Source: Candidatus Woesearchaeota archaeon CG10_big_fil_rev_8_21_14_0_10_45_16
GTDB lineage: Archaea > Nanobdellota > Nanobdellia > Woesearchaeales > GW2011-AR9
DNA length: 64,000 nucleotides
Direction: 5' to 3'
Assembly: GCA_002762785.1 (NCBI GenBank)
Contig: PCXY01000005.1
Location: forward strand, 124,001 to 188,000
Shown: positions 1 through 64,000 of the stretch, piece after piece
Position numbering within the stretch: the first letter of the stretch is position 1
Layout: each line of letters begins with the position of its first letter
Position numbers and translations under genes: made by a program
The notes under the pieces: generated by a model
Seen by the model: the letters and a program-made list of their open reading frames with translations, nothing else
Told to the model about the DNA's origin: nothing
Databases searched by the model: none

Positions 1-1
1 G

Positions 2-1276
2 ATGAATATAGTTATAAACGTAACATTGTGGATCGTCTACATCCTTTCTCTCTACTTCTCGGTATTTCTATTCTTGATCTTCATCGACAAAAAAAACTTT
101 TTTTCAACCGAAGAGTCTTCGATAAACCTTGCTAGAGAACCTTATGTTTCTGTGTTCGTACCTGCATATAACGAAGAGAAGACTATCGTCAAGACCCTGC
201 AATCTATTGACAATCTGGACTATCCGCATGAGAAGATTGAAGTTATCGTCATCGATGACGGCTCTAAAGACAGGACAAGATCCATCATCGAAGAGCACAT
301 GAAAGACAAGCCAAACTATCGAATGATCTCCAGACCTAACAAAGGAAAAGCCGCTTCATTGAACGATGCATTAAAAGCAGCAAATGGAGAATTTTTTGCC
401 TGCCTTGACGCTGATTCTTTTGTCCATAGAGACACGCTGAGAAAGATGCTGGCGTTGTATGAGAAAGAGAACGATGAAAGGCTGGCTATCATCACTCCAG
501 CCATGAAAGTCCACGATCCTAAAACGGTCTTGGAGAAGATCCAGTGGCTTGAATATCTGGTGATCATCCTTATCTCACGGATCTCCAGCCACCTTGATTC
601 GTTGTATGTGGCGCCAGGACCTTTTTCTCTCTACCGCACCGAGATCATCAGGAAGATCGGCGGTTTTGATGAGACCAGCATCACTGAAGATCAGGAGATC
701 GCCTATCGTGTACAAAAAGAGAATTACCGCATCAAGCAGTGTTTCGACGGCTATGTCTTCACGACGGCGCCCAGTAAGCTCAAGCCGTTCTACCGGCAGC
801 GAAGACGCTGGTATCTCGGCAGTATCATCTGCTTGCACCAGTATAAAGAGATGGTCGCCAACCGCAAGTACGGTGATTTCGGTATGATGCAGATGATCAA
901 GAACGTCGCGGGATACCTTTTAGCCACGGCCGGCATCTTTATAGCCGTCTACCTTTTCATCATCCCGGCTTGGAACTATCTTAAGAGCGGCTGGCTGATC
1001 CGTTTTGAGATCATGCCCATCCTGAAGAACTTGGACTTTTCAATCACCATGATGGATCTGTTGACCATAGATTTCAAGAGAACTTTTATCATCATCTCCT
1101 TATTTATGATCGGCTTTTACTTCTTTTATCAAGCCCATAAGAATGCCAATGAGAAAGTGATGAAGTTTGGGATCATCCCCTTACTGCCTTATTTTCTCTT
1201 TTATTACCTGTTGAAAGGCATAATCCTTTTAATGTCATTGACAAAATTCACTGCAAAACAGAAATTACGATGGTAG
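2..1276 (+). CDS. Processive-type family 2 glycosyltransferase, membrane-bound
   Basis: GT2 motifs VFVPAYNEEKTI, DDGSKDRT, DADS, QRRRW and C-terminal TM segments; begins at the window edge so the start is uncertain. Confidence 0.88.
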   Translation: MNIVINVTLWIVYILSLYFSVFLFLIFIDKKNFFSTEESSINLAREPYVSVFVPAYNEEKTIVKTLQSIDNLDYPHEKIEVIVIDDGSKDRTRSIIEEHMKDKPNYRMISRPNKGKAASLNDALKAANGEFFACLDADSFVHRDTLRKMLALYEKENDERLAIITPAMKVHDPKTVLEKIQWLEYLVIILISRISSHLDSLYVAPGPFSLYRTEIIRKIGGFDETSITEDQEIAYRVQKENYRIKQCFDGYVFTTAPSKLKPFYRQRRRWYLGSIICLHQYKEMVANRKYGDFGMMQMIKNVAGYLLATAGIFIAVYLFIIPAWNYLKSGWLIRFEIMPILKNLDFSITMMDLLTIDFKRTFIIISLFMIGFYFFYQAHKNANEKVMKFGIIPLLPYFLFYYLLKGIILLMSLTKFTAKQKLRW

Positions 1277-1974
1277 ACCAAAAAAGTTCATTCAGAAAGA
1301 TCAGCAAAGACAAGTACGTTGTCGCTGCGATAATCACATTCCTAATCTTCTCTTTAGGCCTTACTCTAGGGATCGTGTTGAAAGATTATCAGTATGGGCT
1401 CATTGAGGAAGTGAACATGGAGCAAGACGTAAAGTTCTACAGTACCCAGCTGCAGTACGCCTACCTCAATGCTTTCAGTGATCTTGATAATTGCGCCGTC
1501 CTCAGGACGACTTTACAGGAAGCAGTAGTAGAGTTGGCTGACTCTCTCCAGCAGGTCATCGAACAGGAAGAAGGACAGCCGGGAGATATCCGCAGCCAGG
1601 TAGTGCTGCGGAGGTATGCGCTTGACAACCTCAGGTATTGGCTGCTGGCTAAGCAGAGCAACCAGAGATGTGATCTTAACACTGTCCTTGTCCTCTATTT
1701 CCACACGCCCGAGAAGAACTGCCCTTCATGTGAGAACCAAGGAGCTATCCTGACCCATTTCAAGAATGTCTTTGAAGAACGTTTCCTGGTCTTCCCGATT
1801 AATCTCGACTTGAGAAGCGAAGAGCCGATGATCGAGATCGTCAAATCACAGTTTAATGTCACCAAGGTGCCTACTTTAGTGATCGGCGACCAGAAATATG
1901 AAGGCGTCATCTCCAAAGAACAGCTGCAAAACATCATCTGCAATTCGCTCCATGATGCTCCAGAATGCACATGA
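1270..1974 (+). CDS. Membrane-anchored thioredoxin-like protein
   Basis: N-terminal TM helix; CPSC motif in VLVLYFHTPEKNCPSCENQ and cis-Pro-like VPTLVI; overlaps upstream CDS. Confidence 0.6.
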   Translation: MVDQKSSFRKISKDKYVVAAIITFLIFSLGLTLGIVLKDYQYGLIEEVNMEQDVKFYSTQLQYAYLNAFSDLDNCAVLRTTLQEAVVELADSLQQVIEQEEGQPGDIRSQVVLRRYALDNLRYWLLAKQSNQRCDLNTVLVLYFHTPEKNCPSCENQGAILTHFKNVFEERFLVFPINLDLRSEEPMIEIVKSQFNVTKVPTLVIGDQKYEGVISKEQLQNIICNSLHDAPECT

Positions 1975-3377
1975 GATCAGCTAACCTAAGAAAAAACAGT
2001 CTGCTCTACATCCTCGTCTTCTCTGTGGTGGTCAGGATAATATACCTGCTGGCCCAACAGCCGTTGTGGTGGGACACGCATGTCTACATCGGCATGGGCA
2101 AGTATATCTTTTCTTCTGGAAAATTTGGCATCTGGGAATCATTCAGGCCGCTGCTGCATCCTTTGATCCTGGGATTTTTCTGGGACCTGGGCTTTAGTCC
2201 GATAGTCGTCGGCAAGATCCTGGATATCTTTTTCTCAGTGTTGGTGGTCTTCTTCACGTATAAGATAGCTGAGAAAGTGTTCTCAAAGAGAGTAGCTATC
2301 ATCAGTTCGCTGCTGTTGTCGGTAACGCCGGTGTTCTTGATGTTCACCGGATTGATACTGACGGATCCGATGGCCATGTTTTTTGGTTTAGCAGGCATTT
2401 ATCTGTATGTTAAAGATCAATCTGACAAGAATTTATTCTTTGCAGGGTTTCTTCTGGCGTTATCATTCCTGACCAGATTTCCGATGGGCCTGTTTCTGGC
2501 AGCCGTAGGCATAATCCTTGTTTTCCAAAAAGAAAAGATCATCTCAAAGATGCGGCAACTATTTATTCTTGGTTCTGGTTTCATCATCCCAGTCCTCCCT
2601 TATCTGTGGTTCAACTATCAGAAGTACGGAAACGTCTTTGAACCGTTTACTGCCGGTTCCTGGATCGTGACGACGGCCACCTGGCTCTATGGATCCGGGA
2701 TCACGTATTATTTCAGAGAATTTTTCTTCGGCACTTTGATCTATGTTTTTAGTTTTGTCTATCTTTATCATTTCTTTAAAGAAAAAGGCTGGAAAAACTC
2801 TTCCAAACTGCTAGTGGTCTTGATTCCGATGTTGGTCATAGCTTACTTCATGTACGTCCCGCGGAAAGAACTGAGATATATCGTCGCGGCCGTGCCATTT
2901 CTCAGTATGATGGTAGCAGCAGCTGTGACCAGGATCTATGACCAGTTGAGATCTACTGAGAAACCCCCCATCACTCCAAAAGCGTTCGTCATCATCTGTG
3001 TGCTGCTGATCTTGGCTTTCATCCCGGCAGGATTGCATTTTGAACGGCCGCCATCATTCACGACTGAGATCGACCGGGCCGTAGCAGAATACAACGTGAC
3101 TGGAACGATCATGGCTTCCGACCCAAGTTTCATATCTTACCTGGACAATCCGATCCTCCTACTGGGAGGCATGACCTTTGCACCCGAAGTGTATGAACAG
3201 CACAAAGATGGGTTTGAGCTGCTGTTCATCAACCAGTGTGACCTACCCTGCCCGCCGGAAGATCTGTCTTGTATCAACAGGAGGCAGGAGCTCCTGGAGA
3301 AAGTAAAGCTGGAGAACCAGGAGATATTTAGCAAAACTGTTAAAAACTGCAGCTACTCTATACACGTACCACGATGA
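1965..3377 (+). CDS. GT-C / GT39-like (ArnT/PMT-type) membrane glycosyltransferase
   Basis: Multi-TM; WWDTHVYIGMGKYIF and RPLLHPLILGFFW near the N-terminus typical of GT39-like proteins. Confidence 0.75.
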   Translation: MHMRSANLRKNSLLYILVFSVVVRIIYLLAQQPLWWDTHVYIGMGKYIFSSGKFGIWESFRPLLHPLILGFFWDLGFSPIVVGKILDIFFSVLVVFFTYKIAEKVFSKRVAIISSLLLSVTPVFLMFTGLILTDPMAMFFGLAGIYLYVKDQSDKNLFFAGFLLALSFLTRFPMGLFLAAVGIILVFQKEKIISKMRQLFILGSGFIIPVLPYLWFNYQKYGNVFEPFTAGSWIVTTATWLYGSGITYYFREFFFGTLIYVFSFVYLYHFFKEKGWKNSSKLLVVLIPMLVIAYFMYVPRKELRYIVAAVPFLSMMVAAAVTRIYDQLRSTEKPPITPKAFVIICVLLILAFIPAGLHFERPPSFTTEIDRAVAEYNVTGTIMASDPSFISYLDNPILLLGGMTFAPEVYEQHKDGFELLFINQCDLPCPPEDLSCINRRQELLEKVKLENQEIFSKTVKNCSYSIHVPR

Positions 3378-4228
3378 TAAAAGACTACTTTAGCCTAATT
3401 CGGGTACAGCAATGGTACAAGAACCTAGTAGTGTTCCTAGCTATCTTTTTCTCAGGCAACGTGTTTGATCTTGCTCTTCTGGAAAGAGCGGGGATCGCTT
3501 TCGCCAGCCTCTGCCTGATATCATCAGCCGGCTACATCATCAACGACCTTATCGACCGGCGGAAAGACCAGCTGCATCCTGAAAAGAAGATGCGGCCCCT
3601 TGCTTCCGGTAAGATCTCGATCTACTCAGCTTTGGTGTTCATGGGCCTATTACTGGTGACGGCATTATACCTGGGCCAGAACGTCGGCGACACTTTTTTA
3701 GTGATTGCGATATCATTATTTCTGCTGACACAACTATACACATTCTATCTCAAGAACGTAATCTTTGCCGATGTCTTGGTCATCGCATCCTTATTTGTGT
3801 TGCGGGCCATCGCCGGCGCCGTGGCCGTTTCCGTAGTCGTTTCACCGTGGCTGATCCTCTGTCCTTTTTTCCTAGCTTTGTTCATGGCTATCGCCAAACG
3901 AAAAGGTGACTTGCAGCTATTGGGTGAAAGAGCAGCCGCAACCAGAAAAGTGCTACATGAATATAACCATGCGGTCACCGATTCGCTGATGAGCATCACG
4001 ACCGGGCTGCTGGTGATGTCATACAGCCTCTATTCGTTCCTCAGCCCCTACAACAGACTTATATACACTATCCCCTTTTCCCTCTATGTCATCTTCCGTT
4101 ATTACCACCTGGTCGGCAAGTCGCCGGAAATCGCCCGGCAGCCGCATAAAGCGATACAAGATCTGGCGTTGATGGTCGGCATCCTGTTATGGGTGATGGT
4201 AACCGGAGCTTTGATATATTACCCATGA
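3374..4228 (+). CDS. UbiA-family prenyltransferase, decaprenyl-phosphate phosphoribosyltransferase-like
   Basis: NDLIDRRKDQLHPEKKMRPLASG motif characteristic of the DPPR-synthase branch of UbiA; multi-TM; ATGA overlap with upstream gene. Confidence 0.82.
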   Translation: MIKDYFSLIRVQQWYKNLVVFLAIFFSGNVFDLALLERAGIAFASLCLISSAGYIINDLIDRRKDQLHPEKKMRPLASGKISIYSALVFMGLLLVTALYLGQNVGDTFLVIAISLFLLTQLYTFYLKNVIFADVLVIASLFVLRAIAGAVAVSVVVSPWLILCPFFLALFMAIAKRKGDLQLLGERAAATRKVLHEYNHAVTDSLMSITTGLLVMSYSLYSFLSPYNRLIYTIPFSLYVIFRYYHLVGKSPEIARQPHKAIQDLALMVGILLWVMVTGALIYYP

Positions 4229-4653
4229 AATATGCAAAACTGTTCGACACCGCTTTTCGGGACGTAACCGCTTTTGGCGGATTCATCTTCTACGGGTTTG
4301 TGCTGTTGTTATCTTTAGGTAATCTGGGATTATTTATCCGTCTGTTGATAGGATTAGCAGTGATGGTAGCTGTCGTGGTCCTGATCCGTTCGTTCTATTT
4401 CAAGCAGAGGCCTAAGAAACAGAGTTACAGTAATTTTTTAGAAAGGATCGATGCGGCTTCGTTTCCCTCGCTGCATACGGCCAGGGCAGTATTTTTAGCG
4501 TTGGTCTTTTCTCCGGCTAATGCGATATTAGTTTCGGTGATGGCTGTCCTGGTAGCCTATTCACGGATATATCTGAAGAAACACGATTGGATAGATGTAT
4601 TGTTCGGTGGATTGCTGGGCTGGGGCGTGTATTGGGTAGTTGGGTTGATTTAG
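4225..4653 (+). CDS. PAP2-family lipid phosphatase (DPPR-phosphatase-like)
   Basis: KQRPKK, PSLHTARA and SRIYLKKHDWIDV match the three PAP2 motifs; start set at ATG 4225, overlapping UbiA stop. Confidence 0.78.
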   Translation: MKYAKLFDTAFRDVTAFGGFIFYGFVLLLSLGNLGLFIRLLIGLAVMVAVVVLIRSFYFKQRPKKQSYSNFLERIDAASFPSLHTARAVFLALVFSPANAILVSVMAVLVAYSRIYLKKHDWIDVLFGGLLGWGVYWVVGLI

Positions 4654-4656
4654 AGA

Positions 4657-5100
4657 TCACTTCCTTTTCCTGACTTTGATAAAATCACCCAGCGTCATCT
4701 CATCCGACTTCTTAGAAGATAAGTCAACAGCTGCTCTTTCGTCTTTCTCCACCAGCGAGATGTCCAGCTTCTTTTCTAATTGACGGGCGACGGCAAGCTG
4801 CGGTTTTAATGACCCCGATTCCCATTTCTGCACCACGCTGGCCCGCTCCTGCAAGAAGGAGGCGAACTGTTCCTGATTCAATGAACGGGATTCTCTGGCT
4901 TTCCGTATCAATGAGGGGTAATTATCAACCACCCGGAACTCTGGCGTGGAAACCTGGCTCTGTCTGGGAGAATAAGAATACTGCGGTTTCTTCTTGATAG
5001 TGCCGTACTTCAAGCAGGCTTGACAGAGCTGAAAATCAGCGCTTTCTACCGTAGCAGCGGTCAAAGAGCCGCTTTTCCCGCACATATCACAAACTGCCAT
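4657..5100 (-). CDS. Archaeal multiprotein bridging factor 1 (zinc ribbon + HTH)
   Basis: CDMCGKSG...CQACLKYG zinc ribbon followed by cro-type HTH (LNQEQFASFLQERASVVQKWESGSLKPQLAVARQLEKKL). Confidence 0.9.
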   Translation of the reverse strand: MAVCDMCGKSGSLTAATVESADFQLCQACLKYGTIKKKPQYSYSPRQSQVSTPEFRVVDNYPSLIRKARESRSLNQEQFASFLQERASVVQKWESGSLKPQLAVARQLEKKLDISLVEKDERAAVDLSSKKSDEMTLGDFIKVRKRK

Positions 5101-5184
5101 ACAGAAACAAAAATGAGGTTATATTAAAATGTTCTGACTAATCTTCCAGAACCTATTTAAAATAAAGTCAAAATTCTCTCTTAA

Positions 5185-6405
5185 ATGGCCAGACGGAAGA
5201 TCAGGGAACATGACGCCAAGAAGATTATAGCGGATGCCATCCCTGAGCTGGGATTCAAGTCTGTTCTCATAACTCCGGAAACTAACGTAGAGACTCTTCC
5301 AGAGAGATTCCATTGGTTACTTCAGGAAAAGCTGACTATCAAACCCGATCAGCTGTTTGGAAAGAGAAAAAAGCATGGATTAGTCCTCATAGATGCTGCT
5401 TTTCAAGGGGTTAAAGACTTTCTTCAGCAATACCGCAACAAAGAGTTCACCATCAACGATACGGAAGATATCCTGACCCATTTCATCATCGAACCGTTTG
5501 TTCCTCACCATAAAGAATACTATCTGGCCATAACTTCAGAGAGAGATCACGACACCATCCACTTCTCGGAAACTGGGGGCATCGATATCGAAGAGAATTG
5601 GGACAATGTTAAGACTATCCAGATCCCAACCTTTACAAATATCGACGAAGTCAAACTAGAATTTCTAGATAATAGTGAGATTGAGAATAAAGAGAAGATA
5701 ACATCGTTCATAAAAGAACTTTACAAAGCTTTTAGAGATCTTGATTTCACTTATCTAGAGATCAACCCTTTCACTTTTGACAACGACGGAAAAATTGTTC
5801 TTCTCGACACTGTCGCCAGGATCGATGACTGCGCATCATTCAAAGGACAGTGGGATCTTGAATTCCCACGAGAGTTCGGCAAAAGACAATATCAAGAAGA
5901 ACTACATATCGAAGAGCTGGATAGGAAGAGTGGCGCCTCGTTGAAGCTTACTATCCTCAATCCAGACGGCAAGATCTGGAACATTCTTGGCGGTGGCGGA
6001 GCCAGTATCATCTACCTGGACATGATCACCAACCTAGGACACGGCAAGGAAATAGCCAACTATGGAGAATCGAGCGGCAACCCTTCGATGGAAGAATCGT
6101 ATGAATATGCCAGATCAATATTAGAACTGATGACTAAGAACAACGGAAAAGTCCTGTTCATCGTCGGCGGTATCGCTAACTTTACCGATGTCAGGAGCAC
6201 TTTCAAAGGCACCATCAAAGCTCTGGAAGAATATGCTGATCAGTTGAAAGACGTGACCATCTTCGTCCGCAGAGGCGGACCGCACCATGAAGAAGGATTA
6301 AGGTTGATGAAAGGAACTGGAGAGAAGCTGGGGATCAGGATGTACGTCCACGGACCGGAAACGTCGATGCCGGAGATCATCACTATCGCGGGAGGCAGCT
6401 TATGA
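5185..6405 (+). CDS. ATP-citrate lyase, small subunit (citrate-binding/ATP-grasp like)
   Basis: Full-length match by eye to the ~400 aa ACL subunit: FVPH.KEYYL, LEINPF, LGGGGASIIYLD, GESSGNPSMEESYEYA, GGIANFTDV, RRGGPHHEEGLRLM. Confidence 0.9.
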   Translation: MARRKIREHDAKKIIADAIPELGFKSVLITPETNVETLPERFHWLLQEKLTIKPDQLFGKRKKHGLVLIDAAFQGVKDFLQQYRNKEFTINDTEDILTHFIIEPFVPHHKEYYLAITSERDHDTIHFSETGGIDIEENWDNVKTIQIPTFTNIDEVKLEFLDNSEIENKEKITSFIKELYKAFRDLDFTYLEINPFTFDNDGKIVLLDTVARIDDCASFKGQWDLEFPREFGKRQYQEELHIEELDRKSGASLKLTILNPDGKIWNILGGGGASIIYLDMITNLGHGKEIANYGESSGNPSMEESYEYARSILELMTKNNGKVLFIVGGIANFTDVRSTFKGTIKALEEYADQLKDVTIFVRRGGPHHEEGLRLMKGTGEKLGIRMYVHGPETSMPEIITIAGGSL

Positions 6406-8183
6406 TGGAACCATATCAATTGTTCGGCAAGCACTCGCAGACCTTCTTCTACAACCTCAAAGGCAAGCCGATCCAACATATGCTTGACTTTGATCACCTC
6501 TCTAAAAGAGAAAAGCCAAGTGTTGCAGCCATCATCCATCCAGGGAAGAGCGGCTACCATAAAGTGTTCTTCGGAAACAGAGAGATCCTCCTACCGATCT
6601 ATTCCAGCATCAAAGAGGCAGCCGAAAAACATCCTAACGTCGATTCCATCATAAACTTCGCCTCTTTTCGTTCCGCATACCAGTCATCAAAAGAAGCTTT
6701 ACAGCAGCCGACGATCAAAACCGTCGTCATCGTCGCGGAAGGCATCCCGGAACGGCAGACGAAAGAACTGATCGCGATCGCCAAACAACAGCAGAAGACC
6801 ATCATCGGCCCATCTACCGTCGGCGGCATCGTCGCTGGAAAGTTCAGGATAGGTCATGCCGGCGGCATGAACGAGAACATCTTGAGAGCCAGATTATACC
6901 GATCAGGCAGCATCGGTCTTGTCTCAAGATCTGGCGGCATGATGAACGAGTTCTTCAACATCATCTCCCGAGCAGCTGACGGCATCCATGAAGGCATCGC
7001 TATCGGCGGCGACGCTTTTCCAGGTTCAACATTATTGGACCACATGCTTCGTTATGAAGCTAATCCGGAGATCAAGATCATCGTCGCCCTCGGAGAGATC
7101 GGCGGTTCCATGGAATATGAGATCATAGAAGCCAAAAAAGCCGGAAAACTGACGAAACCTATCGTGATGTGGGTTTCAGGCACCTGCGCCAGCATCTTTC
7201 CCTGGGAAGTACAGTTCGGCCATGCAGGAGCGAAAGCTGAGTCTGGAAAAGAAACTGCGCAGGCGAAGAATGCGGCTCTGAAAGAAGCCGGCATCGTCGT
7301 CCCCGAGTCGTTTGAACAATTTGAGGCCGTTATCGGGGAAACGTTTAAAAAACACGTTCCGACTAGGCAGCCGATGGAGAATCCACTGCAGATCCCGGAA
7401 CGGAAGAATACTCATTTTACCAGCACTATCTCTGATGATCGAGGGGAGGAGCTTACCTATAATGGCATCCCTATCAGCAAGCTGATCACTGACAATTCCT
7501 CATTAGGAAAGATCATCGGACTATTGTGGTTCAAGAAAGATCTTCCTGCCGAGTTCGTCCATTTCCTTGACCTCTCTTTAGTCCTTTGCGCTGACCATGG
7601 TCCGGCAGTAGCCACAGCCCATAACGCCATGGTCACCGCCAGAGCCGGCAAAGATGTCATCAGCAGTCTCATCGCCGGGTTGACTACCATCGGCAGCCGC
7701 CATGGCGGTGCGATCGACGACGCCTGCCGCTATTTCCTGGAAGCAACTGGATCATTGAAGCCGGCTGAGTTCGTGGAACAGATGAAACGACAGGGTAAAT
7801 ACATCCCTGGCATCGGCCACCGGGTCAAGTCAAAGAAAAATCCAGATAAAAGAGTAGAGCTGCTTAAACAGTTCGCCAAAGAAAATATTTCCAGCACAAG
7901 ATATCTTGATTACGCCTTAGCGGTGGAGGAAGAGACTCTCAAGAAAGCAGAGAACCTCATCCTAAACGTGGACGGCTGCATCGCTGCCATTTTCCTTGAC
8001 CTTTTGGAAAGCTGCGGACAGTTTAACAGAGAAGAGATTGCGCAAATTACCCAGATCGGCTATATGAACGGACTGTTCGCGGTCGGTAGAAGTGTAGGGA
8101 TCATCGGCCATATCTTAGATCAGAGACGGCTGGATGAAGGATTGTATAGGCATCCTACAGACGATATCTTATACCATCAATAA
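6402..8183 (+). CDS. ATP-citrate lyase, large subunit (CoA-ligase + citrate synthase domain)
   Basis: FGHAGAKAESG phospho-His motif, GSRHGGAIDDA, PGIGHRVKSKKNPDKRV, NVDGCIAAIFLDLL, GRSVGIIGHILDQ...RHPTDDI; ATGA overlap with the small subunit. Confidence 0.92.
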   Translation: MMEPYQLFGKHSQTFFYNLKGKPIQHMLDFDHLSKREKPSVAAIIHPGKSGYHKVFFGNREILLPIYSSIKEAAEKHPNVDSIINFASFRSAYQSSKEALQQPTIKTVVIVAEGIPERQTKELIAIAKQQQKTIIGPSTVGGIVAGKFRIGHAGGMNENILRARLYRSGSIGLVSRSGGMMNEFFNIISRAADGIHEGIAIGGDAFPGSTLLDHMLRYEANPEIKIIVALGEIGGSMEYEIIEAKKAGKLTKPIVMWVSGTCASIFPWEVQFGHAGAKAESGKETAQAKNAALKEAGIVVPESFEQFEAVIGETFKKHVPTRQPMENPLQIPERKNTHFTSTISDDRGEELTYNGIPISKLITDNSSLGKIIGLLWFKKDLPAEFVHFLDLSLVLCADHGPAVATAHNAMVTARAGKDVISSLIAGLTTIGSRHGGAIDDACRYFLEATGSLKPAEFVEQMKRQGKYIPGIGHRVKSKKNPDKRVELLKQFAKENISSTRYLDYALAVEEETLKKAENLILNVDGCIAAIFLDLLESCGQFNREEIAQITQIGYMNGLFAVGRSVGIIGHILDQRRLDEGLYRHPTDDILYHQ

Positions 8184-8282
8184 ACTACCGATAAAAAAAC
8201 AGGCGTCGATCGGCATCTCAAACCATGATTATCCTGCAAGAAGGAAGATTTTATAAATAAAGTATCGGTTTTGAGCAGATAG

Positions 8283-11219
8283 GTGGAAAGAGTGGAAGAA
8301 GAGAAGAAAGAGAATCTTGAGGAAACGGCAGAAAAGCCAGTCATGAAAAGTGACGAAGAAGTCATCGATTTTTCTACGTTCAAAAACCTCTTCAAGAAGA
8401 AAAAGAAAGCTGCAAAGCATGAAGAGCAGCCTATCCAACCACTACCTCACGAAAAAGAAAAGATTATAGAAGCTCCTTCTGATGATTCAGAGACTATTTC
8501 TTTATCAGCACTAAAAGAAAAGAGCAAGAGTTTCTTCAAGAAAGAGAATAGAAGAAAAGGATCACATCAAAGCGCAGGAGATCACGAGGGACCATCATTT
8601 AATTTCGACAGTGTTAAAGGTTTCGCCAGGAAAAACCAGAAGTGGCTTATCCCAGTAGCGTTGATATTTCTCGCCATGCTGGTATCGTTCCATTTCAGGA
8701 TGATGCCCTCAGATCTGCCGATAACTGAAGACTGGGCTCAGAGTACAGTATATAACTATTATCAAAACAATATGCAGAGCCAAGTCAACCAGCAATACCC
8801 AAACTTGCCGCAGCAGAATCGAGACGCTTTAGTCAACACGGAATTTCAGAAATTCCTCACGGATAACGCGGATTCCGTGCAGCAGCAGATCGACCAAGTC
8901 TCACAAGAGTTCAAAGGGCAGTTCCAAGACGAGAACGGAGACACTTATCTGTTGGCCATCGACCCATACTTGTGGTATAGCGAGATGCGAAATGTCATCA
9001 ACTACGGCCATCTGGGAGACAAGATCATCGACGGCGAATCGTATTTCTCGCTGCGTGATGGCAGATTAGACAAAAAAGCAAGTTTCCAGCTTCACCCCTA
9101 TATAGCAGCATACTTCTACAAGTTCATGTCTGTCTTTGACAGAGACATCTCACTGATGCGGGCATTATTCCTGCTGCCGGCAGTCCTTATCGCTCTGGCT
9201 CTGATCCCGATCTTCTTTATCGGACGACGCCTAGCCGGAAATGTTGGCGGTTTCTTTGCGGCCATATTGCTGGCAATCAATGGACCGCTGTTGGGAAGGA
9301 CACCGGCCGGTTTCGCAGATACAGACCCATATAACATCTTGTTCCCGTTATTGATCATCTGGCTGTTCATCGAAGCGTTCTATGCAAGAGATCTAAAGAA
9401 AAAGATCGCATATTTAGCTGGTTCCGGTCTTTTTGTCGGCGCTTTTGCCGTCACCTGGAGCGGCTGGACTTACGTTGAACTGATTATCGCCGGAATCTTC
9501 GGAGCATGGCTGCTGATTAGAGTTGCGATCGATTATTACAAAGAAAGAAATGAAAAAAAATGGTGGAAGAAAGTTGCGACCGATCTTAAAGCGCCATTCT
9601 TCACTTTCATCGGCTTCCTGGTCTCTTCTGGCATATTCGCAGCGCTCTTCGGCCGTTTCACACAGTTTTATGGTGCGTTGAGCAGGACCATCAGTTTCAC
9701 CAATATTAAAGAGGTCGGTATCAAAACTATCTGGCCCAACGTCCTGACGACTGTAGCAGAATTTAACACGACATCGTTCTCAAACATCGTCGACCAGATG
9801 GGCGGGAAACCTCTGTTCACGCTGGCCGTCCTCGGCGCGTTATTGTTATTAGTCAAAAGAGTCGGCGAAGAGAAAAGAAATTACTTTGATTTCATCATGC
9901 TAGCCGTCTGGTTTACAGCAACAGCATACGCTTTCACCAAAGGAACACGTTTCGCTATCCTCATGGCTCCGCCGTTCGCTTTAGCCATCGGCGCTTTCTC
10001 CGGAAGGATCTATTATAAAGGCTCGCTGATGGTCAAAGAGAACATCAATCTTGACCGAAGGATCGCTAAAGGGCTGGCCATCCTCCTAATCTGTTTATTT
10101 TTGATCACACCGTTCGCCAGTGCCAAACAGGTTGCTATCACCGAAGTGCCAAGCATGAACGATGCTTGGTATACTGCCTTGACTAAGATACGAGACGATA
10201 CACCTGACTCCATCATCACCAGCTGGTGGGATTTCGGCCATTGGTTCGTCGCCATCGGCCAGAGAAGAGTTACCTTTGACGGCGGAGATCAGGGAGAAAG
10301 GATCCACTGGGTCGGCCGCACTTTATTATCAGATAATGAAGCGGAATCTGTCGGTATCCTGCGCATGCTCAACTGTGTCCAGGAAACGGCACCTCATAAG
10401 TTGGACGAGTACACCCACGACAGCCTGAAGTCTATCCAGATGTTATACCAGGTATTTCCGATTTCGTCACGATCACAGGCACTACAAAAATATCAGGAAC
10501 TGGGATTGACCAAAGAACAAGCCGAGGTGATGATCGAATATACTCACTGCCAAGACTTGTTGCCTAACTATTACATCACCTCAGACGACATGGTTGGTAA
10601 AGCTGGTGTCTGGGGGCACTTTGGCAGTTGGGACTTTGAAAAATCAACAATGTTCCAGACTACCAAGAAGATGAGCCGGGAAGACGCTGTGAAATATCTT
10701 ATGGAAAAGTTCGGGATGACTGAAGAACAGGCCCATAAGACGCATGGGGAGATTCAGGCAGCGTCTGGCGATCAGTGGATCGCTCCCTGGCCAGGGTATT
10801 TGACCAGCCCAAGAGCCTGTGAGAAGCTTTCCGAGAACGAGATCAGCTGCCAAGCCCAGAGCAACGGTGGTATCATCCCTTTAAAGATCAACATAGATAC
10901 TATGACTGTGACTGTGGAAGGTAATGATGAAGTTACGGTAAATTCCCTGGTCTATCCAACACCATCTGGTGTCCAGGTCAAAGAATTTGAAGGGGAAAAA
11001 GTCGGCGCATCAGTGGTCCTTATTCCTAATGGAGAAAGATATAATTTCCTTCTGGCCGATCCATTACAGGCTAAGAGCATGTTCACAAAATTGTTCTTCC
11101 TCAACGGCGAGGGGTCGAAATGCTTCCAGAAGTTCGATGAGCGGAACCTGGTTACCGGAGGGGCGATCATGACCTGGAAAGTCGATTATAGCTGTTCTCA
11201 GGGGAATATTGTTCAATAG
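8283..11219 (+). CDS. aglB: AglB/STT3-type dolichyl-(di)phosphooligosaccharide-protein glycosyltransferase
   Basis: 978 aa; N-terminal multi-TM domain, ITEDW..., FADTDPYN, SWWDFGHWFVAIGQRRVTFDGG (WWDxGxW); GTG start; TATA-like tttataaat upstream. Confidence 0.93.
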   Translation: MERVEEEKKENLEETAEKPVMKSDEEVIDFSTFKNLFKKKKKAAKHEEQPIQPLPHEKEKIIEAPSDDSETISLSALKEKSKSFFKKENRRKGSHQSAGDHEGPSFNFDSVKGFARKNQKWLIPVALIFLAMLVSFHFRMMPSDLPITEDWAQSTVYNYYQNNMQSQVNQQYPNLPQQNRDALVNTEFQKFLTDNADSVQQQIDQVSQEFKGQFQDENGDTYLLAIDPYLWYSEMRNVINYGHLGDKIIDGESYFSLRDGRLDKKASFQLHPYIAAYFYKFMSVFDRDISLMRALFLLPAVLIALALIPIFFIGRRLAGNVGGFFAAILLAINGPLLGRTPAGFADTDPYNILFPLLIIWLFIEAFYARDLKKKIAYLAGSGLFVGAFAVTWSGWTYVELIIAGIFGAWLLIRVAIDYYKERNEKKWWKKVATDLKAPFFTFIGFLVSSGIFAALFGRFTQFYGALSRTISFTNIKEVGIKTIWPNVLTTVAEFNTTSFSNIVDQMGGKPLFTLAVLGALLLLVKRVGEEKRNYFDFIMLAVWFTATAYAFTKGTRFAILMAPPFALAIGAFSGRIYYKGSLMVKENINLDRRIAKGLAILLICLFLITPFASAKQVAITEVPSMNDAWYTALTKIRDDTPDSIITSWWDFGHWFVAIGQRRVTFDGGDQGERIHWVGRTLLSDNEAESVGILRMLNCVQETAPHKLDEYTHDSLKSIQMLYQVFPISSRSQALQKYQELGLTKEQAEVMIEYTHCQDLLPNYYITSDDMVGKAGVWGHFGSWDFEKSTMFQTTKKMSREDAVKYLMEKFGMTEEQAHKTHGEIQAASGDQWIAPWPGYLTSPRACEKLSENEISCQAQSNGGIIPLKINIDTMTVTVEGNDEVTVNSLVYPTPSGVQVKEFEGEKVGASVVLIPNGERYNFLLADPLQAKSMFTKLFFLNGEGSKCFQKFDERNLVTGGAIMTWKVDYSCSQGNIVQ

Positions 11220-11287
11220 ACATACTTGCTTTTCTCTTCTTTTTCATAATGTTTATATACCTACCAGACGGGTTTGAGGCTATTACA

Positions 11288-11941
11288 ATGGACCAGACTT
11301 ATGTGATAGTTCCTGCTTACAATGAAGCGGCTCGGATCAAAGATGTTATCGGTGAGATCAGGAAGTACTGCAAGAATATCATTGTCGTTGATGATGGATC
11401 AAAAGATGACACAGTTAAAGTAGCATCTAGGGAGAACGTCACAGTTCTTAGACATGAGATCAATATGGGCAAAGGAGCAGCTCTGAAGACTGGCTGTGAT
11501 TATGCCTGTAGTAAAGATGCTGGATATATCATCACTATCGACGCTGACGGCCAGCACCAGCCGAAAGAGATCCCAACTTTCATGAAAGCTTTAGAGAAAG
11601 CAGATATCGTCTTCAGCTATCGTATGATTAACAGGAAAATGCCGTTCGTACTGCGGTTCGGCAACAGGTTCATCAACCAGACCCTTAATTACCTTTACGG
11701 TATCAAGATCAAAGACAGCCAGAGCGGCTACCGCGGCTTCACCGCTGATGCTTATAAAAAGATCCGTTGGAATGCCACAGACTACTACATGGAAACAGAG
11801 ATGATAATCAAGACCAGGAGAAGAAGGTTGAGATATGCCCAACTGCCGATCCAGACTATCTACGGAGACAAGTACAAAGGAACGACCGTGCTTGATGGGG
11901 TTGGGATCGTAGCTAAGATGATAGGAGGGAAACTGTTCTGA
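11288..11941 (+). CDS. GT2 glycosyltransferase, dolichyl-phosphate sugar synthase-like
   Basis: VIVPAYNEAARI, VVDDGSKDDT, DADGQHQP, SQSGYRGF; ORF listed from 11249 but a TATA-like tttatatac lies there, favouring ATG 11288. Confidence 0.88.
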   Translation: MDQTYVIVPAYNEAARIKDVIGEIRKYCKNIIVVDDGSKDDTVKVASRENVTVLRHEINMGKGAALKTGCDYACSKDAGYIITIDADGQHQPKEIPTFMKALEKADIVFSYRMINRKMPFVLRFGNRFINQTLNYLYGIKIKDSQSGYRGFTADAYKKIRWNATDYYMETEMIIKTRRRRLRYAQLPIQTIYGDKYKGTTVLDGVGIVAKMIGGKLF

Positions 11942-12303
11942 TGAGCACGACATTTTGGATACAATTTTTAGGCGTAATATTTGGAATAGCCATGATGTAC
12001 TTCACTTTCGTCAAATACAAAAGGAAAGAGTTAAAGTCGCACGAACTGATGATGTGGTTCCTCGGCTGGATCCTCCTCATGTTGGTAGCTATCATACCCT
12101 CCTCATTAGATTTGATCATCGCGCCGCTCCATTTCTACCGGCGCCTGGACTTCTTCGTGGTCTTCGGCTTTTTTATCCTGCTAGGCATGGGATTCTACAA
12201 CTACAGCGTCACCAAGAAGATGGAACGAAAACTGGAAGTTCTGGTCAGAAGAAGAGCCATTGAAGAGAACCCGCAGGTCGAACAGAAACACGAGAAACGA
12301 TGA
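11941..12303 (+). CDS. DUF2304-like small membrane protein
   Basis: 120 aa, 3 TM segments, located directly after a DPM-like GT2 as usual for DUF2304. Confidence 0.7.
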   Translation: MSTTFWIQFLGVIFGIAMMYFTFVKYKRKELKSHELMMWFLGWILLMLVAIIPSSLDLIIAPLHFYRRLDFFVVFGFFILLGMGFYNYSVTKKMERKLEVLVRRRAIEENPQVEQKHEKR

Positions 12304-13427
12304 AGATTCTTTTTATCTGTGAAAATTATATCCCCCATTACGGTGGGGCGGAAGTTGTCTTCAAGAATCTGGCTGAAGGTTTTGTAAAGCGAGGCCACAC
12401 GGTTTCTCTGATCACTCATCAGCTCCAGGATACAAAGAGAAGAGAAAAGCTCAACGGCGTTGATGTCTATCGCATTCCCTCTTTTCATTCAAGGTATGTC
12501 TTTTCGTTCTCAGCCATCCTGAAAAGTATAATGCTAGCGCGAAATGCCGACGTTATCCAGACGACTACATTTAATGGTGCTTTCCCGGCGTGGTTAGCGT
12601 CTAAGATCACCGGAAAACCAGTAATTCTGACGGTCCATGAGGTATGGGTCGGGAAATGGCAGGCGGTGACTGGTTTCTCAAAATGGAAAAGCTGGCTTCA
12701 TGATTCTCTCGAGAGATTGATCTATCTGCTGCCTTTCGACCATTACGCCTGTGTTTCTGAAGCGACCAGGAAAGATCTGATGAAGCTAAAGATACCAGCC
12801 AGAAAAGTCAGCCGGATCTACAACGGCTTTGATTACGATTTCTGGAACCAGCAGCGTTTCAAGGCCGAAAAAGCAGCATCGATACGGAAAAAACTGAATC
12901 TTAATGACGACTATGTCTTCTTCTCCTGGGGTCGGCCGGGACCATCCAAAGGTTTTGAATATGCGGTAAAAGCCATGCCCCTGATCATGAAAGAAAAGCC
13001 GGATGCGGTCTTACTTTTGATGCTTGGTTCCATTGACAAGTATCAAGAGGGGTTCCAGAGATTACGGAAACTTATCAAAGAGCTTAAGCTTAGTGATAGA
13101 GTGAAGATCATCCCGTCAGTTCCCTATGAGCAGTTGGGAGACCATATCAAGATGGCTGACTGCGTGATAGTCCCTTCAGTTGCCGAAGGGTTTGGGTACA
13201 CTACCCTAGAGGCGAATGCCATGGGTAAACCAGTTATCATCAGTGATGCCGGTTCACTGCCGGAAGTGGTCTCCGGGAAGCATCTCATCTTCAGGAAGAA
13301 GGATAGTGGCGATCTAGCTCTAAAAGCTCTGAAGATGATGCAGAAAAGGTACAATGATACACCAAAGAAAAGATTCACCTGGGAGGAATCGATTTCAAGT
13401 TACTTGCAGGTGTACAAGAGGCTTTGA
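12300..13427 (+). CDS. GT4-family glycosyltransferase
   Basis: GGAEVVFKNLAEGFVKRGHTV N-terminus and VPSVAEGFGYTTLEANAMGKPVI GT-B/GT4 motif. Confidence 0.88.
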   Translation: MKILFICENYIPHYGGAEVVFKNLAEGFVKRGHTVSLITHQLQDTKRREKLNGVDVYRIPSFHSRYVFSFSAILKSIMLARNADVIQTTTFNGAFPAWLASKITGKPVILTVHEVWVGKWQAVTGFSKWKSWLHDSLERLIYLLPFDHYACVSEATRKDLMKLKIPARKVSRIYNGFDYDFWNQQRFKAEKAASIRKKLNLNDDYVFFSWGRPGPSKGFEYAVKAMPLIMKEKPDAVLLLMLGSIDKYQEGFQRLRKLIKELKLSDRVKIIPSVPYEQLGDHIKMADCVIVPSVAEGFGYTTLEANAMGKPVIISDAGSLPEVVSGKHLIFRKKDSGDLALKALKMMQKRYNDTPKKRFTWEESISSYLQVYKRL

Positions 13428-13431
13428 ATCG

Positions 13432-14751
13432 TCAGTACCAATTATGCAAGATAAACCTCCACAGCTCTGTCGCTGCGTTCTCTAAATCTTTCTTCTGATT
13501 TTCCGTCTTTATCGCTATCGGCTTAAGATACTTGTTCAGCTCTTTGAACAGGACCATCTGCCGCTGTAACCCTGCAGGAGATTCTTTAGGACGTCTTTTC
13601 ATAAGGATCTCCACGTCATTATAGAGATAAAATGTAATGCTTGGCTTGGGAAAAAGATGCAGCAGGAAACTCCTGAACCATAAAGGAACATTGTCCATCA
13701 GGAAGATGTCGGAACAATATCGGTCGGTGATCACAAAATGATGTCTTTTCCGTTTAGGCAGGATCAAAAAGAAATACCGCAACAGCAAATCCATAGTAAA
13801 GACCGGAGCAGCAACCGTGTAGAGAATTTTTCTCGCTACAGATGTTTTTTTCTTTTTTCGGGAGAAGTCTTTTTTCTTTTCCAGCGATTTGTATCTATTA
13901 CCGAGCTTGCGGAACGGCAGCAGCTGTTTCCTGCCCCTTCCGGTATAAGCGATGGACACTTTCCTGTCCTGCAACCGAAGAAAAGAGGCCAGTCCGGCTG
14001 CTAAAGTAGATTTCCCAGCTCCGTCCGGACCGATTATGCTTATCAACGGGTATGACCAGCCGATCTTTTTCCAGGACAGCCAACGGAAGAAGAGGCGCGA
14101 GAAGATGAAAGTTCGTTTGGGCGATCTAAAGATAAATGAAGCAATGATACTTAACTTATACAAGATAATCTTTTTGAGATTTCCAGATATTACGAAAGAG
14201 AAAATCTTATTAGCGACAGATCTTGAAAAGTTTTGCTGAAGACATTTTTTAAGATAATCTTTATTGATAGAAGGGAGCAATGCGGCGAGTGTCTCCAGAT
14301 ATTCTGGTTTGAAACGGCGTTTGCCCAGGATAGAATGCAGCAAGAGCATCACGAACATGTCGTCAGATGAAAGGGTGTAGAAGAAAGATCTCTTTATTCT
14401 TCTCTGGAAGATAAACGTGTCCGAAAGATAGCAGATGTCGTTCCAATGGATGCCGCCGACCTGGACATCGAAGCTGATTATTTCACGATCATCGATCCTA
14501 AAGTAAGAAACATGTTTGCGAGAGAACTGCGGCGTCTTTCGCTTTGTAAATCCAGCAGTTTCCATGACCTGATGGAATAAAAGATAATCCTTAGAATGGA
14601 CAGACAGATCGATGCTCCTTTCTGAATGCTTAGCTGGATCTCTCTGTTCTAATAAAAAATCATAATTTCTAAGAACTACATAACGGATGCCTTTCTCGTT
14701 TAAAGCCAGGAAAACGTCTTTCAACAGCTGCAGCCGGTCCATCTTCCACAA
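13432..14751 (-). CDS. Fusion of nucleotidyltransferase-like domain and thymidylate-kinase-like P-loop kinase
   Basis: N-terminal IRYVVLRNYDFLL...SIDLSV (NTP_transf_5-like); C-terminal IIGPDGAGKSTLA P-loop, VITDRYCSD. Confidence 0.7.
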   Translation of the reverse strand: MWKMDRLQLLKDVFLALNEKGIRYVVLRNYDFLLEQRDPAKHSERSIDLSVHSKDYLLFHQVMETAGFTKRKTPQFSRKHVSYFRIDDREIISFDVQVGGIHWNDICYLSDTFIFQRRIKRSFFYTLSSDDMFVMLLLHSILGKRRFKPEYLETLAALLPSINKDYLKKCLQQNFSRSVANKIFSFVISGNLKKIILYKLSIIASFIFRSPKRTFIFSRLFFRWLSWKKIGWSYPLISIIGPDGAGKSTLAAGLASFLRLQDRKVSIAYTGRGRKQLLPFRKLGNRYKSLEKKKDFSRKKKKTSVARKILYTVAAPVFTMDLLLRYFFLILPKRKRHHFVITDRYCSDIFLMDNVPLWFRSFLLHLFPKPSITFYLYNDVEILMKRRPKESPAGLQRQMVLFKELNKYLKPIAIKTENQKKDLENAATELWRFILHNWY

Positions 14752-14879
14752 CCCCGAACCATGGTTTTTAAAGGTAATGAAAACGAGGCTCTTTTTAGCT
14801 GCAAAATTTAGCTGTAAAAAGAAAGATTACAGACCTTTATACCACAACCATTATAAAACGACTTTTTAAAAGCAAACTG

Positions 14880-16088
14880 ATGGATATCCTGTTCGTTTCA
14901 GAGTATTATCCACCTGTAGTGATGGGCGGCGGCGAGATCAATCTGCAGATATTAGCCCAGTCGTTAGACCGAAGGGGCCACAACGTCAGTGTGCTTACTT
15001 CTTGCTCAGATCCTTTACCAAGAGAAGGTCATGATAACAGGGTTAAGATCATAAGATCGCTGGCAACCGGAAAAGATCCTTCTTCTGCTTTGAGCAACCT
15101 TAAACGATATCTTTTTCTGGCCAGGAACATCAAAAAACAAGTGCTGAGGTTAAAAAACAAACCAGAAGTCATCCACCTCATCGGCGCCGCTGTCTGTTCT
15201 GCCGGAAAACTCAGCAGTATGAATATTCCTTTGATCGCTACCATCGAAAGTTATCCAACACTATGTCCTAAAGGCGACCGGATGTATCACGGAAAATCAG
15301 AATGCCGGGTCAGATGTTCGTTCCGCAAGTTTGTTCCCTGCCAGGCTAGATCATCCGAGATCGGCAAGATGGAGAATAGTTGGTATTTCCGCTACAATCC
15401 GTTATTTCTTGGTTTCGTCTATCACCATTACCGCAAGATGAGCAGGTCACTGAAGTATTGTAAGTTGATCTCCATCAGCAGATATGTGCAAGCGTTGCTG
15501 CAGAAAGAAGGCCATTGTAGTTCTGTCGTCCCAAACAGTATCGACACACCACGTTTTAAGAACGATCCTTCACCTAAGGTGGAAGGGAAAACGAGGATCA
15601 TCTATCTCGGATCATTAACACGGTTCAAAGGACCGCAGGTGCTTCTTGACGCAGTACAAGGAATAGATTGCCGCACAGATCTTTATGGGAATGGTCCGTT
15701 ACAGGCAGAATTAGAAAGGGTCATCACAGAGAAGAGACTGGATGCCCAGGTCCATAAGCCGGTTCCATACGAGAAAGTACCAGCTCTTTACCAGGAAGCT
15801 GATATCGTCGTCTTCCCCTCGATCTGGCCGGAACCGTTCGGCCGCATCGCCATCGAAGCCATTGCTGCCGGCAGACCGGTGATCGGTTCGGCCGTCGGCG
15901 GCATCAGGGAGAGTATTCCCGAAGGAAGAGGCTTTTTGGTAACGCCGGGAGATGCTGGTGAACTGCGTTCTGCCATCCTGGATGTTATCAACAGGATCAA
16001 AGAAGATAGAGTTGCCAGAGTCGCACCATTGCCAGAATATGAACCAGATAAAGTTGCGGAACTGGTAGAGAAGGTGTATGCGTCATGA
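14880..16088 (+). CDS. GT4-family glycosyltransferase
   Basis: YYPPVVMGGGEINLQILAQSLDRRGHNV; VFPSIWPEPFGRIAIEAIAAGRPVIGSAVGG. Confidence 0.9.
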   Translation: MDILFVSEYYPPVVMGGGEINLQILAQSLDRRGHNVSVLTSCSDPLPREGHDNRVKIIRSLATGKDPSSALSNLKRYLFLARNIKKQVLRLKNKPEVIHLIGAAVCSAGKLSSMNIPLIATIESYPTLCPKGDRMYHGKSECRVRCSFRKFVPCQARSSEIGKMENSWYFRYNPLFLGFVYHHYRKMSRSLKYCKLISISRYVQALLQKEGHCSSVVPNSIDTPRFKNDPSPKVEGKTRIIYLGSLTRFKGPQVLLDAVQGIDCRTDLYGNGPLQAELERVITEKRLDAQVHKPVPYEKVPALYQEADIVVFPSIWPEPFGRIAIEAIAAGRPVIGSAVGGIRESIPEGRGFLVTPGDAGELRSAILDVINRIKEDRVARVAPLPEYEPDKVAELVEKVYAS

Positions 16089-17407
16089 GATCCGGACTGT
16101 TCAGCGGCATGGCAGCAAACCAAAGAAAAATCATCAAGCTGTTTGAGGATAAAAAGATCAATTTTGTCCTCTTCAAATCTGAGCATAACCTGAGAGGCAG
16201 CAATAAGAACCTGGATGTTCTGCTTTCCAGCAAAGATTACAGGTCGGCGTCAATTCTCCTGAAACAGCAAGGATTTGCGCTCTATCTTCCTGAAAAGATC
16301 GAAAAGTACAAGAGGATGTTCGTCAATTTTGAAAAAGGCATAGTCACAGCTATCCATCTGCATCGTGAGGTAGCATGGCATGGATTGAGAGCGCTTGATA
16401 AAAAGAACATATTAAGACGGGCCAAAGATCATCTGCCATCGCCGGAAGACTCCCTGCTGATCCATGCGGCTCACGGACTGTTTGAAAACTTTCAGTTTAC
16501 TGCTGAACAGAAGAAACTGCTGGAATCGTATTCAAAAAAGTGCAAAGATTGGATATATGTGCGGAAACAAGCCCATCGTTATGGTTGGGGGAGATTGTTC
16601 CTTAAAATTGTGAAGAAAAGAAAGGTTGAGAGAAGAGACATCTTCTTCACCTATCTAAGCAGGGTCATCTACGACCCGCTAGGAGTACTTTATTTCAAAT
16701 TAAAAGTGATCAAAAAGATTATTCGAGCGCTTTCTTTACGACGGCAGGGACATCTCATCGCGCTGATAGGTGTAAATGGCGCCGGGAAAAGTACAGTCAA
16801 AAAAAATCTCCTGGAAGAATATGCACCATTGACAGCCATGGTAAGCGGACAGCAGGGATTCTATTATGGATGGAAACAATCAGGCGTCTCAAAGATCATG
16901 GCAAAAACTGTCAATGTCTTTAGCAGAAAGAAGAAAGATCAGAATCTTTTCCAAAAAGTAAGCGACGAGAAAGTGAAGAGATTTGATACGTTCCAAGAAC
17001 TTCTCTTTATCTACAATTACGGCAGCTATCTCTGGCGCTATCTTATCGGCATCTATCCGCAGCTGCGGAAAGGCAAACTGGTCGTCACGGATAGGTACTA
17101 TTATGACCTTTACGGCCAGTATCCGTATTCGAAAAACAGCTGGATATTGCCGCTGCTGCCGTTTCCGAAACCGGATGCGGTGTTCCTGCTTGATGCGGAT
17201 ATCGCTACTATCACCAGACGTGATAAAGAGGGGTACGATCAGAGGGTCTTGCAGCCAGTGGAAAAATTGGAAGGGCAGAGAAGACGATACCATCGTCTTG
17301 CAGAAAGACGCGGTTTTACAGCTATCGATAACAGTAAAGACCTGCAGAAGAACATCGACATCATTATAAAGAAGACTTGGGGGGCGTATCTGAACAAGAA
17401 AAGATGA
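16085..17407 (+). CDS. Second nucleotidyltransferase-like / thymidylate-kinase-like fusion protein
   Basis: N-terminal INFVLFKSEHNLRGSNKNLDVLLSS; C-terminal LIGVNGAGKSTVKKNL P-loop, VVTDRYYYDL; same architecture as 13432-14751. Confidence 0.7.
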   Translation: MRSGLFSGMAANQRKIIKLFEDKKINFVLFKSEHNLRGSNKNLDVLLSSKDYRSASILLKQQGFALYLPEKIEKYKRMFVNFEKGIVTAIHLHREVAWHGLRALDKKNILRRAKDHLPSPEDSLLIHAAHGLFENFQFTAEQKKLLESYSKKCKDWIYVRKQAHRYGWGRLFLKIVKKRKVERRDIFFTYLSRVIYDPLGVLYFKLKVIKKIIRALSLRRQGHLIALIGVNGAGKSTVKKNLLEEYAPLTAMVSGQQGFYYGWKQSGVSKIMAKTVNVFSRKKKDQNLFQKVSDEKVKRFDTFQELLFIYNYGSYLWRYLIGIYPQLRKGKLVVTDRYYYDLYGQYPYSKNSWILPLLPFPKPDAVFLLDADIATITRRDKEGYDQRVLQPVEKLEGQRRRYHRLAERRGFTAIDNSKDLQKNIDIIIKKTWGAYLNKKR

Positions 17408-18957
17408 GCATGATCTTCAAAAATATTATTGATGAACAACTGCCAGGATGGTCAGGAAAAGAGTATAATGGAAAGTCTTTTGATTCCATTCTCCAGATCG
17501 ACGGCATCCCCCTATGGTGGTTTTACAGCAGGCTCGTGACCGGTCATGTTCTTCCCAAACAATTTGACCTCCAGGATCGTCTCAAACAGGCTGACAGTAG
17601 GGGGGCGAAGGATGCCTATTATCGACTGTTATTAATGTTCTTGCAAAAAGCTCTTCGATTTAATGAGTCAAGAAAATTCTCTGCTGCCAGGATTAAAACC
17701 ATGGACAGTAGTGAGTCCGGAGCAAAAGCATTGTTCTTGACCTATACCAACCATTTCAACAGGGAAAGCAAGACCACGTACCGCATCCAGAAAATTGTTG
17801 ATTGCCTCAGACAAGAACCAGGTTTAAAGCCGTTGGTCATCTTTGCCGACCCGTTGTCGAACCGTAAGCCTCTCTCTAACGATCTTCCTGGCGACACCAT
17901 CTATGGTTATATCGATGAAAGTATCAACCGGCAGGCGAAAGCCATGGCGAAAGATCTTCATCATGCTTGGAAGAGAGCTCCCCATAACGAGATCTTCAGC
18001 AGCCTGTGGAGAAAGATCAGAGAGACCATGAATTTTTTCTTTTCTGAGGACTTTATCTATCTTACGGCACTATACTACCTCGTCAGCAAAAAGGTTATCT
18101 CGGAAGAAAAGATAAAAGTGATCGTATTGACATCGCGAAATGGCCTTCATGAGAAATGCGTGATGGCGGCAGCTCATACTCTTGATATACCTGTCGTCAT
18201 CCTCCAACACGGCTTAGGTATTGGAGTTGAAGACCAGGAAACTTTCACCGGTACTAAGTTTGCCGTATTTGGGGAATTTTTCCGAAAAAGGTTGACCCGA
18301 TGGGGAGTTCCTGAAGATGATATCTTTATCACTGGACCGATCATCTTTGATGAGATCGTACCATTTATCAGAGATCCGAGAAAACTTGGCAAGGTAGTTC
18401 TGTTCACTGCTCCTTTCATCGAGAACGGCTGGACCAGTAAAGAGAAATACTTTGCAGATATGGAACAGATCTTAAAATCACTGAAAGGCATCAGTAAAGA
18501 ACTTATCATCAAACTTCATCCCCGAGAGAAAGAGCTGCAGACCTACAAAGATCAGGTAGATAAAGTCGGGATTCAAAATACGACCGTCATCGCCGGAGTT
18601 GGAAGCAGTCTGGTCTATGAGACTATGCATGATGCAGAGCTGGTCATTAATTTCTTCTCGACCGTCGCTTTAGAGGCGATGATCATGGACATTCCTGTAC
18701 TGACGCTGGACCTAGTACCAGGAATAGTCGATGATCTTGAAAATACACCGTACAGCGGCGGAATTATAAAAAGCATGGACGTAGATCTCAAAAAGACTAT
18801 CGAGATCGCCCTACAAGATTCTCCTGAACTGCAGCAGAAACGCCAGGAAAAAGTGAAAGAATTCTGTTCTGTCATCGATGGGAAAGCATCACAGAGAGTA
18901 GTTGATCTCCTGCTGAAAATAACTGATGCCGGTAAGGAAAAAGAGATGAGAATTTAA
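17404..18957 (+). CDS. GT-B-like surface polysaccharide biosynthesis protein (CDP-glycerol glycerophosphotransferase / capsule transferase-like)
   Basis: VVILQHGLGIG, KLHPREKE, INFFSTVALEAMIMDIPVLTLD; ATGA overlap sets start at 17404. Confidence 0.6.
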   Translation: MSMIFKNIIDEQLPGWSGKEYNGKSFDSILQIDGIPLWWFYSRLVTGHVLPKQFDLQDRLKQADSRGAKDAYYRLLLMFLQKALRFNESRKFSAARIKTMDSSESGAKALFLTYTNHFNRESKTTYRIQKIVDCLRQEPGLKPLVIFADPLSNRKPLSNDLPGDTIYGYIDESINRQAKAMAKDLHHAWKRAPHNEIFSSLWRKIRETMNFFFSEDFIYLTALYYLVSKKVISEEKIKVIVLTSRNGLHEKCVMAAAHTLDIPVVILQHGLGIGVEDQETFTGTKFAVFGEFFRKRLTRWGVPEDDIFITGPIIFDEIVPFIRDPRKLGKVVLFTAPFIENGWTSKEKYFADMEQILKSLKGISKELIIKLHPREKELQTYKDQVDKVGIQNTTVIAGVGSSLVYETMHDAELVINFFSTVALEAMIMDIPVLTLDLVPGIVDDLENTPYSGGIIKSMDVDLKKTIEIALQDSPELQQKRQEKVKEFCSVIDGKASQRVVDLLLKITDAGKEKEMRI

Positions 18958-19160
18958 CGCTCCAGCCAGCGCATGCTGTCCCCGGTACGTTCATTGAACC
19001 AGGACTGGCAGCCGCGACAGAAAAAACGGGTCAGGCCGTTCCGTTCATAACCTCTCTTGATGATAGTGTAGCCGGTCTCTGACAGTTTACGGGAAGTCTT
19101 ACAGTAGGGACAGATACAGTAAACCATCTTTAGATCTGACAAAAAGCGCGCAGGTTTCAT
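18954..19160 (-). CDS. Small zinc-ribbon protein (transposase-type zinc ribbon)
   Basis: CPYC...FFCRGCQSWFN, 68 aa, TATA-like box upstream. Confidence 0.5.
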   Translation of the reverse strand: MKPARFLSDLKMVYCICPYCKTSRKLSETGYTIIKRGYERNGLTRFFCRGCQSWFNERTGDSMRWLER

Positions 19161-19324
19161 AAAGACAAAAAAGGCCTTGCTTATAATAGAGATTTATGGA
19201 ATTAGGTTCCATCTCAAAAGCGCGCATAATTACTTAAACTTTATAAATGGATAATTGGAGCGTTTCCCACAGGTGTTTGTAATCATGAGAATCAGATTAA
19301 ATAATGAAGGAAAGGTGGTGGAAC

Positions 19325-20650
19325 ATGAATATTAAAGAAGAGCTTAGGGCTGGCAACAAGAAGCTAGCCGTGTGGGGTCTGGGATATATCGGATTTTCCT
19401 CGATTGCTCATTTCGCAAAGGAAGGAGTAAGCTGTATCGGCACAGATGTAGCTGTTAACCGTGTCGATGACGTCAATAACGGCAAGGCGACAATCCCCAA
19501 CCTTGATTTCTGGCTGGGATTTGATACGAGGCCACTAGCCAGAGATGGCAAGATGAGAGCTACTACTGACTGGAAAGAAGCAGTGAAAGCTGATGTGGCT
19601 GTCCACCTCATCACTATCCCAACAGAGATGAATGGCAAGCCGTATCATGATATCCTCATCGACGTTATCGAAAAACTCAGCAGCTATAAAAATATCTCCT
19701 GCGAGCGCCCGCCGCTAGTGATCGTCGAGAGCACCCTTACTCCTACCGTGGCTGACAATCTCGTCATTCCGCTTTTCCGTAAGAACGGGCTGGAGGTTGG
19801 AAGGGACATTCTTCTTGGGGTGGCTCCAAGAAGAGATTGGTTTACCTCTGCAGATAAAGGACTAAGAATGCTTCCTCGGGTTGTGGGGGGAACGAATGCG
19901 TATACGACCCAAGTCATGGCTGATGTTCTCGGTATCATCTGCAAGAACATAATCCCAGCTAAAGATCATAAGCATGCGGCGATGGTCAAGAGCATCGAAA
20001 ATGCGTACAGGCAGCTGGACATCGCGTTCGCCAACCAGCTCACACTGGCTTATCCAGACATGGACATGACCAGTATCCTGAAGATGGTCGGCACCAAATG
20101 GAACGTAGAGACTTATCATCCCTCCTTCGGGACGGGAGGTTATTGCATCCCATTAGCTCCACAGTACGTGCTTGAAGGCGCAAAACATCCTGAACAGCTG
20201 ACGCTTCTGCAGGCTTCCCTCAAGACTGATTTCACCCAGCCAGAGAAAGTGGTAGAGAGTATCATCAAAAGAGGTGTAAGAAAGATAGCAGTTCTTGGTA
20301 TCGCGTACACAGGAGACCTAAAAGTTCATACGTTAAGTCCAGCATTTCCGATCATCAGGAAGCTGAGGGAAAATGGTATTGACGTTAAAGTACATGACCC
20401 ATACTACAACGAAGAAGAGATCAAGAAGCTGACGGAATGTCCATCAGTTGTGTTTCCTCAGGGGCTGAGTGATCGAGACTGCGTGATCGTCGTCTCACCG
20501 CATATGCAATACCGTTACACCCATAAAAATGATGTCGTCAGCAATCTCCAGAGTGCAAAGCTGATCCTTGATAACATGGGTGTCTGGAACGACATCTCTT
20601 TCCCACCGCCGATACAATACTATGAAGCAGGCCATGCTAACTGGCTTTAA
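19325..20650 (+). CDS. Nucleotide-sugar dehydrogenase, UDP-GlcNAc/ManNAc 6-dehydrogenase-like (WbpA/WecC)
   Basis: KLAVWGLGYIGFSSIAHFAKEGVSCIGTD NAD fold; ENAYRQLDIAFANQL; FGTGGYCIPLAP; start at ATG 19325 after purine-rich GGAAAGGTGGTGG. Confidence 0.85.
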   Translation: MNIKEELRAGNKKLAVWGLGYIGFSSIAHFAKEGVSCIGTDVAVNRVDDVNNGKATIPNLDFWLGFDTRPLARDGKMRATTDWKEAVKADVAVHLITIPTEMNGKPYHDILIDVIEKLSSYKNISCERPPLVIVESTLTPTVADNLVIPLFRKNGLEVGRDILLGVAPRRDWFTSADKGLRMLPRVVGGTNAYTTQVMADVLGIICKNIIPAKDHKHAAMVKSIENAYRQLDIAFANQLTLAYPDMDMTSILKMVGTKWNVETYHPSFGTGGYCIPLAPQYVLEGAKHPEQLTLLQASLKTDFTQPEKVVESIIKRGVRKIAVLGIAYTGDLKVHTLSPAFPIIRKLRENGIDVKVHDPYYNEEEIKKLTECPSVVFPQGLSDRDCVIVVSPHMQYRYTHKNDVVSNLQSAKLILDNMGVWNDISFPPPIQYYEAGHANWL

Positions 20651-20654
20651 GACG

Positions 20655-22253
20655 ATGACTATTGCCATAGCACAGATCAATCCCACCGTCGGTGATCTTG
20701 ACCGCAACCTGGAGAAGATTAGCGACCACATAGCTAAGGCCAGGATGAAAGGTGTTAAACTGGTGGTGTTCCCAGAGTTGTGTGTTACAGGTTACCCGCC
20801 AAAAGATCTACTGAGCAAGAAAGCCTTCGTAAAGAAAAATAAAGAGATCTTGGAAAAGGTTGTTGGTTTAAGCCGCGACATGGGTTTGATAATCGGTTTT
20901 GTTGATGAAAGAGAAGGCAGGTTATTCAACGCGGCAGCAGTGATAGAAGATGGAGAGCTGAAAGCTGTTTATCACAAGATGAACCTGCCAAACTATGATG
21001 TCTTTGATGAAAAAAGGTATTTCACACCAGGCAGCCAAGCAGTCTCTTTGGCTGTAGCTGGGTTCAGGGTGGGATTAACCATCTGTGAAGATATCTGGGT
21101 TGAGGATGGACCTGTCAGTAACTTTTCGGGTTCAAACACGGACCTGATAATCAACATCTCGGGATCGCCGTATCATCTGGGGAAGCGGAAACTACGTGAA
21201 GACCTTCTGAGAAAACGGGCATTGGAAAGCGGACTGCCGATAGTCTATGCCAACCTGGTCGGCGCTCAGGACGACTTAATCTTCGACGGCAGGAGTTATG
21301 TTTTTAATCAGAAAGGAGAAAAGATCGCTGAAGCGAAGTCGTTTGAGGAGGATCTGCTGATAGTAGATGATCTTATCACTGCTCCCATAGTTGTATCGGA
21401 AGAAGAAGAGATGAAAGACCTTTATCAGGCTCTAGTATTAGGCATCAGAGATTATTTTCAAAAAAATGGTTTTAAGAAGACGGTATTAGGATTAAGCGGC
21501 GGTATCGATTCCGCCCTTACGGCCGTATTGGCTGTGGAAGCGTTAGGAAAAGAGAACGTTAGAGGGATATCCATGCCCAGCAAGTTCTCGTCGTCCGGAA
21601 GTGTCGATGATGCCAAAGCTTTAGCCGAGAATCTAGGGATAGACTTACAGGTCGTCCCCATCAAAGCCGTCTTTGACAACTACCTTGAAACCCTTAACCC
21701 TCATTTTGAAGGGATGCCATTTAATGTTGCCGAGGAAAATATCCAGGCTAGGATACGGGGAAATTTTCTGATGGCCCTGTCGAACAAGTTCGGCTATCTG
21801 GTGCTGACGACCGGCAACAAATCGGAGTTATCTGTAGGGTATGCTACCCTTTATGGGGATATGTGTGGAGGATTAGCAGTAATATCTGATGTCTTCAAGA
21901 CAAAAGTCTATGATCTTTCTAGGTATATCAACCAGCAGGCTGGAAAAGAAATAATCCCCTCATCAACGATCACTAAAGAACCGTCAGCAGAACTACGGGA
22001 AGACCAGAGAGACACTGACTCACTGCCGCCATACGAGATGCTTGACGCCATCCTTAGAGAGTATATCGAGAACGATAAAGGGAAAGAAGAGATTGCAGCT
22101 TTGGGCTTTTCAGAAGAATTGGTCAAGAAGATCATCAGTATGGTAGACCGCAGCGAGTATAAAAGGCAACAGGCTGCGCTGGGCTTGAAAGTAAGTCCGT
22201 TAGCGTTCGGTTCCGGCAGAAGAGTGCCGATAACCAACAGGTGGAAAGAATGA
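20655..22253 (+). CDS. nadE: Glutamine-dependent NAD+ synthetase (nitrilase + NAD synthase domains)
   Basis: IAQINPTVGDLDRN, FPELCVTGYPPKDLL, GLTICEDIW; LGLSGGIDSALTAVLA P-loop; TTGNKSELSVGYATLYGD; start at ATG 20655. Confidence 0.93.
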   Translation: MTIAIAQINPTVGDLDRNLEKISDHIAKARMKGVKLVVFPELCVTGYPPKDLLSKKAFVKKNKEILEKVVGLSRDMGLIIGFVDEREGRLFNAAAVIEDGELKAVYHKMNLPNYDVFDEKRYFTPGSQAVSLAVAGFRVGLTICEDIWVEDGPVSNFSGSNTDLIINISGSPYHLGKRKLREDLLRKRALESGLPIVYANLVGAQDDLIFDGRSYVFNQKGEKIAEAKSFEEDLLIVDDLITAPIVVSEEEEMKDLYQALVLGIRDYFQKNGFKKTVLGLSGGIDSALTAVLAVEALGKENVRGISMPSKFSSSGSVDDAKALAENLGIDLQVVPIKAVFDNYLETLNPHFEGMPFNVAEENIQARIRGNFLMALSNKFGYLVLTTGNKSELSVGYATLYGDMCGGLAVISDVFKTKVYDLSRYINQQAGKEIIPSSTITKEPSAELREDQRDTDSLPPYEMLDAILREYIENDKGKEEIAALGFSEELVKKIISMVDRSEYKRQQAALGLKVSPLAFGSGRRVPITNRWKE

Positions 22254-23134
22254 AGATTCTCGTACTTGGAGGATCTGGTTTTGTCGGTATTCCGATCGTC
22301 CGAAAGTTACAGCAGAGTCATCTTTTAACTGCTACTTATCAGAGAGAGATACCCCAGGAGAAAAAATGTACTTGGGTCCAGCTTGATGTGACCAAAGAAG
22401 GAACCCTGCGTTCTCTTCTTAATAAAGTCGAGCCTGACCTCATCGTCAACTGCTTAGCTATTTCTAACATTGATGTTTGTGAACAGGACCATGCCCTCTG
22501 CAACAGGATCAATGTACGGCCGACAGAGATCATAAAAGATTACTGTACACTAAATCAGCAGGTAAGATACATCTTCTTTTCCACCAGCAATGTCTTTGAT
22601 AATAAAGGGAGCGTCAATAGTTTTGAAAACGATGAACCGAACCCCTGTAATCATTACGGCAAGAGCAAAGTACACTGTGAAGAGATCATCAAGACCATGC
22701 CGCACTATGCCATCATCCGTCCCTGCATAATCTTCGGTATTCCTGAGAAAGGTCAACATGAAAACATCTTTAACTATATTTATAAAGGGCTTTCCACGGG
22801 AGAAAGATTTACTGGATTTACAGATTTCCGACGAAGCCCCTGTTATGTTGAAGACGTGGCTTTGCTTGTCGAAAGGATCGTGGAGATGGGTAGTGAAGGT
22901 ATCTTCCACGCTAGTGGTGAGGCCCTGACCATGGCGGAATTTGCGGATAAAGTAGCTGATTTTTTTAAGTTCGATAAGTCTGGAATCCGAAGAGAGAAGA
23001 GCGGCGACACCGGCCGCGACAAGTACCGGCCTAAGAACACGGCTCTCAACTGCGCCCGCACCATGAAAGAGCTCCATTTTACATTTAGGCCTTTACAGGC
23101 ATCATTAGAAGATATACGGAGGCGATTAATATGA
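22250..23134 (+). CDS. SDR-family dTDP-4-dehydrorhamnose reductase-like (RmlD-like) protein
   Basis: MKILVLGGSGFVGIPIV; YGKSKVHCEE (YxxxK); IIRPCIIFG. Confidence 0.8.
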   Translation: MKILVLGGSGFVGIPIVRKLQQSHLLTATYQREIPQEKKCTWVQLDVTKEGTLRSLLNKVEPDLIVNCLAISNIDVCEQDHALCNRINVRPTEIIKDYCTLNQQVRYIFFSTSNVFDNKGSVNSFENDEPNPCNHYGKSKVHCEEIIKTMPHYAIIRPCIIFGIPEKGQHENIFNYIYKGLSTGERFTGFTDFRRSPCYVEDVALLVERIVEMGSEGIFHASGEALTMAEFADKVADFFKFDKSGIRREKSGDTGRDKYRPKNTALNCARTMKELHFTFRPLQASLEDIRRRLI

Positions 23135-24069
23135 CTTTAACGTTAGTGACAGGAGGAGCAGGATTTATCGGCAGCCATCTGGTAGAAGCTTTAGCGGAGA
23201 AAGGATATAAAGTAAGGGTCCTCGACAGCCTGATCAAAGGAAAATTGTCAAGCATCAAGTATCTTATCGATCAAGGAAAAGTTGACTTTATGGAAGGAGA
23301 TATCCGCAACAAAGACACTGTTGACGAAGCCATGAAAGATGTCGATTATGTTTTCCATACCGCCGGCATCCATATTGCCAAGAGCGTGGCTTCTCCTGAC
23401 GATTGCATCAGCACCAATATCCAAGGGTCATATAACGTATTTCATTCTGCATTGAAGCATGGCGTCAAGCGGGTGATCTTTTCTTCGTCCTCTAGCGTCT
23501 ATGGCGACCCAAAAAAACTGCCGATGGCTGAAAGCGACCAGCTTTATCCTGCCGAACCGTACGGAGCCGGTAAATTGTATTGCGAGCATCTGCTGCAGCA
23601 TCTGGGCAAGAAAGGCCTGAAGTATAATTCGCTTCGTTATTTTAACGTCTATGGCGAGAGGCAGGCGGCTCATGCTTATTATACCACGGTAGTCACCCAT
23701 TTTATCAGACGTATCATGAACAATGAACCCCCGACGATCGACGGCAAAGGCGACCAGTCGATGGATTTCACCCATGTTTCGGATGTTGTCAGAGCAAATA
23801 TCAGGGCCATGGAATGTGAAGCTGTCAACCAGGAATTTAACGTAGGGACAGGAATCAGCACTTCGGTAGCCAAGCTGGCGGAGATCATCATCAAAGCCCT
23901 CGGAAAAGAGTTACAGCCGATCTTTAGAGAGAGAGAGGTCTTTGTCACCAGAAGACAGGCTGATACTACCAAAGCGCAGCAGCTTCTTGGCTTTACTGCC
24001 CAGGTCAATGTCGAGGATGGGATCGCTGCGGTAGCTAGAGAGATAGCTGCTCATCCGGAGAGGTACTAA
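23131..24069 (+). CDS. NAD-dependent sugar epimerase/dehydratase (UDP-glucose 4-epimerase-like)
   Basis: LVTGGAGFIGSHLVEALAEKG; SSSSSVYGDPKKLPM; YGAGKLYCE (YxxxK); LRYFNVYGERQ. Confidence 0.88.
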   Translation: MTLTLVTGGAGFIGSHLVEALAEKGYKVRVLDSLIKGKLSSIKYLIDQGKVDFMEGDIRNKDTVDEAMKDVDYVFHTAGIHIAKSVASPDDCISTNIQGSYNVFHSALKHGVKRVIFSSSSSVYGDPKKLPMAESDQLYPAEPYGAGKLYCEHLLQHLGKKGLKYNSLRYFNVYGERQAAHAYYTTVVTHFIRRIMNNEPPTIDGKGDQSMDFTHVSDVVRANIRAMECEAVNQEFNVGTGISTSVAKLAEIIIKALGKELQPIFREREVFVTRRQADTTKAQQLLGFTAQVNVEDGIAAVAREIAAHPERY

Positions 24070-24070
24070 G

Positions 24071-25210
24071 ATGACAGGTGAAGAATTTCTGCCTTTGGCA
24101 AAACCAGGTATCGGAGAGGAAGAGTTGAACGCCGTCGTGGAGGTTCTCAAGTCAGGATGGCTGACCACGGGGCCGAAAGTGAAAGAGTTTGAAGAGAAGA
24201 TGCAGGAATACCTGGGCTGCGCTAAAGCAGTTGGTTTAACATCCTGTACTGGCGGCTTGCATATTGCTTTAGCAGCTTTAGGCATCGGTCCCGGTGATGA
24301 AGTTATCTTACCAACGTATACTTTTGTGGCCTGCGCTCATGTCGTTGAATGGGTCGGAGCAAAACCTGTATTGGTGGATGTAGAGAAAGACACGTTCAAC
24401 ATAGATCCGGCCGCTATCGAGACAGCCATCACGCCAAGGACAAAAGCGATCATGCCAGTCCATTTTGCCGGGCATGCCTGCGACCTAGACCGGATTATGG
24501 ATATTGCTAAGAAACATGGTCTGTTTGTCGTTGAAGATGCTGCTCATGCTATTGGTACCGAATATAAAGGTCGTAAGATAGGTACTTTTGGTGATGTGAC
24601 AGCTTTCAGTTTTTATGTGACGAAGACGATAACTACGGCCGAAGGCGGCATGGTCACCACCAATGACCCAGAACTAGGACAGAAACTGAAAAGGAAGTCT
24701 TATTTCGGCGTCGATAAAGATGCCTATGGTCGTTATACGGACAAAGGAACCTGGTATTATGAAGTCATCGAATCCGGCTTCAAGTACAACATGGATAATA
24801 TCCAAGGTGCGCTGGGTGTGGAACAGCTCAAAAAATTGGAGGGATTTATCGCTAAAAGGAGAGAACTGGTAGATCATTATAATGAACTCCTGAAAGATGT
24901 TCCGGGAGTGGTAATCCCTACTGAGAAAGATTATACCAGACATTCTTACCATCTGTATCCAGTGTTGATTAATTCTGGAAGGAAAGATTTTATTGAGAAA
25001 CTGCGTGAACGGAAGATCGGGGCCAGCGTCCATTTCATCCCGCTGCATCTTCACCCCTACTATCAGAAAAAGTACGGGTATAAGAGAGGCGACTTCCCTA
25101 CGGCTGAATTCATCTATGACCGGGAAGTATCGCTGCCGTTATATCCCGGAATGACCAGGCAAGATGTCGAGTATGTGGTCGAAGCAGTGAAGGAGATTCT
25201 GTTTTCTTAA
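24071..25210 (+). CDS. DegT/DnrJ/EryC1/StrS-family sugar aminotransferase
   Basis: LAKPGIGEEELNAVVEVLKSGWLTTGPKV; VVEDAAHAIGTEYKG; TAFSFYVTKTITTAEGGMV. Confidence 0.92.
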   Translation: MTGEEFLPLAKPGIGEEELNAVVEVLKSGWLTTGPKVKEFEEKMQEYLGCAKAVGLTSCTGGLHIALAALGIGPGDEVILPTYTFVACAHVVEWVGAKPVLVDVEKDTFNIDPAAIETAITPRTKAIMPVHFAGHACDLDRIMDIAKKHGLFVVEDAAHAIGTEYKGRKIGTFGDVTAFSFYVTKTITTAEGGMVTTNDPELGQKLKRKSYFGVDKDAYGRYTDKGTWYYEVIESGFKYNMDNIQGALGVEQLKKLEGFIAKRRELVDHYNELLKDVPGVVIPTEKDYTRHSYHLYPVLINSGRKDFIEKLRERKIGASVHFIPLHLHPYYQKKYGYKRGDFPTAEFIYDREVSLPLYPGMTRQDVEYVVEAVKEILFS

Positions 25211-25274
25211 AATTATTATCTTATTTTAAATATTATTCTAAAATTCTAAAAAATAGATCAATAAAAACTTAATC

Positions 25275-26372
25275 CTACTTCTTTTCCCACTTCTCATTGA
25301 TTATCTGCGAGAAGAGATCGTAGTCAGGGTCTGCCCCCTCAACGAGCGGCATGACAATCTCATCTTTGAAACGATGACCCCACCGGTTCCTCATCGGATC
25401 ATTAGGCTTCGTCGCATAAATAGTAGCTGCTCGTAAGAAGTGGTTAAGGTCCAGAGCTCTCATCGCTGCTCTCGTGGCAGTATCATCAAGATCGATAGTC
25501 CCGTCGGCAGCACGATATCCTTCAACAAGAGCTTTATGCACATCCGCCGTCCTTGCAAATGCAGGATTGGCAAACTGCCAGAAGGCATTATAAAACTCAG
25601 CTGCCGGAATACCGGCCTGCGCGAAGTTGCATTGGTCGAAACCATCTATTTCACCGGACTCATCAAGATAAATGTTCCCACGATGAGTATTCGCTAAAAC
25701 CAGAACTGGAGCAGGAAACTCCATGCCTTTGACATCTTCAAGAGATTTTCTTGCATGGACACGGACAGCATCTAACTCTGCAGGATTAAAGACTTTCTCG
25801 TGAGGATTCCAAGCCAGGTTTCCAGTAAGGAACCGTTCCAACCGTTTACTATAATGGTCGACAGAATTCTCAATCTTAAGATTAAGATCACCGTATTCTT
25901 CATCTTCTTTAAGAGGAACAACAGCCTGAACATAAGCAAATAAAGCGCCTACTTTCCGCATCAGACCAAGATATGTCGCTTGACGCTGTTCCTCAGGAAG
26001 TGAAGCAACATAATTCTGGATGTTTTCCCCTTGCAAAGCCTCTCTGAGAAGGAAGGGAGTTCCATCAGCTGCTCTTCCCAGTTTAACTGCAGCTCCCGGA
26101 ACACCAAAAGAAACAAAATAATCATAGATCTCACATTCCCTTTCCAAAGAGATAGTTCCCTGAAAGACAGATTCAACCGTCTTCTCTCCCCACTTCTTTT
26201 CAAGATCGCTTTGGAAAGTAATGTCATAACTATCATGATGATCATCACAATCGAGAACTTGCGCTCGATATTTATGATGACCTATGTCAGTAGAGACGAG
26301 TTTGATAGAATCAACTCTGAATCCGATGTGTTCAATAGCTTTTCGAGCATATTCAGGAGTTATCTTATCCAT
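25275..26372 (-). CDS. Aminoglycoside-phosphotransferase/kinase-like protein
   Basis: VLANTHRGNIYLDESGEIDGFDQCNF resembles the APH catalytic/metal loop in modified form. Confidence 0.45.
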   Translation of the reverse strand: MDKITPEYARKAIEHIGFRVDSIKLVSTDIGHHKYRAQVLDCDDHHDSYDITFQSDLEKKWGEKTVESVFQGTISLERECEIYDYFVSFGVPGAAVKLGRAADGTPFLLREALQGENIQNYVASLPEEQRQATYLGLMRKVGALFAYVQAVVPLKEDEEYGDLNLKIENSVDHYSKRLERFLTGNLAWNPHEKVFNPAELDAVRVHARKSLEDVKGMEFPAPVLVLANTHRGNIYLDESGEIDGFDQCNFAQAGIPAAEFYNAFWQFANPAFARTADVHKALVEGYRAADGTIDLDDTATRAAMRALDLNHFLRAATIYATKPNDPMRNRWGHRFKDEIVMPLVEGADPDYDLFSQIINEKWEKK

Positions 26373-26460
26373 GCTTTCAATTTATCAACACCACTTTTAA
26401 AGCTTATGGAAGTGAAACCAGCATCATAAACTATATAAAGCGGCAAAAGTCGAAAAAAGC

Positions 26461-29340
26461 ATGAAATTCAGCATAGCAGGGAGAGAGATAGGTGACGACT
26501 GCCCTTGCTTTACCATCGCCGAGATCGGCATCAATTTCAACGGCAGTTTAGATACTGCTAAAAGATTGATCGATGCGGCAGTAGCTGCCGGCTGTGATGC
26601 GGCCAAGTTCCAAGCTTTCAGCGCCGACAACATCTATCCCAAGACGGCTGGTACGTTAGATTGGGAAGATAACGAAAAAAAATATTCCTATTCCATCCAC
26701 GAAAACGTCAAAAAATTTGAACTGCCCAAATCCTGGGTGCCGGAACTGAAGCGATATTGTGATGAAAAAAGGATCATCTTCTTCTCCAGCATCTGTGATG
26801 AAGAACAGGCTGATTATTATGATTCCTTAGGCGTCCCTTTGTTCAAAACCACATCGTACGCTGTCACCCATCTGCCGTTGATCGAATACATCGCCAAGAA
26901 AGGCAAGCCGATCATCATCTCCACTGGAGGATCCGATCTTCAGGAAGTGAAAGAAGCATATGAAGCAGCCAGAAAATACAACGGCAAGATCATCCTGCTG
27001 CACTGTGTGATTAAGTACGGCGCTGCTTTAGATACCATCAATATGAACGTTCTCGATACTCTGAAAACAGAATTTCCAGATGCAGTCATCGGCTATTCAG
27101 ACCATACTTACGAAGCCGTTGACACGCCGGTTGCCGCAGTGTACAAAGGAGCGAAAGTGGTGGAGAAACATATCACTCTAGACAGGAAAATGCCGGGACC
27201 TGATCATTTCTTCGCTTTGGAGCCAGCCATGTTAAAAGAGATGGTTACAGCAATAAAAGACACCGAGCGGAAGATGAATGAGGGCAAACCGATATCGATT
27301 AACCCGATCATCCTTGGTTCTGGAGAAAAGAAGATGCAGTCCAATGAAGAGTATCTTCGCAAGTTTGCCTTCCGCACCATCATAACTTCCAAAGCCATCA
27401 GCAAAGGAGAGACGATAAATCTCGACAACGTCAAGGTTCTGCGTCCTGGAAAGTTAGAGAAAGGATTAGAACCAAAAGAACTGCCCAAGATCACTGACGG
27501 TTCCTATAAAACAAAAGATAATCTTGCTGAAGGGACCGTCATCACCTGGAAAAATATTGAAGGAGGAAAAATGAACATCAACAATAAAGAACTGCAACAA
27601 GATAAAGCTTACATCATAGCTGAAATAGCGTCTGCCCATTGCGGCGACATCAACAAACTAAAACAGATCATCAAAAGCTGTGTTGACTCAGGCGTAGACG
27701 CCGTCAAGTTCCAGATGTTTGATGTCGACTACTTTGTATCAGTCTTCCATCCAAATTATCCTAATAACAAGAAAAACCAGTTCAGCAAGGAGACCTGGGA
27801 AGAGATCTTCAGTTACACCAAACAGTTCAACGTCGACGTCTGGGCAGATGTCTTCGACGAAGGCAGCGCCGATTTAGCCGAACAGCATGTGCATGGCTTC
27901 AAGCTGCATTCGACAGATGTCACCAACCCATTCATGATCAGGCACGTAGCTAAGAAAGGCAAGCCGATCATCCTGGCTGCTGGCGGAGCCACCCTCCAGG
28001 AACTGAAAAATGCGGTAAAGATGATTGAAGAAGCCGGCAACTGCCAGATCATCCTTAGCCACGGTTTCCAGGCTTATCCTACCAGTATCGAGAACGTTAA
28101 TCTTAAACGTCTCAATGTTTTGAGAGAAGAGTTTCCGCAATATACCATAGGCTACCATGACCATACTGATGCAGAGATGAACATGGCTAAAGTCATGCCT
28201 CTGGCTGCGTTCGCCTATGGAGCAAGAGTCATCGAGAAACACGTCACTGATGACCGTTCGCTCAAAGGCTTTGATTATGAATCATCTCTGAATCCAGATG
28301 AACTGAAAGAGATGGTCCAGATGTTCCAGACCTTCGAATCAAGCCTCGGCAGCGACGGATTTGAGATGTCGGAAGCTGAAATGAAATACAAAGATTACAC
28401 CAAAAGGTATGTCGTCGCCAAGAGACCGATCATGAAAAGTGAGACTATCACCAAAGAAGATCTTGCTTTCAAGAGATCGACACACGGTATCACCCCCCGA
28501 GAATATGAAAAAGTTGTCGGCAGGAAAGCAGCTAGGGACCTTAAGCAGGATGAATCCATCACCATGGCTGACATCGAGAATAAAGTGGCCATCTGCCTGG
28601 CTGTCCGGCTTAAGTCGACCAGACTGCCGAAGAAAGCTCTCCTAGAGATTGATGGACAGACGTTCATCGAACACCAGATCGATCGGATCAGGCGCTGCAA
28701 GAACGGCGAACTTATCCTCTGCACCTCAGACCTTGAAGAAGATTCTCTTTTGATAGAGATTGCCAAGCGAAAGGGCGTCAAGTGGTTTGCCGGCAGCGCA
28801 GATGATGTCATGGACAGGTTCATGAAAGCTGCTGAAAAAGAGAACGCTAATATAATCGTCAGGACCACCGGCGATAATCCTTTACAGGACCCAGAGCTGA
28901 TCGATCAGCAGATCGAATTCCATATCAAAGAAGGCGCTGATTACACCGGTATCGAAGATCTGCCGATCGGCTTCGAGGCAGAAGTCGTCAACATGTGGAC
29001 CTTGAAAGATGCTCACAGCAGGGTCAAAGACATCAAAGAGACAGAATTCATGACCTGGTTCATCAAAGATCCAAAACATTTTAAGGTGATGATCCTGCCG
29101 GTCGATGATAATCTTAAAAGAAAGTATCGGGTGACTTTAGACACGCCGGAAGACCAGAAGGTCATCAGCTCTGTGTTCGATGCTTTATACCCGCAAAATA
29201 AAACTTTCGGAGTGAAAGAAGTGGTGAATTTCTTAGACAACAATATCGAGATCGCTTCGATCAACGTTGACTATGAACAGATAAAACGGCCGCCAAAGCT
29301 TAAGGAGATGAACAATGATACAGATATCTCCAGTTATTGA
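26461..29340 (+). CDS. Trifunctional fusion: NeuB/SpsE-like nonulosonate synthase (+SAF) - second NeuB/SpsE-like synthase (+SAF) - SpsF/NeuA-like cytidylyltransferase
   Basis: Module 1 FTIAEIGINFNGSLDTAKRLIDAAVAAGCDAAKFQ, GYSDHT, EKHITLDRKMPGPDHFF, then SAF; module 2 from ~27571 YIIAEIASAHCGD, HGFQAYPTSIENVNL, GYHDHT, EKHVTDDRSLKGFDYESSLNPDE, then SAF; module 3 from ~28585 AICLAVRLKSTRLPKKALLEIDGQTFIEHQIDRI. Confidence 0.9.
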   Translation: MKFSIAGREIGDDCPCFTIAEIGINFNGSLDTAKRLIDAAVAAGCDAAKFQAFSADNIYPKTAGTLDWEDNEKKYSYSIHENVKKFELPKSWVPELKRYCDEKRIIFFSSICDEEQADYYDSLGVPLFKTTSYAVTHLPLIEYIAKKGKPIIISTGGSDLQEVKEAYEAARKYNGKIILLHCVIKYGAALDTINMNVLDTLKTEFPDAVIGYSDHTYEAVDTPVAAVYKGAKVVEKHITLDRKMPGPDHFFALEPAMLKEMVTAIKDTERKMNEGKPISINPIILGSGEKKMQSNEEYLRKFAFRTIITSKAISKGETINLDNVKVLRPGKLEKGLEPKELPKITDGSYKTKDNLAEGTVITWKNIEGGKMNINNKELQQDKAYIIAEIASAHCGDINKLKQIIKSCVDSGVDAVKFQMFDVDYFVSVFHPNYPNNKKNQFSKETWEEIFSYTKQFNVDVWADVFDEGSADLAEQHVHGFKLHSTDVTNPFMIRHVAKKGKPIILAAGGATLQELKNAVKMIEEAGNCQIILSHGFQAYPTSIENVNLKRLNVLREEFPQYTIGYHDHTDAEMNMAKVMPLAAFAYGARVIEKHVTDDRSLKGFDYESSLNPDELKEMVQMFQTFESSLGSDGFEMSEAEMKYKDYTKRYVVAKRPIMKSETITKEDLAFKRSTHGITPREYEKVVGRKAARDLKQDESITMADIENKVAICLAVRLKSTRLPKKALLEIDGQTFIEHQIDRIRRCKNGELILCTSDLEEDSLLIEIAKRKGVKWFAGSADDVMDRFMKAAEKENANIIVRTTGDNPLQDPELIDQQIEFHIKEGADYTGIEDLPIGFEAEVVNMWTLKDAHSRVKDIKETEFMTWFIKDPKHFKVMILPVDDNLKRKYRVTLDTPEDQKVISSVFDALYPQNKTFGVKEVVNFLDNNIEIASINVDYEQIKRPPKLKEMNNDTDISSY

Positions 29341-29770
29341 CATTGAACAGGCTTTGCCGATCCTTTGGGAACACGACCTTAAGAACCAGAGGATAAACTT
29401 TCCAAAAGATTCACCGCGGAGACAGTTGTTTGAAGAAAGGATCAGGAGAGAGTACACAGAAGAGCCCGACGGTTTTTTCTTCATCATAGAGGTTGATAAG
29501 ATTGTTGGTTCGCTGATCCTGAAGACGAAGATTAATCACTACCGGGGGAAAAGATACGGAGATGTCAGAGCGATCTACCTTGATGAAGACAAGCGAGGAC
29601 AAGGTCACGGCAGCAGGATGCTGCAGTTTGCTGATGACCATTTCAAAAGCAAAGGCTGTTCATACGTTTTTGCCGGCATCTCTGCTCAGAATCCAGCATC
29701 AAATTCTCTCTTCACTGGATCTGGATACAGCCAGACCAGGGTCATCCTGGAAAAAGAATACGAACAATGA
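29315..29770 (+). CDS. GNAT-family N-acetyltransferase
   Basis: AIYLDEDKRGQGHGSRMLQFADDHFKSKG (GNAT acetyl-CoA loop). Confidence 0.8.
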   Translation: MIQISPVIDIEQALPILWEHDLKNQRINFPKDSPRRQLFEERIRREYTEEPDGFFFIIEVDKIVGSLILKTKINHYRGKRYGDVRAIYLDEDKRGQGHGSRMLQFADDHFKSKGCSYVFAGISAQNPASNSLFTGSGYSQTRVILEKEYEQ

Positions 29771-30789
29771 AAACGATCGCAATCCGTACGGACGGCAGCC
29801 AAAGCTATGGGATGGGGCATGTGCAAAATGCCCTTACTTTGGCCGCTTACCTCAAGAGATATGATGACTTCTCTATCTATTTTGTCATGATCTTTCCTGA
29901 AGGAATGGAAAAAGTACGGCAGCATGGTTATGACACCGAAACCTTGCGTAATGATGATCTTAAAGAACTGCTGCAGGTACTAAAGCGTAGAAAGACTGAT
30001 CTTTTGATAACAGATCTGCTAGAAATAAAAGAAGATTATTCAGAAGATCTTCAAAAAGCCAATATCAAAAGTGTCTGCTGTGATATTCTAGGCAGATCGA
30101 GACTGAAAGCAGATTTGCTGTTCAATAGGACGGTGATCGAGAAACGCTGGGAGAACTACGATCGAAACTCCAAGACCAAATTCTTTCTTGGGACAAGATA
30201 TGTTGTCCTTAAGCCAGAATATGGCCTAATCTGTTCACAGACAAGAAACATCAGCCAGACAGCAAAAAACGTGTTAATCACGATGGGCGGCGGCGATGAG
30301 TTCAATATCACCACTAGAGTTGTCAGAATACTCAAAGGTTTTCCTGATCTTTCGTTGACGGTCGTCCTTGGTTCTGCATTTGCAGATGAGGATACATTAA
30401 GAGAAGCCGTAAAAGGCACTTCCATCAAGATCATCAAAGATGTTCCTTCCTTAGCAAAACTTTTCTTAGAAAATGATATTGTCATCGGCGCTGGTGGCAG
30501 CACTTTATACGAATTAGCCTGTACTGGAACACCGGCCCTAATAATACCTATGAACGACCATCAGGTTGAAAACGCCGAAGCCTTTGCAGCAAAAGGCAGC
30601 GTCATCAGCACCAGGATCCACTCAGAAGCGACCGATAAAGAGATTGGAGAAAGCTTCATAAAGATAGCTGATAACAGCGTCCTGCGAAAGATGATGAGCA
30701 ATAAAGGGAAAAAAATTACAGATGGAAAAGGTGCAGAAAGGGTCGCTGAGATAATACAGCGATTCGCTTCCAGTGAGGAAAATGTCTAA
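29767..30789 (+). CDS. PseG-like UDP-sugar hydrolase (nonulosonic acid biosynthesis)
   Basis: IAIRTDGSQSYGMGHVQNALTLA; LITMGGGDEFN; GAGGSTLYELACTGTPALII. Confidence 0.78.
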   Translation: MKTIAIRTDGSQSYGMGHVQNALTLAAYLKRYDDFSIYFVMIFPEGMEKVRQHGYDTETLRNDDLKELLQVLKRRKTDLLITDLLEIKEDYSEDLQKANIKSVCCDILGRSRLKADLLFNRTVIEKRWENYDRNSKTKFFLGTRYVVLKPEYGLICSQTRNISQTAKNVLITMGGGDEFNITTRVVRILKGFPDLSLTVVLGSAFADEDTLREAVKGTSIKIIKDVPSLAKLFLENDIVIGAGGSTLYELACTGTPALIIPMNDHQVENAEAFAAKGSVISTRIHSEATDKEIGESFIKIADNSVLRKMMSNKGKKITDGKGAERVAEIIQRFASSEENV

Positions 30790-32194
30790 GATCGTCCTCA
30801 TCGGCATCGATGCCGCAACCTGGACCGTGATCGATCCTTTACTAAAAGATGGAAAACTGCCTTCAATCTCCTCTCTTATCGAGAATGGTGTTAGAGCTCC
30901 GCTGAAAAGTCTTCAGGGATATAAATCGCCTGCTTTATGGACCAGCATCGCCACCGGGAAGACGCCGGAGAAGCACAGCATATTATATTTCTCTAACCTC
31001 TACCTTGGGAAAACGAAAAGCAGGAACATCTCCACCAATCCGTTGATAAACTGGCCTCTTCGTCTAAAAAACCAGATCCATAAAGATCCTTTCACCACCT
31101 CAAGATCCGGCCACTTCCTAAATAAAGCCTATGTCTATTCAATGTTAAAGTACGGCCGCCTCTTAGAAAAGTTAAAGATGGGCGGAAACAGATTGACGAC
31201 CAGCACATCGCTGCAGGAAAAGACCATGTGGGAGATGCTCAGCAATGAAAAAGTCTCCTGCGGGGTCGTCGGCTGGCTGGTGACCTGGCCGGCGCAGAAG
31301 ATCCACGGCGCGATGATCTCAGAGAAAGCCATCGAAGGCTTACAGAAAATCTACAAGAACAAGTTTGATCTGGAAGAGGCCAAAGTAAGCATCACTTTCC
31401 CTGAAGAAATAAACGAAGAGATATCTTCTTTGAAGAAGAAAGCAGAAGAGATCAGCGATCAAGAGATAGATGGATTCTTCAACAACCTTTCAGCGGATGA
31501 AAAACAACAGATACGGAAGGATATTTTCGATCGCAAAAGCAGGCTGTCGTTCTTCACACATCTTTATCTCAGCGACCTCTTTTCAACAGAAGCTGGACTT
31601 CACCTAAAAAACAAGATTGATCCTGACTTCCTGTCAGTCTATCTTCCCGGGCTGGATGGCATCCAACATCTTTTCTGGCAGTTCCATCAGCCAGAATCTT
31701 TCTCATTTCTTCCGGAAGATCAGACCCATGTGGATAAGTTCAAAGACATGGTCAACAATTATTATATCTTCCTGGATAGCCTGATAAGCAGGATGGTCGA
31801 TGATGAAGCAGTCATTATCCTGGCTTCTGACCACGGCATGGAAGCTATCTCAGAAAAGGATTTTGACAAAACAGCGATACGATCAGGACAGCATGAGAAT
31901 TCGCCTGACGGCATCCTGATCATGAGCGGCGGACCTATCAAGAGGGGAGAACGATTGGAGAAAGCTACCATCCTGGATGTTGCACCGACTGTTTTATATC
32001 TTCTCGGAAAAGAAGTTGACATCAACATTGAAGGGAAGGTATTGAAAGATGCTTTTGACCCCACCCATATTGAAAACAATCCTGTCAGAAAGAAAGATTA
32101 CGGTAAGAAGAAAGGCGGCCAAGAATCGTTCTATACTTCAAAAGAAGAGAAAGAGGTCAAAGACCGGCTGAAAGCGTTAGGTTATCTCGATTAG
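30782..32194 (+). CDS. Type I phosphodiesterase/nucleotide pyrophosphatase-like protein (alkaline phosphatase superfamily)
   Basis: IVLIGIDAATWTVIDPLL; YKSPALWTSIATGKTPEKHSI; LASDHGMEAIS. Confidence 0.82.
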   Translation: MSKIVLIGIDAATWTVIDPLLKDGKLPSISSLIENGVRAPLKSLQGYKSPALWTSIATGKTPEKHSILYFSNLYLGKTKSRNISTNPLINWPLRLKNQIHKDPFTTSRSGHFLNKAYVYSMLKYGRLLEKLKMGGNRLTTSTSLQEKTMWEMLSNEKVSCGVVGWLVTWPAQKIHGAMISEKAIEGLQKIYKNKFDLEEAKVSITFPEEINEEISSLKKKAEEISDQEIDGFFNNLSADEKQQIRKDIFDRKSRLSFFTHLYLSDLFSTEAGLHLKNKIDPDFLSVYLPGLDGIQHLFWQFHQPESFSFLPEDQTHVDKFKDMVNNYYIFLDSLISRMVDDEAVIILASDHGMEAISEKDFDKTAIRSGQHENSPDGILIMSGGPIKRGERLEKATILDVAPTVLYLLGKEVDINIEGKVLKDAFDPTHIENNPVRKKDYGKKKGGQESFYTSKEEKEVKDRLKALGYLD

Positions 32195-32225
32195 ATAGGT
32201 TAAAGAGAATTTTCTTAGATCCGCT

Positions 32226-33659
32226 TCAGATCAAGATCCTGCCCGATAATCCCGGTGGTATCGGCACTTCCATTATCTTGAACATCGTTGGTAAAACGTC
32301 GATGAGCTTGATATCATCGTCTCTTCTTGATTCAAGAGACCTATGATGCAGGATGAACATCCCGTAAGGAGCGTGGCCGGCATCGTCGCTGCCTTTGGTC
32401 GTAGCAAGATTGTGCAGCCCCTCGTTGCCAACATCGTTGTTGACACCCCACTTAAGGTCATCGAAATAAAGATAGAGATCGGGTCCGTTGTCGCGGTAAG
32501 GTCCTTTGTAGATATCCTGCGGGAAGAAAGGCAGGACCCGCAGCGGCTGCCCCTGGTCGTCGGCGATATTCCTGATCTTCTCATAGATCTCCTTCTGTAA
32601 TACAGGAACATCAGCTTCCTCAATTATCCCGTTCAGAGGATCACGCTGTTTACGGTTGAAATAGATCCGGCCGAAGTAAGCGCCGACAGCATACGCCCTT
32701 GTTTTCGACCAATCGACATTCTTAAAATCAAGCTTTTGCTGTTCAGATGGAGCTTCTTTCAGAACCAGATAACCTTCGCGGATAAGCCAGTCGTTGAGAT
32801 TGATCCTTCCATCCATCCTCGTGAAACCATGGTCGGAAGCGATGATCAGATAAGTATTATCGTCGAGCATCTCTTTGATAGAAGCGATCTCTGCATCAAG
32901 ATATTGATAATACTCTTTTAGGGAGTTCTGATACTCGTTAGGACCAGGATAACGGCGGTGCTTAGGGTCATGATATTTCCACATGGTATGCTGGATCCGA
33001 TCTGATCCCAGCATCACGGCCATGGCGAAATCCCATTTTTCATCCTGCACAAACTTTTTTAGGAGAGTTAACTGCTGGTCGGTCATGGCTTTAGCTTTTG
33101 AAAGCATTTCCGCCGGAGGAAGATTCTTATACCCAGCCAAGCCGGAACCGACGTCAAAAAGGTATTCTTTTCCATATCTCTTCTCGATCATCTTCCTGAC
33201 AGCTGGCGGGAAGACTGAACTATCATTAAGATCGGGCGAAAGAAAGCCACCGATCATGATCCCGTCCAATGAAGTGATGGGATAGGTAAGAGGGACATTG
33301 ACCAGGATCGACCGTTTCTTCAAATGATCGAGATAGTCCCAGATCCTTTTCTCTTTCACGCTCCGGGAATTCGAAAGACGCTGCTGATTATGATCGTCTT
33401 TATAGGTGTAGGAATAAACGTCGAAAAAACTGGGATCCTTGCCCGTCAAGAATGAAGTCCAGGCCACGATGGTAGACGGCGGGACAGAACTTTCCATCTT
33501 GCCATAGATAGAGTGTGATAATAGCGACTTGATGTTGGGAAGATCGTCCAGCCACTCGTCTAGTATCAAGTGTGGTGGAGCGCCGTCGATGCCGAGAACA
33601 ATGACTTTCGGCGAGGAAGTGTTCTTCTTACGGTTGAAGATATTCAGGAATGACCTCAT
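32226..33659 (-). CDS. Type I phosphodiesterase/nucleotide pyrophosphatase-like protein (alkaline phosphatase superfamily)
   Basis: VIVLGIDGAPPHLILDEWL; PPSTIVAWTSFLTGKDP; IIASDHGFTRMDGRI. Confidence 0.83.
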   Translation of the reverse strand: MRSFLNIFNRKKNTSSPKVIVLGIDGAPPHLILDEWLDDLPNIKSLLSHSIYGKMESSVPPSTIVAWTSFLTGKDPSFFDVYSYTYKDDHNQQRLSNSRSVKEKRIWDYLDHLKKRSILVNVPLTYPITSLDGIMIGGFLSPDLNDSSVFPPAVRKMIEKRYGKEYLFDVGSGLAGYKNLPPAEMLSKAKAMTDQQLTLLKKFVQDEKWDFAMAVMLGSDRIQHTMWKYHDPKHRRYPGPNEYQNSLKEYYQYLDAEIASIKEMLDDNTYLIIASDHGFTRMDGRINLNDWLIREGYLVLKEAPSEQQKLDFKNVDWSKTRAYAVGAYFGRIYFNRKQRDPLNGIIEEADVPVLQKEIYEKIRNIADDQGQPLRVLPFFPQDIYKGPYRDNGPDLYLYFDDLKWGVNNDVGNEGLHNLATTKGSDDAGHAPYGMFILHHRSLESRRDDDIKLIDVLPTMFKIMEVPIPPGLSGRILI

Positions 33660-33781
33660 GTTGATTCAGATCGTTAGATTTTCTTTTTAAATGTAATGTA
33701 ACTAAATATACGCTCTAATCTCCTACAAACCTTCACTTCTCTTTAACAAGCTTTAAATAGGCGCTTTTTGAAGCAAAGCTG

Positions 33782-34927
33782 ATGAAAATTGCGCTCTTGG
33801 CTCCCGGCTACCTCATAAGCAAGAAGGAAGCGACCTGGAAGACATTAAAAGACCTAGCTAAAGAGTATAACTCAGCCGGCCATAAGGCGGTGATCTGCGC
33901 CCGCAAACATCCCTCTCTTCCAGTATATGAAAAAGTGGAAGATGTCGATGTCTGGCGTCTTTATTCTGGGAAGATGGGAATAACACAAGGACGTAAGACT
34001 CTCGCTCACCTTAAGAAAAAAGGACTAGAGTTCGACGTGGTCCATGGGTTTGGAAGCCATACTCTCAGCATCCTGGGGACTTACCTGGCTGCCAGATGGA
34101 CAGGACAAAAAAATAGAAGCAGGATCATTCACACCATTAAGTCAGAAGGCGGACGGAGAAGAACATCTTTACTTTGTTCTCCTCTGCTTAATCTTGCCGA
34201 CAAAGTGACGTTTCCGACTAACGTCCTGATGAAGAAACACCAGAGGTTCGGCTGCCGGAAGAGCAAGTGCCGAGTTATCCGATCCAATATCAATCTGGAA
34301 CATTGCTATCCGCGGGACAAAGCATCGCTGCGGCAGAAACATGGCTTTGACTCACGACCGATCGTCTTGTATTGCGGAGCTTTAAGAAAAGAGAAAGGAG
34401 TAGATGATCTTATCAAAGCTATTCCCTCGGTAATCAAAGATTTCCCTGAAGCCCTCTTTATTTTTGCGATCAGGTCCAAAGCTTATTCTAAAGAAAAAAT
34501 CTACTTAGAAAAAGCTAGAAGTCTTGGCTGTCAACAGTCAGTCAGGTTCACGTTTGAAGATATTCCTATCGGAGAGTACATCAGCCTGGCCGATACTCTC
34601 GTTCTGGCTTACCCAACCCTGCTTGGAACAGAAGGAAACCCATCAAGCTTATTGGAAGCGATGGCCGCTAAGGTGCCGGTCGTCACGACCAAGCTTCCCG
34701 AACTTCAGGAGATAGCCGTTGATGGAGTGGATTTGCTGATGGCCGAACCGGGAAACCCTGTTGATGTAGGAAAAAAGGTCATAAAGATGCTGCGGGACCC
34801 AATGCTACGAGAGAAGTTAGGAGAGAATGCATATAAAAAAGCGCTGCGATTTGATGTCAAAGAGATCAGCCGACAGATGCTGGACATATATCAACAAGAC
34901 GAAGACAAAAAAATAAATGATGAATAA
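33782..34927 (+). CDS. GT4-family glycosyltransferase
   Basis: VLYCGALRKEKGVDDLIKAIP; GNPSSLLEAMAAKVPVVTT; TATA-like gctttaaat about 30 nt upstream. Confidence 0.86.
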   Translation: MKIALLAPGYLISKKEATWKTLKDLAKEYNSAGHKAVICARKHPSLPVYEKVEDVDVWRLYSGKMGITQGRKTLAHLKKKGLEFDVVHGFGSHTLSILGTYLAARWTGQKNRSRIIHTIKSEGGRRRTSLLCSPLLNLADKVTFPTNVLMKKHQRFGCRKSKCRVIRSNINLEHCYPRDKASLRQKHGFDSRPIVLYCGALRKEKGVDDLIKAIPSVIKDFPEALFIFAIRSKAYSKEKIYLEKARSLGCQQSVRFTFEDIPIGEYISLADTLVLAYPTLLGTEGNPSSLLEAMAAKVPVVTTKLPELQEIAVDGVDLLMAEPGNPVDVGKKVIKMLRDPMLREKLGENAYKKALRFDVKEISRQMLDIYQQDEDKKINDE

Positions 34928-34933
34928 GATAAG

Positions 34934-35614
34934 ATGGAACAAGCAAAAACATTAAAGCAAGAGATCTGGGAAAAGAGCAAGAAACACAAAGAATGGAGCA
35001 TGGTCTTGACAGATTACATATCACGGCCAGTAGCTTACCTGATAGCTCGTTTTACTAACCTCACACCTAATCAGATCAGCATCCTCTCGTTCATCCTGGG
35101 GCTAGCAGGCTGTTACTTCCTGATCAGAGGTGGATATCAAAATACTCTGATTGGCGCGTCATTAGCCATGGCTTACAACGTATTAGACATGACCGACGGC
35201 ATCATCGCCAGAGTCAAAGGAAAAGCGTCACGGGTCGGCCACTGGCTTGACGGCATACTAGGTTTTGTCCTGACGCCATTGCTGGTGATAAGCCTGGCTA
35301 TCGGACTGCGGAACTATCTGGCTCTTACTCTAGGTCTTTTCGCCGCCATCAGTTATCCGCTGCAATACAACCTCGTCTATTTTTTCAACGCCGAAGTCGT
35401 CAACAAGAACGAAAAGTTAGGGATACCCGGCAAAGGCAAGCTAGAATGGACCCGTTACGTCTACGGCATCAGCCTTTTTTATATCGCCCTGTTCGTAGCT
35501 GCGATCGCCGATAAGACTTTCTGGGTACTGGGGTTCTGGGCTGTCTTCGGCAACCTTTACTGGATGGCTATTGTCATGGTCCAGTTCCTGACCATCAGGA
35601 AACAGCAACAGTGA
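34934..35614 (+). CDS. CDP-alcohol phosphatidyltransferase family protein
   Basis: DMTDGIIARVKGKASRVGHWLDGILG matches D-x2-DG-x2-AR-x8-G-x3-D with the final D replaced by G; multi-TM. Confidence 0.8.
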   Translation: MEQAKTLKQEIWEKSKKHKEWSMVLTDYISRPVAYLIARFTNLTPNQISILSFILGLAGCYFLIRGGYQNTLIGASLAMAYNVLDMTDGIIARVKGKASRVGHWLDGILGFVLTPLLVISLAIGLRNYLALTLGLFAAISYPLQYNLVYFFNAEVVNKNEKLGIPGKGKLEWTRYVYGISLFYIALFVAAIADKTFWVLGFWAVFGNLYWMAIVMVQFLTIRKQQQ

Positions 35615-35646
35615 AAAAATAAGAGATGAAACGGGAATAGAAAAGA

Positions 35647-36720
35647 ATGATGAAAGTCTACTGTAACATTGATGTTGATCAGAGAAAGTTTGAAGGAAGG
35701 ACACAGATTTCCGGATCTATCGCAAGGTATCTACAAAAGAATGGATATGAGTTTACGAAAAATCCAAGAGAAGCCGATCTGATCCATTTCCACAGCAGCG
35801 GCGTCGCCGATTCATACCATGCTTTCAAACTGCAGCAGCGATGGAAAATTCCCTGTATCTACTCCTTGTACTCTAATGCGCAGACGGAAGTTGTTGGTCA
35901 TGTCCTTAATTTTATGATCCAGAAAATCTTCTTTCAGCCGACGGCAACAAGATTCCTATCCAGTTACAGTGCCATCTTACCGTTACGCTGGCGGGGGTTC
36001 TATCTAAAGAAACTGAAGAAAGTTATCGTTCCTACGGCTGACCTTAGTAGAAAACTTTTTGCAAATACTGAGACTATCCATTTTGGTGTGGATACCAGTT
36101 TCTTTAAGCCGCTCCCGAAAATTGAAAGAGAGGGCAATGATGCTAAAACGGCAGCCAGACTTTTCCGCATCGCCTATTTCGGACATCCCGGCGTCTTCAA
36201 AGGACTGAACGACTTTGTCAATGCTGCCAAGAAGCTGCCGAAAAGTATCGAGGCGCATGTCTACCTTACGGAAGTACCAGCCAAAGTAGTAAAATACATC
36301 CGAAAGAGAGATCCACGGATCGTCATCCATGGTTTCACTAACGATCTAGTGCAGGAATATAACAACATGGATGCGGTTGTGCTTCCGTACAGGATGCAGA
36401 TCGGTACTGTAGCCAATCCCCTAGTGTTGTTAGAAGCTATGTCCTGCGGCAGACCGGTGATAACCACAGACTGGAAATTCATCCGGGAGATCGTGGGAGA
36501 TGCAGCTATCATCGTCAAGAAGAACTCACCGGCCGCCATCAGTAGAGCGGTTCTTCACCTAGAGCGAGAATCGCAGCTGCGGGAGATTCTGGGAAAAAGA
36601 GCCCGTCTAAGAGTGGAGAAAGAATATAGCCTTACACAGATGCTTCAATCTTACCACCGATTATACACTTCTTTTGAAAAAAATAGTAACAATACTGCGA
36701 GAGACGATGAGAAAGGCTAA
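35647..36720 (+). CDS. GT4-family glycosyltransferase
   Basis: RIAYFGHPGVFKGLNDFVNAAKKLP; VANPLVLLEAMSCGRPVITTD. Confidence 0.82.
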   Translation: MMKVYCNIDVDQRKFEGRTQISGSIARYLQKNGYEFTKNPREADLIHFHSSGVADSYHAFKLQQRWKIPCIYSLYSNAQTEVVGHVLNFMIQKIFFQPTATRFLSSYSAILPLRWRGFYLKKLKKVIVPTADLSRKLFANTETIHFGVDTSFFKPLPKIEREGNDAKTAARLFRIAYFGHPGVFKGLNDFVNAAKKLPKSIEAHVYLTEVPAKVVKYIRKRDPRIVIHGFTNDLVQEYNNMDAVVLPYRMQIGTVANPLVLLEAMSCGRPVITTDWKFIREIVGDAAIIVKKNSPAAISRAVLHLERESQLREILGKRARLRVEKEYSLTQMLQSYHRLYTSFEKNSNNTARDDEKG

Positions 36721-38041
36721 TTCTCTGGTCATTGTGAGTATATTGATTGCCATCAGCTGGTGGCTTGCCGGAAATTGGGGAACAAAGGCTTTACTGCTGT
36801 ACTTAGGAGTTATCGTCATCCTGGAACTTCTTTCCTGGCTGCTAGTCCTGAAACTCAGGAACTATTCGCCGTTGTTCATCACACCAAAAGATGAAACTCC
36901 GGAACTCAGCAAGGATGGTCTTTTTAAATTTTTTAAGCATGGCTACGATCCGGAGTTGGGCTGGATCAGGAAACCGAACACGTCAAAACAGGAGAGGAGC
37001 AGGGTCGGTCTCACTTCTTACAGCATCGATGAAAAAGGGGCCAGACGAAATCCTGGCCATGAACATCTTCCGGCTATCATCTCCTGCTACGGCGATTCAT
37101 TCACCTTTGCCCGCCAGGTTAATGACGATCAGACTTGGGGATGGTATCTCTCGGAGATGACCAAAAGTAATGTGCTAAATTTCGGTGTCGGTAACTACGG
37201 GGTTGATCAGGCTTTTCTCCGTCTGAAACGAGAATACCCTCAGAACAAGACTAAGATTGTCATCATGGGCATAGTTCCTTCAACTATACTAAGGATACTC
37301 GCTGTCTGGAAACACTACCATGATTATGGCAACACCTTCGGCTTCAAGCCGATCTATCTCCTGAAAGATGGAAAGCTGCAGTTGACTCCTAACTTTATCG
37401 ACAGTCAGGAAAAATTTGACCATTATCAAGATTATCTACCGCAGATACAAAAACTGGATCATTTTTATGATAACAAATTTAAGAAAGAGATGCTGCAGTT
37501 CCCATATCTTGTTTCTATCTTGAGTAATCCTCACCGTAATATTCCCCTCATAACAGCAGTCATGGTTTCTGCGTTAAGAAGTCGAGAAAATGGCAAGGAA
37601 AAACAGAGAAATGATCCCAGAGATGAAGAAAATAAGATAAAACAGATGATGGATTTTCTGGCAACTCTCAAAGGCAGGTTCTTCATACCGACAAAGTATC
37701 ATCTTTACAGCAATAAATACGCGGTCGACCTCCTGACAGCCATCATCGAAGAGTTCAAGCGGTATTGTCAAGAACAGGGGAGCACTCCGGTATTGGTCTG
37801 GATGCCGCAGAAAGATGATATCACTTTGATTAAGCGGCGAGGTTTATACTACAAAAATTTTGTTGATTCTATCAGTGATAAGATCAACGTTATTGACTTG
37901 ACGTCATCTCTTCTCAGGCAGGAAAGGATAGACACGATCTATGCGGAAGATTCTGCCGACGGCGGCCATTTCAGTCCGGAGGGAAACAGGTTTGTGGCAG
38001 AAGAGATCACCAAGGCTTTGAAAGAGAAAGATTTTCTTTAA
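36707..38041 (+). CDS. SGNH/GDSL-hydrolase-like membrane-anchored protein
   Basis: N-terminal TMs; SCYGDSFTFARQVNDDQTWGWYL (GDSxTxxxxV), C-terminal DGGHFSPEGNRF (DxxH); start 36674 or 36707. Confidence 0.65.
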   Translation: MRKANSLVIVSILIAISWWLAGNWGTKALLLYLGVIVILELLSWLLVLKLRNYSPLFITPKDETPELSKDGLFKFFKHGYDPELGWIRKPNTSKQERSRVGLTSYSIDEKGARRNPGHEHLPAIISCYGDSFTFARQVNDDQTWGWYLSEMTKSNVLNFGVGNYGVDQAFLRLKREYPQNKTKIVIMGIVPSTILRILAVWKHYHDYGNTFGFKPIYLLKDGKLQLTPNFIDSQEKFDHYQDYLPQIQKLDHFYDNKFKKEMLQFPYLVSILSNPHRNIPLITAVMVSALRSRENGKEKQRNDPRDEENKIKQMMDFLATLKGRFFIPTKYHLYSNKYAVDLLTAIIEEFKRYCQEQGSTPVLVWMPQKDDITLIKRRGLYYKNFVDSISDKINVIDLTSSLLRQERIDTIYAEDSADGGHFSPEGNRFVAEEITKALKEKDFL

Positions 38042-39555
38042 TTTTGCAGCTGCGTCTTCTTAGAAAAAACCCTTCGGCCCATCCTCTTTATCTCGGCAAA
38101 GTTGAATATCTTAAATGATAGTGAGAGGATGAAACAGAAGAGACACATGATCATAATGGAAAGCAAGACTGTCAGCCAACCTGAGCCGAATAGGAAAGTC
38201 AATAAGGGGTTAACGACAATTCCAGCAATAGCAAAGGAGATGAAAGCTACAGCTAAAATCTTAGACCATTTTTTTAAAGGCAGTTTTTTCTGTAATGAAG
38301 AGTAGACAATCTTAGTGGACATGAAGAACGAGAGATAATAACTGAAAGTAGTGGTAAACGCGGCTCCGATGATACCGAAAGAAGGAATCAACAAGAGGTT
38401 AAGGATAGTATTAGCAGCGGCGCTGATCATGGTGACCTTCATCACCGCTTTAGTTTTTCCCATTCCAGCCAGGATGCTGTTGTTAGACTGCACCAGGATG
38501 TAGATCATAACTCCCAGAAGCAGGATCTGGAAGGCCAATGCTCCCGACTGGTATTCCTGACCAAAGAGCGCGCCGATGATAAATTCGCTCTGAAAAAATA
38601 GTACAATAATCAATGGCAGCAAGGCAATAAGAACGTATTGGTGGATTAGATTAAGTCCCTGATAGAGACGCCGGAGGTCTCTTTTCTCCCATAGCTCGGA
38701 AGACATCGGAAAGACCACTGAAGAGAGTGAACGACCGATAGAAAGGATAATGATAGCTGTTGGCAGGACTACGTTGTAGATCCCAACATCGCTGAGAGAA
38801 ACAAAAAAAGTTAGGATAATGGTATCGATGTAGCCGATGACAGCGCCGCTGGCCGAGGTAAACAAGACTGGGATGCCGTAAGCGAGCATCTCTTTAGAGG
38901 TCTCTTTAAACTGTGAAATGGAGATAGTAAGCCTCGGCGAGACTTTAAGGAAAGGGATAAGATAGACTAAAGTGAGTAGTGGACCGATCAGCACATAGGC
39001 AAAGAGAGGGGCGTAAACCTTTGATACGAACGGCAGGAAGGCGATCACCAGCAGAAAGACCAGGACGTTTTTCAACAGCTCGACAGAAGAATAAAGAAAC
39101 ATCTTTTGGAAAGCCTGAAACATCTGCTTCTGGACCCGGAAGAAGATGCTGGAAAAGATATAGATCACCAGCAAGAGGAGAATGATGGAAGCGCGGCTGT
39201 CTTTAAAATAATGTACAGCCAGGTACGACGATCCCAGGATGAAGACGCCGCTCATGATGATCGTTCCTAGGAGCTGCCAGGCGATGGTCGTGGTAAGATA
39301 CCTCATAATATCTCCCTTGCTGCCGCGCACTCTGGCGGCGGCGATAAATTTTACAAGGGATTGATCAAGACCGAGATCCCTGATGAAAAGGAAGAAGATC
39401 ACAAAAGTGAATACAGCGTAGAAAAGACCATATTCTTCCGGACCGAGCAGACGGGCCAAGTAGATACGGGTGATATAGCTGACGATGGCTGCCAACGTTA
39501 CCATCAACAACGAGATGCCGGTGCTTCTTACAGCTTTCCTAAAATACGAGGACAT
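38038..39555 (-). CDS. Polysaccharide/oligosaccharide flippase (MOP/Wzx-like)
   Basis: 12+ TM, YITRIYLARLLGPEEYGLFYAVFTF N-terminus typical of Wzx-like exporters. Confidence 0.85.
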   Translation of the reverse strand: MSSYFRKAVRSTGISLLMVTLAAIVSYITRIYLARLLGPEEYGLFYAVFTFVIFFLFIRDLGLDQSLVKFIAAARVRGSKGDIMRYLTTTIAWQLLGTIIMSGVFILGSSYLAVHYFKDSRASIILLLLVIYIFSSIFFRVQKQMFQAFQKMFLYSSVELLKNVLVFLLVIAFLPFVSKVYAPLFAYVLIGPLLTLVYLIPFLKVSPRLTISISQFKETSKEMLAYGIPVLFTSASGAVIGYIDTIILTFFVSLSDVGIYNVVLPTAIIILSIGRSLSSVVFPMSSELWEKRDLRRLYQGLNLIHQYVLIALLPLIIVLFFQSEFIIGALFGQEYQSGALAFQILLLGVMIYILVQSNNSILAGMGKTKAVMKVTMISAAANTILNLLLIPSFGIIGAAFTTTFSYYLSFFMSTKIVYSSLQKKLPLKKWSKILAVAFISFAIAGIVVNPLLTFLFGSGWLTVLLSIMIMCLFCFILSLSFKIFNFAEIKRMGRRVFSKKTQLQN

Positions 39556-39675
39556 GGGCGTCCAGCCGTATTGGCTGTTTTTAAATCTAATGGAGCAACC
39601 ATTCTGAACTGGTGGTTATAACTTTAAAGATCAGACCGCGAAAAGTTTATAAGCGGCTTTCTCTCCGGATCAATT

Positions 39676-39927
39676 ATGACTGAAATCACCTCAGCGCAGA
39701 AGTGGACTTTCTACGTCCTTTGCGGCTTGATAGTGGTAGTTCTAGTATTCTCGATCGGCGTGAGCAGGCTGCAGGGAGAAGATGCATACAACTCCTGCAT
39801 CCAAAAGAAATGTGAAAGTGGCGGGGAAAAATATTGTACTAAGAGTCGGGAAATCAACAACTGTTGCTTAGGTGCTCGAGGCCAGGTTGCTCAGAAAGAC
39901 GGGAAACTAGTGTGTGTGTTCAAGTGA
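39676..39927 (+). CDS. Small membrane-anchored Cys-rich protein of unknown function
   Basis: 83 aa, N-terminal TM, six Cys after the TM; TATA-like gtttataagc about 30 nt upstream of ATG. Confidence 0.5.
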   Translation: MTEITSAQKWTFYVLCGLIVVVLVFSIGVSRLQGEDAYNSCIQKKCESGGEKYCTKSREINNCCLGARGQVAQKDGKLVCVFK

Positions 39928-40025
39928 GTTTATTTGAGTATCATTCTAAAAGATAATAAAAAAATGAAACCCGCTATTGACTCTTGGTTTAAATCATAAA
40001 AATGCGTGAAACCGTCTTACCCCGC

Positions 40026-40090
40026 CAGCAAAGTTGTTGCTTTGCTGTGGACATCCACAGACTAAAGCCAGTGGTTTTCTGGCTATTTTT
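40026..40090. repeat. Cluster of stem-loops resembling a decayed IS200/IS605-type terminal palindrome
   Basis: CAGCAAAG-TTGTTG-CTTTGCTG perfect hairpin (40026-40047), CCACAGACTAAAGCCAGTGG imperfect hairpin (40055-40074), AGCCAG...CTGGCT followed by ATTTTT. Confidence 0.35.
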
Positions 40091-40131
40091 ACATAAAATT
40101 AGATAAGATGAATCAATGGATTTAAAATATT

Positions 40132-42114
40132 TTAATTAACTTTAAACACTAAGAAGAACCCATCTTTCTGCTGGTAGACGGGCTGCAGGAACGGCTGTTT
40201 GGCCAGCATCTCATCATATCTCTGCTGCAATAACTGCTGCGCCCCGTCGTTGCCGAAACTTGACTGCGCATAGCTGAGATCCATCCTCGGATTAACGACA
40301 AGATATTCGTACTTATGTTCTTTCAGGAAGTCATAAAGCTGATCAGCATCGTTCTGAGGGAAATCTTCCCGGAAATCGATGACATCCTGACACCAGGCGC
40401 AGCTGTAACCACCATAACCGATAGTCAGTTTATCTCTCGGTGAATAAAGAAAAACCGGCGTATTCAAAGGGATAGACTTGAACCACTGCCCGTATTCGTA
40501 AGCTTCCTGCGGTGAGAACGAGCCTGATGTCGGCCAGACTGCAGTATTGACTGCATACTTGTCGGAAGCAGACGTGAACAAGACCAGACCGATGAGAACT
40601 ATCGCTGCAGCAGCTTTAAGAACTTTCTGGCTGGAGAAAAAATTAACGACAGAAGAAAAGCCTTCTGCTGCGACTAAAGCCACTGCGATAGCTAGGATCA
40701 TCCAGATCCTGAACGGAGCCTTAGCTACTGAGATCGGAAAACCCTGGCCGTTGACACCCCAATAGGTGAAGACCAGCCAGAACAAAGAGACAGCCAACCA
40801 GGTATTTTTTTCTGTCATAAGCCGTGAACGGTACTTAAATAAGGCATAGATGAGACCGATGATGGCCAGCAGCGAGACGACAAAGCCGATGCCGATCGGA
40901 TTATTGATCATGTTATCCGGCTTCGTAAAGATAAAATCCTGTATGTGATAGATACGGGAACCGGAACCGCCGGCGCTGGTGATCTTGTCGAGGACGGCGC
41001 CAAGTTTAGTGATGACGGAATTGATAAACGACCCCCCCGTTGCAGCCAACGCCCCATCGCTGGCACTGGCTCCTGCTCCAGCATAATACGTGATAAATCC
41101 TCGAAGAGTATATTTCTGGATCATCACGCCCCACCAAACAAATGATAAAGCGATACCCCCGGCTAAGGCGGCATAACAACGATAGAAAAATTTCTTATGG
41201 ATGATTGAAACTAGGACTAGATATATGATCAGCATCGAAGTCAATTTGATCGGCTGTTCAAGATTCTGGGAAACCCAGATGCTGGCGACTAAGATTAGAG
41301 CGACTATCCACCAGCCTTCCTTCTCATCCGAACGGACTGCCTGTATAAAAGCATACATCGTCGGAAAAAAGATGGTGATGACCAGGCTGTGAGCCCAGAT
41401 GAAATGGCTAAGATACGCAGGGACAGAGGCCAGGACAAATGTTGCGAACAAAGCTTTGCCGCGGTTTTCTATCAGAAGATTAGCAAAAAGGTAGAAGAAT
41501 ATGAAGCCTAACGAAATAATCAGGGCATTGAAGAATTTCAAAGTCCAGGTGAGGTCAGGAGACGTTTGATGTAATATTCCCATCAGAACATCGTACGCCG
41601 GCGGATAAGGGTCGATATATGAAAGGACTGGGTCGACTGGTGTGTCTGCTACCATCACTGCCGGATCATAGGCATTCTTCTCAAGAGCAACATATTTCAC
41701 ACCGAGAGCATGGCCCCAAGGGTCTTCATCCTCAAGATATGGATACGAAAACGCGCCCGTGGTATAAGTATAGAAAGACACGGCAAATATCAAGAGAGCG
41801 ACGAGAAGAGCCGCGTCAGATTTCGTCAGCGAAATCTTAGGAAAAGTAAACTTGAAATTATTGGATTTTGCTTTCTTCGCAAAGATGATCGCTGGAAAGA
41901 TCAGGCTCAGGAACAGGAATAATCTCCAGTCAAGAGGGACATGGATGGCATTTATGATAATGGCTAAGATCGGAAAGATACCTAAACCAAGACCAACATT
42001 GACAAAAAATCGTTCCAGCCAACGGCTAGGTTTAGGTAGGAAGTAAGAAGCTGTAAAGCCCAGCCCCCACATATAGATGAAAAAAAGTACGATCGTCAAA
42101 AAAGATACGCTCAT
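40132..42114 (-). CDS. GT-C superfamily membrane glycosyltransferase, STT3-like N-terminal region
   Basis: Multi-TM; acidic YLEDEDPWGHALGVKYVALEKNAYDP first-loop motif; no WWD motif. Confidence 0.6.
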   Translation of the reverse strand: MSVSFLTIVLFFIYMWGLGFTASYFLPKPSRWLERFFVNVGLGLGIFPILAIIINAIHVPLDWRLFLFLSLIFPAIIFAKKAKSNNFKFTFPKISLTKSDAALLVALLIFAVSFYTYTTGAFSYPYLEDEDPWGHALGVKYVALEKNAYDPAVMVADTPVDPVLSYIDPYPPAYDVLMGILHQTSPDLTWTLKFFNALIISLGFIFFYLFANLLIENRGKALFATFVLASVPAYLSHFIWAHSLVITIFFPTMYAFIQAVRSDEKEGWWIVALILVASIWVSQNLEQPIKLTSMLIIYLVLVSIIHKKFFYRCYAALAGGIALSFVWWGVMIQKYTLRGFITYYAGAGASASDGALAATGGSFINSVITKLGAVLDKITSAGGSGSRIYHIQDFIFTKPDNMINNPIGIGFVVSLLAIIGLIYALFKYRSRLMTEKNTWLAVSLFWLVFTYWGVNGQGFPISVAKAPFRIWMILAIAVALVAAEGFSSVVNFFSSQKVLKAAAAIVLIGLVLFTSASDKYAVNTAVWPTSGSFSPQEAYEYGQWFKSIPLNTPVFLYSPRDKLTIGYGGYSCAWCQDVIDFREDFPQNDADQLYDFLKEHKYEYLVVNPRMDLSYAQSSFGNDGAQQLLQQRYDEMLAKQPFLQPVYQQKDGFFLVFKVN

Positions 42115-42193
42115 TTTTACCTCAAGTTTTCAGAGTAAAGAGTCTTTTATAAGATTATCGCCTTTCTTCTATCGTAATATCATGATAAGAGTA

Positions 42194-43702
42194 TCAATCA
42201 ACACTGTATTTGTATAAGGACAGACCATAAAACTCTTCTGAATCCTCCAAACGATAATTGAGTGGAACCTTTTCTTGATAATAATCATAAGGGCGGGAAT
42301 TTTTACTAAGGAGCAACCAAAACTTTTCTTCAGAAGAGAAAGCAGCTGCGACTTCTTGTGGACTCAGCTCAGCAGCCTGCCGCCAGCCGGTGGTCCAGGT
42401 CAGGTTGTGGATTCCAGAGAAACCTTGGTCGTAGTAATTGATGGAAAATGAGTTGGCGATGCCGCCGCTGTCCAGGAAGATAGACGGTGTTCCTTCACTT
42501 TGTTCATGGATATATGAAACTGCCTCCTCCCACTCCATCTTAGTCGGCGTCACGTAATAGACACCTAAAGAGAACAATGAGGTAAGGAGGATGAGGAGGA
42601 TTGAGATAACAGCCAGCTTCTTGGAGAACATCTTAAGGGAGAGATATGAAAACAAGACATAGATGACAGGAGCAAGGAACAAGGAATGACGCACCAGAAA
42701 ATAGGAATTAGTGATCGGAACCCTGAACAGAGGGATACCGAAGATAGTCAAAGGCGATAATGTTAGATACACATACGATGCTGAAAAGACCAGTATGGCG
42801 ACAAAGAACAGCCACGAGGGCATTTTGATACGTCGTATGCTACTTTCTACTTTTTTCCTGAAGACCAAGGTTAAAGCCAGGAGCCCGCCGACCAAAACCA
42901 GAGGGAGTGTGAACATCCAGATGCCGAGCTTAGCCAAGGCAGCTGGAACACCCAGCTTAAGATAAGTGGCGGCCGCTCCAGCATTCAGTATTTGGTACTG
43001 TTTCAACAATAATGGGAAAAGTGGGATGAGAAACAATCCCATCAAAGTATGTATCAGGATCCAGTTAAAGAAGAAATGACGGGATCGTTTCCAGTTCCAA
43101 AGGATATACAAAGTGAAAAGGAAAACAAGAAACACAGAGATATAGTTGACGTAAAGGCAAAGAAGCATCGCCAGAATGTACAACCCGTATGAAAGATAGA
43201 GGCTTTTCGTCGATCTAGAACTAGTCGTCTCAGCCCGGAACAAGCGGAGAAATGAATACGTGGAAAACAACGAGAGAAAGGTGAAGAGACTATACAGCCT
43301 GATCTCCTGTGAATATAAGACTTGAGTCATGGAAACAGCCATAAACAATGATGACAACAAAGCCGTCTTACGGCCAAAATAGGGAACGATCATAAAATAT
43401 AGCAGTAACACGGCCAGTACGCCGAAGATGACGGAGAGAAAGCGGGCGGCGAATACAGACGTGCCGAACCATTTGATCCATTTGTGAAGTAAAAGATAAT
43501 AACCGAAAGGGGCAGCTTCCGTCTGAGCGATCTCCGACATGACCACACCTGAATTTTCCTGAAAAGCATAACGCAAGGAATAGGCTTCATCAACCCAGAT
43601 GCTTTCAGTATCCAAACTGTATGTTCTCAACGAGAACGCTAAGAGGGTTATCAGTAGAAGGGCAAACAGCGCTTTCCGAGATGAGATATCTTTTGAGATC
43701 AC
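42194..43702 (-). CDS. GT39-like (ArnT/PMT family) membrane glycosyltransferase
   Basis: SIWVDEAYSLRYA...TEAAPFGYYLLLHKWIKWFG...RFLSVIFG typical GT39 N-terminal signature. Confidence 0.85.
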   Translation of the reverse strand: MISKDISSRKALFALLLITLLAFSLRTYSLDTESIWVDEAYSLRYAFQENSGVVMSEIAQTEAAPFGYYLLLHKWIKWFGTSVFAARFLSVIFGVLAVLLLYFMIVPYFGRKTALLSSLFMAVSMTQVLYSQEIRLYSLFTFLSLFSTYSFLRLFRAETTSSRSTKSLYLSYGLYILAMLLCLYVNYISVFLVFLFTLYILWNWKRSRHFFFNWILIHTLMGLFLIPLFPLLLKQYQILNAGAAATYLKLGVPAALAKLGIWMFTLPLVLVGGLLALTLVFRKKVESSIRRIKMPSWLFFVAILVFSASYVYLTLSPLTIFGIPLFRVPITNSYFLVRHSLFLAPVIYVLFSYLSLKMFSKKLAVISILLILLTSLFSLGVYYVTPTKMEWEEAVSYIHEQSEGTPSIFLDSGGIANSFSINYYDQGFSGIHNLTWTTGWRQAAELSPQEVAAAFSSEEKFWLLLSKNSRPYDYYQEKVPLNYRLEDSEEFYGLSLYKYSVD

Positions 43703-43845
43703 GAACTTCTCGTCCCTATACCCTATATAAAATTTATTAAAGTAACTACTCTGTAGAAAATGAATGACCGCTACCCTTGTACGAGTAGAGGTCGCTTCTA
43801 AAATCCATTAAGTATATAAAACGAAAGCTGCTCTTCCAGGATGAG

Positions 43846-44874
43846 ATGCAACTTAAGAACCTCATGCAGAGATTACTGATAATCCTAGGACTTATAGCGA
43901 TCGTCTATTTCTTCCTGACCATTTCCATAAAAGATGTGCAGGCAGCAGGCAGACAAGTAGGGACATTTGTCATCTTGCTTCTCGGTCTTACTACTTTTAA
44001 TATCTGGATCAAGTCATACCGCTGGCAGAAGATGATCTTTGGTATCAGCGGCAAAAAGATCGGAACTTGGTTCTCATTCCGCTCCATATTGGCAGGTATT
44101 GCGGCAGGAAGCTTCATCCCTGGGCGGATAGAGTTCGCAAAGACGTTCCTGGCCAAGAAAGAGTATGACGTGCCGATGTCGCAATCAGCATCAGCTTTAG
44201 TAATAGAACGCTTCATGGACTTTGCAGCTATCCTGCTGATCTTAGCTGGATCTATCGCGTTCTTTCATCAGGAAAACAAAGATCTGCTTATCGCCGCATC
44301 CGCCATGATAATCTTTTTGGTTATCATCACGATAACTCTCGTCTTCTACCCTAAAGTATTGATGAGGCCAGTAAATTTTATCCTAAGAAAGATGCCTGGC
44401 AAAGATGGACCTAAAGATAAACTTCAGCGGTTCTCAGAAGATTTCTTTGTGAGCTTCAAACTGTTAAGATCAAAATGGATAACCGTCTGGTTTATGTTCC
44501 TCTCTTTAGCAGCGTTGGTCGTAGAGATCGTACGTCTTTACAGTCTCTTCATGATCTTAAGCATTCCGGCTGGTATCTCAGCCACCAGCCTGGTCTTTAC
44601 AGCGTCTGTCTTCATCGGGATATTATCAACAATACCGGGTGGTATCGGCGTGACGGAGATCTCAGCAACGACGATCTTATCGCAACTGATCCCTGGAACA
44701 CCGAAAGAGATGATCTCCTCAGCTATCCTGATCGAGAGGGTCATCTCTTATTATCTGCTGGTGGCTATCGGCAGCACTATCCTTCTTTATCAGCCGCGGA
44801 GCAGGACTGCCGCTGTCGTGGAAAAACCGCAGGATGCGACTGATCAGGAACTAAAAGAACCTATTAAATCATAA
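43846..44874 (+). CDS. UPF0104 / lysylphosphatidylglycerol synthase TM-family protein (AglD-like)
   Basis: Multi-TM; RSILAGIAAGSFIPGRIEFAKTFLAKK, ALVIERFMDF, LSTIPGGIGVTEIS. Confidence 0.82.
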   Translation: MQLKNLMQRLLIILGLIAIVYFFLTISIKDVQAAGRQVGTFVILLLGLTTFNIWIKSYRWQKMIFGISGKKIGTWFSFRSILAGIAAGSFIPGRIEFAKTFLAKKEYDVPMSQSASALVIERFMDFAAILLILAGSIAFFHQENKDLLIAASAMIIFLVIITITLVFYPKVLMRPVNFILRKMPGKDGPKDKLQRFSEDFFVSFKLLRSKWITVWFMFLSLAALVVEIVRLYSLFMILSIPAGISATSLVFTASVFIGILSTIPGGIGVTEISATTILSQLIPGTPKEMISSAILIERVISYYLLVAIGSTILLYQPRSRTAAVVEKPQDATDQELKEPIKS

Positions 44875-44922
44875 GATTTTTAAAGCGACTTCTAAGCCTC
44901 AAGACTGAAAAGGACTGAAATC

Positions 44923-45651
44923 ATGACACAGACCGTATCGATCATCGTACCCTTATATAACGAAGAAGAAGGTATCCCGCAGCTGAAAGAGAAATTGGAT
45001 CCGTTTATCAAGAGGCTGCAGGAAAAGTTTGAAGTCCAATTGGTGTTAGTGGACGATGGAAGCATCGATAAGACCAATGAGCTTCTCCACCAGTTTTATG
45101 ATGATAAACCCTATGCTTTGATCATAAAACACCCGAAGAACAAAAATCTTGGCGGAGCTATCAGGACTGGAGTGAGTCATTGCCACGGCGACATCATCGC
45201 CATGATCGACAGCGACTGCACCTACCAACCTTCTGTCATAGAGGGAATGATCAACATGCTGGATGACAATACTGATATAGTCACAGCTTCCCCCCTGCAT
45301 CCGAAAGGAAAAGTCAACGGCGTCCCAGGCTATCGTATCTTCCTTAGCAAGAGCGTATCGACGATGTATCGTATCCTTCTTAGGTCAGGGCTTCATACGC
45401 ATACGGCCATGGTTAGGGTTTACAAGAAGAAAGTGTTTGACACCGTCACATTCAAAGCAGATAATTTTCTTTCAGTCACAGAGATCGTCGCCAAGGCTTT
45501 GCTGCAGGGGTATAAAGTAAAAGAGTTCCCCTGTGAGATCAGCGTCAGGAAATACGGTATGTCCAAGATGAAATTTGTGAACGTCACCAAGAGCCATCTC
45601 AATTTCATGAGGAAGATCGTGATGCACAAGCTATTTCGTTCGGAGATCTAG
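44923..45651 (+). CDS. GT2 glycosyltransferase (DPM-like)
   Basis: SIIVPLYNEEEGI, LVDDGSIDKT, MIDSDCTYQP. Confidence 0.88.
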   Translation: MTQTVSIIVPLYNEEEGIPQLKEKLDPFIKRLQEKFEVQLVLVDDGSIDKTNELLHQFYDDKPYALIIKHPKNKNLGGAIRTGVSHCHGDIIAMIDSDCTYQPSVIEGMINMLDDNTDIVTASPLHPKGKVNGVPGYRIFLSKSVSTMYRILLRSGLHTHTAMVRVYKKKVFDTVTFKADNFLSVTEIVAKALLQGYKVKEFPCEISVRKYGMSKMKFVNVTKSHLNFMRKIVMHKLFRSEI

Positions 45652-45655
45652 GAGA

Positions 45656-46366
45656 ATGGATGCAACTATCAGCAAGACTGCAATTATAAAGAAGAACGTG
45701 GTCATCGGTGAAAACTGTATCATCGGCGACAACGTCGTAGTTTTTGAAAACGTTACTATCGGAGATAATACGGTGATCGAAAACAACGTTACTTTGGGCC
45801 ATCCTATCGGACTATACGTACGTGATGAGAATGCCCGGGAGTCGATGCCTGCCACCATCATCGGGGCAGACAGCATCATCAGGACTGGAAGCATCATCTA
45901 CTGCGGGACAAAGCTAGGGAGCAAGGTCAGGACAGGAACCCATGTGGCTGTTCGAGAGTTCTGCGCAGTTGGTGATAGTAGTATCATCGGCACGCTGGTG
46001 CAGGTTGAAAATAATACGATCATCGGGCAGCGTGTTTCTATCGAGACAGGAGCACACATCACAGCGAAGGCTGTTATTGAAGATGACATCTTCATCGGTC
46101 CGCACGTAGTGACAACAAATGACAATCAGATGCTGCGACCGATAGATGTAGCTAATGGAAAGAAAGCAGAGCTGAAAGGACCGCACATCAAAAAAGGCGT
46201 TCGCATCGGTGCTAATGCGACGATCCTGCCGGGCATGATGATCGGTAAAAACAGTGTCATCGCTGCCGGATCTATAGTGACCAAAGATGTTCCTGAGAAC
46301 AGTGTGATGGTCGGCGTCCCGGCCAAGAAGGTTAAAGATGTGGGAGAAGAGTTCTGGTTAGGATAA
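45656..46366 (+). CDS. Left-handed beta-helix acyltransferase (WbpD-like UDP-sugar 3-N-acyltransferase)
   Basis: Repeated hexapeptides (IGENCI IGDNVV ... IGANAT ILPGMM IGKNSV IAAGSIV), VPENSVMVGVPAKKV. Confidence 0.82.
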   Translation: MDATISKTAIIKKNVVIGENCIIGDNVVVFENVTIGDNTVIENNVTLGHPIGLYVRDENARESMPATIIGADSIIRTGSIIYCGTKLGSKVRTGTHVAVREFCAVGDSSIIGTLVQVENNTIIGQRVSIETGAHITAKAVIEDDIFIGPHVVTTNDNQMLRPIDVANGKKAELKGPHIKKGVRIGANATILPGMMIGKNSVIAAGSIVTKDVPENSVMVGVPAKKVKDVGEEFWLG

Positions 46367-46377
46367 CCCGAGGCAGC

Positions 46378-47466
46378 ATGAAAAAGATAAAGATAATCAC
46401 AGTTTTTGGAACCAGACCGGAGATTATCAAATTATCGCCGGTGATATCGCTTCTGGATGAATGTAGTGACCATATCTTAGTCCATACCGGACAGCACTAT
46501 TCCTACAATCTTGATCGACTTTTCTTTGAAGAGATGCATCTGCGGAATCCAGATCACCAGTTGAACGTCGGCTCCGGAACACCCGCATATCAAGTAGGGA
46601 CCATCATGATGAAAGTGGAAGAGATCCTGCTCAAAGAGAGACCGGATCTGGTCCTAGTGCAAGGAGATACCAATTCCACGCTGGCAGGAGCATTAGCGGC
46701 AGTGAAGTCTGGAATACCTTTAGGCCACATCGAATCAGGATACCGATCTGGCAACCTGCAGATGGCAGAAGAGATCAACCGCATCATCACTGACAGGCTT
46801 TCACGATACCTGTTTGTAGGAACTCAAGAAGGGATGGAAAACCTGCATCGGGAAGGTGTTGAAGGAAAGATGTTTCTCGTCGGCAATACGGCCATCGATG
46901 CTTTACGTAAGAATGAAACGCTGGCGGATGAAAAAGTGCTGGTACAGCATAGCCTTACTTCAGATGGTTACATCCTAGTGACAGTGCATAGAGCTGAGAA
47001 TACGGAGGAGAAGAACCTGAGCAGCATCGTAAACTCCTTGAACAAGTTAGCGGAGATGACTACAGTCGTTTTCCCCATCCATCCACGGACCAGAAAAATG
47101 ATAGAAACGTTCCAGCTGTCTCTCAGCGCAAAGATAACGGTTATCGAATCGACTGGTTACCTTGAGTTTATCAGCCTGATGAAAAATGCAGCGTTTATCA
47201 TGACCGATTCTGGCGGCATCCAGGAAGAAAGTGTCGAGCTGAACGTTCCCTGCCTGATCCTCCGAAATGAAACTGAGACCATGGATCTGGTCAATGCAGG
47301 AAAGACCATCCTTACTACGACCGATAAAGATAGGATCTTCAGTATTGCTTCGTCTCTTCTAGAAAGCAAAGAAAAAAGAGAAGAGATCAAAAACAGGCCA
47401 TTCTCTGGAAAAAGCGGCGTGGCCCAGAAGATAGTTGAGATTCTGCTGAGGGAACTTACTTCCTGA
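46378..47466 (+). CDS. UDP-GlcNAc 2-epimerase family (WecB/WbpI-like)
   Basis: KIITVFGTRPEIIKLSPVI; TGQHYSYNLDRLFFEE; VQGDTNSTLAGALAA; HIESGYRSGN; TDSGGIQEES. Confidence 0.93.
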   Translation: MKKIKIITVFGTRPEIIKLSPVISLLDECSDHILVHTGQHYSYNLDRLFFEEMHLRNPDHQLNVGSGTPAYQVGTIMMKVEEILLKERPDLVLVQGDTNSTLAGALAAVKSGIPLGHIESGYRSGNLQMAEEINRIITDRLSRYLFVGTQEGMENLHREGVEGKMFLVGNTAIDALRKNETLADEKVLVQHSLTSDGYILVTVHRAENTEEKNLSSIVNSLNKLAEMTTVVFPIHPRTRKMIETFQLSLSAKITVIESTGYLEFISLMKNAAFIMTDSGGIQEESVELNVPCLILRNETETMDLVNAGKTILTTTDKDRIFSIASSLLESKEKREEIKNRPFSGKSGVAQKIVEILLRELTS

Positions 47467-47499
47467 ACCTTTTTAAATCGAATTTACAGGGAATCAAAC

Positions 47500-48663
47500 A
47501 TGAACATACGAGTCGCAGGCACCGGCCATACTCCTTTTGGAACCTCTAAGAAAGAGATAGGTGAGCTGATGCTGGAAGCTGTCGAGGAAGCCCTGTCCCA
47601 AGCCAATGCCAAAGCGGACGATGTTGATACTATCTTTATCGCTAACTTCTCCAGCTCATTCGCAGGGCAGAGCCATCTTCCGGCGCTTCTTGCCTCAAAA
47701 CTCAAGACCAATGCTGAAATAGTCAGAGTTGAATCGGCCTGCGCTTCCGGAGGATTAGCTGTAAAAGAGGCAGTAGTCGCTTTATCTTCTGGATTGTACA
47801 AAACGGCTCTTGTCGTCGGTGTGGAAAAGATGAACGCCAGCACTATCTCTGAAGTGACTGGAATACTGGCATCGGCGGCCAGTCCTGACGAGATTATCCA
47901 TGGAGCTACTTTCCCCAGCCTTTACGCTTTGATTGCGAGACAGCATTTTGCAAAATACGGGACGACAGAAGAGCATCTGGCGATGGTCTCAGCCAAAAAC
48001 CATCAAAACGCACGCAAGAACATTTTAGCGCAGTTCAAGAAGGACATCAAAGTGGAAGATGTCCTCAAATCAAAGATGGTCGCTTCGCCTTTGAAACTGC
48101 TGGACTGCTCGCCGATCACCGACGGCGCGGCAGCAGTCTTCTTATGCAACCAGGAGGTCGCTGACAAGTTTACATCAAAAGAGTATCCGTCTGTTGACAT
48201 CATCGGCATCGGCCACAGCAGTGATTCTATCTCTCTTTTGGACAGAAAAGATCTTACGGTGATGCCGGCTGTCGTAAAAGCTGCGCTGAAAGCATATGCG
48301 ATGGGTTCGATAAGCCCGCAGCAGATAGATGTGGCCGAACTTCATGACTGTTTCACCATCGCTGAGATCGTCGAGATGGAAGATCTGGGACTCTGCAACA
48401 AAGGACAAGCCACCGCGATGATTACGGAAGGAAAGACTGCTATTGATGGAATGCTGCCGATCAACCCTAGCGGCGGCCTGAAAGCTAAAGGGCATCCTGT
48501 CGGCGCCACCGGCGTGAGCCAGGTTGTAGAGATAACGAAGCAACTGCAAGGACGCTGCGGTGAAAGGCAGGTGCGAAAAGCGGAGACGGGATTATGCTGC
48601 AATGTCGGCGGTTCAGGAGCGACAGCCGTCGTGACTATATTAAAAAGGGGGATGGAGAGATGA
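47500..48663 (+). CDS. Archaeal-type thiolase (acetyl-CoA C-acetyltransferase / SCP-x-like)
   Basis: VESACASGGLAVKEAV nucleophile Cys, ELHDCFTIAEIVEMEDLG, NPSGGLKAKGHPVGATG; TATA-like tttttaaat upstream. Confidence 0.9.
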   Translation: MNIRVAGTGHTPFGTSKKEIGELMLEAVEEALSQANAKADDVDTIFIANFSSSFAGQSHLPALLASKLKTNAEIVRVESACASGGLAVKEAVVALSSGLYKTALVVGVEKMNASTISEVTGILASAASPDEIIHGATFPSLYALIARQHFAKYGTTEEHLAMVSAKNHQNARKNILAQFKKDIKVEDVLKSKMVASPLKLLDCSPITDGAAAVFLCNQEVADKFTSKEYPSVDIIGIGHSSDSISLLDRKDLTVMPAVVKAALKAYAMGSISPQQIDVAELHDCFTIAEIVEMEDLGLCNKGQATAMITEGKTAIDGMLPINPSGGLKAKGHPVGATGVSQVVEITKQLQGRCGERQVRKAETGLCCNVGGSGATAVVTILKRGMER

Positions 48664-49637
48664 CCTGGAAGATAATCAGCTACTCGGTCATCAACGTTCC
48701 GCCATCTTCTTATAGTGCCGGATACGCGCTTGCTCTGGTCGAGGATGAACAGGGGGAGAGAAAGACGGCCCAGGTAGAACGCCAGCACGCTGCATCCATA
48801 GCTGTTGGTACGCCTGGCACGATCATTATTGATGATGCTCCCAATGGTCTGCAAAAGAAGATCAATGTCTTTGTTCCAGACAACGCTGGATCAGACCGCA
48901 ACGTGAGGGAAGTGGCGTTTATCACCGGCAGTTCACGCGGTATCGGAAAAGCCATCGCTGTGGCTTTGGCAAAAGAGAAGAAAGACATTATCATCAACAA
49001 TAGTGTGGAGTCTGAAGAAGGGCGAAAGACCGTAAAAGAGATCGAGAGATTAGGGGTGCGCTGTTCTTATCTACCCGGGAAGATAAACGATGAGAAACAA
49101 GTGGGTGAGATCGTGGAAAAGATCATCCAGACATATGGTCAGATCGATATCTTAGTCAACAATGCCGGCATAACTAGGGACAAGATGATCGAGAACATGA
49201 GCGCCGAGATGTGGGATGAGGTTCTCGATGTTAACTTGAAAGGGACTTTTCTTTGTACAAAAGCAGTTCTTCATTTTATGGTCAAACAAGGCTCAGGCTC
49301 GATCATAAACATTTCATCTATCATCGGCGAGAACGGGACTATCGGACAGGCTAACTATGCCGCATCGAAAGGCGGGATGATCGCATTCACCAAAAGTATC
49401 GCAAGGGAATGTGCAGGGATGGGTATCAGGGCTAACGCTATCACTCCAGGATTTATCAAGACTGATATGCTCAATCCGATACCGCCGGCCATCCTGGGAG
49501 ACATCGTCAGACAGATACCGCTGCGCCGCCTGGGTAGACCAGAAGAGATTGCCAATGCAGTTGTTTTTCTAGCATCAGATAAAGCCAGTTATATCACCGG
49601 CCAGGTTATTGGTGTTAACGGCGGATTAAGGATGTGA
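48660..49637 (+). CDS. Fusion: OB-fold (DUF35-like) domain + 3-oxoacyl-ACP/acetoacetyl-CoA reductase (FabG/PhaB-like SDR)
   Basis: N-terminal ~80 aa all-beta OB-like segment; from ~48900 VAFITGSSRGIGKAIA, NNAGITRD, NYAASKGG (YxxxK), ANAITPGFI; ATGA overlap with thiolase. Confidence 0.82.
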   Translation: MTWKIISYSVINVPPSSYSAGYALALVEDEQGERKTAQVERQHAASIAVGTPGTIIIDDAPNGLQKKINVFVPDNAGSDRNVREVAFITGSSRGIGKAIAVALAKEKKDIIINNSVESEEGRKTVKEIERLGVRCSYLPGKINDEKQVGEIVEKIIQTYGQIDILVNNAGITRDKMIENMSAEMWDEVLDVNLKGTFLCTKAVLHFMVKQGSGSIINISSIIGENGTIGQANYAASKGGMIAFTKSIARECAGMGIRANAITPGFIKTDMLNPIPPAILGDIVRQIPLRRLGRPEEIANAVVFLASDKASYITGQVIGVNGGLRM

Positions 49638-49707
49638 TGGCTAGAAGAGTTCTAGACCAGATTAAGAGTTCCATAATATTTAAAAAAAGTCCTTAGCCGG
49701 AAAGGTC

Positions 49708-50556
49708 ATGGGCCTTCCAAAACTGACTGAACCCGGACCATGGCAGCAATGCTATGAAGATCAGGACGTCAGAACCCTCGCTGAATGGGGAATTACGGGG
49801 CCCATCGAAACGGTAAGATTGGTGCCAGTAGAAAAACCCAGAGAATTGCGAGAGCTTGACTACAAAGTTGCTTCTTACTGGGAAAAGTTGGCTGCGGAGA
49901 TCACGGCGAAAGGCGGCAAGCCTCGTAACGGAATCTTTCACGGCGTTGCCAACATGGATGCTATTGATGTTGACGGAAAAACCCTTGTCATCGGAACTTA
50001 TCAAGCTGATTTTGCAACCCTTCGTTTTAAGTTAGACGAACTATTTCCAGATCAAGGACAAGAACCACAGTTGACAGCTGAAGAAAAAGGGATTCTTCAA
50101 GATTTTTTCCATATCCTGGGTGTTAGCGCCTTGACGCAGAGCGCGCAGGGTTTATATCTCTTCGGAAGAGTTCAGAAAGACAATTTTTTGAAAGGGGGAA
50201 TGACAGAATATGTCCCGCAAGGCTTCCTGGACCGGAGACAGAATGACCATGATCCAAATGTTAACGCATATGACCAGGAATTATTGAAAGAACTTGAAGA
50301 AGAAACCAGCCTGACGCCAGATGCCATTGAAGCGAGAGATATCACGAGGATAATTGTCAGTGATATTTATTCAAACTTGACAGTTCTTTCTGAGATTAGA
50401 TTAAGAATTGGGTATGACGAGAGGACTCAGCTAAGTAGAGAACATGATAGTTTGGTATGGTATACAAGACCGGAAATCCTCGAGATCCATGAGAGACGCC
50501 ATACCTCCTTGGTCCCCACTGTCCCCAGATTATTTGAGAAGTCAGAAAGTGTGTGA
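49708..50556 (+). CDS. Possible Nudix-fold protein
   Basis: QELLKELEEETSLT resembles REUxEExxU of the Nudix box; remainder not recognised. Confidence 0.4.
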   Translation: MGLPKLTEPGPWQQCYEDQDVRTLAEWGITGPIETVRLVPVEKPRELRELDYKVASYWEKLAAEITAKGGKPRNGIFHGVANMDAIDVDGKTLVIGTYQADFATLRFKLDELFPDQGQEPQLTAEEKGILQDFFHILGVSALTQSAQGLYLFGRVQKDNFLKGGMTEYVPQGFLDRRQNDHDPNVNAYDQELLKELEEETSLTPDAIEARDITRIIVSDIYSNLTVLSEIRLRIGYDERTQLSREHDSLVWYTRPEILEIHERRHTSLVPTVPRLFEKSESV

Positions 50557-50661
50557 AAAGAGATCTGATGTGAAAAGAAATCTGACCATCCGATACCCAC
50601 CGTCTGAAGACTAAATCTTAATTACCTAAACTTTATAAAGCGAAAACCAGAGATTTCTGCC

Positions 50662-51741
50662 ATGATCCCTATTGCTAAACCTATCCTCGGAAAGGAAGAA
50701 AAAGAGGCCGTCCTGGCGGTTCTGGACTCTGGTATGTTAGCCCAGGGAAAAAAAGTCCAGGAGTTTGAAGAATCTTTCGCCAGATTTATCGGGACCAAGC
50801 ATGCTATCGCTACCACCAACGGGACTACGGCGCTTCATGCTGCTCTGCAAGCACTTGGCATAAAAGAAGGAGATGAAGTGATCACCTCGCCGTTCACTTT
50901 TGCCGCCACCGGCAACACCATCAGGATGGTCGGAGCCACGCCAGTCTTTGTAGACATCGATCCTGCTACGTTTAATATCGATTCCCGTCTTTTGGAGAAA
51001 GCGATCACGCCAATGACAAAAGCCATAATGCCCGTACACCTTTTCGGCAAGACGGCAGAGATGGGAAAGATCTGCGAGATTGCCAAGAAACACGGCTTAT
51101 CGATCATCGAAGACGCCTGCCAAGCCCATGGAGCTGCTATCGAAGGAAAGAAAGCAGGAAGCTTCGGGACAGCTTGTTTCTCATTTTACGCGACAAAAAA
51201 CATGACCACTGGAGAAGGCGGCATGGTCACCACCGATGATGATGATGTCGCAGCGGCTGTCCGTAAGTTTATCAACCACGGCTCCTGGAAAAGATATCAT
51301 CATGACAGTGTGGGCCATAATTTCAGGATGACCGACCTGGCTGCCGCCATCGGCTGTGAACAGCTTCGGAAGATCGGACAGTTCAATGCCAAAAGACGCG
51401 AGAATGCCGCTTTCCTGACGAAAAATCTTAAAGAGGTAGCTGGATTGGTCGTTCCAGAAGTGAGTGAGGAGCATGTCTATCATCAATATACTCTAAGGAT
51501 CACTGACCGATTTCCCTGTTCAAGAGATGAAGTGTCCTCTTTATTGACAGAAAAAGGGATCGGCAACGCTACGTTCTATCCCGTTCCTCTTCACCAACAG
51601 CAGTCGTTTGCCGAATATAACAGTCTCTCTTTCCCGGAAGCTGAGAAAGCTGCCAGGGAAGTGCTGTCCATCCCGGTCCATCCGGAAGTCACGCAACAAC
51701 AGCTTCAACAGATTGTCGCTGTCTTAAGGTCGATACGATGA
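50662..51741 (+). CDS. DegT-family UDP-sugar 3-aminotransferase (WbpE-like)
   Basis: IPIAKPILGKEEKEAVLAVLDSGMLAQGKKV; IIEDACQAHGA; CFSFYATKNMTTGEGGMV; TATA-like ctttataaag ~30 nt upstream. Confidence 0.92.
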   Translation: MIPIAKPILGKEEKEAVLAVLDSGMLAQGKKVQEFEESFARFIGTKHAIATTNGTTALHAALQALGIKEGDEVITSPFTFAATGNTIRMVGATPVFVDIDPATFNIDSRLLEKAITPMTKAIMPVHLFGKTAEMGKICEIAKKHGLSIIEDACQAHGAAIEGKKAGSFGTACFSFYATKNMTTGEGGMVTTDDDDVAAAVRKFINHGSWKRYHHDSVGHNFRMTDLAAAIGCEQLRKIGQFNAKRRENAAFLTKNLKEVAGLVVPEVSEEHVYHQYTLRITDRFPCSRDEVSSLLTEKGIGNATFYPVPLHQQQSFAEYNSLSFPEAEKAAREVLSIPVHPEVTQQQLQQIVAVLRSIR

Positions 51742-52718
51742 TACGGATAGGCGTGATAGGAGTCGGTTCTATGGGACAGAACCATGCCCGGGTCTATGCT
51801 GACTGCGAAAATGCTGAACTGGTGGCGGTGGCTGATCCGCAGCCTGAACAACTGCAGAGGGTCGCCCATAAATTCAACGCCGTCCCGTACCAATCATACT
51901 TAGAGATGCTGGAAAAAGAAAACCTGGATGCTGTGTCCATCTCCGTCCCCACCAGTCTTCATAAGAAGGTGGCTATAGAAGCTTTATCCAGAGGGAAACA
52001 TGTCCTTTTGGAGAAACCGATCGCTGAAACCGAGGAAGAAGCCCGGGAGATCATCGATTGCGCAAAGATAAATAACGTCAAGCTGATGATCGGCCATATC
52101 GAAAGGTTTAATCCAGCTATTCTTCATCTTAAAGAACTTCTTGAACAAGGTGAACTGGGGGAGATCTATAAGATCGATGTCCAGAGGATCGGCCCGTTCC
52201 CCAGCCGCATCGCTGACGTTGGCGTCATCATCGACCTTTCCGTCCACGATCTCGATATCATCAACTATCTTACTGATAAAAAACCCTGCCGGGTCTATGC
52301 CGAAGTGCAGCAAAAACTTCACCCGTCACATGAGGATTCAGTGACAGCTCTCCTCAGCTATGACGATGAGATGCTGGCCGTACTGAATGTCAATTATCTT
52401 TCGCCGACAAAGATACGGCAGCTGAAGATCTTCGGGAAGAGAGGCATGTTTAGCGTCGACTATCTCAGCCAGGAATTATGTTTCTTTGAGAATCATAGTT
52501 TCAAGAGTGAGAACTGGGAAAGTGTCTCTGAAGGAGACATGAAAAAGATCCATCTGCCGAAGAAAGAACCATTAAAAGCGGAGATTGAAGCGTTCCTTAA
52601 ATCTATCGAAGAAGACTCGCAGCCGCCGGTAAGCGGCGAACAAGGGCTGCTGGCTTTACAGACCGCCAACCATATTATCCTTTCTGCTAAAGAAAGATCG
52701 ATCGTGAGGGTGCTATGA
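51738..52718 (+). CDS. Gfo/Idh/MocA oxidoreductase (WbpB-like)
   Basis: IRIGVIGVGSMGQNHARVYADCENAELVAVAD; GKHVLLEKPIAET; DLSVHDLDI. Confidence 0.92.
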   Translation: MIRIGVIGVGSMGQNHARVYADCENAELVAVADPQPEQLQRVAHKFNAVPYQSYLEMLEKENLDAVSISVPTSLHKKVAIEALSRGKHVLLEKPIAETEEEAREIIDCAKINNVKLMIGHIERFNPAILHLKELLEQGELGEIYKIDVQRIGPFPSRIADVGVIIDLSVHDLDIINYLTDKKPCRVYAEVQQKLHPSHEDSVTALLSYDDEMLAVLNVNYLSPTKIRQLKIFGKRGMFSVDYLSQELCFFENHSFKSENWESVSEGDMKKIHLPKKEPLKAEIEAFLKSIEEDSQPPVSGEQGLLALQTANHIILSAKERSIVRVL

Positions 52719-53644
52719 AAGCTGCTATGAAAAACAGCGTAGCAAAGAGTAAGATGGCCAGAAGTGGCATAAAAGTCATCATAACCATCCCGGCATACAA
52801 TGAAGAAAAAACCCTGCCGAGAGTGCTGGAAGAGATCAGACGAGTGATGGACAATACTAGGTATAACTATGAGATCCTGATCGTCAACGACGGTTCAAAA
52901 GACAAGACCGTCGAGGTAGCCCAAGCTTGCGGGGCAACTGTCGTGAGCAAAAAACACAGCGGACTGGCTGAAACGTTCAAGTTAGAGATGAAAGAATGTT
53001 TGGCCAGAAAAGCTGATATCATCGTCCACACCGACGCTGACGGGCAGTACCATCCGAAACACATCCCAGAAATGATCGAGAAAGTGCAGCGAGGGTTTGA
53101 CTTAGTTTTAGGCAGCCGTTTCAGGGGGAAGATCGAGAGTATGCCTCTACTGAAAAGACTGGGGAACATCGCTTTCTCGCGGGTCCTAAGTTCGCTGACG
53201 AGAACCAGAATCACCGATTCCACCACTGGCTTCCGGGCGTTCACGGCTGAAGTTGCCAGGGACATCCAGTACATCAACACTTTCACTTATACACAGGAGC
53301 AGATCATCAAAGCGGCCAAGCAAGGTTTCCGTATCGGCGAAGTGCCGATCATCGCCAGAAAGACCAGGGAAAGCAGATTGTTCAAGAACCCTTTACAATA
53401 TGCGATAAAAGCTTGGATCAATATCTTCAGGATCTACCGCGATTATGAACCGTTGAAATTCTTTGGAAAGATCGGACTGGCCGGATTCCTCGGTGGTTTC
53501 CTGATCGGTTTCTATTTTGTCTATCTTCATTTTACGACCGGCATCAAAGGCCATATCGGCCTGCTGTTCCTGATGCTGATCCTGCTGGTGTTCGGCCTGC
53601 AGACAATATTGTTCGGCTTTCTGGCAGACATGATGAAAAGGTAG
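52715..53644 (+). CDS. GT2 glycosyltransferase with C-terminal TMs (DPM-like)
   Basis: ITIPAYNEEKTL, IVNDGSKDKT, HTDADGQYHP, GSRFRGKI. Confidence 0.9.
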   Translation: MKAAMKNSVAKSKMARSGIKVIITIPAYNEEKTLPRVLEEIRRVMDNTRYNYEILIVNDGSKDKTVEVAQACGATVVSKKHSGLAETFKLEMKECLARKADIIVHTDADGQYHPKHIPEMIEKVQRGFDLVLGSRFRGKIESMPLLKRLGNIAFSRVLSSLTRTRITDSTTGFRAFTAEVARDIQYINTFTYTQEQIIKAAKQGFRIGEVPIIARKTRESRLFKNPLQYAIKAWINIFRIYRDYEPLKFFGKIGLAGFLGGFLIGFYFVYLHFTTGIKGHIGLLFLMLILLVFGLQTILFGFLADMMKR

Positions 53645-53704
53645 TTAGAATTCAAAATGCCTGGTGGACAGTGAAACAGGATTACGAAAAGATAGATCAG
53701 ATGA

Positions 53705-55153
53705 CTATTTCTTAAACAGCTTTTTAAGAGGTTGAAAATCTTTAGTAGAGATTTCACCGAAGAGATACAATATAAGAAAATATATCAATCCGTAGACGAG
53801 ATAGTTGAACAAGATCATTAGTCCTGAGTACTGCCAAAGCGAAGCGATAAGATAGATAAAGACGGAAACCAGGATAATCTTTAATGACGACATTAAATTA
53901 GTCAACGTCTTAAAACGGGCATAGACATAGGCTGCGGCGACGGCACACGCAAAAATAGACGTTATCAATTGGGCGTACGCCGCTCCGACCAACCCATAGG
54001 ATGGCATCAATAAGAAGTCGAGGAAGACGAGGATAACCAACAACAATATCGTAAAGTTTAGTTCTATCTTCGGCTTGCCGCAGGCAGTGGTAACCGACAG
54101 AAGAACAGAAAAAAATACCAGGAAAGTGGACCCGAAAACTAAGACGGCAAGGACAGGAGCAGCAGAGACATATGACGGCGAGTAAATAAGAGACAAGATC
54201 TGGGGAGCCGTCGCTGCCGCCACCGCATTAAAAGGAGCAAGTATCAAGAGGCAATACCGTAAAGATGACGAAAGGTATTTACGTATAAGAGGGCCATTCT
54301 CTTCCGAGAAAGCTTTTGATACTGAAGGCGTAAGAGTCATTGGAAGAGCGCTAAAAACAAGGTAAGAGAGATTAGATACTGTAAAAGCAGCCGTATAAAG
54401 GCCGGCAACCGCATTGTCTACCAAAAAATATTTGATAAAGAGAGTATTCACATTACGGATAAGTGATTTTGAGAATATAGCGACAGTCAAAGGAAACGCG
54501 AAGAGAAATATCTTTCTGAAGTTGACCGGAGAACCACCACTGCCCGTGATAACTTTCTTTTCCCTGGATAAAAAATAATTCGTGACCAACAACCCATAGA
54601 GATAAGATAACAAGAAAGCCCACAAGACACCAAAGATTCCGTATCCCAAAAACATGAACAAAAATGCCAATACAACTCTCACGATCAACAGTGAGGTCTT
54701 GATGATCGCTTGGAGCCTAAACTGGCGCAGGCCATTCATATATCCCGACAACATCAATGAGAGCCAGGAATATGGGATCAGCATAAATCCCAGAAAGATA
54801 AGATAGGGAGAGAGAGAACTATCTCCTAACAGATCGGCGATGGAATGGGCAAAGATCAAGTATAAAGCAGAGAAGAAAAATGTTAACGCAAACTGCATTC
54901 TCAAAGAGATTTTCATCAACGACCGGATGTTTATCGTTACATCGGACATAAACTTTGATATCGTCCGAGGAATCGCTATGTTTAACAAGGCATCATTGAC
55001 AAGGTAGAACGACATAATAATCCCAAAAACACCATACAACTCGACTCCGAGGAGGCGAGCGATACCTATATGCATCGCGTAGTTAGACAAGACTGCTACA
55101 ATAACAGATGCCATAAGCCAGATAGTGCCGACTCCTAACGATTGTCTTGCCAT
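53705..55153 (-). CDS. Oligosaccharide flippase (MOP/Wzx-like)
   Basis: Multi-TM; GIARLLGVELYGVFGIIMSFYLV; RTISKFMSD. Confidence 0.85.
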   Translation of the reverse strand: MARQSLGVGTIWLMASVIVAVLSNYAMHIGIARLLGVELYGVFGIIMSFYLVNDALLNIAIPRTISKFMSDVTINIRSLMKISLRMQFALTFFFSALYLIFAHSIADLLGDSSLSPYLIFLGFMLIPYSWLSLMLSGYMNGLRQFRLQAIIKTSLLIVRVVLAFLFMFLGYGIFGVLWAFLLSYLYGLLVTNYFLSREKKVITGSGGSPVNFRKIFLFAFPLTVAIFSKSLIRNVNTLFIKYFLVDNAVAGLYTAAFTVSNLSYLVFSALPMTLTPSVSKAFSEENGPLIRKYLSSSLRYCLLILAPFNAVAAATAPQILSLIYSPSYVSAAPVLAVLVFGSTFLVFFSVLLSVTTACGKPKIELNFTILLLVILVFLDFLLMPSYGLVGAAYAQLITSIFACAVAAAYVYARFKTLTNLMSSLKIILVSVFIYLIASLWQYSGLMILFNYLVYGLIYFLILYLFGEISTKDFQPLKKLFKK

Positions 55154-55276
55154 TTGTCGATGCGAATTGCCAGGATCATGCTTTAAAAGCTTTATGCGGA
55201 TGTGTTCTCAAAATGAGAGTAATATCAGAAAAAGTGAATCATAACTCTTTTAAACAGATGAGCGCAATATTTGACG

Positions 55277-56248
55277 ATGAAAGTAGCCTATCTCGGAAGA
55301 GACAGTTCTCAGGAGCATTCTGGTCGCCTTTGCGGTCCGCAGAGACTGGGGACAGAACTTGAAAAACGGATGCGTACCCATCTACAGACCCATCTTCTTT
55401 TCTCCGGTGATCCGGCTGCCTCGCTGCCAAGGATGATCTTAAGCATCAGAAAGAACAAGATCAAAGTCATGCATGCCCACGGATCAATCAACAGTGGACT
55501 GTGGCTGCTGCTGCTCAAAAGATTTGTGAAGTCAAAAGCCATCCTCACGTTCACCGATTTTAAGAAAAATGTCACCAACAACTATAAGATCTTGAATGGT
55601 CTCGATGCAGTCATCGTCATGGATGAATTCGCCAGAAAGAAGCTGATTGACGAAGGAGTGAAACGGGATAAGGTCCATCTAGTTCCATATGGGGTTGAGG
55701 ATTCGTTCTATAACGCAAAACAGTCAGCTGTCGTACGAAAGATGGCAAAGAAGATCATCCTTTATTATGGTGATGCGCGGATGGAAAGGGGTTTTCACCT
55801 GATCTTAAGATCGCTGCAGCATATCAAAGACGATACTTTGGTGCTGCTCTGCGTCCGTAACTTCCATGAAGGCTTCAGCAAGGAAGGAGTAGAAAAGTTC
55901 ATCAGTAGATATAAAAACGTTAAACTCTGGACCGTTAAGGATTACCCCTGTTCGATCCATGACCTAGTAAAGTCCGTAGATCTCGTCCTGCTGCCGTTCA
56001 TCAAGAACACGTTAGAACCTCCGTTGACATTACTGGAAGTTTCGGCTGCTGGAAAGCCCCTGGTCACGTTTAACATCGGCGGCAACAGAGAGGTGGTCTC
56101 TCCTGGATCAGTAGTCCTAGACCGGAAAGATCATCTGCAGATAGCTGAAGCTGTCAATGACTTCCGTCCTGGAAAGAGAGAGCAAAAAAGAATATTTTAT
56201 AATTGGGACGAGACAGTACGAAAGATAAGGGAGATCTACGATAAGTGA
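55277..56248 (+). CDS. GT4-family glycosyltransferase
   Basis: IILYYGDARMERGFHLILRSL; LEPPLTLLEVSAAGKPLVTFNIGGNREVV; TATA-like cttttaaac ~30 nt upstream. Confidence 0.82.
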   Translation: MKVAYLGRDSSQEHSGRLCGPQRLGTELEKRMRTHLQTHLLFSGDPAASLPRMILSIRKNKIKVMHAHGSINSGLWLLLLKRFVKSKAILTFTDFKKNVTNNYKILNGLDAVIVMDEFARKKLIDEGVKRDKVHLVPYGVEDSFYNAKQSAVVRKMAKKIILYYGDARMERGFHLILRSLQHIKDDTLVLLCVRNFHEGFSKEGVEKFISRYKNVKLWTVKDYPCSIHDLVKSVDLVLLPFIKNTLEPPLTLLEVSAAGKPLVTFNIGGNREVVSPGSVVLDRKDHLQIAEAVNDFRPGKREQKRIFYNWDETVRKIREIYDK

Positions 56249-56251
56249 AGC

Positions 56252-57055
56252 ATGAAATTCAAAGACATCATCAAAACTTTACGGGACTATCAGTTCAGGA
56301 GCATCATTCATAATGCTTTCTCCCTTATGATCAGCGACGCCCACGTCGTATCGTATCGAAAGAGCGGACGCACCTGGCTGCGGCTGCTGATAGCCAAAGT
56401 TCTTTCTGAGAGTTACGGCTTCAAGAAGATAAAACTTGATACTCAGTACATGACATTGTTCAGCAAAGCGCCGAACGTCGTCTTTTCCCATGCCGGCTGC
56501 ACCATCAACGACAACAAGGTCAACTTCAAGAAACTTCTTAGGAAGAAAAAGATTGTTTTTCTATCGAGAGATCCCCGGGATGATGTCGTCTCCCTCTACA
56601 ACGATTATACCAAGAGAGATAATGTCTGCGAGATGGATCCCTCTTCGTTCATCCGGGATGAGAAGTATGGGGTGGGGATGATAGTGCGATATCTCAACAG
56701 CTGGAAAGCAGAGATGGACAAAAGACAAGGAGATTTTCTGCTGGTCCGTTATGAAGACATGAAGAAAGATGCTGGTCATGAATTAAGACGCGTACTTGAT
56801 TTTTTGAAGATCAAATATACTCCTGAAGTGATTGAGAAAGCGGTGGAATACGGCTCGTTCAGCAACATGCGGAAGATGGAAGCGACGGATACGTTTGATG
56901 ACAAGCGGATGCAGGCGAGAGATAAGGACGATATCAGCAGTTATAAGACGCGTAAGGGGAAAGTAGGCAGCCATAAAGAGGAGCTGTCTGCAGAAGATAT
57001 ATTGTATCTTGACGAGCAGGTAAAAGCGCATCTTGATCCTGAGTTCGGGTATTGA
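56252..57055 (+). CDS. PAPS-dependent sulfotransferase
   Basis: 5'-PSB-like VVSYRKSGRTWLRLLI, 3'-PB-like FLSRDPRDDVVSLY, C-terminal RKGKVGSHKEELS. Confidence 0.88.
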   Translation: MKFKDIIKTLRDYQFRSIIHNAFSLMISDAHVVSYRKSGRTWLRLLIAKVLSESYGFKKIKLDTQYMTLFSKAPNVVFSHAGCTINDNKVNFKKLLRKKKIVFLSRDPRDDVVSLYNDYTKRDNVCEMDPSSFIRDEKYGVGMIVRYLNSWKAEMDKRQGDFLLVRYEDMKKDAGHELRRVLDFLKIKYTPEVIEKAVEYGSFSNMRKMEATDTFDDKRMQARDKDDISSYKTRKGKVGSHKEELSAEDILYLDEQVKAHLDPEFGY

Positions 57056-57181
57056 TCGATCATCTCTCTTTGCTTTATTCACACCCATCTTCTATTCTCA
57101 TCTTCCATAAGCCTTTTAAAGCAGCAACCTCCCGAAATCACCGACGAATAGTCTTAAAATTTTGAAAAAGAATCGTTCGAG

Positions 57182-59446
57182 GTGTTATATAAAGTGGTTA
57201 AAAAGATCAAGATTATCGCGACTCTAGGACCTGCAACCAATAAAGAGGAAGATATCGTCAGGGTCAAAGATAAAGGCGTCGATTTCATCCGCATCAACAT
57301 GTCGCATTCTTCACTAGAAGATATGGAGCATTTCCTGAAGATGGCTAAAAAGGTAAAGATACCATTTGTCATCGACACGGAAGGGTCACAGGTCAGGACT
57401 GGTGAATTGTCCACACCGACGGTAGACGTTTCTGAAAACAGCGAGATAAAGATCTTTGATAAGCCGATCGTCGGTGATAATACTAAGCTGTCATTAAAAC
57501 CGGAAGGTGTAGTGCCGCAGCTGGAGAAAGGCGACCTTATCCAGATCGATTTTGATACAGCTGTCCTGAGAGTCAGTGATACATCGACCATCAGTCGGGG
57601 TTACATCACGGCGAAAGTGGTCACAGCCGGTATCCTTGGAAAGAATAAAGCGGTTGTCCTGGATCGGGCCTGCGGCAGACCATTGCACCTCCCAATTCTT
57701 TCAAAGAAAGATTATGATTCCATCAAGCTGGGTATGGAGTATGGCGTCGGCCATATCGCTCTTTCCTTTGCGCGATCAGGTAAATGTCTTGATGAAGTAC
57801 GGAGAGCTACCCAGAACACCATGCAGGTCATCTCTAAGATCGAATGTGTCGATGCTCTCCGCAACCTGGATGTGATAATCGCCAAATCTGATTATCTCCT
57901 GATAGATCGGGGAGATCTCAGCAAAGAGATACCAGTCGAGAAGATCCCCTTCACTCAGAAGATCATCCTTAACAAGGCGGCTAAAGCAAAAGTGCCGGTG
58001 TTCGTCGCGACCAATCTTTTGGAAACGATGATCAATTCACGGAAGCCTACAAGGGCAGAAGTGCATGATATCCTTAACACCATCCTGGACGGGGCCGGCG
58101 GTCTGGTATTGGCTGCAGAAACGGCCATCGGCAAGCATCCGATGGAATGTATCAACATGCTCAACAAACTGATCAACCATGCTCAGCTAGCCATGGACGG
58201 CAGTGATGTTTCACAAAAAGAGGAAGAATTTGTCAGTAAGCTGTTGGCAAAGAATTATCTTCTTGATTCAGAAGTGTCGTCATCATTGATAGAGCCGCAC
58301 GGCGGCCGATTGGTCAACCGGGTGGCTGTTAAGATTCCAGAGAAGTCCTATCTTGATTCCCTGCCAAAGATAAATTTGGATGAGAACCGGCAGCGTGACG
58401 TGGAACAGATCGCCGTGGGAACCTACAGCCCCATCGAAGGCTTCATGAACAAAGACAATTTTAATTCCGTCCTTGACCGGATGAGACTTTCTAATGGATT
58501 GGTCTGGTCGCTGCCGATCTTCCTGGACGTCAGCGAGGAGAAAGCAGCAGAACTGGCTGTCGGCAGTGATGTGGCTTTAGTCGATGAGCGTGGCGAAGCG
58601 ATGGCTATCCTGAATCTTGAAGAGAAATATCATTTTGACAAGACGGAGATGGCTGAGAAATTGTATGCTACGCTTAGCGACGAGCATCCCGGCGTGAGAT
58701 GGATCTTTAACCTTAATCCGGTGATGCTGGGCGGAAAGATCACCTTACTGAGGAGAAGAGACAACGAGGATAAAGAGTACGAGATGACACCAAAGCAGAC
58801 CAGAAGCTTGTTTGAGGAGAGGGGGTGGTCTAAAGTGGTGGCGTTCCATACCCGGAACGTACCGCATAGAGGTCATGAGTTCATCCAGATGAAAGCCATG
58901 GAACGTGAAAAGTGCGACGGCTTGTTCGTCCATCCTGTTGTCGGCAAGAAGAAGCAGGGTGATTTCAATGCCAAATATATCACTAAAGCCTATGAGATCA
59001 TGACTGAGAAGTTTTACCCGCAGAACAGGGTCATCTTCGGCACTTTTTCAACCTACAGCCGTTATGCTGGACCGAGGGAAGCTTTATTTACGGCCTTATG
59101 CCGTCAGAATTTTGGCTGTAGCCATTTTGTCGTCGGCAGAGACCACACCGGGGTAAAAGATTTTTATCACCCAAAAGCATCCCATAACATCTTCGACAGG
59201 TTCCCGGACATCGGCATCAAAGCTGTCTGCTTCGATAAGGTGTTCTATTCTCCGACACTGCAGGACCATGTCCATCTGGCCGATAATCCTGAGCATCCTG
59301 AAGACGATTCCCAGCATATCAGCGGCACCCAGGCCCGAAAGATGTTCGAGGCGGGAGAACTGCCTCCTGCCTGGTTCATGCGGCCGGAGATCTCGCAGAT
59401 GATCATCGATGCGGTGAAGAGAGGCGAAGAAGTGTTTGTGAGGTGA
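57182..59446 (+). CDS. Fusion: pyruvate kinase catalytic domains (A/B) + ATP sulfurylase (Sat)
   Basis: PK: IIATLGPAT, FIRINMSH, DTEGSQVRTG, VISKIE, DRGDLSKEIP, VATNLLETMI, ETAIGKHP; Sat from ~58285: PHGGRLVNRV, HTRNVPHRGHEFIQ, VVGRDHTGVKDFY, ISGTQARKMFEAGELPPAWFMRPEI; GTG start at 57182 or 57194. Confidence 0.92.
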   Translation: MLYKVVKKIKIIATLGPATNKEEDIVRVKDKGVDFIRINMSHSSLEDMEHFLKMAKKVKIPFVIDTEGSQVRTGELSTPTVDVSENSEIKIFDKPIVGDNTKLSLKPEGVVPQLEKGDLIQIDFDTAVLRVSDTSTISRGYITAKVVTAGILGKNKAVVLDRACGRPLHLPILSKKDYDSIKLGMEYGVGHIALSFARSGKCLDEVRRATQNTMQVISKIECVDALRNLDVIIAKSDYLLIDRGDLSKEIPVEKIPFTQKIILNKAAKAKVPVFVATNLLETMINSRKPTRAEVHDILNTILDGAGGLVLAAETAIGKHPMECINMLNKLINHAQLAMDGSDVSQKEEEFVSKLLAKNYLLDSEVSSSLIEPHGGRLVNRVAVKIPEKSYLDSLPKINLDENRQRDVEQIAVGTYSPIEGFMNKDNFNSVLDRMRLSNGLVWSLPIFLDVSEEKAAELAVGSDVALVDERGEAMAILNLEEKYHFDKTEMAEKLYATLSDEHPGVRWIFNLNPVMLGGKITLLRRRDNEDKEYEMTPKQTRSLFEERGWSKVVAFHTRNVPHRGHEFIQMKAMEREKCDGLFVHPVVGKKKQGDFNAKYITKAYEIMTEKFYPQNRVIFGTFSTYSRYAGPREALFTALCRQNFGCSHFVVGRDHTGVKDFYHPKASHNIFDRFPDIGIKAVCFDKVFYSPTLQDHVHLADNPEHPEDDSQHISGTQARKMFEAGELPPAWFMRPEISQMIIDAVKRGEEVFVR

Positions 59447-59454
59447 ATTAGAAC

Positions 59455-61149
59455 CTAATCTTTGCTTTTACTTTTCGATTTCTTTGATTTGGACATCTTT
59501 ATCTGATCTCCCTGTATCTCTCGTGGTTTCCCTAAACTGAGTATTGTCTTGACGACTCCTTTAAAATCTTGTCCTTCTACCAGGTAGGTGATACAAGGGT
59601 CTTTTTCTTTGTAGAGTTGGATCATCTTTTTGCTGGGATTAAAACAGATCCTGGTTTCTGTCGCTTTAAGCATCGGGATATCCGAATAACCATCACCGAC
59701 GCCGATGCTTCCTTCCTCCGGGATGGAATAACGTTCCATGATGTATTTAACGATATAATATTTAACGTCATCATGGAGAACATTTTTTTCGGCAACTTCG
59801 CCGGTGATGATCCCTTTCTTTTCATCAAGCACATTACAATAGATCTCGTCGATGCCAAGTTCTTTACATATCGGCGTGACTATCTGGGAGAAACCTGAAG
59901 AGATAGCAACAAGGTAGTACCCGTTATCCTTAAGTTCTTTGATGCCGGCCTTGACGTTATCGATCAACCGAAGATTTGGTATGAACGCTTTGATGTCGCT
60001 TACTTTAAGACCTTTCAGCAGCTTTGCGCTTTCGATGATAGCCTCTTGCATACTCAACGTTCCCTCAATCTGTCTGATGATAAATTCCAACACTTCTTTC
60101 TGCTTGCCCATCAGGTTCGCAAGTTCTACCGTAGTGTGATTCTGTGTGAAGATACGATTGACATCAAAAGCGATAAGTTTCTTTGGTTTGTCCTCGCTGA
60201 GAGATAGTAGCAGATGATCTTGTTCTTTAGGAAAGTCGCCGTCCTCTTTGAGAGAGACTGTAGTTGTCATAAGGGATAAAAAGTGCTGTTTGGTCTGTTT
60301 GATAGTTTCGTAGGAATTTATGAAGATACCGCCGCTGGTAAGACCGTTTGAATTTTTTAAGAACATGAATAGAGCATCGCCTTCTTCATCATTTTCTATA
60401 AGGGCGAAATTAAAGGGTGTTGGGGTCTTGCGAAGATCGATATTCTTATTCTGGATAGTTTTCTTTTTGGTGATAGCCAAGATCTCTTGTAACTCTTCTT
60501 TGATAAGCTCGCGGTTCTTATATTTTTTTTGAAGCCTGTGCTGAAGAGCCTCTGTCCTATAAGGAGAGAGACAGAACAAAGAGAAAGAAGAATCATGTAT
60601 CTTGTCGGTAAGTGTCTCAATATACGCAGCTTCCTGGGCACTGTTACATAAAGCGAAAGAGTAAGCGTACTGAGGGAAGTCGCAGCCGATGTAAAAAGCG
60701 CTGGCATTTTTCAGATAGAACACCAACTGTTTATATAGTTCAGCTTCTGTAAGGTAGGTTACAGAGATAGAATTTGGCTTGATGTATTTTTCAAAGAAAG
60801 CCTGAGTGTCGGAAGCAAAATTTGTTATCTCATCCATCTCTTGGGCTAATTCTTTCTTCTTGGCATATATCACTTCCTGGATGCCCCTTAAGTTCAGAAG
60901 ATATTGAGAATTCTCAGTCTTCATGATTACCCCTTTCTCCTGAAGGATCCGTAGCTGGGTAAAAAGGTTCGATTTTTGGATAAACCCCTTGGTCTCTTTA
61001 AAATACTCGCGTTCTATCACGACCGGATTGGTCGGGAGCTTATTCTCTTGAAGCTGAAAGATTATCCCGATTATACTGGTCTGCTGGCTGGTCAACTGCA
61101 GCCATCTCGCTATCTTGGGGATCATTTTGTTTCTACTTTGGAGTGGCAT
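59455..61149 (-). CDS. Fusion: winged-HTH/TrmB-like regulator + SerB-like HAD domain
   Basis: N-terminal wHTH-like LTSQQTSIIGIIF...SNLFTQLRILQEKGVI; C-terminal IAFDVNRIFT, VAISSGFSQIV, GVGDGYSDIPML; Lys/Ser-rich tail. Confidence 0.68.
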   Translation of the reverse strand: MPLQSRNKMIPKIARWLQLTSQQTSIIGIIFQLQENKLPTNPVVIEREYFKETKGFIQKSNLFTQLRILQEKGVIMKTENSQYLLNLRGIQEVIYAKKKELAQEMDEITNFASDTQAFFEKYIKPNSISVTYLTEAELYKQLVFYLKNASAFYIGCDFPQYAYSFALCNSAQEAAYIETLTDKIHDSSFSLFCLSPYRTEALQHRLQKKYKNRELIKEELQEILAITKKKTIQNKNIDLRKTPTPFNFALIENDEEGDALFMFLKNSNGLTSGGIFINSYETIKQTKQHFLSLMTTTVSLKEDGDFPKEQDHLLLSLSEDKPKKLIAFDVNRIFTQNHTTVELANLMGKQKEVLEFIIRQIEGTLSMQEAIIESAKLLKGLKVSDIKAFIPNLRLIDNVKAGIKELKDNGYYLVAISSGFSQIVTPICKELGIDEIYCNVLDEKKGIITGEVAEKNVLHDDVKYYIVKYIMERYSIPEEGSIGVGDGYSDIPMLKATETRICFNPSKKMIQLYKEKDPCITYLVEGQDFKGVVKTILSLGKPREIQGDQIKMSKSKKSKSKSKD

Positions 61150-61217
61150 TTATAAATGTTACTATGATTATATGCATACCCCCATAGTATTAAGATATTA
61201 TGACTATAAATAGCACT

Positions 61218-61247
61218 AGGTAATAGTCCAACCAAGACTATTCACCT
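61218..61247. promoter_or_regulatory. Inverted repeat in divergent promoter region, candidate operator
   Basis: AGGTAATAGTC-CAACCAA-GACTATTcACCT; 11-bp arms with one bulged C; lies just downstream of a TATA-like gactataaatag. Confidence 0.5.
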
Positions 61248-61267
61248 GGTTACGTCCCGCGTTTTTA

Positions 61268-62119
61268 ATGCAATTCCATTCCAGATGGTGGATGACAACA
61301 ACAACAAAACTTGTTTCATCCGACCTTAACGGAACTTTGGTGCATCAACACACTATGAGCGACATGATCAGGATATATCTTGGTCAGGAGAATTTTGAGA
61401 AAGCTAATGCTGTCTTCAAGAAGCAGACTTCGGGAGAAGCCAGCATGGAAGCAGCGTTCGGCAACGCCGGCCCTTTGACTAGAGGATTAACTTTACGGCA
61501 GGCCCTGGAATACACGCGGGACCATATGAGATTCGTGGACGGATTTCAGCCATTTGTCGACGAACTGGCAGATAGGCAGACCCCTTTCATCATCAATTCT
61601 ACAGGCTACTCAGTCACCATCCACGCCATCAGGGCTCAGCTGGGCCGGGATAAGATCGCTGGACAGATCGGCAACCGCCTTGAATTCGGCCAGGATGCTG
61701 ATCCACAGGCAGTATTGAGGGAAGATGAGCTGGAGAATCTGGTCTTTGATTATTTTGCATCCGGAAAAACCACCGATAGAGCTTATGATCGTATCAAAGC
61801 GACAGGTGTCGTCCATCTAGGAATAGTAGATGAAGCGGCCAAAGCCTCGCTGTTATTGGATCGTGTGGCGGCAGAATTTCCGGGCATTAATCCGACGGAA
61901 ATTGTCCACATCGGCGATACTTACGGAGATTTCGGCGGCATCTCGGGAATAGCTAAAGCTGGAGGCACAGGGATCGCTTTCAATTACAATGGTATTCTAG
62001 AAACCAAGCTAAAAGAAGAGATCGCTCAAGATCTTTCATTAGGCGCGCTGATCCATTTCGTCGATCCAAAGGGACCGGACTGCGACATGCGAAGGGTGCT
62101 GCCGATAGTATACAAATAG
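61268..62119 (+). CDS. HAD-superfamily hydrolase
   Basis: VSSDLNGTLVH (DxNGT variant), FIINSTGYS, HIGDTYGDFGGI; alternative start 61292. Confidence 0.75.
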   Translation: MQFHSRWWMTTTTKLVSSDLNGTLVHQHTMSDMIRIYLGQENFEKANAVFKKQTSGEASMEAAFGNAGPLTRGLTLRQALEYTRDHMRFVDGFQPFVDELADRQTPFIINSTGYSVTIHAIRAQLGRDKIAGQIGNRLEFGQDADPQAVLREDELENLVFDYFASGKTTDRAYDRIKATGVVHLGIVDEAAKASLLLDRVAAEFPGINPTEIVHIGDTYGDFGGISGIAKAGGTGIAFNYNGILETKLKEEIAQDLSLGALIHFVDPKGPDCDMRRVLPIVYK

Positions 62120-62240
62120 ATTTTTACCATCTATTTTTTCTTATTTCTATCTTAAGAGTGATAAGATGCTCTCTTGATACTGTCCATTGATAGAATCCTA
62201 ACACATAACCTTTTTAAAGCATTTTCAAGAGCCATGCATT

Positions 62241-63563
62241 ATGGGAAAAGTCGTCTGGTTTACGGGGTTGAGCGGTTCTGGAAAGACCACCATCGCCCTC
62301 AGATTAAAGAAAGAACTAGAGAAGCAGGACAAGACCGTCCACATCCTTGACGGCGACGTGGTGAGGAACGAGCTCCATAAAGACCTCGGCTTCTCCCGGG
62401 AAGACATCAGAGAGAACAACCGACTGATAGCCTTGCTGGCAAAGAAGTATCAAGATTCTTCAGATTTTGTTTTGGTCCCTATCATCTCACCATACCGGGA
62501 AGACCGAGCCATGGCCAGATCGATTATCGGCCCCAGTTTCATGGAGCTCTATGTCAACTGTTCTTTAGACGGCTGCATCAAGAGAGATGTCAAAGGCTTG
62601 TATCAGAAGGCTCTAGCCGGCGAGATCGACAATTTAATCGGCGTGGCTGACTCGAATCCGTATGAAGCGCCGGAAAATCCTGAACTGGAGATCAATACGG
62701 AAAAGAATGATCTTGACACTAGCATCGACCTGATCAGCAGCAGATTGCTGAAAGATAAGCTGCCTTTTGAAACTTCTTTCCCCGAGATAAAGATGGCGAT
62801 AGAAGGCATCCTGGAAGCGGGAAAAGCAGTCATGGAGATCTATAGTCGTGATTACGATATCTCCAGAGATAAAGATGGAGAACCGACCACAGAAGCCGAT
62901 AAGAAAAGCAATCAGATCCTGATGAACGCACTGGGAAAGACCGGCCACATGATCCTCTCAGAAGAAGATGTCAATGATGAAAAAAGATTAGGAGAAGAAT
63001 ATGTCTGGATCGTCGATCCCATCGATGGCACTTCTGATTTTGTCAACAAGACCGGCGAGTTCACGATCATGGTAGGGCTGGTAAAAGATCACGTGCCGGT
63101 GCTCGGTCTGGTCCTGTGGCCTCCCCAGAAGATCCTATTCATCGGTGAGAAAGGCAAAGGAGCGTATAAGCTCGAGAAAGGAGAATGGCAGAAGATACGG
63201 TGCAGCAGTAAGACCGATCTTAAAGAATGCCGCCTGATGAGGAGCCGACACCATCTCTCAGAGGAGGAACAACGGGTCGCTTCAGAACTCGGCATCACCA
63301 TGGCCGCGGCCAGAGGCAGCAGCCTGAAAGCCATGGATATCGCTCAAGGTTCAGGAGACCTCTATTTCACATTAACTTCAAAGATCAAGCAGTGGGATAC
63401 CTGCGCTTCATACTGCATCCTTACCGAAGCTGGAGGAAAGATGACAGATATCTTTGGAAATGCTCTTCAATATAATACTACTAAAGTAAACCACGAAAAT
63501 GGGATACTGGCGACAAACGGGATTGTCCATGAAAACTTTATAAAAAACTGCCAGAGACATTGA
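62241..63563 (+). CDS. Fusion: APS kinase (CysC) + CysQ-like 3'(2'),5'-bisphosphate nucleotidase
   Basis: CysC: WFTGLSGSGKTTIA, LDGDVVRNELHKDLGFSREDIRENNRL, ISPYREDR, RDVKGLYQKALAGEIDNLIGV; CysQ from ~62790: EPTTEADKKSNQIL, LSEED, VDPIDGTSDFVN, QWDTCASYCILTEAGG. Confidence 0.93.
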   Translation: MGKVVWFTGLSGSGKTTIALRLKKELEKQDKTVHILDGDVVRNELHKDLGFSREDIRENNRLIALLAKKYQDSSDFVLVPIISPYREDRAMARSIIGPSFMELYVNCSLDGCIKRDVKGLYQKALAGEIDNLIGVADSNPYEAPENPELEINTEKNDLDTSIDLISSRLLKDKLPFETSFPEIKMAIEGILEAGKAVMEIYSRDYDISRDKDGEPTTEADKKSNQILMNALGKTGHMILSEEDVNDEKRLGEEYVWIVDPIDGTSDFVNKTGEFTIMVGLVKDHVPVLGLVLWPPQKILFIGEKGKGAYKLEKGEWQKIRCSSKTDLKECRLMRSRHHLSEEEQRVASELGITMAAARGSSLKAMDIAQGSGDLYFTLTSKIKQWDTCASYCILTEAGGKMTDIFGNALQYNTTKVNHENGILATNGIVHENFIKNCQRH

Positions 63564-63572
63564 TACATCTCA

Positions 63573-63686
63573 ATGTTCCAGGCTAAAGATAAGGGAAAGA
63601 AAAACCTGATGACTTATAAGCATCTTAAAGATCTTTTGCAGAAGTCTGGGTTTGAGATTGTCGGCTACTCGACTGCCGGATTTTAG
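63573..63686 (+). pseudogene. Possible remnant of a methyltransferase C-terminus
   Basis: Short ORF MFQAKDKGKKNLMTYKHLKDLLQKSGFEIVGYSTAGF; HLKDLLQKSGFEIV resembles the C-terminal end of SAM-methyltransferases. Confidence 0.25.
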
Positions 63687-63810
63687 AGCAAGATATGATA
63701 TGAGTCCTTTTCAAAGAAGGTGTCCTCATCTTTACAGAGAAAAAGCGACCGGAGAAAGAGACCATTACGCTTCGGCAACGGTGTGGTATTCATAGCAAGA
63801 AAGATTTGAA

Positions 63811-64000
63811 TTATCGGTATCCAAAATCGGGATGCAGTTCTGCCTCAAGTCTACCATTAAGATAAGAGATATCAGCAGGTGACAGATAATCGTTATAACC
63901 TCCAACTTTGGCTTTCCTTACTTTATATGATTCAACGTCATTTTTGTTTTTTGCTCGAAGACGGTAATCTATAAATGAATCCGATCTTTCCATCTTTCGC
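63811..64000 (-). CDS. C-terminal part of a second sulfotransferase, continuing beyond the window end
   Basis: RKMERSDSFIDYRLRAKNKNDVESYKVRKAKVGGYNDYLSPADISYLNGRLEAELHPDFGYR aligns with RKMEATDTFDDKRMQARDKDDISSYKTRKGKVGSHKEELSAEDILYLDEQVKAHLDPEFGY of 56252-57055; frame stays open to base 64000. Confidence 0.75.
   Translation of the reverse strand, partial: RKMERSDSFIDYRLRAKNKNDVESYKVRKAKVGGYNDYLSPADISYLNGRLEAELHPDFGYR

Follow-up and report, generated by a model that had tools for sequence, protein, structure and literature searches.

Several described systems come close to parts of the locus reported here. Human PAPS synthase makes almost no PAPS in vitro unless pyruvate kinase (PK) and PEP regenerate ATP (PMC9885120), and fusions of ATP sulfurylase (Sat) with pyrophosphatase in stramenopiles and haptophytes follow the same logic of pulling the reaction (PMC2275785). 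Glycan sulfation as such is already known in archaea from Agl30 and Agl31 (PMC11980604). We analysed a window of 64,000 nucleotides of Candidatus Woesearchaeota archaeon CG10_big_fil_rev_8_21_14_0_10_45_16 (GCA_002762785.1, contig PCXY01000005.1, positions 124,001–188,000 of the forward strand), the 3′ end of which encodes, in order, a sulfotransferase, a fusion of PK with Sat (PK–Sat), HAD genes, a fusion of APS kinase with CysQ and a second sulfotransferase. The most unusual element of this module is PK–Sat, for which we found no describing paper in the literature.

We consider it reasonably probable that the locus is a module dedicated to PAPS synthesis and sulfation, in which the fused PK recycles ADP with PEP, a surface glycan being the likely acceptor. 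In brief, Sat would convert sulfate and ATP into APS and PPi, APS kinase would turn APS into PAPS with formation of ADP, and the fused PK would use this ADP and PEP to restore ATP. The ADP sink and the local ATP supply would together pull the unfavourable sulfurylase reaction, and hence PAPS synthesis, forward. From PAPS, the two sulfotransferases (ST1 and ST2) would pass the sulfo group on to acceptors. These are most likely intermediates of cell-surface glycans that the neighbouring glycosyltransferases assemble and the flippase exports. CysQ would clear the inhibitory by-product PAP. Judged from sequence, PEP-driven ATP regeneration is the most likely role of PK–Sat. In the window genome, APS kinase and PK–Sat are separate proteins, so ADP channelling is not obvious there, an observation that counts against the mechanism.

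Table 1 Features of the sulfation module and its surroundings (positions in the window)
Feature	Position	Strand	Support
Sugar-nucleotide genes: UDP-GlcNAc 2-epimerase, DegT aminotransferase, Gfo/Idh/MocA oxidoreductase (context)	46378..52718	+	Pfam
Family 2 glycosyltransferase (context)	52715..53644	+	PF00535
Wzx-type flippase (context)	53705..55153	-	PF01943/PF13440
Group 1 glycosyltransferase, ST1 directly downstream (context)	55271..56248	+	PF00534
Sulfotransferase ST1, 267 aa	56252..57055	+	PF00685 E=3.3e-25, PF13469 E=1.7e-9
PK–Sat: pyruvate kinase aa ~7-347, ATP sulfurylase aa ~368-748	57182..59446	+	PF00224, PF14306, PF01747
564-aa protein, C-terminal HAD-IB domain	59455..61149	-	PF12710 at aa 376-495
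HAD-family protein HAD2, motif I DLNGT	61268..62119	+	Pfam match
APS kinase (aa 2-170) fused to CysQ-type 3'-nucleotidase (aa 184-438)	62241..63563	+	PF01583 E=1.4e-52, PF00459 (Inositol_P) E=1.4e-49
Sulfotransferase ST2, C-terminal end only, ~190 nt in window	63811..64000	-	Rest of gene to window-equivalent 64680

Pfam and TIGR profiles recovered every module gene named in the original prediction, and with them the domains for each step from sulfate through APS and PAPS to sulfo transfer and PAP removal; the flippase and glycosyltransferases that it had placed beside the module were also present (Table 1). Most of ST2 lies past the end of the window, and the complete gene was verified in the genome sequence (L005:7811-8680, 289 aa, PF00685 E=5e-27). 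Both sulfotransferases exceed the PF00685 cut-off and carry 5′-PSB and 3′-PB motifs, seen in the translations as KSGRTWLR...SRDPRD and PKSGHTWLR...VRDPRD, and the nearest relatives of ST1 with solved structures are PAPS-dependent cytosolic sulfotransferases. Genome-wide, where our statements refer to profile searches by family, there are exactly two PF00685 genes, both in the module, and one true APS kinase. The 564-aa protein has DVN as its HAD motif I; its predicted role as a regulator is unproven because Pfam matches nothing in its N-terminal ~320 aa. It lies beside PK–Sat in the window genome only, and other PK–Sat loci hold no homologue apart from the common HAD part. HAD2 also adjoins PK–Sat in G015 and a Parcubacterium (L037:8898-9746, 63% identity; L096:12314-13159). 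A lack of co-occurrence of the genes in related genomes had been named in the original prediction as refuting it; co-occurrence was found, with synteny conserved. Profile scores, together with synteny that holds in unrelated genomes, exclude chance as the explanation.

The original prediction listed the PK–Sat fusion but offered no interpretation of it. The PK half of PK–Sat is covered by PF00224 over its full length (1–328 of 328), and the Sat half scores 377 bits with TIGR00339 (sopT; cut-off 323) and 438 with NF003166 (cut-off 387). The Sat motifs TRNxxHxxH and GRDH are present as FHTRNVPHRGH and GRDHTG, and the closest solved Sat is 8a8d of Methanothermococcus thermolithotrophicus (42% identity). 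In an AF2 model (pLDDT 91), both halves each match PDB enzymes. Residues equivalent to R32, N34, S36, D66, K220, E222 and D246 of PykF are invariant in every fusion covering them (K220, E222 and D246 in 57 of 57), and T278 is conserved or Ser. The C-terminal regulatory domain PF02887 was not among the Pfam matches of PK–Sat, and full-length PK models fell below their cut-offs. Flanking the catalytic D246 and T278, the substitutions A243D and Q279N (PykF numbering) occur in 57 of 57 fusions; free PKs compared have A, and Q or H, respectively (G403 gave no free PK for this comparison, the longest ORF in L185 being another enzyme). The missing C-terminal domain and the two substitutions weigh against the mechanism, as the substrate could have changed. 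We regard it as improbable that the PK domain, with fold and catalytic residues kept, uses another substrate or serves as a nucleotide or PEP sensor controlling Sat: clade-specific changes absent from the free PKs would suit such a role, but no catalytic side chain has been lost, and the AF2 model agrees with known pyruvate kinases.

At least 48 full-length PK–Sat fusions were found, in CPR bacteria, Omnitrophota, Chloroflexi, Proteobacteria and DPANN, together with two more on megaplasmids of cultured rhizobia; a search of viruses found none. In 10 further loci APS kinase is joined on as PK–Sat–APSK, a triple fusion exemplified by L087 of Falkowbacteria. The fused Sat domains form one clade (SH-aLRT 100), which points to a single origin of the fusion. 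Bacterial and archaeal fusions interleave in this tree, ruling out an archaeal invention, and the label 'archaeal' given to the module was not borne out, as it is common to many bacterial phyla. A sulfotransferase lies at most three genes away in 29 of 48 fusion loci versus 4 of 29 stand-alone Sat loci (26/35 versus 2/19 for loci with full flanks). On the other side of the ledger for the mechanism, no APS kinase lies in reach at 14 of the 48 fusion loci, and 17 lack a sulfotransferase within eight genes, many of them on short contigs. 

The distribution of PK genes bears on another unlikely explanation, that the fused PK is the glycolytic pyruvate kinase of the cell and that fusion balances expression or ties PK to sulfate status, without driving PAPS synthesis. 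By family search, the fused copy is indeed the sole PK domain in the window genome, and the same holds for all eight other DPANN genomes checked. However, an ordinary, separate PK of ~480 aa accompanies the fusion in five bacterial genomes of at least 2.5 Mb and in the 1.0-Mb genome G400, G409 (2.5 Mb) being without one; because genomes of at least 2.5 Mb mostly keep a separate PK, the fused PK is probably dedicated. The glycolytic explanation is also opposed by inheritance of the fusion as one clade, by its link to sulfotransferases and by the missing allosteric C-domain.

Within the APS kinase–CysQ fusion, the kinase half passes TIGR00455 (189.5 bits; cut-off 138.7), and the best specific model for the CysQ half is TIGR01331 (176.9 bits; cut-off 228.8). 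The APS kinases of PK–Sat loci, including that of the window, form one clade (SH-aLRT 99) that keeps the P-loop, DGD, ISP and RD.KGLY. Compared with ordinary APS kinases, this clade has DI for DR, NNRL for NxRR and xIG for FTG, so that DI.ENNR and N.IG stand in place of DR.EN..R and FTG; this loss of otherwise conserved residues speaks against the mechanism. Directly downstream of the module begins a phosphoramidate-type cluster (glutamine kinase-like, amidotransferase and cytidylyltransferase genes), which we take to be linked to Campylobacter Cj1415-Cj1418. Bacterial versions of this cluster include an APS-kinase-like gene, and the fusion might thus be its CDP-amidate kinase, as is the homologue in Campylobacter capsules. 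We judge this very unlikely: the window kinase groups with the PK–Sat-linked clade, separate from two cluster-linked kinases, exceeds the apsK cut-off and stays below that of PRK05541 (106.6 bits; cut-off 127), a model whose cut-off is passed by the kinase of the cluster on plasmid CP026658. G124, moreover, has PK–Sat, APS kinase, CysQ and, adjoining PK–Sat, a 55% identical ST2 ortholog, without a glutamine kinase. Service of the fusion to the adjacent pathway was ruled out by the tree and model scores.

That the module feeds assimilatory sulfate reduction, with which it has Sat and APS kinase in common, is scarcely credible, given its two sulfotransferases, the absence of sulfite reductase (PF01077, family search) from the genome, a sole PF01507 (PAPS-reductase domain) match to a CysD-like gene that stands as an orphan on a different contig, and PF01507-type reductase-domain genes near 0 of 48 fusion loci versus 14 of 29 stand-alone Sat loci. 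Assimilatory reduction through known enzymes is largely refuted; genome-wide signs of it, which the original prediction had named as refuting, were not found, and both of its checks thus favour a role in sulfation. Supply of cysteine synthesis by Sat and APS kinase was ruled out, neither sulfite reductase nor a CysH-type gene being found genome-wide. A genome-wide search for a second ATP sulfurylase returned the CysD-like orphan and no CysN above the cut-off, the best CysN match presumably being elongation factor 1A. Family searches for the sulfate transporters SulP and DASS found neither in the window genome, which counts against the mechanism; the description of the system as self-contained fails for sulfate import.

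The sulfo acceptor is probably a surface glycan. A thiolase and a short-chain dehydrogenase sit among the sugar-nucleotide genes upstream, and in an unselected Pfam scan of 138 PK–Sat neighbours Sulfotransfer_1 (19) and Sulfotransfer_3 (15) lead, followed by methyltransferases, Inositol_P, glycosyltransferases and flippases. For the sulfated surface glycans of the original prediction, the glycosyltransferase and flippase setting stood; the acceptor is read from gene context, and sulfated archaeal glycans were not new (PMC11980604).

Many CPR and DPANN cells are thought to live attached to hosts. Sulfation by these cells seems little studied, and our literature search found no paper combining sulfotransferase, sulfation and Candidate Phyla Radiation. 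Tentatively, and leaning slightly towards doubt, we suggest that PK–Sat performs PEP-powered sulfate activation, a third coupling besides pyrophosphatase and the CysN GTPase. In this view, PK–Sat had a single origin and was then passed by gene transfer among CPR bacteria, DPANN archaea and further phyla, forming the core of a portable surface-polymer sulfation module of ultra-small cells. The conserved enzyme architecture, with its apparent single origin, would provide a genomic marker of sulfation capacity. PK–Sat also offers an idea on energy coupling in sulfate activation that is testable because cultured rhizobia, such as Sinorhizobium chiapasense S24 and Ensifer adhaerens CTYH.Ch1, carry it. 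Enzymatic sulfation already adds PK-based ATP regeneration by hand; with its proposed activity, PK–Sat would be a natural self-regenerating PAPS synthase for this purpose.

Among known systems, M. thermolithotrophicus has the closest solved Sat and a solved APS kinase, but its pathway is reductive, with a PAPS reductase, a DHH-family PAP phosphatase and an F420-dependent sulfite reductase (PMC10322725), unlike the window module. Halobacterium salinarum has two N-glycan sulfotransferases, Agl30 and Agl31, the same number as here, which decorate an archaeal surface glycan; the lineage is different, the abstract does not mention PK–Sat (PMC11980604), and the substrates in the window are suggested by context. 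Bifunctional PAPS synthase (human PAPSS1/2, Aquifex 2gks) carries out the same two reactions in a single polypeptide, as in some PK–Sat loci, whereas PK–Sat adds an N-terminal pyruvate kinase and the fusion partner of APS kinase in the window is CysQ. The CysDN(C) complex, which serves sulfation or reduction, likewise draws on an extra energy source for sulfate activation; there an unrelated sulfurylase uses GTP, and for PK–Sat the proposed source is PEP. Finally, the Sat–pyrophosphatase fusions likewise place on Sat a second enzyme able to pull the unfavourable reaction, but they remove PPi (PMC2275785), whereas PK–Sat would recycle ADP with PEP.

Every gene named in the original prediction, which had proposed a compact archaeal sulfation module, was present and was confirmed with Pfam and NCBIfam. 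The window covers positions 124001-188000 of contig C3 in the host genome (G000). This host belongs to the DPANN archaea, near Woesearchaeota, and its genome measures 1.18 Mb (98% complete). In the central protein, PK-Sat, a complete pyruvate kinase (PK) domain (PF00224, 1–328 of 328 in Pfam) precedes an equally complete ATP sulfurylase (PF14306 and PF01747; TIGR00339 and NF003166 exceed their cut-offs). A further protein joins the only APS kinase of the genome to an inositol-monophosphatase-family domain, for which CysQ was the best specific model. The two sulfotransferases, ST1 and ST2, are 42% identical and are the only PF00685 members genome-wide; ST2 is truncated by the window end, and its entire 289-aa gene was taken from the genome sequence. 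Two HAD proteins carry Asn in motif I where the second catalytic Asp would stand, as do relatives of the second protein (HAD2) in genome G015 and a Parcubacterium; this motif suggests that they are possibly not ordinary phosphatases.

Coordinates of the sulfation genes and related features
Feature	Position	Strand
ST1	window 56252-57055	+
PK-Sat	window 57182-59446	+
HAD protein (DVN)	window 59455-61149	
HAD2 (DLN)	window 61268-62119	
APS kinase–CysQ-like protein	window 62241-63563	
ST2 (continues beyond window)	window 63811-64000	-
Phosphoramidate-type cluster, just past window end	L005:8800-14282 (window equivalent 64800-70282)	
Orphan CysD-like gene with two alkaline-phosphatase-superfamily genes (host contig G000:C4)	L173:8577-13061	
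PK-Sat, Sinorhizobium chiapasense	L186:11992-14772	
PK-Sat, Ensifer adhaerens	L187:11962-14169	
PQ-loop/SemiSWEET-like proteins	L072:10428-10697, L090:12803-13099, L040:11-772	
Sulfotransferase–APS kinase fusions	L038:5209-6582, L102:12131-13504	
CGLCLAY proteins	L077:13066-13527 (HIT domain), L079:12023-12466	

Genome-wide family searches of the host found no sulfite/nitrite reductase and no SulP or DASS transporter. The sole PF01507 match was a CysD-like gene on a different contig (PRK05253, 318.6 bits; cut-off 195), and no CysN above cut-off was found in the genome to partner it. Without a sulfite/nitrite reductase, and with a PF01507 match that is CysD-like, the genome thus shows no sign of sulfate reduction. 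The orphan CysD-like gene adjoins two alkaline-phosphatase-superfamily genes; in genome G043 (locus L170), a CysD-like gene likewise adjoins a sulfatase-like gene. In two genomes a PQ-loop/SemiSWEET-like membrane protein separates PK-Sat from APS kinase or CysQ, and in a third it is part of the APS kinase protein itself; it is a candidate for the import or export activity that is missing.

Neighbourhoods, counted with standard gene windows, separated the fusion from stand-alone ATP sulfurylase (Sat). A sulfotransferase lay within three genes at 29 of 48 listed fusion loci versus 4 of 29 stand-alone Sat loci (Fisher p = 5e-5, although such p-values overstate independence because Nitrososphaerota dominate the stand-alone set), and at 26/35 versus 2/19 loci with at least three genes visible on each side. 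PF01507-type genes were nearby at none of the 48 and at 14 of the 29. When 138 immediate PK-Sat neighbours were scanned with Pfam without selection, sulfotransferases ranked first, followed by methyltransferases, the inositol-phosphatase (CysQ) family, glycosyltransferases, flippases and sugar aminotransferases. Among 61 relatives, 13 had a strong APS kinase (E <1e-15), 8 a PF00685 sulfotransferase and 5 both (odds ratio 9.4, p = 0.008). Of the functions proposed for the module, PAPS synthesis and sulfation have good support, and the neighbouring genes point to glycans as the likely acceptors. A published account (PMC11980604) offers genetic precedent for archaeal glycan sulfation.

A phylum-wide sample of 382 genomes related to the host included 8 with full-length PK-Sat, and a scan of GTDB representatives gave at least 48 such loci among its best 80 matches. 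The latter belonged to DPANN archaea, CPR (Falkow-, Komeili-, Harrison-, Magasanik-, Yanofsky-, Giovannoni-, Staskawicz- and Nealsonbacteria, Paceibacterota and others) and other bacteria (Omnitrophota, Anaerolineae, Elusimicrobia, Delta-, Alpha- and Gammaproteobacteria, Bdellovibrionales, Bacteroidetes, Melioribacteraceae and Nitrospinia). Two cultured rhizobia, S. chiapasense S24 and E. adhaerens CTYH.Ch1, carry it on megaplasmids, in the former with an APS kinase directly after it; a search of viral contigs found none. In an 82-row Sat tree (quick search), one clade held all fusions (SH-aLRT 100), including 10 rows in which PK, Sat and APS kinase form a single protein. Its only two non-fused members were a Nanoarchaeota record with PK and Sat as adjacent ORFs and a Peregrinibacterial Sat. 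The tree places PK-Sat as having a single origin, and its interleaved bacterial and archaeal fusions indicate transfer. PK-Sat-linked APS kinases, the window's included, likewise formed a separate clade (support 99) with common sequence marks unlike those of ordinary APS kinases. APS kinase and sulfotransferase were also fused, in both domain orders, at two loci, one in a relative of the host and one in a Sungiibacteriota bacterium.

The PK domain retains its catalytic signature: in E. coli PykF numbering (NC_000913), R32, N34, S36, D66, K220, E222 and D246 were invariant wherever the fusion covers them, and T278 was Thr or Ser. A243D and Q279N mark the fusion clade and were absent in the free PKs checked. 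In an AlphaFold2 model (pLDDT 91, pTM 0.81), Foldseek matched one half to ATP sulfurylases and the other to pyruvate kinases, and none of the matches listed covered both halves well. The fused PK was the only PK domain in 9/9 DPANN genomes examined (the host and eight others), and may possibly have a double role in reduced genomes. Among bacterial PK-Sat genomes of at least 2.5 Mb, five additionally had an ordinary ~480-aa PK, which argues for a dedicated role of the fused PK there, and one lacked it.

The cluster just past the window end encodes a protein that joins a cytidylyltransferase to a glutamine-kinase-like part (NF004508, 858 bits; cut-off 501), together with a nucleotidyltransferase and a class I amidotransferase. 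For the amidotransferase the best model, gamma-glutamyl-CDP-amidate hydrolase, scored 112 bits, below the cut-off of 250. Similar clusters occur elsewhere among archaea of the host phylum, such as G022, and on Vibrio, Azospirillum and Deltaproteobacteria plasmids, sometimes with CysD/CysN or a gene resembling APS kinase next to them. Since the kinase in the window falls with those of PK-Sat and not with cluster kinases, we regard the cluster as a decoration pathway of its own within this surface locus. Archaeal glutamine-kinase clusters also enclose proteins sharing a CGLCLAY start, one with a HIT domain; phosphoramidase-type hydrolases are found among HIT proteins. The cluster resembles the Campylobacter phosphoramidate capsule pathway (PMC6429109, PMC10971088).

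In the open-access literature (subscription papers and preprints being outside this scope), we found no description of a PK–ATP sulfurylase fusion or of sulfation in CPR. The ATP sulfurylase reaction is strongly unfavourable, and ADP is a product of APS kinase. With PEP, the fused PK would consume this ADP and restore ATP, and we infer energy coupling on this basis. Bench synthesis of PAPS with human PAPSS1 uses PK/PEP ATP regeneration, the same trick as proposed here for PK-Sat, and without it PAPS was practically missing in vitro (PMC9885120). In eukaryotic Sat–pyrophosphatase fusions, by comparison, the pull is exerted on the other product (PMC2275785).

Follow-up and report, generated by a model that had tools for sequence, protein, structure and literature searches.

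A candidate sulfation module with APS kinase-phosphatase and pyruvate kinase-ATP sulfurylase fusion proteins in a small-genome archaeon

Why would an archaeon with a small genome place in one protein both an APS kinase, the enzyme that makes PAPS, the universal donor of sulfate, and a phosphatase of the type that removes PAP, and which pathway would such a protein serve? The question is raised by an open reading frame in a 64,000-nt stretch of DNA (the window) from Candidatus Woesearchaeota archaeon CG10_big_fil_rev_8_21_14_0_10_45_16 (contig PCXY01000005.1, positions 124,001 to 188,000, forward strand). An earlier note on this DNA had described an N-terminal CysC with complete motifs followed by a C-terminal inositol-monophosphatase/CysQ domain. 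Both domains were borne out. The frame runs without an internal stop, and Pfam recognised APS_kinase (PF01583) at residues 2-152 (E 1.4e-52; 178 bits, cut-off 21) and Inositol_P (PF00459) at residues 184-438 (E 1.4e-49; 169 bits, cut-off 27). The CysC half passed the apsK equivalog-domain model TIGR00455 (189.5 bits, cut-off 138.7) and keeps the P-loop and APS-binding residues in the motifs GLSGSGKTT, DGD, ISPYREDR, GLYQKA and PYEAP. It aligned to the archaeal APS kinases 2yvu and 8a8h, with PYEAPENPE among the aligned motifs, and is 56-67% identical to CysC from other pyruvate kinase-Sat clusters. The CysQ half contains LSEED (SEED), VDPIDGTSDF and QWDTCASYCILTEAGG, in agreement with the motifs reported earlier. 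An AlphaFold2 model of the protein showed two folded domains, both well modelled (mean pLDDT 85.3, pTM 0.67), and a Foldseek search with this model gave Bacteroides CysQ 3b8b as the top solved match. These results confirmed a complete APS kinase plus a complete CysQ-type phosphatase, hereafter CysC-CysQ. Its coordinates and those of its neighbours are collected in the table.

Table. Position and domain content of the putative sulfation genes and their neighbours in the window.
Feature	Position	Strand	Description
Sulfotransferase 1	56252..57055	+	267 aa; PF00685 E 3.3e-25; PAPS-binding motifs SYRKSGRTWLR, SRDPRD
PK-Sat fusion	57182..59446	+	754 aa; PK barrel 7-324, PUA_2 370-524, ATP-sulfurylase 532-743 (PF00224, PF14306, PF01747)
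HAD-family protein, N-terminal extension	59455..61149	-	PF12710, PF00702; opposite strand inside cluster
HAD-family phosphatase-like gene	61268..62119	+	PF12710; between PK-Sat and CysC-CysQ genes
CysC-CysQ fusion	62241..63563	+	440 aa; APS kinase joined end to end to CysQ-type phosphatase
APS kinase half of fusion	62241..62753	+	residues 1 to about 171
CysQ half of fusion	62754..63560	+	residues about 172-440
Sulfotransferase 2	63811..64000	-	289 aa; start past window end; convergent with CysC-CysQ

The joint between the halves can be placed by comparison with separate homologues. The start of stand-alone CysQ from Thaumarchaeota, MSIKLPF, aligns with LLKDKLPF of the fusion, and the CysC part stops near the usual end of stand-alone CysC; the fusion therefore has no linker, and its two parts meet end to end. 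The same single frame could have been produced by an assembly or sequencing error merging two overlapping genes, since the fusion is seen in one genome only and since cysC and cysQ of close relatives overlap by 4 nt (ATGA in G121), so that a one-base error could join them. Codon usage speaks against such an error. Over residues 151-200 the log-odds were +8.9 to +11.7 for frame 0 and -12 to -32 for the other frames, frame 0 was favoured on both sides of the joint and through it, and intact genes fill both of the apparent gaps that were examined in the window. Moreover, the halves align with their homologues up to the joint while CysQ has lost its start codon and CysC the last part of its tail, a state not readily explained by one base inserted or lost. 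The open reading frame is probably not a frameshift artefact, and we consider an error of this kind improbable.

The fusion is rare. The search for further CysC-CysQ architectures that the earlier note had suggested returned the fused copy from this genome only, with no other instance among 371 genomes sampled from the phylum and 352 from the order. One apparent second case, G470, was rejected because two in-frame stops separate its genes. No relative was found on viral contigs, and no phage record contained both halves; 104 plasmid records cover both, and the one inspected in detail carries nodQ and cysQ as unfused neighbours. An exact-peptide-pattern scan of 85,000 species genomes matched only CysQ of Thaumarchaeota, such exact patterns being liable to miss distant CysC-CysQ fusions. 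As separate genes, cysC and cysQ adjoin in convergent orientation in 11 Thaumarchaeota, and nodQ and cysQ on a Sinorhizobium meliloti plasmid overlap by four bases and remain separate. In S. meliloti, NodPQ serve the sulfation of Nod factor. The fusion would have originated from neighbouring cysC and cysQ genes of this kind, joined end to end. The open-access literature that we searched contained no report of an APS kinase-PAP phosphatase or a pyruvate kinase-ATP sulfurylase protein.

Two other variants of CysC were observed in the genomes compared. The first is a second CysC type of ~300 aa, with an N-terminal ~130 aa to which no domain was assigned (L055:7633-8544, L058:8378-9295, L059:8100-9014, L064:7359-8237 and L134:3720-4634); of the five genomes, four have it next to an ordinary cysC or cysQ. 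The second involves SemiSWEET transporters: a SemiSWEET gene lies directly upstream of cysC in G121 (L046:10426-10698), and in G029 (L048:2-775) CysC carries a SemiSWEET-like segment as an in-frame fusion. Together they suggest that sulfate activation is linked with a transport step.

The interpretation of CysC-CysQ depends on the substrate of its second half. Among NCBIfam models, the CysQ half fitted TIGR01331 (CysQ) best, with 178.8 bits, a lead of 58 bits over HisN and of 82 over archaeal FBPase/IMPase; because it missed the equivalog cut-off of 228.8, we name the domain CysQ-type and not a certified CysQ. The stand-alone CysQ proteins encoded beside cysC in G121 (170.2) and Nitrosotenuis (190.8) also missed the cut-off. 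A maximum-likelihood tree built from 37 IMPase-family proteins placed the CysQ half in a 14-member clade with support of 100/99, whose other 13 members are all encoded next to cysC (G121, G022 and 11 Thaumarchaeota), and the CysQ half aligned with CysQ of Thaumarchaeota at 46-50% identity. Its motif 2, MILSEEDV, has the L-S-E-E form given as CysQ-specific, instead of G-E-E, in a published comparison (PMC5516325), and it has the SRxH and GSSxK positions in common with the solved CysQ 3b8b. The proline usual in actinobacterial-type CysQ four residues after the motif-6 aspartate (PMC5516325) is replaced by serine (WDTCAS); 3b8b also lacks it (WDTAAG). Elsewhere in the genome is a second IMPase-family gene, which fits the FBPase/IMPase model best and would be available for housekeeping. 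The motifs of the IMPase superfamily overlap, and this, with the missed equivalog cut-off, could be taken to mean that the CysQ half acts generally on inositol phosphates or fructose bisphosphate and that its fusion to CysC is incidental. The lead of the CysQ model over HisN and FBPase/IMPase, the cysC-linked clade, the LSEE, SRxH and GSSxK positions and the separate IMPase-family gene make that very improbable, and the plain phosphatase that the earlier note had named as fatal to its reading is not indicated by our data. From the clade, the shared positions and the second gene, PAP hydrolysis therefore emerges as the likely activity of the CysQ half.

CysQ orthologues are described as acting on PAPS as well as on PAP (PMC5516325), which makes PAPS hydrolysis a real alternative. 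The CysQ half might act mainly on PAPS, trimming the 3'-phosphate of excess donor to give APS and setting the PAPS level as a built-in brake. E. coli CysQ was first proposed as a control of PAPS (PMC6731281), and in the fusion the phosphatase would be the first to meet the CysC product. A brake of this kind would, however, run a futile cycle that wastes ATP, and in E. coli the addition of cysQ on top of cysDNC did not lower the amount of sulfated product but strongly increased it (PMC6731281). We regard PAPS as the main substrate as quite unlikely and retain PAP hydrolysis as the preferred reading.

The source of APS for CysC-CysQ is suggested by a second fusion 3 kb upstream, in which the barrel of a pyruvate kinase (PK) is joined to a complete ATP sulfurylase (Sat). 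This PK-Sat protein is the sole pyruvate kinase of the genome. Its PK domain scored 213.9 bits against PF00224 (cut-off 30) and missed TIGR01064, the model of full-length pyruvate kinase (266.7 bits, cut-off 306.4); the C-terminal PK domain PF02887 (PK_C) is lacking, with ATP sulfurylase in its place. The catalytic residues RxNxSH, DT, SKIE, RGDL and AT are kept in the window protein and mostly kept in the other fused forms. The Sat domain passed TIGR00339 (377.2 bits, cut-off 323), and its closest solved relative is 8a8d, the Sat of Methanothermococcus thermolithotrophicus.

Unlike CysC-CysQ, PK-Sat recurs. The architecture is present in 11 genomes (that of the window, G121, G015, G030, G044, G364, G381, G168, G371, G452 and G453), three of which (G044, G452 and G453) have an APS kinase added C-terminally, giving proteins of 913-933 aa. 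Pyruvate kinase and sat are separate genes with an overlap of a few bases in G208, G111, G231 and G062, and cysC follows in three of the four; the pyruvate kinase adjoining sat in G208 is complete by Pfam and NCBIfam. The loci concerned, besides 57182-59446 of the window, are L046, L047, L049, L050, L051, L115-L117, L130 and L131. Among the 15 Sat-bearing genomes of the 371-genome phylum sample, which are related and so do not count as independent observations, PK and Sat are fused in 8 and overlap in the same direction in 4; the other 3 comprise G153, whose pyruvate kinase gene is partial and convergent, and two genomes with no PK nearby. The fused and overlapping states point to a functional link between the two enzymes. 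By these gene arrangements, the coupling conserved across families is that of pyruvate kinase with ATP sulfurylase, and CysC-CysQ is a single-genome variant.

Downstream of PK, sat and cysC, G231 carries phosphonate genes (L120:14789-18001) that include a PEP mutase-cytidylyltransferase fusion by Pfam and, by eye, then a phosphonopyruvate decarboxylase-like and a dehydrogenase-like gene.

As the genome has no other pyruvate kinase, PK-Sat may simply serve glycolysis, the fusion to Sat having no function beyond gene order, and we counted this against a sulfation module. A merely glycolytic role does not sit well with the fused or overlapping arrangement in 12 of the 15 genomes of the phylum sample that have Sat, with the second, ordinary PK that G231 has apart from the one adjoining sat, or with the further addition of CysC in three genomes. 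We view such a role as possible but doubtful and proceed with a functional link of PK to Sat.

PK-fused Sats also differ from free Sats at a conserved site. The motif QXRNXXHXXH, which coordinates sulfate and phosphate (PMC3779200), is not matched by the window protein, where it reads HTRNVPHRGH with His as first residue. Of the 11 PK-fused Sats, 10 have HTRN and one has LSHN, whereas free Sats have Q(T/C)RN (7 of 7). Since the change from Gln to His falls on the first position of a sulfate-holding motif, the kinetics of the PK-fused enzymes may be unusual; altered specificity appears less likely than altered kinetics.

The two fusion genes are flanked by two sulfotransferase genes. Sulfotransferase 2, which extends past the window, matched PF00685 with E 3.5e-27 at G000:C3:187853-188590 and has the PAPS-binding motifs; it is 54% and 65% identical to sulfotransferases that adjoin PK-Sat in G121 and G452, respectively. 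The shorter HAD-family gene of the table has a 63% identical copy between PK-Sat and cysC in G015. Both HAD proteins have Asp-x-Asn and not Asp-x-Asp as motif I; they could possibly be the pyrophosphatase or a nucleotide phosphatase of the pathway. The genes sampled from the surrounding 60 kb encode flippases, glycosyltransferases, NeuB, sugar epimerases and a CDP-alcohol phosphatidyltransferase, and given these polysaccharide- and lipid-type genes sulfate is probably transferred to a glycan or lipid of the cell surface.

Several other features of this island and its relatives were observed. First, a 959-aa protein at 26461-29340 of the window is another multi-enzyme fusion, of NeuB, SAF and CMP-sugar cytidylyltransferase. 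Second, a large protein combining cytidylyltransferase, PPDK_N and PEP-utiliser domains lies near sulfation genes in three genomes (L065:800-3691, typed by Pfam, L130:10885-15432 and L052:664-3504). Third, CDP-alcohol phosphatidyltransferase genes are often found near that protein or near sulfation genes (34934-35614 of the window, L046:8029-8763, L116:8388-9083 and L117:1207-1965).

PAPS might instead feed sulfate assimilation, with CysQ protecting that pathway; assimilation in E. coli needs CysQ, and another contig carries a CysD gene. We searched the genome, which is 98% complete, for the reductive pathway. No CysH was found, PF01507 detecting genome-wide only CysD and a TtuA/NcsA-type tRNA thiolase, and sulfite reductase (PF01077) was absent from the 98%-complete genome. 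Methanothermococcus reduces PAPS by an AprA-type PAPS reductase (PMC10322725); neither such an enzyme nor another AprA-like flavoprotein was found genome-wide, PF00890 yielding only Rossmann fragments of ~35 residues. With CysH, AprA-like protein and sulfite reductase all missing, the complete APS/PAPS reductase pathway that would have contradicted the earlier note was not found in the 98%-complete genome, and a role in assimilation is scarcely credible. The claim that the fusion is dedicated to sulfotransfer rather than assimilation appears supported, by the two flanking PF00685 sulfotransferases together with the absent reductive pathway. The CysD gene (within L114:9578-14062) has no adjoining CysN and lies beside genes for a sulfatase-like protein and a phosphodiesterase-like (alkaline phosphatase superfamily) protein.

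Archaeal affiliation is in keeping with a near-hit to ribosomal protein L7Ae (eL8), with the TtuA/NcsA-type protein and with the small genomes found all through the phylum sample; a bacterial 16S model detected nothing in the assembly. Taken together, we think it likely that this archaeon, which has a small genome and is probably of DPANN type, has a dedicated sulfation module for surface molecules, run by a PEP-fuelled PAPS cycle. The Sat domain of PK-Sat would convert sulfate and ATP to APS and PPi, and the CysC half would phosphorylate APS with ATP to give PAPS and ADP. The PK domain would regenerate ATP from this ADP and PEP, releasing pyruvate and also relieving the inhibition by ADP that is known for APS kinases. 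The two neighbouring sulfotransferases would then sulfate an acceptor that, judging from the polysaccharide genes nearby, is probably a glycan or a lipid head group. The PAP set free in this step would be hydrolysed by the CysQ half to AMP and Pi, clearing the inhibitor of the sulfotransferases. The CysC-CysQ fusion would fix the ratio of donor supply to by-product removal at one to one. The earlier note had proposed that the fusion couples the two; this can hold for co-expression and co-localisation. As PAP is released by the sulfotransferase, CysC-CysQ would give matched amounts and co-location and not channelling between its own sites.

The proposal builds on what is read directly from sequence, namely domain make-up, intact catalytic motifs, neighbourhood, the missing reductive pathway and the recurrence of PK with Sat; from these we infer the activities, substrate and acceptor, the recharging of ATP by PK, channelling and any kinetic advantage of the fusions. 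We counted in favour of the module and its cycle the domains and motifs, the two sulfotransferases, the missing reductive enzymes, the cysC-linked CysQ clade, the adjoining cysC and cysQ genes of relatives, the like overlap of nodQ and cysQ in S. meliloti, the PK/Sat recurrence, the PK residues kept in the window protein and the polysaccharide-type neighbourhood. We also counted in favour the boost that cysQ gave to sulfation in E. coli and the use of pyruvate kinase in in vitro PAPS cascades, to which it is added for ATP recharging and to avoid a dead end of APS kinase with ADP (PMC9885120). Counted against the module were the missed TIGR01331 cut-off, the HTRN motif, the presence of CysC-CysQ in a single assembly and the fact that the cluster is not one operon, an opposite-strand HAD gene lying between PK-Sat and CysC-CysQ. 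To the broader proposal, that a DPANN-type lineage possesses a PEP-driven PAPS engine in which PK is wired to Sat (in three genomes also to APS kinase) and recharges ADP on the spot, with one genome adding PAP removal, we give an even chance.

If the module is real, PAPS-dependent sulfation of the cell surface would be a true trait of these tiny archaea, costly or important enough to tie up the only pyruvate kinase of the cell. If the engine is PEP-driven, two proteins of the window would carry four activities feeding two sulfotransferases, a natural counterpart of the cascade that chemists built in vitro. The fusions are also ready-made candidates for use in enzymatic sulfation, a process limited in practice by regeneration of the donor and removal of PAP.

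The activities of CysC-CysQ and PK-Sat all belong to known families, and their combinations are new with respect to the literature searched. Fused PAPS-synthesis enzymes are known from eukaryotic PAPSS1/2 and from bacterial and fungal Sat-APS kinase proteins (e.g. 2gks), which join two synthetic steps and contain neither a PAP phosphatase nor a pyruvate kinase. In eukaryotes, ATP sulfurylase is known fused with APS kinase, pyrophosphatase or APS reductase (PMC2275785). The algal and oomycete fusions with pyrophosphatase and APS reductase resemble PK-Sat in attaching to ATP sulfurylase a helper that pulls the reaction; those helpers remove PPi or use APS, whereas here PK would restore ATP. For archaea, a 2024 survey of fusions lists ATP sulfurylase only with a histidine phosphatase, in one Sulfolobus (PMC11237513).

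Among unfused systems, M. thermolithotrophicus (PMC10322725) likewise has an archaeal Sat and APS kinase with an adjoining PAP phosphatase gene, and its APS kinase, 8a8h, is the second-closest solved relative of the CysC half; its PAP phosphatase, however, belongs to the unrelated DHH family, and its PAPS serves reduction and not sulfotransfer. Thaumarchaeota (Nitrosotenuis, Nitrosopumilales) have the CysQ closest in sequence to the CysQ half, also encoded next to cysC, but as separate convergent genes and with no PK-Sat within the regions compared. The S. meliloti operon of NodP/CysD, NodQ (CysN-CysC) and CysQ, with NodH-type sulfotransfer, shares the order of an APS kinase gene followed by an overlapping cysQ; there the proteins are separate, the APS kinase is fused to CysN, and APS comes from a CysD/CysN pair instead of a PK-fused Sat. 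The PEP-supplied in vitro PAPS cascades (PMC9885120) are alike in combining Sat, APS kinase, PK and sulfotransferase activities, and differ in that chemists assembled them from separate enzymes.
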